Notes: a model not told the origin generated them from the sequence alone. A DNA stretch of 39,553 bases from Candidatus Epulonipiscium sp. (GCA_012524135.1 JAAYSE010000034.1:1-39553), one strand, 5' to 3'; positions 1 through 39,553 are shown, counted from the stretch's first letter. Numbers and translations are program-made.

Positions 1-28
1 AAAAAAATACCAAATTATTTTGGTATTT
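1..28 (-). terminator. Rho-independent terminator of the zinc-ribbon/TPR gene
   Basis: On the minus strand the arms AAATACCAAA and TTTGGTATTT flank a four-base loop, and a run of T follows at the window edge. The upstream arm overlaps the TAA stop of the zinc-ribbon/TPR gene, so termination is immediate. Confidence 0.75.
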
Positions 29-1433
29 AAGAAGATTGTAGCCGACTCAATCTTTTCTGTGCATTATATTTTTGATTGGAAGAAGGATATTCTTCTAATA
101 ATGTTTCATATATACTTATGGCTTTTTGAACATTCTCTGTATTTTCATAAATAACTGCAATAAAATAAAGAGCATCATCTGAAAAATACTGATCCTTAGC
201 ATATAGCAACGATTGATTCAATAAATTTAATGCTTTCTCATATTGTGTACTCCCTTGATTATACGCTTGAAGTCCTTGATTGTAAAAAATCCTTGCTGCT
301 TTTGGATAAATATCTTGTATCCATTGTTGACGTAATTGTTCTTGCTCTGATTCTAACCAAGAAGGATCAATGGAATATATAATAGGGGCAGCTTCTTCTA
401 TTTTATTTTTTTGTAACAACAACGTAATTTGTTGTATTTTTTGTCTTTCCTCTAATCTTTTTTGTTCTTGTTCTAAAGTTTCATTGGTTTGTTGTAATTC
501 ATTATTTTCTTTTGTTAATTGATCTATTTGCTGCTGATATTTTTGAATTTGTTGACTAGTTACTTGTTGTTCTTGTTGAATTTCCTCTTCCAATTGATAA
601 ATATTTTTCTGTAAACCTTTCACTTTACTAGGCATAATAAAAATATATACTAAAGCTAACATACAAATAGCTCCTGTAATAAAAAGCCCGATAGAATTAA
701 ACGTTCCCCAAGAATTTCTTTCTTGTTTCTTTGATTGTTGATATATTGTTCTAGAATACTGAGATCTAGGAGCTTGTGTTTTTAAATTCTCCTGTTTCAT
801 TCCAACAGGTCTTATTTTATCCGCTTGCAAATATTGATAATATCGAAGAGCTATAGGATGGCTAATATCCATCGATAAGATTTTTTCAATCGACTCTAAT
901 GCTCTTTTTGGTTCATTATTCATCATCGAAGCCAGTGCTAATAATGCATGTGCTTCCAAAAATTGAGGATGTTGGACTACAATAGATTTTAATTGAATAA
1001 AAGCAATATCTTCACTTTTTTGTTGAAAAGCTTGAAGAGCTTGATTATATTTTTTTATTGCGTCACTCTGTTTTTCTAATGTTCTTTTATCTCTTTGCAA
1101 CATTTTTATGTAATAAAAAGCCAAATTTTCTTCTTTTTTAAAATTAGAACTAAGTATCCAATGTTTTAAAGCAAATCCTACTTGTCCTATTTCATAATAA
1201 ATCAATCCCAATAAATTGCGTGCCTGAATATTTTTTTTATCAAATCGAAGACTTTTTTCTAATGACTCAATAGCTCCACTTAAATCTCGAGAATGAGCTT
1301 GTTCTAATCCTTTGTTATATAATTTTTTTGATGCTTGCTTTATTTTTTTATATAAGTCAATATCTATATGACAAAAAGGGCATACGTGTTGTCTTTTGAC
1401 TTCTTCATTACAATTTGGACATTTCACCACCAT
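27..1433 (-). CDS. Membrane-spanning zinc-ribbon/TPR/coiled-coil protein
   Basis: Function unknown. Residues 5-21 form a small zinc ribbon (CPNC and CPFC pairs). Residues about 35-200 are TPR-like helical repeats. One hydrophobic helix lies at about 247-267, preceded by basic residues (KKQER), which suggests the N-terminus is in the cytosol. It is followed by a Gln/Glu-rich coiled coil (about 272-335) and C-terminal TPRs resembling the periplasmic YbgF type (about 380-465), which would then lie outside the membrane. The gene begins directly after the stop of the small upstream ORF, and its Shine-Dalgarno AAGGAG lies in that ORF's last codons. The SD is only three bases from the ATG, so GTG at codon 2 or 3 (six or nine bases away) may be the true start. 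The TPR and coiled-coil make-up recalls the chaperone cluster further right, but valS lies between and a link is only inference. Confidence 0.8.
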   Translation of the reverse strand: MVVKCPNCNEEVKRQHVCPFCHIDIDLYKKIKQASKKLYNKGLEQAHSRDLSGAIESLEKSLRFDKKNIQARNLLGLIYYEIGQVGFALKHWILSSNFKKEENLAFYYIKMLQRDKRTLEKQSDAIKKYNQALQAFQQKSEDIAFIQLKSIVVQHPQFLEAHALLALASMMNNEPKRALESIEKILSMDISHPIALRYYQYLQADKIRPVGMKQENLKTQAPRSQYSRTIYQQSKKQERNSWGTFNSIGLFITGAICMLALVYIFIMPSKVKGLQKNIYQLEEEIQQEQQVTSQQIQKYQQQIDQLTKENNELQQTNETLEQEQKRLEERQKIQQITLLLQKNKIEEAAPIIYSIDPSWLESEQEQLRQQWIQDIYPKAARIFYNQGLQAYNQGSTQYEKALNLLNQSLLYAKDQYFSDDALYFIAVIYENTENVQKAISIYETLLEEYPSSNQKYNAQKRLSRLQSS

Positions 1434-1586
1434 CTACTCCTTATTATTGTTTTGATTTTGCTTTTTAAGCATCCATTGTAGAATATCAAAAAGATCTTGT
1501 GTGTCATCGGAACGAATGTCAAATTCAATATCATCTACTTCTAAACATGGCTTATATTTTTTTAATTCTTCTTTAAAATCAATCAT
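1434..1586 (-). CDS. Small acidic 50-residue protein
   Basis: This short ORF begins MIDFKEELKKYKPCLEVDD and ends in an Asn/Gln/Lys tail. It has a good ribosome binding site (AAGGAGG, nine bases before the ATG). Its TAG stop directly abuts the ATG of the zinc-ribbon/TPR gene, whose Shine-Dalgarno lies inside this ORF, so the two are probably translationally coupled. No signal peptide or membrane helix is visible. I do not recognise a family; it is predicted to be helical and acidic in the middle. The strong RBS and the coupling make it likely to be a real gene. Confidence 0.65.
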   Translation of the reverse strand: MIDFKEELKKYKPCLEVDDIEFDIRSDDTQDLFDILQWMLKKQNQNNNKE

Positions 1587-1801
1587 AAATGATAACTTTC
1601 CTCCTTCCTTTATTTATTCCCTACTTCTTCTATCTCTATAAAAAATCTATCTCTATACTTACTTTACTATAAATTTTCTAGTTCAATCCATTACATCATT
1701 CAAAAATAATTCTCTACATTTTTTCATTCAAATAGTTAATTTTTCTAAATTTAACTGTTTAAATAAAAATTTAAACATACTTAATGATCTGTACTATTTA
1801 T

Positions 1802-1831
1802 ATTATACACTTATTTTGTGATTGAAAACAA
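1802..1831 (-). promoter_or_regulatory. Candidate promoter of the small-ORF/TPR pair
   Basis: On the minus strand a perfect TATAAT -10 (1802-1807) lies 18 bases after a weak TTGTTT -35 (1826-1831). The position downstream of the valS terminator fits, but the -35 matches only three of six bases and the region is AT-rich. Confidence 0.35.
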
Positions 1832-1933
1832 GATAATAAGGGAATTTTATTCTTTTAACTCAATGATAACCTAAACAGGATAATAATAGAGGTCCTTGAT
1901 ACAAATAATCGGAATGAATAAGGCTTACTACTT

Positions 1934-1971
1934 ATAATAAAAGATGTGAATATATTCACATCTTTTATTAT
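1934..1971 (-). terminator. Terminator hairpin after valS
   Basis: A perfect inverted repeat (arms ATAATAAAAGATGTGAA and its complement, four-base loop) lies about 30 bases after the valS stop. On the minus strand the second arm ends in TTTTATTAT, giving a U-rich tail. Confidence 0.8.
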
Positions 1972-2002
1972 TTTAAAACCTTAATTGTAAAATATTATTT
2001 TA

Positions 2003-4645
2003 TTATTTTTTTAATCCCTGTAAGCGTTCTTCTACTTGCTTCATCATATTTTCATATTTTTCTTGTTTTTTTCGTTCTCCTTCCACAACTGCTTCTGGAG
2101 CCTTATTAACAAATCCTTGATTATTTAATTTTTTAACCACTCGATCAATTTCTTTTGTTAATCTTTCTCTTTCTTTTTCTAATCGTTCAATTTCTTTTTC
2201 AATATCTACTAATTCAGCAAAAGGAATAAAAATACTCGCTCCTGGAATCACAGTAGAAACAGCATCTTCCCCTATTCCTAGTTTATCTTTTTGAATTTTT
2301 ACTTCCGTAGCATAAGCTAAAGTGGCAAAGAATACTTTTCCTTTTTCAAAGATATTTCGAATTTCCTTATCTTCTGATATCACAAATACCGTTGCTTTTT
2401 TAGAAGGGGGCACATTCATTTCAGCACGAAGATTTCGGATATTTCTAATTCCTTGTTTCATTAATTCAATTTCTTTTTCTTCTTGCCTAAAATCCCATTC
2501 TTTACGATATTCAGGCCAAGAGGAAAACATAATGGTTTTCTCTTGATCTTGTATATACATAAAAATTTCTTCTGTAATAAATGGCATATAAGGATGAAGC
2601 AATTTTAAAGCATTAATAAGTACTGTTTGAAGAGTCCATAAAGCAGCTTTATTTGTTTTATCTTCTGCATTATATAAACGAGGTTTAACCATCTCAATAT
2701 ACCAATCGCAAAATTCTTCCCAAAAGAAATCATGAAGTTTTTGAACCGCAATACCTAATTCATATTTATTCATATTATCGGTTACTTCTTGAGCAAGCGT
2801 ATTTACTTTAGATAAAATCCAACGATCCGCTGGAGTGAGTTCTGAAAGATCAACGGGTTTGATCTCTTTTCCTTCTATATTCATTAAAATAAATCGCGAT
2901 GCATTCCATATTTTATTAGCAAAATTTCGACTGGCTTCTACTCGTTCCCAATAAAAACGCATATCATTTCCAGGTGCATTCCCTGTTACTAAAGTAAGCC
3001 GAAGAGCATCGGCACCATATTCATTAATAACTTCTAAAGGATCCACACCATTTCCTAGACTTTTACTCATTTTTCGCCCTTGTGAATCTCGTACTAATCC
3101 ATGAATTAATACATCCTTAAAAGGTACTTCTCCCATATGTTCTATTCCTGAAAATACCATACGAACAACCCAAAAGAAAATAATATCATAACCAGTTACC
3201 AAAACATTCGTAGGATAAAAATATTTTAGCTCTTCTGTTTCTTCTGGCCATCCTAACGTAGAAAAAGGCCATAAAGCAGAACTAAACCAAGTATCTAAGG
3301 TATCTTCGTCTTGTTTTAATCGACTACTACCACAGACTGGACAAGTATCTGGTTTTTCTTTATCTACAATAATTTCATTACAATCTTGGCAATAGTATGC
3401 TGGGATACGATGTCCCCACCATAATTGTCTAGAAATACACCAATCACGAATATTTTCTAACCAGTGTAAATAAATTTTTCCAAAACGTTCTGGTACAAAA
3501 CGTAATTGTCCTTCTTTTAATGCATCTATAGCTGGTTTTGCTAATTCTTCCATCTTCACAAACCATTGCATTTTAATCATAGGTTCAATGACACAATGAC
3601 AACGATCGTGGAAACCTACATTATGCACATGATCTTCAATTTTTACTAAGAATCCTTGTTGTTCTAAATCTTTCACAATCGCTTTTCTTGCTTCGTAACG
3701 ATCTAATCCAGAATAAAGACCTGCTTCTTCATTCATTGTACCATCATCATTCATTACAGAAATTTGTGGCAAATTATGTCTAAGCCCAACTTCAAAATCA
3801 TTAGGATCATGAGCAGGAGTAATTTTTACAACCCCTGTCCCAAATTCTTGATCTACATATTCATCTGCGATAATAGGTATTTCACGATTTACTAAAGGTA
3901 AAATGACTGTTTTACCAATATATTTTTGATAGCGTTCGTCATCTGGATGAACGGCTACGGCGCTGTCCCCTAACATCGTTTCCGGACGAGTGGTAGCAAT
4001 TTGAATATACTCATTGGTATCTTTAATACGATAACGTATATGCCAGAAATTACCTTTTGTTTCTTCATGTTCTACTTCTGCATCCGATATAGTAGTTTGA
4101 CATTGAGGACACCAATTAATAATTTTAGCTCCACGATAAATATATCCTTCTTTGTATAAGCGTAGAAATACTTCTAATACAGCCTTTGATAATCCCTCAT
4201 CCATGGTGAAACGTTCTCTTTCCCAATCACAAGAACTACCTAACTTTTGAAGCTGTAATAAAATTTTACCACCATATTTTTCTTTCCAATCCCAAGCACG
4301 ATCTAAAAAAGCTTCTCGACCTATTTCTTCTTTTGTTAGTCCCTCTTTTGCCATTTGTTCAACAATTTTTACTTCTGTTGCAATACTCGCATGATCTGTA
4401 CCTGGTTGCCATAATACATTATAGCCTTGCATTCTTTTCCAACGGATAAGAATATCTTGTAATGTATTATCCAATGCATGTCCCATATGAAGATGACCGG
4501 TAATATTGGGAGGTGGTATTACAATTGTAAAAGGTTCCTTCTTATGATCTACTTCTGCATGGAAATACCCTTGATCTAACCATTTTTTATATAGTCTTTC
4601 TTCCACCTGAGATGGATCATAAGTCTTATCTAAATTTTGTGCCAT
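2003..4645 (-). CDS. valS: Valyl-tRNA synthetase
   Basis: Class I aminoacyl-tRNA synthetase that charges tRNA-Val in the cytosol and edits mischarged Thr-tRNA. At 880 residues it has the usual bacterial length. The HIGH-type motif ([13 protein letters not shown]) is at residues 44-56 and KMSKS at 525-529. The CP1 editing domain spans about 200-345 (GDSAVAVHP), a zinc-type CxxC pair is at 419-422 and 435-438, and the C-terminal coiled-coil arm typical of ValS occupies the last 65 or so residues. The RBS AGGAGG is well placed before the ATG. The gene is 21 bases behind the 79-codon membrane ORF and shares the upstream valine T-box, so it is expected to be induced when uncharged tRNA-Val accumulates. 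Confidence 0.98.
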
Positions 4646-4666
4646 CTATATTTCCTCCTATCTTTA

Positions 4667-4906
4667 TTATAAAAAAACAAATACAAATCCTGTTGCTACA
4701 AACATTAATCCAATAACTTTGATTAATAGAACTGTTTTTTCTAATAACATTTCTACATCTTGTAAATCCTGTTTTTCTTGTTCTTGATCATCGAAAGATA
4801 TGCTTTGTTCGTTTTGAAAATATTTGTATTGATACTGTGTAATTTTTTTTGCACCAAATCCAATACTTGCACCAATCATTAGCAATATAATTCCTATTAT
4901 TTGCAT
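4667..4906 (-). CDS. Small two-helix membrane protein between the T-box and valS
   Basis: This 79-residue protein has a hydrophobic helix at residues 2-20, a charged acidic linker (about 28-55) and a second helix at about 57-79, so it is likely a hairpin in the membrane. It lies between the T-box terminator and valS with RBS AAAGGGTG, so it is the first gene under valine-tRNA control. I do not recognise a family. Its position could mean it is simply carried along with valS, or that it works in valine or membrane homeostasis; the sequence does not decide. Confidence 0.75.
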   Translation of the reverse strand: MQIIGIILLMIGASIGFGAKKITQYQYKYFQNEQSISFDDQEQEKQDLQDVEMLLEKTVLLIKVIGLMFVATGFVFVFL

Positions 4907-4929
4907 ATTCTTTCACCCTTTATTGTAAT

Positions 4930-4973
4930 AAAAAAGCTTCTTTCATCCTTATCCATAAGGACGAAAAGAAGCT
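4930..4973 (-). terminator. T-box intrinsic terminator
   Basis: On the minus strand AGCTTCTTTTCGTCCTTAT pairs with ATAAGGATGAAAGAAGCT, followed by six T. The hairpin directly follows the T-box bulge sequence, as expected for the mutually exclusive terminator/antiterminator arrangement. Confidence 0.93.
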
Positions 4974-5200
4974 GATTTCCGCGGTACCACCTTTTTTCCT
5001 AGCATTTCCTTATACTAGGCTCTTGTTCACGGATAACGGACGTGTACCGTTTATACTTACTATCCTTTCGGTATAAAAACTCCAGAGCTACTTTCTGTCT
5101 CTTTTACCCTAGAAAATCTTCCAGCCAAGGATTTTCCTCTCTGTAGAAAAAGATAACATACTCCTCTCCTTCATCGTCTATGCTTATATTTTACTCCTTT
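4930..5200 (-). promoter_or_regulatory. Valine-specific T-box riboswitch
   Basis: The minus strand carries the conserved T-box AAGGTGGTACCGCG (about 4980-4993). Its TGGT is complementary to an ACCA tRNA end, matching the A discriminator of tRNA-Val. Stem I is recognisable from an AGAGAG-containing apical region with a GAAAATC/GATTTTC hairpin. On its 3' side, GAAAGTAGCTCTGGAG places the specifier codon as GUA (5089-5091), meaning valine. Downstream genes are the 79-residue membrane protein and valS. Uncharged tRNA-Val should stabilise the antiterminator and allow read-through. Confidence 0.95.
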
Positions 5201-5229
5201 ATAGTACAAAAATAATACTTATTTGTCAA
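5201..5229 (-). promoter_or_regulatory. Promoter of the T-box/valS operon
   Basis: A consensus TTGACA -35 (5224-5229) and a TACTAT -10 (5201-5206) are separated by exactly 17 bases on the minus strand, just before the T-box leader. The -35 overlaps the TGA stop (5226-5228) of the upstream coiled-coil gene. Confidence 0.9.
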
Positions 5230-6443
5230 GACACAAGTTCAGATTCTTCTATCTCTTCTAAACACTTATCTAGTACCTTTTGAGGTAATTCTGCTAATAA
5301 GACTTTATATTGTTTCAACTTTCTTAATTCTTGTTGAATTTCTTCTAATTGATCTTTCGTTTCTTCCCATTGCATTTCTTGTTTTTTATATTGTAAATTT
5401 AATTCATGTACTCGCTCTATGCGTTGATTCGGATCGAATAAAAACTCTATTTCTTGATCTAATGGTTCTTCATACTCTTCAAATGCTTCTTCAATAAATT
5501 CCCATAATTCTAACTCTAATTGACTTTTTTGGGAAGCGATTCGTTGATATTGCCTTCGTTGCTTCTGACCTTCACAATATTGACTCCATTGATATTCTAA
5601 CATATGTAAATTATGAACACCCAATTTATCATATTCATAATCTAAAAACCGAGTATAATGTACATATCTTAATTTTGTTTTGTTTAATAACTCGACTGCT
5701 CGATTTTGTAACCGACTATTTTTTTGTAATTCATAATGAATTCTACGTTGTAAAATATATAACCACGTTCCTACAAATAACGATATTAAGGCCAAAACGC
5801 TGCCAAAAGCAACAACAGATACATCATATAAAGAATAACATAATACTAATAACAAAGATATAAATGTTAACCCTATAACAAAGCCTATACTAATTTTACG
5901 ACTCACTACCAAAGTATGTTCCATTTTTTCTTTTGAAAATTGTAAATCGGCCCTTTCCCCTTCTAAATAATCAAGATCCATCTTAGCCTTTCTTTGTTTT
6001 TCTTCCATTTCTTCTATTTCTTTTAATAAAGATGGTATTTGTTTTTCGTATTGTTTTAATTTAGAATTTTTAACAGACGAATTTTGAAAATGACTTTTTA
6101 AATTTTCTCTTTCCTCTTCTGTTTCTTGTAATATACTCCATATCTTTTCTACCTTTTCTTTCTTTTCCTTTGAAAGTTGTTCATATATTACATAAATATT
6201 TTGTACGTTTTTTATTTCTTCTAGCTCTTGTTTTAATTCTTTTTTCTGCTGTTGCAATGATATAACATTTTCACATAAATGAGTTACATATGTCACATGA
6301 TCATATATTTCCTCTACTTCTGTCTTTCGCTCACTAAAAATATTGAATGCATCTTTTGCTTTATTCGAAAAAATATGAAAGTCTTCTTTCATTCGTGCAA
6401 GACGTTGTTTAAAAGTTTTCTTCGTATACTTTTGTTTTTTCAT
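5226..6443 (-). CDS. Coiled-coil protein with two central membrane helices
   Basis: A 405-residue protein of unknown function. A long N-terminal coiled coil (about 55-175) leads to two adjacent hydrophobic helices (about 185-203 and 211-231), then a second coiled-coil region (about 235-400). Both coiled coils therefore probably face the cytosol, with a short hairpin in the membrane. It is the last gene of the chaperone cluster, 126 bases after the TPR gene. The RBS is GAGGGAG. A possible extended -10 promoter lies in the gap, so it may be partly independently expressed. It could tether the Hsp70/GrpE-like proteins to the membrane; that is inference from position and architecture. Confidence 0.8.
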   Translation of the reverse strand: MKKQKYTKKTFKQRLARMKEDFHIFSNKAKDAFNIFSERKTEVEEIYDHVTYVTHLCENVISLQQQKKELKQELEEIKNVQNIYVIYEQLSKEKKEKVEKIWSILQETEEERENLKSHFQNSSVKNSKLKQYEKQIPSLLKEIEEMEEKQRKAKMDLDYLEGERADLQFSKEKMEHTLVVSRKISIGFVIGLTFISLLLVLCYSLYDVSVVAFGSVLALISLFVGTWLYILQRRIHYELQKNSRLQNRAVELLNKTKLRYVHYTRFLDYEYDKLGVHNLHMLEYQWSQYCEGQKQRRQYQRIASQKSQLELELWEFIEEAFEEYEEPLDQEIEFLFDPNQRIERVHELNLQYKKQEMQWEETKDQLEEIQQELRKLKQYKVLLAELPQKVLDKCLEEIEESELVS

Positions 6444-6487
6444 CTTACTCCCTCTTTTATTTATAATAAATACAAAATATATGTCTT

Positions 6488-6496
6488 ATTATATCA
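6488..6496 (-). promoter_or_regulatory. Candidate extended -10 promoter before the coiled-coil membrane gene
   Basis: The minus strand reads TGATATAAT, a perfect TATAAT with the TGn extension, 45 to 50 bases before the start codon. No good -35 is visible at 17 bases, which an extended -10 can tolerate. Confidence 0.45.
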
Positions 6497-6569
6497 AATA
6501 AAGGAGGGGAAAACTACCAAGTATAAACAATTTAAAAATAGTACCTGAAAATACAATGCCACGATATAT

Positions 6570-7742
6570 TTATAATTTTTCTAGAGGATTACGATATTTC
6601 TGAATCCATCCAAATAATATATCTTTTAATATTTCTTGATAATTTTTTATTTTTCCTTCTTTTTTCTGTACCCTCGCCCATTCTAATTTTACTGCATCAT
6701 TATTTGGATATAATTGTAATGCTTGTTGAATTATTTTACTAGCTTGATCCTTTTGATTGGTTGTACGATATAATTTTGATAACATAATAAAACCTTGGGG
6801 ATGAGGAGTAAACGTATGAAACGCTTCTTGAAGTAATTGAATCCCATCTTCACTTTTCTTTTGTTGTTCCAATATTTTCGCTTTTTCAATATAGTAACCC
6901 CAATTATGTTTAGAAGGTAGTTGCTCTATGACTTGCAAGGCTTGATCCACTTGATTTCGTTGTCGATACCAACGAGCTAAAGCTAAAAATCCTTCTATAC
7001 TATCTGAAAAAGTAATGGAACGTTGATAGGCTAAGTACGCTTCCTCTTCGTTCTCTAACTTCTCTTGTAACTGTCCATAATAATACCAACCTTCTCCACA
7101 CTCTTTAATAGAAAGTGCTTCTTTTAAAAATTCCTCGGCTTTTTTATATTCCTTTTGCTGTTGAGCTACAAAAGATAAATTAAACAATATCTTTATATTT
7201 TGAGGAGTTTTTGTATAAGCTGCAAATAAATATTGATAGGCCTTTTCGTATTGCTTTCTTTCCATATACGCAATACCTATATTATTTAATACTCTACTAT
7301 CCTCTGTATATTGTAATGCCTTTTCGTAATACTCAATTGCTTTTTCATACTCTCCTCTTCGAATATAAAGATCTCCTTTATCTTTCGCTTTTTCCCATTC
7401 ATGTTTATGTTCCCAACGGAAAATTTCTTTGCCCAGTAGATATAATTCTTTATCGCTAAAATAATCTATAATCCCTAAAAAATCAATATATTGTTTTGTA
7501 ATACACTTGCTGTTTTTTTCTTTTGTGCTTGCTATCTGGTTAGCAATACTGGGAAGATCTAACTCTTCTCGAATCCAATCTTCTAATTTCCCCATGATAA
7601 AATCATCTATCGATTCTTTCCAATAATAATAACAATGATAATATAATTCTTCTAAAGAATAAATATTCTTTTGTGTGATCTCAAAATGATAAGGATATTT
7701 TATTTTATTAGGCGATATACTAGGCAATACTTTGGTATACAT
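6570..7742 (-). CDS. TPR-repeat protein of the Hsp70 cluster
   Basis: A 390-residue soluble protein. The N-terminal 110 residues form a separate helical region with a pattern like FxxGKLExWIxEEL (about residues 48-61), whose family I cannot name with certainty. From about residue 115 to the end it is built of TPRs (for example GDLYIRRGEYEKAIEYYEKA). It starts 18 bases after the Hsp70-VWA gene, with AAGGAA upstream, so it is co-transcribed with it. TPR proteins are common Hsp70 partners and could serve as adaptor here. There is no signal peptide or membrane helix. Confidence 0.85.
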   Translation of the reverse strand: MYTKVLPSISPNKIKYPYHFEITQKNIYSLEELYYHCYYYWKESIDDFIMGKLEDWIREELDLPSIANQIASTKEKNSKCITKQYIDFLGIIDYFSDKELYLLGKEIFRWEHKHEWEKAKDKGDLYIRRGEYEKAIEYYEKALQYTEDSRVLNNIGIAYMERKQYEKAYQYLFAAYTKTPQNIKILFNLSFVAQQQKEYKKAEEFLKEALSIKECGEGWYYYGQLQEKLENEEEAYLAYQRSITFSDSIEGFLALARWYRQRNQVDQALQVIEQLPSKHNWGYYIEKAKILEQQKKSEDGIQLLQEAFHTFTPHPQGFIMLSKLYRTTNQKDQASKIIQQALQLYPNNDAVKLEWARVQKKEGKIKNYQEILKDILFGWIQKYRNPLEKL

Positions 7743-7760
7743 AACCTTAGTTCCTTTCTT

Positions 7761-9839
7761 TTATAAACGTACCAATTCAACAATACTATATGCTATATTA
7801 TCAAGAATATCGGTAAATTTCTCTTGTAAATCATAATATTTTCCATCTGGTTTTGTTAGAGGATCGTAGGCTTCAATACTTTCTCGTTCTTTTCTAGCTA
7901 CTACATAAGTAGTAATATGATTGTCTTCTAACATTTGACAGAGTTCACTCACATATTTACCACTATGAGTGGGTATATGCGGAGGAGCATCTGTAATTAG
8001 AATAAATATATTGTTCCCATTTTTTTCAACATAAGATGTTTGTAATAATTGAATACCTGTTTCAAGCGCATCTAATGAAGATTCAGGAATATCTCCTCCA
8101 TAAGTTCTAGGAATGTTTTTCACTTGTCTTTGGAATTTTTCAGCATCATTTGTAAAATTATAAACACTTGGTTTTTCTCCTTCTCCTAAATCACCAAAAC
8201 CAATGAGACCTAATTGAAATTCTACTCCTTTACTTCGTAAAATATTAGAAAACTCAATGGCGCGATCTTTTACTCCATGAATATACGCATCCATACTTCC
8301 TGTTGTATCAATCAAAAATACAATATTCATATTTTGTGGAGTTTTCATCACTTCTTCTTTTCTAGGTGGTGGTAATACCTTCGTTCGATCAAATTCTGCT
8401 CGTTCCTCTTTTCCTGTAGATAAGTCTTTTACATACACTTCAAAGAGGTTATTTTCATCAATCGCATACGTAATTTCTAATTGAGTAGTACCTTTTAATC
8501 CCTCTAACATAACACTTCCAATATACTTTTTATCTTCTTCGTTGTTTTGTTCCCATTGATAAACATCTACTTGTACTGAAGAAGCTCCAGACATACTAGC
8601 AAAATTACGATCTGAAACTTTAGCAGGAATCGGACTTCCCATAGGAATAATCGGAATCAATTTACGTTCCATCGTATGAATATTTACAATCGCCTCGGTA
8701 CCAAAAATTTGACGACTAATTTGTCCAACTTTTACATTACTATTAGGCAGGTGAATAAGATAATTATAAATAGCTGCTCCCATTGCTACACTTTTTGCTG
8801 GATCTGTTGCACGATACGGCTCTTTGATATAACCAGCTACCATTCTTTTTACCATAGGTATTAAAGTAGATCCTCCTACTAAAATCACCTTAGAAATCTC
8901 ATCGGGTTCCTTAGAAGCTCTATGTAACGCTTCTTTAATAATCTCACGGCTTCGATCTACATATTTTCGAATAAATCCTTCAAACTGTTCTCGCGTGATT
9001 TCCATGATTAAATTTTTAGGTACTCCTTCATGAATCAATAATGGATGAATACGTATCATTGCTTTATGAGTACCTGATAACTTTTTCTTTACTTGTTCCG
9101 CTTCTTGTTTTAATTTTTGTAATACTCGTTTTTTCTCTATAACTTCTAAATCATTAATATTAATATTGGTATCTTCATAAAATTTTTCTTTCATCCATTG
9201 AATCAATTCGCTATCAAAATCATCTCCGCCGAGGTTCATATCCCCTACATCGGATAATTCTTGAAAAATCTCTTCTCCATTTTCATCTTGAGACACTTTT
9301 AAAACACAGGCATCAAAGGTTCCTCCGCCTAAATCATATACTAATAAAGTTTGTGCATATCCTTGACGATAACCATATTCAATAGCTGCTGCTAAAGGTT
9401 CTGATAAAAGATAAACATTTTTAAAACCAGCTAATTCTCCTGCCCGTTTTGTTGCATAAATTTGACGATCGTTAAAATAAGCAGGATGAGTAATGACTAC
9501 CTCTTCAAACGTTTCTCCCGATTGTTCTTCTGCTGCTTTTTTAAGTTTTTTAAGAATTTCCGAACTAATTTCTTCCGGTGTTTTTTGAATATCACCTACA
9601 GAAATTGGGTCATTATTACCCATATAACGTTTTATGGAGATCATTGTTTGTTCTGGATAAATAATAGCTCCTGCTTTCGCTTCACTTCCTACAATAATCC
9701 CTTCTTCTCCATAACATACTACAGAAGGAAGTACTTCTTCCATTCCATCTATCTTAACTACTTCTACTTCATCATTTTTATCATTATAAATGACTGCAAT
9801 GGAATTGGTAGTTCCTAAATCAATTCCTAAATAAGCCAT
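7761..9839 (-). CDS. Hsp70-VWA fusion protein
   Basis: A 692-residue fusion. An Hsp70 nucleotide-binding domain occupies about 1-370: GIDLGTTNS at 5-13, the SIKR lysine at 70, YDLGGGTFD at 168-176, VGGST at 321-325. A beta substrate-binding domain covers about 375-495. The helical lid is missing and a von Willebrand A domain (about 503-692) takes its place. The metal site looks intact: DTTGS at 511-515, a Thr near 579 and an Asp at 617. ATP-cycle residues also look intact. I chose the ATG at 9839 because GGAGGGCGAATAAT precedes it by the usual spacing; a longer reading would add 27 residues before the Hsp70 start that overlap the upstream gene. It follows the upstream Hsp70 stop by a single base, so coupling is likely. 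Protein binding by the VWA domain is expected from the family; the partner is unknown. Confidence 0.93.
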   Translation of the reverse strand: MAYLGIDLGTTNSIAVIYNDKNDEVEVVKIDGMEEVLPSVVCYGEEGIIVGSEAKAGAIIYPEQTMISIKRYMGNNDPISVGDIQKTPEEISSEILKKLKKAAEEQSGETFEEVVITHPAYFNDRQIYATKRAGELAGFKNVYLLSEPLAAAIEYGYRQGYAQTLLVYDLGGGTFDACVLKVSQDENGEEIFQELSDVGDMNLGGDDFDSELIQWMKEKFYEDTNININDLEVIEKKRVLQKLKQEAEQVKKKLSGTHKAMIRIHPLLIHEGVPKNLIMEITREQFEGFIRKYVDRSREIIKEALHRASKEPDEISKVILVGGSTLIPMVKRMVAGYIKEPYRATDPAKSVAMGAAIYNYLIHLPNSNVKVGQISRQIFGTEAIVNIHTMERKLIPIIPMGSPIPAKVSDRNFASMSGASSVQVDVYQWEQNNEEDKKYIGSVMLEGLKGTTQLEITYAIDENNLFEVYVKDLSTGKEERAEFDRTKVLPPPRKEEVMKTPQNMNIVFLIDTTGSMDAYIHGVKDRAIEFSNILRSKGVEFQLGLIGFGDLGEGEKPSVYNFTNDAEKFQRQVKNIPRTYGGDIPESSLDALETGIQLLQTSYVEKNGNNIFILITDAPPHIPTHSGKYVSELCQMLEDNHITTYVVARKERESIEAYDPLTKPDGKYYDLQEKFTDILDNIAYSIVELVRL

Positions 9840-9840
9840 A

Positions 9841-11481
9841 TTATTCGCCCTCCAATACTGTTGTTGTAAAACGACTAGGATCAAAAGTTTCTTTAAAACC
9901 ACTAGGTGGATACAAATCACTAAATCCTAAATCTTCCACGCTTCCTTTTACAAGTCCACCTTCTTCTTCTACCAATAAAGTTACTTGTAATTTCGTTTTG
10001 CCTGAAGGCCTCTCTGGTAATCCTTTGATATGAACTTCTCCTATGAGCTTACAATGTTCGATCGTATCTTCTTTATCTATTCGTTCTAATATTTTTAATT
10101 CTAATGTAGTCATATCTTGAGGATCTGTTCCTGCTAGTGTAAATATATGACTTTTTTTTGCAAGCGTATAGGGAGTTCCGCGACGAATCATGGTAAAAAA
10201 AGATTTTCTATGTCCATGATCTACTTCTAAACCGATATCATGAGGAACTGTTACTTCAAATTCTACATCTACTTTTTCTGTATCCATATCTGGATGAGTT
10301 AAAAGTCCCATTTTCATCGCTGCATAATACGTAGCACCTAAGGAAATATCTAATGCGGGTCGTTCGGATGTATAAATCTTATTTTCTTCATTAAAAATAC
10401 CAATGAGCATATCTTTGACCCAAGGCATTTGTGAAGATCCTCCCTCAAGTAACACTCGATCAATATCCGTTGCTACTAGAGCTCCTGTATAAGCTTCACG
10501 AAGAGCTTTTAAAACAAGTTTTCTGGTTGTTTCAATAAAATCATGGATCCAATCTTCCATTTGTTCTCTTGTAACTTGTTCAACAAAAGGTGGTATACAA
10601 AAGGTAAATGGAATTCGAAAAGCTTTTACACCAGATAAACGTTCTTTCGTTTCTTTTGCCCTCATAATCAGCTCTGCTTGATTTTCTTTTGTAATTTCTT
10701 CTTTTACTTGTCCTGTCTTATTTTGAATATAGTTGTAGCATTGATCAATAATAGTTTCATCAATATTATCTCCGCCATGATAAGCTTCTCCACCTTCACT
10801 AATTACTTGGAGTTTTATTTTTTTGTCATTTTTTTCTACCACGTGAAAAATAGTAATATCTAACGTTCCCCCACCAAAATCAAAAACCATAATTTTTTCA
10901 TCTTGATTTAATTGATGTCGAAAATTATAAGCTAAAGCAGCTGCTTTTGGTTCTTCAATTAAACAAATTAATTTTTCTTTTAGTCCTGCTAACTCACAAG
11001 CTCGAACTGTTGCTTTTTTAGCACTATCATCAAAATCATAGGGTACCGAAACTACGCAACCAATAATTTCTGCTTTTGGATTTATATTTTGACAATGGGA
11101 TATTAATTCTTGTAAAATTTTTGCTGAAATTTCTTCTGGCAAATATTCTTTTCCTCCAAGATTTATGGTTTCATTCGTTCCCATTTTTCGTTTAATTGAA
11201 CGAATCGTTGTTTCTGGATAAATCTTCATAGAACGATATGCTTCTTCTCCAATGACCCATTCTCCTTTTTCTCCTTCTGCTCCGGATCGATATTGTACTA
11301 CGGAAGGTAAAGGAACTTTACCAAAACCATTACTAATATCGATGGCTTCTGGTCTTTTATTACGATTGTCCCAATAACTAATAACAGAATTGGTAGTTCC
11401 TAAATCAATACCTAAAATATACCATTCTTCTGGTAAATCCCCTTGATCTTCGATCTGCTTTTTATATTCTTCCCAAGTCAT
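9841..11481 (-). CDS. Lidless Hsp70 with N-terminal MTWEEYKK tail
   Basis: A 546-residue Hsp70-family ATPase. A 20-residue tail (MTWEEYKKQIEDQGDLPEEW) precedes the nucleotide-binding domain: GIDLGTTNS at 24-32, catalytic-type lysine in SIKR at 97, DFGGGTLD at 201-208, GGSS at 347-350. All key ATP motifs are intact. A beta substrate-binding domain follows, but the protein ends at about the point where the helical lid would begin, and no EEVD-like tail is present. The start at 11481 was chosen because AAAGGTGAG lies just upstream and a similar MSWKRYRK tail starts the neighbouring paralogue; the longer reading overlaps the previous gene. It is not the classical dnaK, which normally sits with hrcA, grpE and dnaJ and keeps a lid. 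Confidence 0.92.
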   Translation of the reverse strand: MTWEEYKKQIEDQGDLPEEWYILGIDLGTTNSVISYWDNRNKRPEAIDISNGFGKVPLPSVVQYRSGAEGEKGEWVIGEEAYRSMKIYPETTIRSIKRKMGTNETINLGGKEYLPEEISAKILQELISHCQNINPKAEIIGCVVSVPYDFDDSAKKATVRACELAGLKEKLICLIEEPKAAALAYNFRHQLNQDEKIMVFDFGGGTLDITIFHVVEKNDKKIKLQVISEGGEAYHGGDNIDETIIDQCYNYIQNKTGQVKEEITKENQAELIMRAKETKERLSGVKAFRIPFTFCIPPFVEQVTREQMEDWIHDFIETTRKLVLKALREAYTGALVATDIDRVLLEGGSSQMPWVKDMLIGIFNEENKIYTSERPALDISLGATYYAAMKMGLLTHPDMDTEKVDVEFEVTVPHDIGLEVDHGHRKSFFTMIRRGTPYTLAKKSHIFTLAGTDPQDMTTLELKILERIDKEDTIEHCKLIGEVHIKGLPERPSGKTKLQVTLLVEEEGGLVKGSVEDLGFSDLYPPSGFKETFDPSRFTTTVLEGE

Positions 11482-11497
11482 TGGCTCACCTTTCCTT

Positions 11498-13072
11498 TCA
11501 TAATTGAATTTCAAATTCCTTGACATAATCGGTAGCTGGAAAGAAATCTCCAAACCCACAATCTTTTATTATTCCCTGTATTTGAAAAGGATTTTTCATC
11601 TGACAACAAACTTCTAATTTTGTAGCTCCTTTGGGGCGAACTGGCAATCCTTTCAAGGAAACTTCACCAAGCTCTGATTCTTCTCCTTTTTCATTTCTTT
11701 TTAATATAAATAATTTTAATTCTTCTGTTTTAGAATGTTGAGTGATTAAAGAACAAACTGGTTGTTTCTGCCACCAAAAAGATTTCTTTTCAATAAAGGA
11801 TATAAATTGATCTCCTCGTTTTGTCTTCACTTTAAGACCTATATCAAAAGGTACACGATGTACATCTTCCAGTTGAATTTGTAATGGATCTATTAAACCT
11901 AAATAAGATGCAGCAGCCCAACAAGCTCCTGCAGAAATTTGTCCTTCCGAAAAAGGAGAATGAATGATAGAAATATAAGGAAATTTTTCTTTTATCCTAT
12001 GACATACCCAATCCATCTCAAAACCTCCACCAGATAAAACAATTTTGGTAATATCTTTTTCTGTAAGTGTTTTATCAATGGTTTTTGATAACGTATCTTC
12101 GATGAATTGTTCTAATTTTTCTTTCATCGGAGCAATAATAAATTCTAATTCTTGGCTTTGTATATTTTTTTGGAAAGCGGGATGTACAAAATTAAAATAA
12201 ATTTTCATCGATTTTCCTTGATAATAGTGTTGTAGTAACATTGCCTTATTTTGATATAATAAATTATCAATTTGATGTAATACCTCTGATTGTAACTGAT
12301 CAGATAACTCACCTGTATGTTCACAATATATTTGAATAAATAATTGTCTTAGTTTTTGATCAAATTTTTGTAAACCTAGAGACAAATCAAATAATGAAGA
12401 ATATACTTCTCCCTGTATTTTTTCTTTCTCTGTTTGAATTTGGAAAATTCCACTTCGTATCGCCTCATTACCATAATCTAGATAAAGAATAGTTTCTTGT
12501 TTTTCTAATTGTCTTTGATGATACAAGGAGTGTAAAATACATTCTCGGTCAGGTAGCATAGTAATAAGTTTTTGATCTAATCCAGCTAAAGAAAAAGCAC
12601 GATAAAATTCTTCCATTGCTAACTCTGAAAAATATGTAGGAGTAGCTACTACCATTCCTATGATTTCTGCATTGGGATTAATGTTTTTACATATGTCCAC
12701 CAGTTCTTGAAGATAACGACTCAGTAAAACAGGAAAATTCATTGGCTTTCCAGCAATATCAATCCATTCTCCATATCCTAATCGTTTTATAGGATCATGA
12801 ATAGTAATATCTTCAAAAAAACCTTTGTTAAGCAAAGCATATTCCCCATATACCCATTCTTTATTTTCCGGAATATATTGTAAGACAGTAGGAATCGAAG
12901 GTTTGCCATATCCACCGCTAACATCAATCCATTCTGGCTGATGACGATTTACATTCCAATATGAAATAACAGAAGTTTGATTTCCTATATCTATTCCTAA
13001 AATAAACTTACTTTCATCCTCTAATGGTTTATCCAGAGAAGTAAACATTTTTCTATACCGTTTCCAACTCAT
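11498..13072 (-). CDS. Degenerate Hsp70-like protein (probable pseudo-ATPase)
   Basis: 524 residues, collinear with the next Hsp70 in the operon and sharing its N-terminal tail pattern (MSWKRYRK) and its lidless C-terminus. The ATP motifs are eroded. Phosphate-1 reads GIDIGNQTS (26-34) instead of DLGTTNS. Phosphate-2 reads LDYGNEAIRS (about 198-207) instead of DLGGGTFD. The adenosine motif reads SGGGFEMDW (347-355) instead of GGSS. The LGG-type motif after strand beta is also lost, while the IKR lysine (96) remains. The frame is intact over the whole length, so it is a maintained protein rather than a pseudogene. The start at 13072 has RBS AGAGGG, which lies across the stop of the GrpE-like gene. 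It may bind nucleotide poorly and act as a regulator or exchange partner of its intact neighbour; that is inference. Confidence 0.88.
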   Translation of the reverse strand: MSWKRYRKMFTSLDKPLEDESKFILGIDIGNQTSVISYWNVNRHQPEWIDVSGGYGKPSIPTVLQYIPENKEWVYGEYALLNKGFFEDITIHDPIKRLGYGEWIDIAGKPMNFPVLLSRYLQELVDICKNINPNAEIIGMVVATPTYFSELAMEEFYRAFSLAGLDQKLITMLPDRECILHSLYHQRQLEKQETILYLDYGNEAIRSGIFQIQTEKEKIQGEVYSSLFDLSLGLQKFDQKLRQLFIQIYCEHTGELSDQLQSEVLHQIDNLLYQNKAMLLQHYYQGKSMKIYFNFVHPAFQKNIQSQELEFIIAPMKEKLEQFIEDTLSKTIDKTLTEKDITKIVLSGGGFEMDWVCHRIKEKFPYISIIHSPFSEGQISAGACWAAASYLGLIDPLQIQLEDVHRVPFDIGLKVKTKRGDQFISFIEKKSFWWQKQPVCSLITQHSKTEELKLFILKRNEKGEESELGEVSLKGLPVRPKGATKLEVCCQMKNPFQIQGIIKDCGFGDFFPATDYVKEFEIQL

Positions 13073-13085
13073 ATTTGTACCCTCT

Positions 13086-14966
13086 TTATCGTGCAGCAAT
13101 CACATTGGCTCTTAATAGTACTTGCCCTTGATATCGATAACCCGTATTGATACATTTTATAATCTCACCCTTTTGAAAGTTTTCATTCTTCTCTGCTAAT
13201 AACACCTCTTGCTCTCTGCCATTAAATTTTTCATGAGGTTTAGGACTAATAAAATTAATCCCATATTCCTCTAAAGCCTCATATAATTGCTTTGTTAAAT
13301 CATCTATTTGTATTACATATTGTTGAATAATTTCTTCTGTTTCTTCACGTATACGAGAGATAGAATAGTGTAATACTTCCTCAAAAGTACTGATTTCAAA
13401 CAATAACTGATCTTTAAGATGATTGCTTATAATCTTATCCCATTGTTGTTTTGATTGTTCTTTCCATCGGGTCATTTTTTCTTGTATAAGCTTAGCATAA
13501 CCTTCTTCTTGATCTTTTTTTAATATACTTTCTAAGGATGTATCCAGATCAATAGGATCTATAGAATAACTTTTATCTTCTTCCACCCATTTTTTATATA
13601 AAAAAATGGGGATCTCTTTATCTTCTTTGTCTTTTTTTAAAAAAGGATACACTAGGTCTCCTAAAAATTCTTTTATTTGTATTTTCCATTCTTCTTGTTC
13701 TTCTTCTATACTTTGTATTTTAATAGCTAATGTTTCATTAATTCCAGCAAAAATATCTTTTTGCTTTGTTGCCAATAAAAACTCCTCTTGTTCTTGATAA
13801 TAGGTTTGAAATTGATGAAAAGATGTAAGTATCTTTTCCATCATGATTTGATACTGTTCTTTTTCTTGTTTCATACTATCTTTCCAACAATTATATTCCT
13901 TTTGCTCCCATTGCATTAAAAATTCTATATATAATTTTATCATACCATGCCAAGAATCCTGAAGTTGCTTGATCACTTCATGATATTCACTAAAGCGTTC
14001 TTCCACTCTTTCTTGAGGTATGGTCTTCATGTCCTCTACATACTTTTGTATACCTTCTTGTTGGATATACTGCTCAAAGCAAGTAAAATTGAGAAGTTTT
14101 TCCTTTGGCTCTTCCGTATTTTTTAAACCTTGTTCCCAAAAATAAACTTTTTTCTCTAACTGATCCCCTAACATCTCCATTTTTTGAAGCAATGGTATTT
14201 CCTGTTCTATCTTTTTCTTTAATACATTAATCTGAGTATTACAAATAGATTCTAATGTATTTTTTTGATTTTGAACGAATTCATAATATAGATGAAGAGT
14301 AGGTCTTTGATCAAAATCGTCCATTTGATTCATTCCATTGACTGTTACCTTTTGATAAAGAGTATATAAGATAGAACCAGTCTCCTGCCAAACCTGTTGA
14401 TACAAATGTTGAATTTGTTCTAGATATATTTCTTTTGTATTTTGTCCATCATATTGAATCCATTGTTTTTGTAATTTTGTTCTCTCTTGTGATTGTAACC
14501 AATATTGAATAAAATCTTGTTCAATTTGTTGTAATTGAACAATAAAACTTTGTTTGGTTAAAGAGATATACTTTTCTTTTTCTAGTTGTATAGGATTGAT
14601 CCCTGGTTTTCCATGTTCATAAAACTGCTGGTATTCAGAAAGCAAAATACTCATAATACCATTTAAAACATCTATGGTTTCTTGTTCTTCTACTCTTTCT
14701 AATCCTGTTTTTTGTTTCCTATATTCATCATTGATTTTTTTATATTCATAAAACAACTGTTCTAAAAATATAAAAATCTCTGCATCATAAAGAGCCAATC
14801 GATGATCTTTATGCAAATGATGAAGAATCTTAATCATTATTTTTACTCGAATGCTAAAAAAACATTCCTTTATTTCCTGTATCATTATTTGATCAAAAGC
14901 CTGTATCGTCTTTTCCCAAGCTTTTATCGTTTCTTCCTTTTGTTTTGAATCAGCAAGCCAGAACAT
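13086..14966 (-). CDS. Giant coiled-coil protein with GrpE-like C-terminal domain
   Basis: 626 residues, rich in Glu, Gln and Lys and almost wholly helical, with coiled coil over much of residues 1-570. The last about 27 residues read GEIIKCINTGYRYQGQVLLR and ANVIAAR. This matches the end of GrpE (G-x-I/V...GY...VLRxAxVxVA), the beta-wing that contacts Hsp70 and opens its nucleotide cleft. Ordinary GrpE is about 180-200 residues, so this is over three times longer. It sits between two Hsp70 genes (20 bases after the first, 13 before the next), which supports a role as nucleotide-exchange factor for the cluster. RBS GGGAGGAG precedes the ATG. The GrpE link rests on a short region and should be treated as probable only. 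Confidence 0.75.
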   Translation of the reverse strand: MFWLADSKQKEETIKAWEKTIQAFDQIMIQEIKECFFSIRVKIMIKILHHLHKDHRLALYDAEIFIFLEQLFYEYKKINDEYRKQKTGLERVEEQETIDVLNGIMSILLSEYQQFYEHGKPGINPIQLEKEKYISLTKQSFIVQLQQIEQDFIQYWLQSQERTKLQKQWIQYDGQNTKEIYLEQIQHLYQQVWQETGSILYTLYQKVTVNGMNQMDDFDQRPTLHLYYEFVQNQKNTLESICNTQINVLKKKIEQEIPLLQKMEMLGDQLEKKVYFWEQGLKNTEEPKEKLLNFTCFEQYIQQEGIQKYVEDMKTIPQERVEERFSEYHEVIKQLQDSWHGMIKLYIEFLMQWEQKEYNCWKDSMKQEKEQYQIMMEKILTSFHQFQTYYQEQEEFLLATKQKDIFAGINETLAIKIQSIEEEQEEWKIQIKEFLGDLVYPFLKKDKEDKEIPIFLYKKWVEEDKSYSIDPIDLDTSLESILKKDQEEGYAKLIQEKMTRWKEQSKQQWDKIISNHLKDQLLFEISTFEEVLHYSISRIREETEEIIQQYVIQIDDLTKQLYEALEEYGINFISPKPHEKFNGREQEVLLAEKNENFQKGEIIKCINTGYRYQGQVLLRANVIAAR

Positions 14967-14986
14967 ACAACTCCTCCCATTCTGCC

Positions 14987-16669
14987 TTATTCGTATAACT
15001 CATCCACTGAAAGTTCTGTTTCTACTCCATCTGTACTCATACTTTTAGCCATTACTTTCAACATATTATCTTGTCCTACATGAAAAATAACTTTTACTTT
15101 TTCTTCTCCCTTAGAAGCTGCGGGTATTCCTCGTAAGCTCGTTCCCGCTAAACGTTTCATTCCTTCTTGATATACAAAATCTTTTTCTTTCTCTGTACCA
15201 CTAGGTTTTGTATTTTCATACACAACAATAGCCATACTCGTTACATGATCAAAATTAGTAGTGAGTAATTCATCTGCTTCAATCGTTAAACCTTCTTTAG
15301 GTATGTCTAAGCCTTCTTCTACAATTTCCATAAAACGTCGACCTGCAATTTCTAGTCCTAAAGGATGAATTGTTTTTTCATGAACGATAGGTCCTCGTAC
15401 TGTTGGCATCATAATCATATTACAATAGTATGCTGCTCCTCGTGAAATACTTAAAGCAGGACTCATTTTAGATTTAAAAGGATCTTTATTAAATTTTTCT
15501 TTGATTTTTTCATGAATTCGTGGCATAGCAGAACTTCCGCCTACCAAAAAGATTTCATCAATATCACTTTCTTGTAAAGCTGCAGCTTTTAAACATTCAT
15601 CAACCGTTTCCAATGTTTTATCAATTAAATCTTCTACGCTTTTACCTTCCATTTTTTCAACTATTTCTGGTTTATCCCCTAATGAATTCACTCGCTTATG
15701 ATGTAAAAAAGCCTCTTTAGAAATTTCCATATTGATATTGATCATCTTCGGTTCTTGAAGAAAAGGTGCTAAGACTACTTTGGTAGATTTCGCAGTAGAT
15801 AAACGTTCTTTTGCTTGAGTTGCTACCTGTTGTAGACGAACTAATGCTGTTTTCTTTTGTCGTTTTGATACTCCATCATCTACCTCTAGATCAAAAAGAT
15901 CTATTTCTCCATTTGTCATATTTTTAAACTCTTCATAAATTAAATCCATCATCATTTTATCGATATCATTACCACCTAAATGATTATCACCATAAGTACT
16001 TAAAATACTAATATTGGGTTCATTTTCTTCATCCATCTCGATATTTAAAATACAAGCATCAAAAGTTCCTCCACCAAAATCATAGACTAAAACTTTTTTA
16101 TTTTTTCGTTCATTTACAGCATACGAAATGGCTGCTGCAGCTGGTTCCAATCGAAGATATATATTTTCTTCATCAAATCCTGCTAATTTAGCTGCTTCTT
16201 TTGTCATCTTTTTTTGCTTGTCCGTAGAGTTAGCTGGAACTGTAATAACACAACCCGAAAACTCTCCTGCAATTCCTAATTCTTCCTGTACATATTCATC
16301 TGCTTTTTGTTTTAAGTATCCTAAAATTTCCCCTGCAATTTGTTCTGGTTCAAATTCATATTCTTTATCTTCTACTTGTATTTTTATTTTTTGACCGGAC
16401 CCAAGAAGTCGTTTTATAGATAATACCGTACTTTCCGGATAAATAATCGCTGCTTCTTTTGCTTGAATTCCAAAAATACGGGATAATTTATTTGGATCTT
16501 CTAAATCAATTTCAAATTGAATAGCCGTTGGAAACACATTGCTTCCGTCAATAGGAATGGTATGCACATCCCCTTCTTTAAAATCATAAACACTAATCAC
16601 AGAATTAGTAGTTCCAAAATCAATTCCTAAAAACATTCCTCTTTCCACATCTAAACCTAATGTAGCCAT
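14987..16669 (-). CDS. Lidless Hsp70 (DnaK-like) ATPase
   Basis: 560 residues. The nucleotide-binding domain covers about 14-420, with GIDFGTTNS (15-23), SIKR lysine at 86, DFGGGTFD (197-204), LGGNDID (231-237) and VGGSS (376-380), all intact. A segment around 325-345 (RVNSLGDKPEIVEKMEGKSV) is an insertion relative to standard DnaK. A beta substrate-binding domain follows and the protein stops without a helical lid. RBS AAGGAGGATAAAAT precedes the ATG perfectly, so the short MATLGLDVERG lead is retained. It is preceded by the 909-residue helical-repeat gene (28-base gap) and followed by the GrpE-like gene, giving an Hsp70/exchange-factor pair. Confidence 0.93.
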   Translation of the reverse strand: MATLGLDVERGMFLGIDFGTTNSVISVYDFKEGDVHTIPIDGSNVFPTAIQFEIDLEDPNKLSRIFGIQAKEAAIIYPESTVLSIKRLLGSGQKIKIQVEDKEYEFEPEQIAGEILGYLKQKADEYVQEELGIAGEFSGCVITVPANSTDKQKKMTKEAAKLAGFDEENIYLRLEPAAAAISYAVNERKNKKVLVYDFGGGTFDACILNIEMDEENEPNISILSTYGDNHLGGNDIDKMMMDLIYEEFKNMTNGEIDLFDLEVDDGVSKRQKKTALVRLQQVATQAKERLSTAKSTKVVLAPFLQEPKMININMEISKEAFLHHKRVNSLGDKPEIVEKMEGKSVEDLIDKTLETVDECLKAAALQESDIDEIFLVGGSSAMPRIHEKIKEKFNKDPFKSKMSPALSISRGAAYYCNMIMMPTVRGPIVHEKTIHPLGLEIAGRRFMEIVEEGLDIPKEGLTIEADELLTTNFDHVTSMAIVVYENTKPSGTEKEKDFVYQEGMKRLAGTSLRGIPAASKGEEKVKVIFHVGQDNMLKVMAKSMSTDGVETELSVDELYE

Positions 16670-16697
16670 ATTTTATCCTCCTTTTGTATACTTGTAT

Positions 16698-19427
16698 TTA
16701 CAATAGTATACCTTTTTTCTCTTGTTGATAAAAAGAAAACCCTAATTCAATATATTTTTCTACTTCTTCAAACTGAAACAACGAATGATAGATTAATCCT
16801 TGATTAATAACATCATATGAGGTCTTTTTCCCTTGGACCTTCGTTAATTGCTTCGAATGATAAGTGCCTTCCTTAAGAATGATAGATGGTGTTTTAGAAG
16901 CAGCTATATAATAATGAAGTATTTCTCCATAAAACACTGGTAACATAACCGTATATATCCCCATACCAACATATTTCATAGGAACCTTCTGATTGTTCTT
17001 TGTTTTTTGATTTTTATAATAAAACCATAATTCTTCATTTTTAAAAGAATTACATAAAAAAGAAATGTTCTTTTCTATATACGAAAGATATTGCGTTTTG
17101 TCTTGTATCTTTTGTATCCAAGGAAAATGAATATTATTTTTAATTAATATAGGAAAAACTCTATCCAATACTTGTGATCGTTTAGGGGAATATACTTTTT
17201 CTTCTCCATATAAGTAAAGTAACGCATATCCTAATAAAGTTTGATTCGAATCATTTAAATATAACTCTTCTAATATATGAATTGTTCCCAATATAGGTAG
17301 TTTTTCTTCATGTAAAATTTGATAGGTACAATAGGTTGCAAATGCAAAATCTAAAACTGTAGGAGAATCCTTGTTATACATTCTGATAAAAATTTCTTCT
17401 ACTGTAGAACTCCATTGTCTCGTCCAAATACTTTGTTGAACAATTTTTCTTTCCAATTGATCTATATGAATATCTTGTATATCGAAAGTCAATAATTTTT
17501 CTCGTAGTACTAATAGTTGATCGATGGTTCCATCAAAATAATTCTGTAAATCATCCATCCAAATTTCTTCCATAATACCTTTGTTCATACTCCATAAATA
17601 AAGAAACAGTACATAAGATGAACAGATTTTTTGCTGCATGCAATTTTGAATCAAGTGCATCATCTCTTGAGTAGATACCCACTCTATTCCCATAGTAGAT
17701 AACCAAAAAAGTGCTTTTTCAACTTCACCCGTATAAATCAAAGTTCTAATTCCTTCTTGACGCATTTTTATTGGTAATTGTTCAAATGGTAATTTACTAT
17801 AAAATTGATTTGCCTTTTCATATCTTTTTTCTTTTGCATAATATATTGCTAACCATTGATTCATTTCATAACAAAAATCTTTTGATATTTCATTCATTTC
17901 TACTGTTTCTTCTAAAAAAGAAATTTCTTGAGCGGAAAGGTTAGATTTTTTCATATATGCTTTCGCTAATAGAATACGAAAAGCTAAAGAATCATATCCT
18001 TGTTCCATATAGAACTGTAAAATAGTATCCGGAATAGGAGAAATAATTTTGGTAATAATAATCTCTGGTGGACATACTTCTCCATTTTTTCCTATACATA
18101 ATACCGTGGAAGGTAAGTCAGAAAGCGAAATAAAAGCTTTTTGATTATATACTGGAATGTGATTTATAGTTGCTTCTTCAGAACTTTGAATAAATATAGT
18201 GTCTATATCGGAAGAAAGAACCTTTATTTCGTATAAACAAATAAAATCCCATAAAAAATGTAAATCTTCTTTTGAAAATTTTTGATCTTCCATTAACTTT
18301 TGATATAAGGTACCATAGTATACGCCAGTTCTTCCTTGAGAAAGACATTTTTTTGTAAAATCAATAATGTCCTCTTGTTCTTCTTTTGATAACCAGTCAT
18401 ATTGTGCCTTATTTTGAATTAAAATATGATATAAAAAAGCTTTATATTCCATGGGAAGAATCGAATTCATACACTGACTTTGAATAAGAGACATCGGTAA
18501 TGATTCTTCTCCTGCCCAATAAGCTGCTTTTATATATAGCTGATCTATTTTATCAATATAGATTTGTTCTTCCCATGCTTTTTGATAAATCTCTAACGCT
18601 TGCTGATCTATTTTTTCATGATTAATATATAGCTTACATAATCCATGAAGAATGGGTTGTGAATGAGTTTCTTTATACCAATGATATAATTTATTTTCCC
18701 AATTACCCATCCATTCATATTGTTCTTGGGGTTGTTGTAAAAACCAAAAACAAAATTTTTCAACCACTTCTTTAGTAGTAAAACCATACCTCATTCCCCA
18801 GTGAATGGCTTGTAATAAAATAGGATTCATATCATTTAATAACGAAGGCTTGCTCATGAATAGCATATTTAACTCTAAATATAATAAAGGACTTCTACAA
18901 TGATGTTCATAGGCTTTATATAAAATATCTAAACTCTTTTCTTCCTCTTCTTGTATCATACGAAGCAATCGAGCATATAAACATAATAAAAAAGGTTCTT
19001 CTGAAAATTGTGGAAAAGCTTTATCTAGTTTTTTCCAACTTCTCCTAACTTGAAAGGATTTTCCGATGTAAAAGGATAATAAGCACTGCAAGTATAAAAC
19101 AATGATATACGTTTCTGGTTTTTCAATAAAAAGAGATTTTTTATATTTTTGAATGGATTCCAATTGTGTTTCTGCTTGTTCAAATTCATTTCCATCAATG
19201 AATAGTTGAATCAATAATAACCTCAAATATATATTGGCTGGGTCCCATTGTATTAATTGTTTAGCTTCTTCTATTGCCTGCAATATATAATATGGATAAT
19301 GAAGAACTTGCATATTAGCTGCTATCCAATACCTTCCGATGCGACAATATCGTCGTTTCCAATTTATTTGATCAAATGGACCTTGCTTTTCACATTGTTC
19401 CATCATATATTCTATTTGTTGCTTCAT
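16698..19427 (-). CDS. Large helical-repeat protein, DUF5717 C-terminal-like
   Basis: 909 residues made mainly of TPR-like helical repeats. A C-terminal beta-rich segment of about 75 residues (from about 815) contains YVGMGIYTVMLPVFYGEILH and YYIAAS. From memory this resembles the C-terminal part of DUF5717 proteins, which in Lachnospiraceae lie beside Hsp70-like genes; I could not check this. No membrane helix or signal peptide is evident. It starts 51 bases after the beta-domain gene with its own GGGAG site, and is followed by a lidless Hsp70. A scaffold or client-binding role is inferred from the repeats and the neighbours only. Confidence 0.8.
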   Translation of the reverse strand: MKQQIEYMMEQCEKQGPFDQINWKRRYCRIGRYWIAANMQVLHYPYYILQAIEEAKQLIQWDPANIYLRLLLIQLFIDGNEFEQAETQLESIQKYKKSLFIEKPETYIIVLYLQCLLSFYIGKSFQVRRSWKKLDKAFPQFSEEPFLLCLYARLLRMIQEEEEKSLDILYKAYEHHCRSPLLYLELNMLFMSKPSLLNDMNPILLQAIHWGMRYGFTTKEVVEKFCFWFLQQPQEQYEWMGNWENKLYHWYKETHSQPILHGLCKLYINHEKIDQQALEIYQKAWEEQIYIDKIDQLYIKAAYWAGEESLPMSLIQSQCMNSILPMEYKAFLYHILIQNKAQYDWLSKEEQEDIIDFTKKCLSQGRTGVYYGTLYQKLMEDQKFSKEDLHFLWDFICLYEIKVLSSDIDTIFIQSSEEATINHIPVYNQKAFISLSDLPSTVLCIGKNGEVCPPEIIITKIISPIPDTILQFYMEQGYDSLAFRILLAKAYMKKSNLSAQEISFLEETVEMNEISKDFCYEMNQWLAIYYAKEKRYEKANQFYSKLPFEQLPIKMRQEGIRTLIYTGEVEKALFWLSTMGIEWVSTQEMMHLIQNCMQQKICSSYVLFLYLWSMNKGIMEEIWMDDLQNYFDGTIDQLLVLREKLLTFDIQDIHIDQLERKIVQQSIWTRQWSSTVEEIFIRMYNKDSPTVLDFAFATYCTYQILHEEKLPILGTIHILEELYLNDSNQTLLGYALLYLYGEEKVYSPKRSQVLDRVFPILIKNNIHFPWIQKIQDKTQYLSYIEKNISFLCNSFKNEELWFYYKNQKTKNNQKVPMKYVGMGIYTVMLPVFYGEILHYYIAASKTPSIILKEGTYHSKQLTKVQGKKTSYDVINQGLIYHSLFQFEEVEKYIELGFSFYQQEKKGILL

Positions 19428-19478
19428 TCCATTTCTACTCCCTTATCCTTCTTAAAATTTCTTCTTTTCCTACTCCAA

Positions 19479-20678
19479 TTATATTTCAGGTCCTACCATA
19501 ATGGTAAACTCTTTTTTTATTCCTTTTTTATTGACTACTGTTTGAACTATAATTTGTGTCTTATGAAAAATACCTTGAGAAAAAAAAGCTTTATAAAGAA
19601 ATTGATTCCACTTAGTAAAATGAATAGTAAATGGAATACTAGCTTTTTGAGAAATTAAATATTTTTTAGCTTCAAATTGAACCCAAGAAGCATTAGGTCG
19701 AATATGAATGACTAAATCTTCTCCAGTATTATTAATAATCAAAATTTCTCCTTTATCTTCGTTATAAAAACTCTTTTGAGAAATTTGAATATCTAATGTT
19801 GGATTTTTGATGCCTGTTACTTCATATTTTAACCGTTGATAAGGAGTGTCTACAAAAATATAACCACACTGATACCTTTTTTTAAAAGCATTAGGAATAA
19901 TACGATAAGGAATATATCCTCTACCTTGTTGGTCCAATTCCTCACTATTAATCTGATCTTTCCAAAGTTGAATCCAATCTACATTCGTTGTTATAATACC
20001 TTCTGTATAACCCCAATGTTCTTGTTGGATTTCTACTACATATTCCAAATCTCTCTTTTGCCCTTCTGTAATACGAATATATGTATCTGTATTAATAAGA
20101 CTCCATTGTACTGGCTTTTTCCATCCACCACCTACTAGAAATGATTCTAAGGCTCGGTCAGCGGATTGATTCTTCACATATTGATATAAAGAAATCCAGG
20201 AAGAAAAATCTTGTTGAAGCCAGTGACTAAATTCTTTTGAATGAAAGTAATCCATCGCTTCTGACCAGTGATTTTTTGCATAATTAGCAAATGTTTCTAA
20301 ATCATGCCACTCTCTTTTTTCTATATTAAAACCTTCACTCTCTTCTATTATAATCCAAATAGGAATTACTTTTTCCCCACCATTAGATAAAATGGTAAAG
20401 GAACATTCATACATTTGTGATACATTCATCCCTTTTGTATCAATACGATACATACATACCTGCTTATTACCTTCCCACTGATCTAGATCACAGGTAAGAT
20501 AGGGATGAGAAGATAAAATGAAACCTTGTAACTGACCTCCACCTTGATTGTCAATAGTAAAAGCTCCTGTATATATAGTCGAAGGAGAAAGAGATAGATA
20601 TAATTCTTCCGTAGATACTTGAAGAATAGGTAATTTTTCTTCATAATTAATATCTTGTATTTTATTAGTAAAATCCAT
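19479..20678 (-). CDS. Beta-domain protein, DUF5717 N-terminal-like, first gene of the Hsp70 operon
   Basis: 399 residues and first in the operon, with RBS AAGGAG. Residues about 20-115 form an Ig-like beta sandwich (LSLSPSTIYTGAFTIDNQGG, then SNGGEKVIPIWI). A helical stretch follows (about 125-190: FANYAKNHWSEAMDYF), then further beta repeats to the end (about 200-399). This order matches what I recall of the N-terminal part of DUF5717 proteins, so together with the following 909-residue protein it looks like a DUF5717 protein split into two genes. There is no signal peptide, so it is presumably cytosolic. The function is unknown. Conserved spacing and separate RBSs argue against a recent frameshift. 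Confidence 0.8.
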   Translation of the reverse strand: MDFTNKIQDINYEEKLPILQVSTEELYLSLSPSTIYTGAFTIDNQGGGQLQGFILSSHPYLTCDLDQWEGNKQVCMYRIDTKGMNVSQMYECSFTILSNGGEKVIPIWIIIEESEGFNIEKREWHDLETFANYAKNHWSEAMDYFHSKEFSHWLQQDFSSWISLYQYVKNQSADRALESFLVGGGWKKPVQWSLINTDTYIRITEGQKRDLEYVVEIQQEHWGYTEGIITTNVDWIQLWKDQINSEELDQQGRGYIPYRIIPNAFKKRYQCGYIFVDTPYQRLKYEVTGIKNPTLDIQISQKSFYNEDKGEILIINNTGEDLVIHIRPNASWVQFEAKKYLISQKASIPFTIHFTKWNQFLYKAFFSQGIFHKTQIIVQTVVNKKGIKKEFTIMVGPEI

Positions 20679-20737
20679 TCTTATCTCCTTTCTATTTCTT
20701 TTTTTAGCAAATATTTTGAAATTCTTTACTATTATTT

Positions 20738-20766
20738 ATTGTACTCTAGAATTTTTTTTACTGCAA
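20738..20766 (-). promoter_or_regulatory. Candidate promoter of the Hsp70 operon
   Basis: On the minus strand TTGCAG (20761-20766) and TACAAT (20738-20743) are separated by exactly 17 bases, about 60 bases before the first gene. The -10 is good; the -35 matches three of six. No CIRCE element (TTAGCACTC and its complement) is seen around it, so HrcA control is not indicated. Confidence 0.55.
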
Positions 20767-20881
20767 CTAAGATTCTCTAAAGAATATATTTAATAAATAT
20801 TCCTTCAGAATATATAAAATATTATATCCTTTATTGCTTTATCAAAACTTTAAACGCCATTTTTAGTCTTGATTTTTTTCG

Positions 20882-20910
20882 TATACAGCAAATATTAAAT
20901 ATGATATACT
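20882..20910 (+). promoter_or_regulatory. Promoter of the isochorismatase-family gene
   Basis: TATACA (20882-20887) and TATACT (20905-20910) are 17 bases apart, and the -10 carries the TGn extension (TGATATACT). The start codon lies about 30 bases downstream. Confidence 0.65.
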
Positions 20911-20942
20911 GTAGATAAACTCTACTTTAAAGGAGGATTATG

Positions 20943-21491
20943 ATGGAAAAATTTACTTTAGATAAAAACCAAACCACTTTGATGGTTATTGATATTCAAG
21001 ATCGATTAGTACCTGCTATGAATATGGCAAAAAAAGTAGTACATAATACTCATATTTTATTAAGTGCTGCCAAAGAATTTAATATACCTATTATAACTAC
21101 AGAACAATATCCAAAAGGTTTAGGAAATACTGTACCTGAACTTCAAAATGATATTGACCACTCCTATCTTTTTGAAAAGGTTTGTTTTAATGCGTATACT
21201 GATGAAGTCAAAGTAGCTTTAGAACAACTCAATCGGAAAAAAATCATTATTACTGGTATGGAAACTCATATTTGTATATTTCAAACCGTACGTGATTTAT
21301 TAATCAATGAATATGAAGTATTTGTAGTTTCTGATGCAATTTGTTCTCGTACGAAAGAAAATTATAAAAATGGTTTGGATCTTATGCAACAAATGGGAGC
21401 TATAATTACAAATACCGAAACAGTCCTTTTTGATTTACTAAAAAAAGCAGGTACTCCTTCCTTTAAAACCTTATCTAAATTAATTAAATAA
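20943..21491 (+). CDS. Isochorismatase-family cysteine hydrolase
   Basis: 182 residues from the second ATG. The family's catalytic triad is visible: Asp in VIDIQD (about residue 17), Lys in TEQYPKGLG (about 60) and Cys in GMETHICI (about 110). This fits the cysteine-hydrolase fold shared by isochorismatase, nicotinamidase and YcaC-like hydrolases. The sequence does not fix the substrate; it lacks the metal-binding DxH pattern of nicotinamidases as far as I can see. The ORF opens with two ATGs; AGGAGG lies only three bases from the first and six from the second, so I chose the second. It is monocistronic, with a promoter upstream and a hairpin terminator downstream, divergent from the Hsp70 operon. 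Confidence 0.9.
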   Translation: MEKFTLDKNQTTLMVIDIQDRLVPAMNMAKKVVHNTHILLSAAKEFNIPIITTEQYPKGLGNTVPELQNDIDHSYLFEKVCFNAYTDEVKVALEQLNRKKIIITGMETHICIFQTVRDLLINEYEVFVVSDAICSRTKENYKNGLDLMQQMGAIITNTETVLFDLLKKAGTPSFKTLSKLIK

Positions 21492-21498
21492 CCTAAGT

Positions 21499-21550
21499 AG
21501 CGCATTGAATTTTGTTCTTTAAAACTCAATGAATCACTTCGCTCTTTTTT
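21499..21550 (+). terminator. Terminator after the isochorismatase-family gene
   Basis: AGCG/CGCT outer arms enclose an inner hairpin CATTGAATTTT/AAAACTCAATG with one mismatch, followed by CTTTTTT. It sits eight bases after the stop codon. Confidence 0.7.
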
Positions 21551-21588
21551 AATAACAAAATTACTATATAAATAAACCATAATAGTCA

Positions 21589-21597
21589 TGATATTAT
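21589..21597 (+). promoter_or_regulatory. Candidate extended -10 of the CobD/HisC-like gene
   Basis: TGATATTAT resembles an extended -10 about 22 bases before the start codon. There is no convincing -35. It lies just after the preceding terminator, where a promoter is needed. Confidence 0.35.
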
Positions 21598-21618
21598 AAG
21601 ATAGAAAGAGGTTTTTAT

Positions 21619-22719
21619 ATGTCTACAAAGCAAGCTTATCATGGTAGTGATGTTGAAATCATTGAAAAAATCTATGGTATACCTAAAGATGAAATTATTA
21701 ATTTTAGTGGAAATGTCAATCCATTAGGAGTATCTGAAAAAGTAAAACAAGAACTAGCAGCTCATTTAGATTTAATTTCTACCTATCCTGATCGAAACTA
21801 CACTACCCTAAGAAAAAAAATAGGATCTTATGTACATACAGATCCTCAAAATATCATTGTTGGTAATGGTACTACTGAACTTATTTCTATTTTAATGCAA
21901 AATCTAAAACCTAAAGAATCACTAATTATAGGACCTACGTATTCCGAGTATGAAAGAGAGATAAAACTACAAAATGGACAAGTTCATTACTATACCTTAG
22001 CAGAAAATTTAGATTTTCAAATGAATCTCTCTGATTTACTACAAAAAATTACACCTACAATTGATTTATTAGTACTTTGTAATCCTAATAATCCAACAGG
22101 TTCTGCTTTTTTACAAAAAGAACTAATAGAAATCTTACAGCAATGTAAAAAAACAAATACTTTTGTATTAATAGATGAAACTTATATGGAATTTGTAGAA
22201 AAAATAGATCAATTTACTGCTATTCCTCTAGTTTCTCATTATACAAACTTAATGGTTTTACGTGGTGTTTCTAAATTTTTTGCTGCTCCTGGATTACGTC
22301 TAGGATATGGAATTTGTGGAAATTCATCTGTACTTGAAAAAATTCAACAGCAAAAAAACCCTTGGACTCTTAACACTTTAGGCAGCTTCGCTGGAGAAAT
22401 TATGTTTGAAGACGATAAATATATCCAAAAAACAAAAATGTTAATTCAAAAAGAAAGAACACGAATATATAATGAATTAACTACATGGCCTGAGATTTAT
22501 CCCTATCCAACCTACTCTAATTTTATTTTAGTTAAGATCAAAAAAGAAAATATGACTTCTGCATATATATTTGAACAATTGATCCAACAAAAAATGATGA
22601 TTCGAGATGCTAGTAGTTTTCAATTCTTAAATCAAAAATTTTTCCGTTTTTGTTTTATGTTACCAAAACAAAACGATCAACTATTACGTACTCTTAAAGA
22701 AATTTTAAATAAAAACTAA
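21619..22719 (+). CDS. PLP-dependent aminotransferase/decarboxylase, CobD/HisC-like
   Basis: 366 residues, fold-type I class II aminotransferase. Visible motifs are VGNGTTEL (81-88, phosphate cup), NPNNPTG (155-161), the cofactor Asp in IDETY (186), the Schiff-base lysine in RGVSKFF (219) and the arginine in GLRLGYG (227). The opening HGSDVE...INFSGNVNPLG is typical of the threonine-phosphate decarboxylase (CobD) branch rather than classical HisC. No cobalamin or histidine genes are nearby, so the assignment stays between L-threonine-phosphate decarboxylase and a related amino-acid aminotransferase. RBS AAAGAGG is seven bases before the ATG. A strong palindromic terminator follows. Confidence 0.88.
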   Translation: MSTKQAYHGSDVEIIEKIYGIPKDEIINFSGNVNPLGVSEKVKQELAAHLDLISTYPDRNYTTLRKKIGSYVHTDPQNIIVGNGTTELISILMQNLKPKESLIIGPTYSEYEREIKLQNGQVHYYTLAENLDFQMNLSDLLQKITPTIDLLVLCNPNNPTGSAFLQKELIEILQQCKKTNTFVLIDETYMEFVEKIDQFTAIPLVSHYTNLMVLRGVSKFFAAPGLRLGYGICGNSSVLEKIQQQKNPWTLNTLGSFAGEIMFEDDKYIQKTKMLIQKERTRIYNELTTWPEIYPYPTYSNFILVKIKKENMTSAYIFEQLIQQKMMIRDASSFQFLNQKFFRFCFMLPKQNDQLLRTLKEILNKN

Positions 22720-22793
22720 TATGTATCAAACAGAAAGGTGAATATCTATAAGGAATTTACTAATATAGTAATCATAAATAGCATTTTTAATTG

Positions 22794-22823
22794 AAAAGCC
22801 TTGCGAATATTCGCAAGGCTTTT
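22794..22823. terminator. Bidirectional terminator between convergent units
   Basis: A perfect 30-base palindrome (AAAAGCCTTGCGAAT and its complement) with A and T runs at its ends. It lies 75 bases after the CobD/HisC-like stop and about 115 bases after the ASRT-family stop on the other strand, so it can serve both. Confidence 0.9.
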
Positions 22824-22837
22824 CTGAGGGCGGGATA

Positions 22838-22868
22838 ATAATATAATTATTGTTAACAATTATATTAT
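22838..22868. repeat. AT-rich inverted repeat
   Basis: Perfect 11-base arms ATAATATAATT and AATTATATTAT are separated by nine bases (ATTGTTAAC). It lies between the ASRT-family stop and the strong terminator. It may add to termination or protect the 3' end of the minus-strand transcript. Confidence 0.5.
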
Positions 22869-22939
22869 ACTATATTTTAAAGTCGATATGTGTAGGTTTT
22901 TAGTATAATTTTTCAAAATACCTTAGTCCTATAGTCCTA

Positions 22940-23314
22940 TTACGCTAAAGGATAAGCCATTGTAGTCATTAAAGTCATTTCTGCTTGACTCGTATCCATT
23001 CTACTATGTTGAACAATAATTGGCTCATCACTATCAATTTTTATAGCATAAGGTACACCTATAGGTATTCTTTCTCCCCATTGATCTTGAATTTGATCTA
23101 ATCGAATATGATTCGTTCGTTTTGCGGCACAAATGGCAACAAAATCTTCCATCGGTTCTCTATCTTCAAAATAAATACTTATTTTAACATTTGCATCCCT
23201 TTCCCCAATATTAAGTACACAAATTGCTTCATGACTCACAAAATCTCCGTTGCTTTTTACTGGTAAAAATCCATCTGGTATAATCCATCTTTTCTTTCCT
23301 AAAGTATTCATCAT
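22940..23314 (-). CDS. ASRT-family small-molecule-binding protein
   Basis: 124 residues with the conserved pattern of the Anabaena sensory rhodopsin transducer family: WIIPDGFLP, VSHEAICVLN, IYFEDREP, RTNHIR, GVPYA, PIIVQHSRMDTSQAEM and TTMAYP. The family adopts a beta-sandwich fold. In non-phototrophs it has been proposed to be a carbohydrate-related small-molecule-binding domain (established suggestion for the superfamily). No rhodopsin gene is present here. The ATG overlaps the stop of the preceding glycosidase gene (ATGA), so the two are translationally coupled. A second ATG follows at once and has better spacing from GGAGG. Here it may bind a sugar released by the operon's enzymes or act as a small isomerase or sensor; that is inference. 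Confidence 0.88.
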   Translation of the reverse strand: MMNTLGKKRWIIPDGFLPVKSNGDFVSHEAICVLNIGERDANVKISIYFEDREPMEDFVAICAAKRTNHIRLDQIQDQWGERIPIGVPYAIKIDSDEPIIVQHSRMDTSQAEMTLMTTMAYPLA

Positions 23315-25854
23315 ACTCCTCCTATTTTAATATTATCTTTTTCCCATATTTTTATTATAACAGGTCCTATCATACCTGAATCTATATTAGCCTTATTAAA
23401 ATGATTTGCAAGACTATTTTTTATTTCTACAAAAATAGTATTTTTTCCTTCTTGAATAAAATCTGTAATATCAAAGTTATAAGGACTCCACATTTTTACA
23501 CCGACTTCTTTATTATTTACATATAAATGTGCAATTTCTCCCACTTTTCCTAAATCTAATTGTATTCGAATAAAAGAGTTTACATTTTTTAAGTATAGTT
23601 CTTTTTGATAAAACATAGTTCCTACATATTCTTTTACTTTTTGAATTTGTGTCCAAGACTTTAAGGAATCTATCTTCTGCAATTTCTGTTTTTGCATACC
23701 CATACTCCATCCTGAAGAAAAATCTATTATCTCAGTACTCTTTAAAACCTTTGTATCTATTTTATATTCCTTTTTTTCTATAAATACACTAGGAATAACA
23801 CGAATAATTTTACTTTCTCTTCTTTCCAAATAAATTTCTATTTCATTTTGTTTTAACCCTTGTCTTATATTTGTATTGTTTTCAATACATCCATTCCACG
23901 GATCCCAAACTTCTATAAATCCTTTTATATTCAGATGTAAAGTGGAAACAATCGGTTCTTCTCCCTCATTAACTAATAAATAAAAATGTTGTTTTTCCTT
24001 CACTATATGAGATATTCGTAAATTATAATTTGCTGGTTGTAAATAACTATCTCTCGTAATTAATTGATCTAATAAAAAAATAATCTCATCTATATTTTTC
24101 AAAGGATGATATTGAATTAAAGGAATTTTTTCATTTTGAGGATTATATACTACTACATGAATTCCACTATCAATCATAGCTTGTAAAATAAATTGATTAT
24201 TTTTATTAATACTTTGAATATCTTCAATGACTAATACTTTATATTTTTGTTGTGCAACTTCTAATATATCTCCTTTTATATGACAAGCAGATGAAGTAAG
24301 AATTTCGTTTTCCAAATAGTTAAATTCTATTTGATTTTGATATAAAGGTTTAACTATTTTCCATGGTAAGTAGTATGCTTCGCATAAAATAGCAATAGGA
24401 GTTTGATTGACACTATCTGTCATCAGCCATCCCATCCTCTTTATATAATCAGAAATTTGATTATAATAGGGCCACCAAATATTATTTGGTCCTACATCAG
24501 GCGGTCTTTCTCCATATCTTCTTTCTCCTCTAAGAGAATAAAAAAAAGCATGAGGAAATAAGAGATTCACTCCTCGAACGAAAAGCCAATCCATGTACCA
24601 CTTCATATCATCCATTGAAAAACTCCAGTCAATGAAATTTTTCCCTGAACAAGCAAAACATTCATTTCCATTTCTTCTACGTCCCCGATGTCTAGCTGAA
24701 TCAGAGCTACATTTTCCCATCGTACTGTGTTTTCCTTCCAAAGCCTTACCATCTTCTGGTGCTACCCATCTCCATACTAAATCTTGAGCAGGAATATGAA
24801 AATATTTTAATACACCAATATCATCACTATCTTCTGGATGTCCTGTTAATACAATATTGTGTTTTTTACACCAAGTAGAAATAGGACGATAATAGGATTG
24901 TTCTAATCGTTTATAAATAGCTTGTTTAAATTTTTTTCGTTTTACAATAGTTTCTTCTCCTGCTTGAAACCATAATATAGGAAGATCTGTAATATCATTA
25001 CCTTGATCTTGATAAAAGGATAAAAAATCACTTGTCCAAGGTTGTAACCCTTGTATAGAATTACGTCCCATAATAGAAGGTTCATCTGTAAACATACCAA
25101 TAATGGTATCTCCAAAATATTGTCCAAGCACCTGATAATAGCGATCATGTGTCAAATGAATAAATTCCTGTATAGCCTTGGGATTTAATAAATCACTAGA
25201 AGGTGGCCTATGGACTTCTCCATCATCTTCTCCAAAATGAATTCCGCGAATATGTCCACCTGTAAACGTTTCTATAAATAAAATGATAGACCAATCTCCT
25301 GTATCAGGTAATGTAAAAAAAATTTGATTTTCTTGTATCTCAATAGGCATACTATATTGTGGATCTATTTCTTTTTTTGACCGTTTTTTAACAGCCACTA
25401 CTGCTATACAATTTTTTTGTTCTTCTTGATTTAGTATACGTTTAAACTCTTTCGCCTTACAAGGATATTCAATCATTTTTAATCCCTTACTTGCATACTC
25501 CGGATTTGATTGAACTACCATACCATGAGCAGATCCAGATGGATACATAGCTTCATCATATAAAACTACTTTCATATTTAATTTTTGAGCTTCTTGAACT
25601 GAACACACAACTAATTCCATAAATCTATCTGATAAGTAAGGAATTTCTTTGGGGATTCCTATTCTAGGATGAATAACAAATCCATTTATACCTTTATTAT
25701 AAAAGTCATGAATTTGCTTTATTATCTCTTCCTCATTTAAATGATCATTCCAAAACCAAAAAGGAATGGGAGTATATTCTGCTTCAGGATTTAAAAATTG
25801 TTTTTGAAGTGTATCTTTATATACTTCTTCATAATCCTTCACTCTATTCATCAT
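23311..25854 (-). CDS. Glycoside hydrolase, GH106-like (possible alpha-L-rhamnosidase)
   Basis: 847 residues. The N-terminal part reads PIPFWFWNDHLNEEEIIKQI (about 29-48) and GINGFVIHPRIG, the barrel opening seen in GH106 and related retaining or inverting glycosidases. DEAMYPSG (100-107) and the acidic GMFTDEPS (253-260) are likely active-site loops. A jelly-roll sugar-binding domain like that of GH2 proteins closes the protein (about 740-835: YQKELYLKN...LYVNNKEVG...PYNFDITDFIQEG). There is no signal peptide, so it acts on imported oligosaccharides in the cytosol. RBS AAGGAG is eight bases before the ATG. The rhamnosidase assignment is supported by the rhamnogalacturonan setting, not by diagnostic residues. 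A new or unclassified GH family is possible. Confidence 0.75.
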   Translation of the reverse strand: MMNRVKDYEEVYKDTLQKQFLNPEAEYTPIPFWFWNDHLNEEEIIKQIHDFYNKGINGFVIHPRIGIPKEIPYLSDRFMELVVCSVQEAQKLNMKVVLYDEAMYPSGSAHGMVVQSNPEYASKGLKMIEYPCKAKEFKRILNQEEQKNCIAVVAVKKRSKKEIDPQYSMPIEIQENQIFFTLPDTGDWSIILFIETFTGGHIRGIHFGEDDGEVHRPPSSDLLNPKAIQEFIHLTHDRYYQVLGQYFGDTIIGMFTDEPSIMGRNSIQGLQPWTSDFLSFYQDQGNDITDLPILWFQAGEETIVKRKKFKQAIYKRLEQSYYRPISTWCKKHNIVLTGHPEDSDDIGVLKYFHIPAQDLVWRWVAPEDGKALEGKHSTMGKCSSDSARHRGRRRNGNECFACSGKNFIDWSFSMDDMKWYMDWLFVRGVNLLFPHAFFYSLRGERRYGERPPDVGPNNIWWPYYNQISDYIKRMGWLMTDSVNQTPIAILCEAYYLPWKIVKPLYQNQIEFNYLENEILTSSACHIKGDILEVAQQKYKVLVIEDIQSINKNNQFILQAMIDSGIHVVVYNPQNEKIPLIQYHPLKNIDEIIFLLDQLITRDSYLQPANYNLRISHIVKEKQHFYLLVNEGEEPIVSTLHLNIKGFIEVWDPWNGCIENNTNIRQGLKQNEIEIYLERRESKIIRVIPSVFIEKKEYKIDTKVLKSTEIIDFSSGWSMGMQKQKLQKIDSLKSWTQIQKVKEYVGTMFYQKELYLKNVNSFIRIQLDLGKVGEIAHLYVNNKEVGVKMWSPYNFDITDFIQEGKNTIFVEIKNSLANHFNKANIDSGMIGPVIIKIWEKDNIKIGGV

Positions 25855-25883
25855 TTAGCCTACTCCTTTATACATTCATTACT

Positions 25884-27869
25884 TTATTTTTGTTGAATCA
25901 ATCTATATTCGTATTTTCCTATTTCTAACACTCCTGCTAAAAGAGTCTCATTCGTAAGTACATCTATCCCTTCTGTTGGAAGGATTACTTTCCCTCCCTC
26001 ACCATCCATATTGATAATAACCCAAAGTAAATTGTCTTTTCCTTTACGTGGTACTGCAATCGTTCCTTTTGATACATCTAATCGCAATATTATTTTTGCT
26101 TCTTTTGCATAATGATCAAGAACGTTTTTAATCATTTTTCTTCCATTTTCCCCCATAGGCATAGAACCAAGCATGACAATTTTTCCTTTGCCTAATTGAT
26201 GTTCTGTAATAAATGCCTGTCCATGACTAGGTCCGCCCTCGATTACCCCCATAACTTTAGCTTCTATCGGTTTAAATACTGCACTCCATAAACCTAACTC
26301 TGCTGAAATACCAAAAGCTTTACCTCTAGAACCTGTACCTTCTATATGATAAGTATATAAAGTTTCCACTCCAGCGATCTTTTCTATGTTTCCTAATGCA
26401 GCATTCGTATGAACTGTATGTTCTTTCGTTCTTCCTCCTGTTAGAGGACCTATAATCCAAATCCCTCCTTGTTCTGCAAATTTCTTTGCACATTGTAAAT
26501 ATTCCTCCGATACATAAGGCATAAATGGAGTAAATAATACTTTATATCCTTCTAATTTTTCATTTTCATTAATAAGATCTCTATGAATACCAAGTTCTAA
26601 TACATCCGTGTTAAAATCTGTCATAATACTCCGGTAATCTAAATTTTTATGATTTTCTGTCGTTAAAAATACTTTTGCTCGATCAGAATAGGTAATAGCA
26701 AACTCAGCTTGTACCGTTTTAGTTTTTATAAAAATAGGTTCTATTTCTTTTCTTGTCTTTTCTACTTCTAATACTTCTGCATATCCAATCGTTGGCTTAC
26801 CCCAAGTACTAATTAATGATCCATGAGAGATTTCACAACCTGTTCTTTGTTGTCGAAAAAGCCAATAACAAAAACCTTTTGCTCCTAACGCATAAGCTGC
26901 TACTGCTTCCACAGCAAGGTATCCTTTTTTATGTGTCTTTCCAACTCGCGTCAAAGCACCTGTATGAGAAGTACTAGTTTCTAGGACCCAAAAATCTCGT
27001 CCTTTTTTAACATTTCGAAAACGATCAAATTTTACAATAAAATTTTGATACTCATCACTATGTGGATATCCATCTACTCCAGCAAAATCTAAATTTTTAA
27101 ACAGACACTCGTTATCTACTCTAAAACCTAAACAACTATTATGAGTAATCGGTACTTTTGAATATTTTCTTATAATTGCTGCTTGTTCTTCTGCAAATTC
27201 TGCAATTTTTTCTCTGGAAAAAATTTGATACATAGTTGTTAATGATGCATTATGTAAAAATGGTGTAGGTAATGGTTGAGGTACTTGATCAAAACTTAAA
27301 TATGATTCACTCCATATTTGAGTTCCCCATAACTCATTTAAATTTTCAATCGTTCCATAGCGTTCTTCTAACCATTTATGCCATAATTGTTTACAAGTTT
27401 CACACATACATTCTCCTACATGACATTTAAATTCATTATCTAATTGCCAAGCAATTAAACCTGGTAAATTTCCAAGAACTTTAGAAATTTTTTCTGTAAT
27501 AATTCTTGCCCTTTCTCTAAAATAAGAATTATTTGTACAAATATGTTGCCTAGCTCCATGACTCATAACTGTACCATCTTTCTCCACATACATTCTTTCT
27601 GGATGTCCATAAGACATCCAAATAGGAGGTGTAGGGGTAGGAGTACACATAATAGTGTCAATACCATGTGCATAAAACTTTTTAATTATATCTACAAAAA
27701 AACTAACATCAATCTGTCCCTCTACCGGTTCCATCTTTGCCCAAGCAAACTCACCCATACGTATTACATTAATACCTGCTTTTTTCATATACTTAATATC
27801 TTCATCAATAACACTTTTATCCCATAATTCTGGATAATATGCGGCACCATGATATAATTTATTTTTCAT
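25884..27869 (-). CDS. GH42 beta-galactosidase
   Basis: 661 residues. It opens with GAAYYPELWD and IRMGEFAWAKMEP, typical of GH42. The acid/base Glu is in WQLDNEF (146) and the nucleophile in WVLETSTS (297). The family zinc site appears complete (Cys 111, 154, 156, 159 in GECMCETC). A trimerisation-type middle domain and a small beta domain follow. I placed the start at the ATG in TATAATGAAA because GGAGG lies directly upstream; the ATG four codons earlier overlaps that Shine-Dalgarno. There is no signal peptide. It is comparable to YesZ of the B. subtilis rhamnogalacturonan locus and would remove beta-galactosyl side-chain residues from RG-I oligomers in the cytosol. Confidence 0.95.
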   Translation of the reverse strand: MKNKLYHGAAYYPELWDKSVIDEDIKYMKKAGINVIRMGEFAWAKMEPVEGQIDVSFFVDIIKKFYAHGIDTIMCTPTPTPPIWMSYGHPERMYVEKDGTVMSHGARQHICTNNSYFRERARIITEKISKVLGNLPGLIAWQLDNEFKCHVGECMCETCKQLWHKWLEERYGTIENLNELWGTQIWSESYLSFDQVPQPLPTPFLHNASLTTMYQIFSREKIAEFAEEQAAIIRKYSKVPITHNSCLGFRVDNECLFKNLDFAGVDGYPHSDEYQNFIVKFDRFRNVKKGRDFWVLETSTSHTGALTRVGKTHKKGYLAVEAVAAYALGAKGFCYWLFRQQRTGCEISHGSLISTWGKPTIGYAEVLEVEKTRKEIEPIFIKTKTVQAEFAITYSDRAKVFLTTENHKNLDYRSIMTDFNTDVLELGIHRDLINENEKLEGYKVLFTPFMPYVSEEYLQCAKKFAEQGGIWIIGPLTGGRTKEHTVHTNAALGNIEKIAGVETLYTYHIEGTGSRGKAFGISAELGLWSAVFKPIEAKVMGVIEGGPSHGQAFITEHQLGKGKIVMLGSMPMGENGRKMIKNVLDHYAKEAKIILRLDVSKGTIAVPRKGKDNLLWVIINMDGEGGKVILPTEGIDVLTNETLLAGVLEIGKYEYRLIQQK

Positions 27870-27995
27870 TATAACCTCCATAAAATCTTTTTTATTTCTA
27901 AAAATTTTATTGACTTAAATATTTTATAAGTAACATATTTTTTGCATTTCTTTCATCATTAATCTTTCAATTTCACAAATAACTTTTTACCAATA

Positions 27996-28010
27996 TGATA
28001 ATTATTATCA
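27996..28010. promoter_or_regulatory. Perfect Fur-type 7-1-7 palindrome
   Basis: TGATAATTATTATCA exactly matches the TGATAATNATTATCA box described for Fur in Bacillus. It lies 35 bases after the YesU-like stop and about 127 bases before the GH42 start. It may be a real operator or an accident of AT-rich sequence; no Fur-regulated iron gene is nearby. Confidence 0.4.
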
Positions 28011-28045
28011 AATCATTAATTGAATTTACAGTATTATCCTTCGGC

Positions 28046-28705
28046 TTATATTGCATATACTTTTAAATTTGCGTATTCTGCTACTAAAGGTGCCATTTGT
28101 CTAAAACCAATTTTGCCACCTTGTAAAAGAGGACCATACGTTTCTCCGTTATCTTTCCATTGAAAAATAGTTAAATTATTAATTTTAAAAATAATTTCAT
28201 TTTTATCTTTTCTAAGTAACATATGATAGGGTGATCTTGCATCTTCTATAGAAGGAATAGGATCTGCTCCTTGTGTCACCAAATAAAATCCATAACTTTT
28301 TCTAAGATTACATGTATGAAAAGATCTTTCCTCTTCCCACATTCTTCTAAAATAAGAAACATGGAATGCATTGATATCACCATGATGATAACTATCATAT
28401 TCACCTGTTCTAGGCACTAAAGTAGGATCAAAAATATCTTCCCCGTTCCTCCCTTTTGCCGCAAAAAAAAGTATACAAAGTCCTGGTTCTTGAATAGGCC
28501 AAAAATCCCATTGTATCTCTATATCTTTGGGAAAATCCTTAGGACACCAAAAAACAAAATTAGATTTTTGTCCTTCTTTAGGATCTAATGCATTGGCCAT
28601 TCTCATTCTACCTGCTGAAAAACTAATATTTGCTTGTCCTTCTAAAATAAACTCCTTTACCTCTTCTGACGAACTCAACTTATTTTCATAAATTAAAGTC
28701 CTCAT
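28046..28705 (-). CDS. yesU: DUF1961-family protein, YesU-like
   Basis: 219 residues resembling B. subtilis YesU of the rhamnogalacturonan locus (DUF1961, concanavalin-like beta sandwich). Visible pieces are FVFWCPKDFPKDIEIQWDFW, GLCILFFAA, DSYHHGDINAFHVSYFRR, CNLRKSYGF and MAPLVAEYANLKVY. The biochemical role of the family is not settled; a lectin-like or lyase-related activity on pectin fragments is plausible. It starts three bases after the PL26-like gene with AGGGGAAA upstream, so it is coupled to it. There is no signal peptide. Confidence 0.85.
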   Translation of the reverse strand: MRTLIYENKLSSSEEVKEFILEGQANISFSAGRMRMANALDPKEGQKSNFVFWCPKDFPKDIEIQWDFWPIQEPGLCILFFAAKGRNGEDIFDPTLVPRTGEYDSYHHGDINAFHVSYFRRMWEEERSFHTCNLRKSYGFYLVTQGADPIPSIEDARSPYHMLLRKDKNEIIFKINNLTIFQWKDNGETYGPLLQGGKIGFRQMAPLVAEYANLKVYAI

Positions 28706-28708
28706 GCC

Positions 28709-31294
28709 TTAATTTCCCCTTTCTTCTGGTATCCAGTCTCCTATTAATTCAAGACATTGAATGATAAACAGATAACGCAAAGTCATACCACTATTAGCCC
28801 ATGGAATTTCTTTAATAATTCTAGGACAAGCTAAACTTTTTACCTTTTGTTTATTCTTACTAGCATCTTTCGAATGAAGAACTCCATTATTTTCTCCTTC
28901 ATACAATAAATGATTCCATACTTTTTCTGCTAATTTTTTATTCTTATTTACTACAGCAGAAAAAGCAGCAAGAGACAATGCAGTATCTTTTGATCCCCAA
29001 TTTTTACATGACATCATATCTGGACGTCTCTTTAATTTTTCTTCATCATCTAATAAATAAAATTCTCCATAATCAGCTAACATTTGATCCCATTTTGGAT
29101 TTTTAAGTAAGTTTGATAATTCCATCCATACACCTGGAGCACCAAAACAATTCATCATATGAAAAGAAGTAAGATCATCTCCCATATACATTAATTCATT
29201 TGTTTTAGGATCATAACCATAAACTGGTCCAGAACATAATTGATAAGGCATATTACTAATATCTTCTATACCTTTTACAATTTTTTGTTTATATGTTTTA
29301 TCTTCATAACGTTCCCATTGAGTCATCCAATTTGATGTAAAAGCAGCCCAATCAGGAGAAACACGTACATGTGTTGGAACATCTCCTTTACTAAAATAAG
29401 CTCTCATTGGATCTAAATTTACGACATTATAATCCACATCTTTAACTTCATCTAATATTTCTCCTACTCGCTCATCTCCAGTTAAAAAATAATAAAACTT
29501 ATGAATAGCTGCCATGCTCATTCGCACTTCTTTACAACCGCAACCCCAGTGCATAACATTATGTCTTGAACCAAATCCTTTATATTGACCAAAATGATAT
29601 TGATCTACTTCACTAGCATGTCGTGTAAAAGCTTCTGCAGTTCTAAAAATTTCTTCTTGTCCAGAACGTAAAAACATATACCACAACCATATATTGGGAT
29701 TAAACTCGTTATTATTCCATGCAAAACCACCTACATCATAACGCCAAGTATGTCGTACTGGATCATAAGCTCTCATAATATCCCCATAATCCCAGAATCC
29801 ATACCATTTCCATTGTGCTTGTTGGTTTATGAAAAATTCATATCCATCTTTTAATTCTTTTTCTAATTGTTTTTTAATGTCACTACTTTTGTCTATTAAA
29901 CTCCAAACTCCAAATACTTTGGTTTGATGATAATATTCTGGTTTGCATACCAATAATGGTGGATGTTGAACTTGTTTTCTCATCTCCATTAAAATCTCAT
30001 GTTTTGGCGTTGTTTCGAAACATTGAAGAAAGATTTCATTAGTATTAGCAATTCCATAAGGAGTACTTCGCATTTCTCTAAAACCTTCATATCCTGATAA
30101 AACATGAGTTTCAGTATCATAATGTCGAAGATCCATCGCTTTTGAATCAGGTGACCATAACCACAGTGTAATTTTCCCCTGATTGGTTGTCATATTGGAA
30201 ATTTCAAAAGAAGAAGGATATTTTTCCCAAAAATCTTTTTTACCAATGGCAATTCCTCCTTCTTTGCTACCCAAATAAGCTAATCCCATGGCTCTATTTC
30301 CTTCATCTGCTTTTAGCCAAGAACATCCTTCTTTTGTTCTTTTTAATAAAATAAAATGATCCGAAGAATCTTGTATTATTTTAAAATCATTCCAAACAGC
30401 AGATTCATCTAACAAACTTAAAAAATGTTCATCTTCTTTTTTATCAAAAGTAAGGATTTCCCCTTCTATTTGAGCTTTAAAGAAATCTACATATTTTCCT
30501 CTTGTTCTCCATGTATCTAAATTCTTAGGTGAGTCACAAAAAAATCCCGTATCTCCTCCTAAACGTATATGTCTATTATAAAGTTCACCTTGTAATGGAA
30601 CTTGAAATTGAATACCTAATCCTTTAATAAAATCCATATGAGGATTTCCATCATAGAAAAATGTATAAACCATTTTCATAGAATCTTGCCCAGCATAAAA
30701 ATAAAGTCTAATTGTAAATGGGAGCCATTGATTTGTTTCATTAAGTAATTGATGCTTTCCTTCTATTCGGATAACACAACGTATAGGTCCATTTTGTTCT
30801 ACTTTCACATGATGAATAATACTATAAAAATCTTCTTCTTTATAAGTACGTTGTCCAAACGTACAATTTCTTTCTTCTCGAACACAAATTAACCGACTAC
30901 CAGAACAAATAAGCTTTTGTCCTATAAAAATTTTTTGTATAATCTCAGCTCCTTCTGTTCCAATTATATAACTAACTTTTCCTGTATTAACTTCAATATT
31001 ACCCTTTCCTTGCCTTACCTTTAAAGTAGGATTTTTTACTGTATATTTTGTTTTCTTTATAGTATACGGAGTATCTTTATTATCTAATAAACTAGTAGCA
31101 TGTGCCGTCCATTTTACACTTCCATCGGGCCAAAAAGCTGTAGTCCATGTTTGAAGTGGCAATGCCTTACCTGAAGCATCAAAAAGAGATACGTCTTCTT
31201 CTTTTTGTAAAACTCCTTGTTCCCAAGGCACTCCCCATGTTATACCTGTTTTTTTTCCTACTGAATCTGTTAACTGTTTTAATTTTACTTCCAT
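28709..31294 (-). CDS. PL26-type rhamnogalacturonan exolyase, YetA-like
   Basis: 861 residues. The N-terminal third is a beta domain beginning MEVKLKQLTDSVGKKTGITW and containing FWPDGSVKWTAHA, the start seen in the PcRGLX/YetA-like proteins. A helical barrel follows (about 480-800: RHTWRYDVGGFAWNNNEFNP, SRHNVMHWGCGCKE, VNLDPMRAYFSKGD). Length matches B. subtilis YetA (about 850). PL26 enzymes release unsaturated galacturonyl-rhamnose from RG-I chain ends by beta-elimination. There is no signal peptide, so it acts on imported oligomers. RBS GGAGAGG. The family assignment is strong from pattern; activity is by analogy. Confidence 0.88.
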   Translation of the reverse strand: MEVKLKQLTDSVGKKTGITWGVPWEQGVLQKEEDVSLFDASGKALPLQTWTTAFWPDGSVKWTAHATSLLDNKDTPYTIKKTKYTVKNPTLKVRQGKGNIEVNTGKVSYIIGTEGAEIIQKIFIGQKLICSGSRLICVREERNCTFGQRTYKEEDFYSIIHHVKVEQNGPIRCVIRIEGKHQLLNETNQWLPFTIRLYFYAGQDSMKMVYTFFYDGNPHMDFIKGLGIQFQVPLQGELYNRHIRLGGDTGFFCDSPKNLDTWRTRGKYVDFFKAQIEGEILTFDKKEDEHFLSLLDESAVWNDFKIIQDSSDHFILLKRTKEGCSWLKADEGNRAMGLAYLGSKEGGIAIGKKDFWEKYPSSFEISNMTTNQGKITLWLWSPDSKAMDLRHYDTETHVLSGYEGFREMRSTPYGIANTNEIFLQCFETTPKHEILMEMRKQVQHPPLLVCKPEYYHQTKVFGVWSLIDKSSDIKKQLEKELKDGYEFFINQQAQWKWYGFWDYGDIMRAYDPVRHTWRYDVGGFAWNNNEFNPNIWLWYMFLRSGQEEIFRTAEAFTRHASEVDQYHFGQYKGFGSRHNVMHWGCGCKEVRMSMAAIHKFYYFLTGDERVGEILDEVKDVDYNVVNLDPMRAYFSKGDVPTHVRVSPDWAAFTSNWMTQWERYEDKTYKQKIVKGIEDISNMPYQLCSGPVYGYDPKTNELMYMGDDLTSFHMMNCFGAPGVWMELSNLLKNPKWDQMLADYGEFYLLDDEEKLKRRPDMMSCKNWGSKDTALSLAAFSAVVNKNKKLAEKVWNHLLYEGENNGVLHSKDASKNKQKVKSLACPRIIKEIPWANSGMTLRYLFIIQCLELIGDWIPEERGN

Positions 31295-31432
31295 TATTCT
31301 AACCTCTCCTTTTTTAAATTCATATATATATCACTTTTATATTCTCTAAAAATCATCTCTATTTTTTAATTAAATCTTCTTCTATCAATTTGTTTAAATA
31401 TAATATATCTACCTATATGAATTTATAAAATT

Positions 31433-32914
31433 TTATTTATCTTGTCGATATAATTGATTTATTTCTTCTATCAATTCTAGACCTCCTGACTCATCCCATA
31501 ATTGATAAGCCTCATCCAATTCATCTTCTTCTATTTGACCCATAATATACTTTAAACGCGTTTTTTCTATGATTTCATCTAGCAAAACTCCTTTTTGAGA
31601 CCAAACATCAGACGTAAGACCTTCTGCAGGATTAGAAATAACAATTTTTTTATTCTCTTCCATAATCTTTTTAACTTTATTTCTAATCGGAATATCTTTA
31701 ATTTCGTAAAATAAATCTTCTGGAATTCCCATATGCAGTTGATTAATTTCTTTTGTTTCTTTTAATAACAAATGATCTTTAGAAGGAATAGCATATCCAT
31801 TTATCTCTTTAAAATGACGACCTTCAATACCATTATTTAAAACAATTTGCATTTCTTTATCATTCAATTGATCTAAAAACTTCAATGTTTTTTTAAGTTC
31901 TTTTTCTGTTTTTATTCCTGATTTTGTAATTGCATGAAATCCTAAATATCCAGATGTATGCAAATTTCGCAAACCTTTAGGTCCTAGTACAGATCCTAAA
32001 ACGTCATATTGATCACTTCTTTTATTTTGATCTGCATCTTCTTGTAATCTTCTTGCATGATCTAAAACATCAACAACCACCCCTGCTTTTCCCTTTTTCA
32101 TTTCCTCCATCCACATACTAGAATCTAATACAGCAAAATTTTGAGTGACTAATTTTTCTTGGTATAACTTTCTAAAAAATCGTAAAGCTTCTCTGTATTC
32201 CTCCGTACGATGAGCAGGTATTAAATTTTCTTCCGAATCCCATCCCCATTGATTAGGTGCCCCAAACCAAATAGTCATAATATCCCAAGGTCCTGAATAT
32301 TTACTCATAGCTAAACCATAAGTATCGTCTTTTCCATTTCCATCAGGATCTTGATATGTAAAAGCTTTTAACATCTGATAAAAATCTTCAATCGTTTTTA
32401 ACTCTCCAAGATTTAGATTATCAGCCCAATCTTTTCGATAGGTAATTCCATTTCGCCCTATCGGTCTACTACGATAAACCCCATATATATTTCCATCAAT
32501 AGCCGTATTTGCTAGAATAATAGAATCTGCTTGAGATAAATTAGTATATTCATCCAAATAAGGACCTACTTCCCACAAAAGTCCTGCACGTACTGCTTTT
32601 ATAATACTTGCTCTTTTTTTATCTACTGTAATAATAGAAGGCAACTCTCTCGAGGCTAAAGTAATATTTAATTTATCTTCATAAGTTGAATTAGGTACCC
32701 AAATAAAATCAATTTTTGTATTGGTATATTCTTCTATTTTATCCTTTACTAAACTATCTTGAGCTAAAGGTTCTCCTGAATGAGTAATAGACATAATACT
32801 AAGGGAAAATGGTTGTTCTAGTGATTGATTTCTCTTCTTATTGGATGAACAACCAGTGATTAAAACTAAACTACTGATCAAAAAATAAAATACTATTTTT
32901 TTTGCTAGCTTCAT
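31433..32914 (-). CDS. Second LplA-like sugar-binding lipoprotein
   Basis: 493 residues, family-1-type extracellular solute-binding protein. A lipoprotein signal peptide ends in LITGC with the lipidated Cys at 22. It is a clear paralogue of the 506-residue binding protein upstream (shared IYGVYRSRPIGRNGITYRKD and DPDGNGKDDTYG, the latter a DxDxNGxxD calcium-type loop). I chose the ATG followed by AAGCTAGC because GGGGGG sits seven bases before it; an ATG two codons earlier is too close. The RBS overlaps the end of the AraC-type regulator gene, so the two are coupled. It could deliver a second oligosaccharide class or present ligand to the neighbouring sensor. Confidence 0.88.
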   Translation of the reverse strand: MKLAKKIVFYFLISSLVLITGCSSNKKRNQSLEQPFSLSIMSITHSGEPLAQDSLVKDKIEEYTNTKIDFIWVPNSTYEDKLNITLASRELPSIITVDKKRASIIKAVRAGLLWEVGPYLDEYTNLSQADSIILANTAIDGNIYGVYRSRPIGRNGITYRKDWADNLNLGELKTIEDFYQMLKAFTYQDPDGNGKDDTYGLAMSKYSGPWDIMTIWFGAPNQWGWDSEENLIPAHRTEEYREALRFFRKLYQEKLVTQNFAVLDSSMWMEEMKKGKAGVVVDVLDHARRLQEDADQNKRSDQYDVLGSVLGPKGLRNLHTSGYLGFHAITKSGIKTEKELKKTLKFLDQLNDKEMQIVLNNGIEGRHFKEINGYAIPSKDHLLLKETKEINQLHMGIPEDLFYEIKDIPIRNKVKKIMEENKKIVISNPAEGLTSDVWSQKGVLLDEIIEKTRLKYIMGQIEEDELDEAYQLWDESGGLELIEEINQLYRQDK

Positions 32915-32926
32915 TACCATTCCCCC

Positions 32927-35236
32927 CTATAATCCACTATTTTTTCTAATTTCTTTTCTATATTTCCCCGGCGTAATTCCTTCTAACTTTTTAAAATATC
33001 GAATAAAATTTTGAGAATTGTTGTAACGTAACTTTTTTGCAATTTCTTGCACAGTTAAATCCGTTTCCTTCAACCATTGTTTAGCAATTTTTAAACGATA
33101 TTGTGCAACATATTCACTAAAACTAGTATTCATTTCCTTACGCATTATCTTCCAAATATAGCTTGGATGATAATGAAGACGAGCAGCACATTCCTCTAAA
33201 GTTAAATCTGCTTCATATTCTTCTTTAATAATACGAAGTACATCATCTAAAATTTGCTTATGAGTATTTTCACTTCTAGCTTCTCGAATAGAAATAATCG
33301 GATTAATAACTTCTTCTTTAAACCAAATTTTCATATCGTCGGCATTGATTAGTTTATTCACTTCTTCAAAAATATTATGCTTATCTTCAAATAAACTATT
33401 GATAGATTCTCCCGAATCTTGTAAAACACCAAGAATTTCTATAAGTAATCTTGTAAAACATACTTGATATTCATTAAACGTAAGTTGTTCTTTTACAATT
33501 TCATCTACCAATTGATCTAATAATTTTTCTGACTGTTCCCTATCTTCCATATTGATCGCTTGTATTAAATCATTAGCCATTGTCTTAGGATAGGCTTGCC
33601 TAATATATTGTCCTGGCTGTACTTCATGAAAAAATAAAATCACTTCTTCACCTAATCCAATTCTACAACGAAGAGCTTCTAAGCTTTCTTTATAAGCTAT
33701 CTGTGTATGAATAAGATTTTGAAAAGGTCGACTAATACCAATACTAATAATAATATTTAATCTTTCCTTTATTATGATTTGAATTTTTTTAGCGAAATTA
33801 TAAACTTCTTGATTTATTATTTCTTCTTCCTCATTATATCCTTTAACTAAAACTGTCTGAACTCGATTTGTAAATACTGGTTTTAAAAAAATTTGATCTC
33901 CTATTACTTTCTCTGCAATACGGTGAATTCCTAACATAATCATATCTTTTCGAGATGCTAATTCTTCTTTTTGAATTGTACTATCTATTTCAACTGTCAT
34001 AACTACTACTTTATTCCAGTCAACAGCTTCGCCTAATGACTTTAATTTTTCTTGTATCTCTTTTTCTTGTATTTCCCCTTGAATCAAACGAATTAAAAAT
34101 AATTCTTCTACCTGATGTAGTTGTAACTTAATTTGTTCTTGCATCGCATTTTTTGTTGTAATAATAGTATTTATACCTTCTCCTATATATTTCATTTCAT
34201 TTTCTACACTACCATTGTTACTATTAGTAATTTCATTTTTTACACTATTGTAAATATTTTTAACAGGCTTATAAATCATCTTATTACTGCCAAATACTGA
34301 AATACATAAAGATAATCCCATTAATCCTAAACATAATAAAAAAGTCATCAAGGCAATTACTCTAGAGTCTTTTGTAATTTGATGAATTGAATAAATAGAA
34401 ATATAAGTCCAACCATTATAATCAGATGTAGTATAATTAATACCGACTTTTTGTCCATCTATTATTGTTTTTAAAAAGCCTTGCGTTTTATTTAAATCCC
34501 TCATCTTTTTTTTAAAAGAATACTCTGTAAAATAATCACCTATAACAGAGGAATTATCATCATATAAAATTCGATTATTTTCATCAAGAATTAAAAATCT
34601 TTCACCTTTTCTTTCTGATCGAATAATTTTGTCAAATTGATATTGAGATAAACTAACAATAACTCCCGCTTTAGGATGTACTTGATTAAAAGGAAATCGA
34701 ATAACCATAGCGATATTTTCAATATTATTACTATTATTCTCTTGATCTTGATTACTCTGTGAATCCACATAAGTCCAATAAATATTATAGGGAACATTAA
34801 TCATATCAATTAATTGTTTTTTATTTGTTAAATTATCTAATTCTCCTGCACTTTCATTACTAATAAACCACCCTTTGTCTTGATTAATTAAGTACGCATT
34901 TTTAACCGTAGTATGAATGTTCATTAATCCTTGTAATTGTTTTTGTACGTATAAAATAGAATCTATATCTTGATAATTTAATGGCTTATCAATAATACTC
35001 GTTGTTTCTTGAGAATAAGCAAAAAGAGTATAATAATTATGAATAAACTTTAAATTTTCTTCCACTGTCATTTGAATTTGATCAAGCACTTGTAAATTAC
35101 TTTTATTTACCTTCGCTTGAATCATATTTGACGATTTCCAAATAGAAAATATTCCAAGAACTAATACAGGTAATGTACTAAGCAAAACATAAAATGCAAT
35201 CAATCTTCTGAAATAAGTTGAATTCCTATTTTTCAT
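32927..35236 (-). CDS. Membrane-bound AraC-family regulator, YesS/YtdP-like
   Basis: 769 residues. A membrane helix (about 11-34), an extracellular Cache-like sensor region (about 35-290), a second helix (about 295-320), a cytosolic linker with a degenerate GGDEF-like middle part, and a C-terminal AraC double helix-turn-helix in the last 100 residues (LTLEECAARLHYHPSYIWK; LTVQEIAKKLRYNNSQNFIR) are visible. This is the architecture of B. subtilis YesS and YtdP. It probably senses pectin fragments outside the cell and activates this operon directly. The start at 35236 has GGGGGTC in the proper place. The longer reading would need a GTG start and a 30-residue lead inside the preceding hairpin. 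Confidence 0.92.
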   Translation of the reverse strand: MKNRNSTYFRRLIAFYVLLSTLPVLVLGIFSIWKSSNMIQAKVNKSNLQVLDQIQMTVEENLKFIHNYYTLFAYSQETTSIIDKPLNYQDIDSILYVQKQLQGLMNIHTTVKNAYLINQDKGWFISNESAGELDNLTNKKQLIDMINVPYNIYWTYVDSQSNQDQENNSNNIENIAMVIRFPFNQVHPKAGVIVSLSQYQFDKIIRSERKGERFLILDENNRILYDDNSSVIGDYFTEYSFKKKMRDLNKTQGFLKTIIDGQKVGINYTTSDYNGWTYISIYSIHQITKDSRVIALMTFLLCLGLMGLSLCISVFGSNKMIYKPVKNIYNSVKNEITNSNNGSVENEMKYIGEGINTIITTKNAMQEQIKLQLHQVEELFLIRLIQGEIQEKEIQEKLKSLGEAVDWNKVVVMTVEIDSTIQKEELASRKDMIMLGIHRIAEKVIGDQIFLKPVFTNRVQTVLVKGYNEEEEIINQEVYNFAKKIQIIIKERLNIIISIGISRPFQNLIHTQIAYKESLEALRCRIGLGEEVILFFHEVQPGQYIRQAYPKTMANDLIQAINMEDREQSEKLLDQLVDEIVKEQLTFNEYQVCFTRLLIEILGVLQDSGESINSLFEDKHNIFEEVNKLINADDMKIWFKEEVINPIISIREARSENTHKQILDDVLRIIKEEYEADLTLEECAARLHYHPSYIWKIMRKEMNTSFSEYVAQYRLKIAKQWLKETDLTVQEIAKKLRYNNSQNFIRYFKKLEGITPGKYRKEIRKNSGL

Positions 35237-35297
35237 ATTGACCCCCATCTCTGATCCTGTTAAACTAAAAATAATACTAATTTTTCTACCATTATTT

Positions 35298-35337
35298 AAA
35301 AAGACTATATATTTTATACAAAACACATAGTCTTTTT
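35298..35337 (-). terminator. Intra-operon hairpin between binding protein and regulator
   Basis: Perfect 11-base arms AAAAAGACTAT and ATAGTCTTTTT with an 18-base loop; the minus strand ends in CTTTTT. It lies about 55 bases after the first binding-protein stop and 60 before the regulator start. It probably acts as a partial terminator that keeps binding-protein and transporter mRNA more abundant than regulator mRNA. Confidence 0.65.
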
Positions 35338-35393
35338 AAGTTAATAGTATCCTTTTTAGACTAAATCGTCAATGGGTATCTTGCATGTATGGC

Positions 35394-36914
35394 TTATTTT
35401 ATTGCTTCGTATGCTTTATTAAATTCATTTACAATCTCTTGTCCTCCCTGGGCATACCATCGATCTACAATTTCTTGAAAACCCTTTTCATCAATTTGTC
35501 CTACAATAAATTGAACTCGTGCATCACTAATAAGTTGTTCTAACTGAGAACCTTTTTCTGCATATGTATCTGATGTTAAAGGTTCTGCTGGATTTGCAAC
35601 CACATATTCTATATTTTCTTTTTGTACTTCAAAAGCACGTTCTTGAATTGGTTTTTGTTCCATGGGATAAAGCTTATCTACTACATTAGTCATAAATTGA
35701 TTTAATCCTTCTCGTGGATCAGAATCAAATTTCATCGTTACAACTTCATGTTTATCATTAAAATTATAATGAACTCCTTCTACCCCATAATTTAATAAAT
35801 TTTGACCTTCTTCTGTATTTAAAATATCTAAAAATTGAAGAGCATCTCGCATATCTTCTTCTTTAGGAGCACCGTTTTTAGAGATAGCTACAAAACCTGA
35901 ATGACCAGATGTAGGTAAAACTCTTTTTCCGTGTGGTCCTTCTACCATACCCATAACCCATACATTATCTTCAATTCCCTTTTCATCAATAAAATAGTTT
36001 TGAAAACGATTGGCTTGATCGCTAACATCAATATATACTCCAGACTTTCCATTTTTAAAATCCATTTGCCAATCTGATGTTTCCATAGCTGGAAAGTCTT
36101 TGTTAATCAATCCTTCTTCATATAATTTTTTTGCAAACTTCATCGATTCGATGTAACCTTCTGTAACAAATTCTGGTTCTAATTTCCCATCTTCTCCAAC
36201 TCCCCATACATTATGACCACCAAAAGCTACATTTAGTTGATCTAAAGGTCCAGACCACTTACACCATGTCATACCATACGTATCATCTTTTCCATTTTGA
36301 TCTGGATCATTATAAGTAAAAGCATAAAGCATATTATATAAATCATCCATCGTTTTTGGTTCTTCCATACCTACATTTTCTAACCAATCTTTACGATAAG
36401 AAATACCATTTCTCCCCAAAGGCCTTGCTCTATATATTCCATAAATACGTCCATCAATTGAAATATTATTCATCACTACTTCATTAGCTTCAGCTAAATT
36501 AGGATAATTTTTATATTCATCTGTAATATCCCAAAAAGCCCCTACGCGAGCATTATTAATAAAACTTGCTGTTTTTCCAGTTAATACAACTAAAGTTGGA
36601 AGGTTTCCCGCTGCCATTCTTGTATTTAATTGATCTTCATAACTAGAGTTTAATAAATAATCAATCTTAATATCATATCCCGTTAATTCCTCTAATGCCC
36701 GAAAAGTAGGTTCATCTTCATCTGCCGGAGTTCCTGTAAAAGTAATAGATAAAATACTAATTTCTTTCTTTTTTTCTTCCTTTGTAAGGCTAACATTATC
36801 TGAACTACTTACAGCATCTGTACTTTGATCTCCATTATCTCCACAAGCAACTAATACAGATACAACTAATACTAAAACAAATAAAAAACTTAAAACTTTA
36901 CATTTTTTTTTCAT
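35394..36914 (-). CDS. LplA-like sugar-binding lipoprotein
   Basis: 506 residues. A signal peptide ends at VLVAC with the lipidated Cys at 24, followed by a Ser/Asp-rich linker and a periplasmic-binding-protein fold tethered outside the cell membrane. The DPDQNGKDDTYG loop (about 203-214) is a DxDxNGxxD calcium-type site found in this lipoprotein group. The start is the ATG six bases after GGGGAG; two earlier in-frame ATGs overlap or precede that site. It lies 54 bases behind the LplC-like permease, so it is the main binding protein of the transporter, probably for rhamnogalacturonan oligomers. Confidence 0.93.
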   Translation of the reverse strand: MKKKCKVLSFLFVLVLVVSVLVACGDNGDQSTDAVSSSDNVSLTKEEKKKEISILSITFTGTPADEDEPTFRALEELTGYDIKIDYLLNSSYEDQLNTRMAAGNLPTLVVLTGKTASFINNARVGAFWDITDEYKNYPNLAEANEVVMNNISIDGRIYGIYRARPLGRNGISYRKDWLENVGMEEPKTMDDLYNMLYAFTYNDPDQNGKDDTYGMTWCKWSGPLDQLNVAFGGHNVWGVGEDGKLEPEFVTEGYIESMKFAKKLYEEGLINKDFPAMETSDWQMDFKNGKSGVYIDVSDQANRFQNYFIDEKGIEDNVWVMGMVEGPHGKRVLPTSGHSGFVAISKNGAPKEEDMRDALQFLDILNTEEGQNLLNYGVEGVHYNFNDKHEVVTMKFDSDPREGLNQFMTNVVDKLYPMEQKPIQERAFEVQKENIEYVVANPAEPLTSDTYAEKGSQLEQLISDARVQFIVGQIDEKGFQEIVDRWYAQGGQEIVNEFNKAYEAIK

Positions 36915-36968
36915 TTTCATCTCCCCTTCATTTTTAAACATTTCTATTGTAACTTTTAAATTACAATC

Positions 36969-37850
36969 TTAACCTTTAACAGCTCCAATCATAACACCTT
37001 TTGTAAAATGCTTTTGCAAAAATGGATATACAATTAATATAGGCAAAGTACCAAAAACAATAACAGCATTACGTACACTTTCTGCAGGTGGCCTTACATA
37101 TTCTTGATCAAAACTTGCACCATCGATATTTCCTGAAGCCAAAAGAACAATTTGTCGTAACATAATTTGTAAAGGCCATTTTTTATTATCACTAATATAA
37201 AGCAAAGAAGAACGATAATTATTCCAATATCCTACTGCGTAAAATAAAGAAAAAGTAGCAATAACCGGCATCGATAATGGAAGGATAATTCTCACAAATA
37301 TACCTATAGTACTACAACCATCTACTTTTGCCGAATCTTCCATTTCTTGTGGTATTTCCTGAAAAAAATTTTTAACAATAATCAAATTCCACGTACTTAA
37401 GGCGCCAGGTAAAATAAGTGCCCAATAAGTATTTAATAATTTCAAGCCCTTAATAACTAAGAAAGTTGGAATCATTCCTCCTCCAAATACTAACGTAAAA
37501 GTAATTAATGACAGTAAAACATTTCTACCAACAAGATTTTTTTTAGATAAAGGATAGGCCATAGTTAAAGTAAAAAACATAGCAATGAATGTTCCTACCA
37601 ACGTCACAAATACAGAAATCAAAAAAGCCCTCGGTAAAGCTTGTGAAGAAAAAATATACTTATAAGCTTCAAACTGAAAAACGGACGGAATGATAAAAAA
37701 AGGTTTTTCTACAATTTCTGCTTCTGTTGCAAATGAACAACCAATAACATATAAAAACGGTACTATGGTTGCAATAGAAAAAGCTGCTAAAAAAATCACA
37801 TTAAATACATCAAAAAATCTAGATAACCAAGTATCATTTCTATTATTCAT
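36969..37850 (-). CDS. Sugar ABC transporter permease, LplC-like
   Basis: 293 residues with about six membrane helices. The EAA loop that contacts the ATPase is visible as EMEDSAKVDGCSTIGIFVRI (about 176-195). The C-terminus QKHFTKGVMIGAVKG is typical of the LplC/YtcP/CarB2 group of the MalFG family. It follows the LplB-like gene by 25 bases. The transporter has no ATPase gene in the window, so a shared MsmX-type ATPase encoded elsewhere is expected. Confidence 0.95.
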   Translation of the reverse strand: MNNRNDTWLSRFFDVFNVIFLAAFSIATIVPFLYVIGCSFATEAEIVEKPFFIIPSVFQFEAYKYIFSSQALPRAFLISVFVTLVGTFIAMFFTLTMAYPLSKKNLVGRNVLLSLITFTLVFGGGMIPTFLVIKGLKLLNTYWALILPGALSTWNLIIVKNFFQEIPQEMEDSAKVDGCSTIGIFVRIILPLSMPVIATFSLFYAVGYWNNYRSSLLYISDNKKWPLQIMLRQIVLLASGNIDGASFDQEYVRPPAESVRNAVIVFGTLPILIVYPFLQKHFTKGVMIGAVKG

Positions 37851-37875
37851 TTATATCACCACTTTCTCGTTATTT

Positions 37876-38847
37876 TCAAAAGATTCCTGAATCACCCACT
37901 CTTTTAGCAAGTTTATTTGCTGAAAAAATTAAAATAATTCCTATTAACGATTTAAACAAACCAACGGCAGTTGAATAACTAAATGCTCCTCTCGTAATCC
38001 CCATAATATAAACATAAGTATCAAAAACTTCTGAAACACTACGATTTAATGAATTACTCATAAGAAATATTTGATCAAATCCATTATCTAAAACACTTCC
38101 CATACGTAAAATTAACAATACTACTATCGTACTTCTAATAGAAGGTAACGTAATATGCCATAACTGTTTAAAGCGACTCGCTCCATCTACAATAGCAGCT
38201 TCATATTGCTCCATATCCACACCAGCCATGGCTGCCAAAAATATAATAGTTCCCCATCCTGTTTCTTTCCATATGGTTTGACCAATAATCATAGGCCTAA
38301 AACTCTCTATATTGGTAAGAAAAGGAATCCCATTTCTTCCCATTGATAAAAAAACTCTATTTACAACACCCGTAGAATTAAACAATGTAAATGTTAAACT
38401 AGCTACTATAACCCATGATAAAAAATGAGGTACATAAATTAAAGTTTGAATAGTTCTTTTATACCATTGTTTTCTAATTTCATTTAACATAAGTGCTAAA
38501 ATAATTGGTGCCGGAAAAGAAAAAATAATACTATAAAAAGAAATTGATAATGTATTTACAAATAATCTTTTAAAATCAGGATTAGTAAAAAAATCAATAA
38601 AATGTTTGCATCCTACCCAAGGACTTTTCCAAAAACCAAGATAGGGATTATAATCCTGAAAAGCAATTAGTATTCCCCACATCGGTGCATATTTAAAAAC
38701 AATAAAATGTAAAATTCCTGGAATTAAAAGAATATAAAGCCATGGATCTTTTTTGATTGTTTTAAAAATAGATTGCCTTTTTATTTTTGAAGATTGTTTT
38801 TTTACATTTTCCTTTTTATATTGAATATGTTGATTAGGCAATGTCAT
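37876..38847 (-). CDS. Sugar ABC transporter permease, LplB-like
   Basis: 323 residues. A basic cytosolic N-terminus (about 1-33) precedes six membrane helices; the opening KDPWLYILLIPGILHFIVFK is typical of LplB/YteP-type permeases. The EAA loop is YEAAIVDGASRFKQLWHITL. It partners the LplC-like permease and is the first gene of the pectin operon. The start is uncertain: AAAAGGAGG is only one base from the ATG (MTLPNQ), but seven bases from the in-frame TTG at codon 3, which may be the real initiator. Confidence 0.95.
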   Translation of the reverse strand: MTLPNQHIQYKKENVKKQSSKIKRQSIFKTIKKDPWLYILLIPGILHFIVFKYAPMWGILIAFQDYNPYLGFWKSPWVGCKHFIDFFTNPDFKRLFVNTLSISFYSIIFSFPAPIILALMLNEIRKQWYKRTIQTLIYVPHFLSWVIVASLTFTLFNSTGVVNRVFLSMGRNGIPFLTNIESFRPMIIGQTIWKETGWGTIIFLAAMAGVDMEQYEAAIVDGASRFKQLWHITLPSIRSTIVVLLILRMGSVLDNGFDQIFLMSNSLNRSVSEVFDTYVYIMGITRGAFSYSTAVGLFKSLIGIILIFSANKLAKRVGDSGIF

Positions 38848-38899
38848 ACCTCCTTTTCCTTTTTATTTTTTAAGAATTACAACCATACGGTGTATCTAC

Positions 38900-38928
38900 A
38901 TTGTAACTTTCTACTTTGTAAACTTCAA
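38900..38928 (-). promoter_or_regulatory. Promoter of the pectin-utilisation operon
   Basis: On the minus strand TTGAAG (38923-38928) and TACAAT (38900-38905) are separated by exactly 17 bases, about 50 bases before the LplB-like gene. The imperfect -35 fits an activator-dependent promoter. Confidence 0.65.
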
Positions 38929-38956
38929 TAATCATGTATTAGACATCTATTTGTTT

Positions 38957-38975
38957 TTTGTGTATAATTCACAAA
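38957..38975. promoter_or_regulatory. Inverted repeat TTTGTG-N7-CACAAA upstream of the operon promoter
   Basis: The repeat lies about 30 bases upstream of the -35, the usual place for an activator site. One half (TTCACAAATAA on the plus strand) recurs exactly at 27972-27982, before the GH42 gene. It could be the site of the AraC-type regulator. The spacing is one base short of a Rex or CRP site. Confidence 0.4.
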
Positions 38976-39112
38976 TAATCATCTTATAGACTTTACTAAT
39001 GTTTTCTTTATTATGATTATTTATCAATGAATTTCAAAAGAAGTACATTTTTTAATATGCCAAGTCTGTATCTACTAGTATTGTAAATAATTTTTACTAC
39101 CAATCGAATTAC

Positions 39113-39155
39113 TAAAAAGCCTCTGTTACTTATTATAGGTAACAGAGGCTTTTTA
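39113..39155. terminator. Bidirectional terminator after the exonuclease gene
   Basis: Perfect arms TAAAAAGCCTCTGTTAC and GTAACAGAGGCTTTTTA with a nine-base loop. It follows the exonuclease stop by about 50 bases on the minus strand and insulates the pectin operon. Confidence 0.92.
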
Positions 39156-39208
39156 ACATTAATTAAATTAACCATAGTTCATTCTTTTAAAAGAACTATT
39201 ATCTACAC

Positions 39209-39553
39209 TTATTGTGCTTTACGTATTTCTTTTAATAGCTGATCAATAAAACGACTTGCTTCGGATTTTGTTAAATGATCTAATTCTATTTCTTTTTTTT
39301 GCATGCGTAACAAACTTTTTAGATAATTTTTTTGTTTTATTGTAATTGGTTCTTGTTTTTTTGGTTTCCACATCATAGGTTTGGGTATAAATTCTTCTGG
39401 ATAAAGATTATAAAATTCTTTTTTTAGATTTAAAAACACTTCATATGTTGCTTTTGCGTCATCATAAGCACGATGGGCATTCTCTAAATCAATATGATAA
39501 TAATCACAAACAGATCCTAAACTTCGACTAGGCAAATGCTTAAGAAACTTACG
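39209..39553 (-). CDS. DnaQ-like 3'-5' exonuclease, C-terminal part (cut by window edge)
   Basis: The frame stays open to the right window edge, so only the last 114 residues are visible. LENAHRAYDDAKATYEVF is the third exonuclease motif (HxAxxD) of DnaQ/DEDDh enzymes such as the DNA polymerase III epsilon subunit. The catalytic DxE motif would lie outside the window. A short helical tail follows (TIKQKNYLKSLL...LTKSEASRFIDQLLKEI), a domain often appended to stand-alone exonucleases in clostridia. An internal TTG could be misread as a start but the sequence before it is in frame and fits the family. Confidence 0.88.
   Translation of the reverse strand, partial: RKFLKHLPSRSLGSVCDYYHIDLENAHRAYDDAKATYEVFLNLKKEFYNLYPEEFIPKPMMWKPKKQEPITIKQKNYLKSLLRMQKKEIELDHLTKSEASRFIDQLLKEIRKAQ

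Follow-up and report, generated by a model that had tools for sequence, protein, structure and literature searches.

Hsp70 proteins are thought to need J-proteins for useful ATPase cycles and a lid for holding their clients. What, then, could be the role of an operon that encodes four Hsp70-fold proteins, none of them with a lid, and no J-protein? This question is raised by positions 5226-20678 of the window, i.e. the whole stretch of DNA that was analysed (39,553 nt). The original prediction saw in this locus a dedicated chaperone machine, possibly linked to the membrane through its last gene, which uses its Hsp70s as a switch.

Layout and protein content of the operon

All nine open reading frames predicted in this region, each on the minus strand, are confirmed at their positions, and the gaps from g1 to g9 (51, 28, 20, 13, 16, 1, 18 and 126 bases) agree with the short spacing described before (1-51 bases, the last 126). 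For g5, g6 and g7, the starts at 13072, 11481 and 9839 are the ATGs that fit the lengths of relatives; the longer frames listed mechanically for these genes begin with a TTG or GTG within the preceding gene. The features are as follows.

g1: 19479..20678, minus strand, 399 aa, matches the N-terminal part of DUF5717
g2: 16698..19427, minus strand, 909 aa, matches the remainder of DUF5717, predicted giant TPR-type alpha-solenoid
g3: 14987..16669, minus strand, 560 aa, lidless Hsp70, ATPase-competent by motifs
g4: 13086..14966, minus strand, 626 aa, long helical N-terminus, followed at the C-terminus by a GrpE-like stalk and beta head
g5: 11498..13072, minus strand, 524 aa, pseudo-Hsp70 (DUF5716_C) by its lost catalytic residues
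g6: 9841..11481, minus strand, 546 aa, lidless Hsp70, ATPase-competent by motifs, sister of g5
g7: 7761..9839, minus strand, 692 aa, Hsp70 with a vWA domain in place of the lid
g8: 6570..7742, minus strand, 390 aa, TPR protein
g9: 5226..6443, minus strand, coiled-coil membrane protein, adjoins the operon and belongs to a g9-valS pair
T-box leader of valS: 4954..5183, minus strand, RF00230 (122.8 bits), just downstream of g9, a neighbour outside the system
valS: 2003..4645, minus strand, valyl-tRNA synthetase, a syntenic neighbour whose orthologue has the same position in relatives

The vWA domain of g7, the catalytic loss in g5, the identity of g1 and g2 as halves of DUF5717 and the association of g9 with valS were absent from the original prediction.

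The promoter scan does not single out the one upstream promoter that had also been proposed, since its matches do not exceed background (93 found vs. 87.7 expected). As anticipated, the minus strand shows no credible internal terminator, the lone weak terminator-like site at 9622-9606 being at chance level. The expected absence of a CIRCE element holds for the entire window with up to 3 mismatches allowed, and control by CIRCE/HrcA was rejected on this ground. Pfam-type profile searches detect no J-domain among the operon proteins, again as foreseen.

The profile PF00012 matches g7 (5e-95), g3 (6e-75), g6 (3e-60) and g5 (4e-19), which bears out the presence of four Hsp70-fold proteins; MreB profiles match among the operon proteins as well. 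The lidless design claimed for all four is equally evident from an alignment with E. coli DnaK, HscA and HscC and the organism's own DnaK. Beyond position 507 of E. coli DnaK, where the lid starts, 8-9 residues are found in g3, 16-22 in g6 and 2-12 in g5, compared to 131 in DnaK, 112 in HscA and 82 in HscC, and the about 203 residues beyond this position in g7 are the vWA domain only. The canonical hydrophobic linker (VLLL; VLLLDV in DnaK) is absent from g3, g6 and g7, and clear substrate-binding beta domains are retained in these three proteins.

The designation of all four proteins as Hsp70s holds for their fold; however, only three of them look competent as ATPases. In g3, g6 and g7, the phosphate-1, phosphate-2 and adenosine motifs as well as K70, E171 and T199 are kept in every relative (for g3, the phosphate and adenosine motifs are intact in 14 of 14 sequences). 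In the relatives of g5, which matches PF18980 with an E-value of 3e-27, the equivalents of T11, K70, E171 and T199 are lost, and judged by these residues g5 (DUF5716) is a pseudo-ATPase. A phylogenetic tree with four outgroups only separates the operon Hsp70s from DnaK, HscA and HscC as a single clade (support 100), in which g5 is the sister of g6 (bootstrap 100). The descent of all four from one ancestor is shown by this tree, and the same topology identifies DUF5716 as a pseudo-Hsp70 and sister to g6.

The C-terminal domain of g7, which sits exactly at the position of the lid, matches VWA_4 (PF25106, 6e-11). Its MIDAS (DTTGS...T...D) was compared among 11 relatives from at least six families; DTTGS and the aspartate of the LITD motif are invariant in the 11 sequences, the intervening threonine positions are conserved, and by these residues the metal-binding site is intact. 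Matches in Planctomycetia and Chthonomonas were considered as a second Hsp70-vWA system and discarded, being stand-alone or differently fused vWA proteins without an Hsp70.

The exchange factor related to GrpE that had been called probable is g4, whose C-terminus matches GrpE (PF01025, 3e-13) and which has a PDB sequence match to the GrpE structure 4ani. It has the helical stalk and the beta head with the signature that mark a GrpE. Nearly all top PDB fold matches of its AlphaFold model are GrpE entries, with probabilities up to 1.00 and a correct ranking; their E-values are only 0.03-1, since a long helical extension makes up most of the protein. As to its partners, g3 and g7 keep the residues at the GrpE-signature loop, which is deleted in HscA and HscC and likewise in g6, and g7 also keeps the K55-E267 salt bridge of the cleft, which slows ADP release in DnaK (PMC8215388). 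Since these features are kept, the putative exchange factor probably has g7, and perhaps g3, as partners, an assignment drawn from few aligned residues that leaves g6 uncovered.

With regard to the remaining proteins, g1 matches PF18984 over positions 6-298 (6.7e-51) and g2 over positions 298-872, with an additional match of g2 to PF18983; g1, g2 and g5 are Pfam members above the curated cut-offs (PF18984, PF18983 and, for g5, PF18980). These adjoining matches identify g1 and g2 as the halves of a single DUF5717 protein, which other families encode as one polypeptide of about 1190-1330 residues; contact between g1 and g2 is therefore expected. A beta-sandwich or Ig-like stretch is predicted in g1, for the beta domains of which no structural match to a known family was found, next to a short helical motif that also occurs in the N-terminus of g8; with an hhalign E-value of 5e-4 at a probability of only 31%, the common motif is suggestive. 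The AlphaFold model of g2 (mean pLDDT 86.8) shows a long solenoid of the TPR type into which two beta-sandwiches are inserted, and its best PDB matches are Ski3, Ctr9, IFT-A and other TPR scaffolds. The TPR protein g8 (TPR_2, 1.3e-24) is kept in the full operon as well as in the reduced form described below. No relevant paper on DUF5716 or DUF5717 was found in the literature, and Pfam assigns neither family a function.

J-protein contacts and the J-proteins of the host genomes

In DnaK, the J-domain is contacted by R167 and Q378, which meet the aspartate of its HPD motif, by N170, by D393 and by the hydrophobic linker (PMC8215388, PMC7289447). In g3, g6 and g7, R167 has given way to Y, F, H, S, C or G and N170 to L, E or S in every family sampled, Q378 is changed to Y throughout, and D393 is replaced in all sequences but one. 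E. coli HscA and HscC have retained R167, N170 and Q378. These three are well-aligned positions of the nucleotide-binding domain, while the alignment of the linker is uncertain in divergent Hsp70s.

The content of the genomes points in the same direction. The organism's own genome encodes one J-domain protein, in a separate hrcA-grpE-dnaK-dnaJ operon on contig C136, which rules out that the operon studied here is the housekeeping chaperone operon; the earlier statement that it is not the housekeeping DnaK system is thereby upheld, with no J-protein and no CIRCE element of its own. As this genome is 93% complete, another J-protein gene could have been missed. However, two single-contig genomes with both the vWA-Hsp70 and DUF5717 (G037 and G044, in the first of which the full g1-g8 order was read) encode exactly one J-protein each, of the size of DnaJ. 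Other genomes with the operon encode two or three. The notion of the Hsp70s as a switch thus gains support from residues and genome content, in the form of a switch that works without a J-protein.

As an alternative, the operon could encode a specialist chaperone of the usual kind that relies on the housekeeping DnaJ, similar to HscC with DjlB and DjlC but equipped with its own GrpE. The ATPase motifs are intact, DnaJ is encoded in every genome tested, and Hsp70s generally require J-proteins (PMC7289447). On the other hand, R167, N170 and Q378, which are present in HscA and HscC, are replaced in g3, g6 and g7 in every sampled family, and the lid and the hydrophobic linker are missing too, so that I regard this explanation as rather unlikely. 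Given the uncertain alignment of the linker, the housekeeping DnaJ could still act on the operon Hsp70s in an atypical way.

Distribution and descent

DUF5717 is present in 228 of 392 genomes of one order, presumably the Lachnospirales, and nearly always as a single copy. Outside this order it was found in none of about 235 genomes sampled from the same class, the nine positives of the class sample all being members of the order. The vWA-Hsp70 occurs in 90 of the 392 genomes, 89 of which also have DUF5717. When the family f6 (probably the Lachnospiraceae) is left aside, 89 of 98 DUF5717-positive genomes have the vWA-Hsp70, the nine exceptions being mostly incomplete genomes. The run g3-g4-g5-g6-g7 is found on one strand in 34 loci, counted after removal of recognised duplicates, from about a dozen families of the order (f1, f4, f11, f22, f23, f24 and others). 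Relatives with a name include Defluviitalea phaphyphila, Petrocella, members of the Vallitaleaceae and MAGs of 'Candidatus Epulonipiscium'. The set of genes proposed as a machine is consequently co-conserved in order, a point on which the original prediction could have failed. The hosts are gut and sludge bacteria. The cluster is frequently scattered in f5 genomes from termite guts, where g6 and g7 are the genes that most often stay together; this speaks against a strict requirement for co-transcription. Among 300 genomes of the phylum, no orthologue of g6 was found outside the order, the best matches from outside the operon reaching at most 186 bits and representing DnaK-sized Hsp70s of mostly about 600-645 aa.

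In f6 the locus consists of a fused DUF5717, the DUF5716 pseudo-Hsp70, the TPR protein and often g9, followed by valS; g3, g4, g6 and g7 are missing from it. None of the 130 f6 genomes with DUF5717 has a vWA-Hsp70, and by score and length the Hsp70 genes of 40 f6 genomes resemble DnaK and its other relatives, not g3 or g6. An RpoB tree, which contains one unusable sequence (G017) and is poorly supported inside the second half of the order, places f6 as the sister of f4, which has the full operon, with support 100, and families with the full operon occur in both halves. Because of these two placements, the reduced form is shown, as far as the tree reaches, to be a secondary loss of the ATPases. 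It represents a natural deletion experiment.

Could the operon be a defence system? Kaur et al. 2020 described a 'second theme' among the NTP-dependent conflict systems with GAP1-N2, in which HSP70 and GrpE are combined with an FNIII protein carrying a DnaJ or TPR fusion and, in some cases, with an HSP70 that lacks the peptide-binding domain (PMC7159879). The toolkit is strikingly alike, with Hsp70, GrpE, a beta-sandwich/TPR protein and a reduced Hsp70, plus a vWA domain (PMC7159879). However, the GTPase and GAP1 are absent from the operon, and GAP1-M is absent from the organism's own genome and present in 7 of 116 genomes of the order, where the four GAP1 loci examined have no relatives of g1-g8. 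PADLOC matches are weak and partial. Moreover, the operon is single-copy and vertically inherited with stable synteny, in contrast to patchy defence islands. A known defence system was rejected on the PADLOC result, the absent GAP1 and the unrelated GAP1 loci, and I consider membership in a conflict system distinctly improbable. Single copy, vertical descent and stable position favour a resident cellular function over mobile defence.

The membrane link proposed through the last gene is not supported. It is true that g9, a coiled-coil protein with one or two predicted transmembrane segments, directly follows the operon in f1, f4 and f22 and adjoins g8 in f6, as would befit a membrane anchor of the machine. 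However, the g9 profile, found in one copy each in 121 of 196 genomes of the order, also matches in families without DUF5717 (f2, f10, f13, f14 and f21), and in f2, f14 and f21 g9 is located just upstream of valS. In Defluviitalea-type genomes (f24), g8 is the last gene of the operon and g9-valS lies at a distance of 28-150 kb; moreover, no transmembrane segment is predicted in any of the eight proteins g1-g8. As g9 pairs with valS also where the operon is absent and g1-g8 lack such segments, the membrane link loses its main support. Anchoring by g9 was rejected as a core feature on the pairing with valS and the distance in f24, and a membrane-linked machine is slightly less credible still than a conflict system. 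By these gene neighbourhoods and predictions, the system proper is g1-g8 and cytosolic; in f6, where g9 stands right behind g8, a functional tie of g9 to the reduced operon is possible.

Finally, it is very improbable that the lidless Hsp70s, which belong to the Actin/Hsp70 superfamily, match MreB profiles and include several paralogues with a dead one as in hetero-oligomers, form an actin-like filament with the scaffold, as the substrate-binding beta domains in g3, g6 and g7 and the GrpE-like protein fit use as Hsp70s.

A proposed switch and its relation to known systems

The reading I prefer, on sequences and models, is that g1-g8 constitute one dedicated, cytosolic and J-independent Hsp70 switch on a TPR/beta-sandwich scaffold, and I give it about an even chance. 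The idea of a dedicated machine is strengthened by the Hsp70s that are not of the housekeeping kind, the GrpE-like protein of the operon itself and the conserved gene order. A physical complex of the eight proteins, the assignment of partners and the function as a switch are what I infer from these observations. DUF5717 (g1 and g2) and g8 would provide the scaffold, with the dead Hsp70 g5 as a structural subunit. As ATP-driven switches, g3, g6 and g7 may bind and release fixed partners, either the scaffold or a client held by it, and nucleotide exchange by g4, most likely on g3 and g7, would be the control step. The vWA domain of g7 may recognise an acidic residue of a partner via a metal ion. 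Instead of folding clients, the nucleotide state would open and close contacts of the scaffold.

The folding cycle of DnaK is not expected for g3, g6 and g7, because the lid, the hydrophobic linker and the J-contacts are missing. A lidless Hsp70 would bind peptides weakly and with fast kinetics, as befits a protein-protein switch more than a holder of unfolded chains. The fact that f6 retains the scaffold with no active operon Hsp70 counts against the switch. More tentatively, the operon may represent a J-protein-independent machine in which three Hsp70 ATPases without a lid, one of them bearing a vWA domain in its place, and a dead Hsp70 operate with a dedicated GrpE and a solenoid scaffold; the f6 type would have kept the scaffold and the dead Hsp70 after loss of the ATPases.

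If true, this would be a third use of Hsp70s, next to actin-like polymerisation and the J-protein-assisted folding of clients. The operon is inherited vertically across the order, and since it keeps catalysis and GrpE without lid, linker and J-contacts, it would allow Hsp70 to be tested as a plain nucleotide switch. DUF5716, as a dead Hsp70, and DUF5717, as a TPR solenoid, would receive a first structural and evolutionary meaning, and both are present in a large share of the genomes of the order.

The operon shares with hrcA-grpE-dnaK-dnaJ the nucleotide-binding domain and substrate-binding beta domain of Hsp70 and an exchange factor of the GrpE type, and differs by its four Hsp70 paralogues and the lack of a J-protein, lid, canonical linker and CIRCE. 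The Hsp70 nucleotide motifs are present in g3, g6 and g7 (not in g5), but since J-protein, lid and VLLLDV linker are missing, it is not classed with DnaK. HscA and HscC are likewise short dedicated bacterial Hsp70s, with the same loop deletion as g6. However, they keep the lid and the J-contacts and have their own J-proteins and no GrpE, whereas the operon has a GrpE-like gene and no J-protein; the replaced J-contacts and the separate clade in the tree exclude it from this group. A MoxR-vWA ternary system was rejected too, as profile searches among the nine proteins gave no AAA+ match and a MoxR-type AAA+ ATPase beside the vWA protein is thus missing. The CoCoNuT type III restriction systems (PMC11090510) resemble the operon in uniting Hsp70-like NBD/SBD units with weakened ATPase motifs, vWA proteins and coiled coils; the operon differs from them in having no McrB/McrC, nuclease or RNA-binding modules. 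With the GAP1-N2 theme it has in common Hsp70, GrpE, a reduced Hsp70 and a beta-sandwich protein linked to TPR (PMC7159879), but it has no GTPase, GAP1 or DnaJ domain, its vWA domain is fused to an Hsp70 and it is inherited vertically within one order. It is plausible that both draw on a common toolkit, and that the operon works partly like these systems without being a member. I describe it as a variant of the Hsp70-GrpE machine, with a real chance that a J-independent mode makes it more than that.

The g9-valS pair

The gene for the coiled-coil membrane protein neighbouring the Hsp70-type operon, g9, is present in a single copy and lies directly upstream of valS across many families of the order, which I take to be Lachnospirales (loci L189-L193, L195, L197, L198 and L200), and the two genes are a conserved pair. 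The order frequently observed at g9 loci is g9-valS-folC-like-zinc-ribbon/TPR gene. Genes resembling spoIIAA and the sigma-F operon are also found near g9-valS loci. In the window, the following features are located here:

5226-6443, g9
4954-5183, T-box leader, upstream of valS
2003-4645, valS

Transcription of valS probably proceeds from its own leader-controlled unit.

Operon irregularities and vWA relatives

In G003, a genome of family f4, one of the full-operon families, g7 (Hsp70 with a vWA domain in the lid position) and g8 (TPR protein) each read as two overlapping or adjacent open reading frames (L030, 5642-8821; also L135). The cause is either frameshifts introduced by sequencing or a system in the first stages of decay. 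At loci of termite-gut genomes of family f5 (e.g. L072, L078, L116) the operon is often dispersed, with g7 and the lidless Hsp70 g6 still close together. Close vWA relatives (35-39% identity) occur without Hsp70 in Planctomycetia and Chthonomonas proteins (L138, L139, L140), those of the Planctomycetia having a transmembrane N-terminus.

A carbohydrate cluster in the window

A pectin/rhamnogalacturonan-type cluster is also observed:

22940-32920, rhamnosidase-like GH106, GH42, DUF1961, PcRGLX-like lyase, solute-binding protein
22940-23314, within the cluster, a member of the ASRT ('Anabaena sensory rhodopsin transducer') family, although a rhodopsin is not expected in this bacterium

GAP1-M loci

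None of the Hsp70 operon genes is found at the four loci of the order examined with GAP1-M (L203-L206; GAP1 is a core gene of the GAP1-N2 GTPase conflict systems), where some open reading frames beside GAP1-M resemble GTPase/tubulin-type conflict components.
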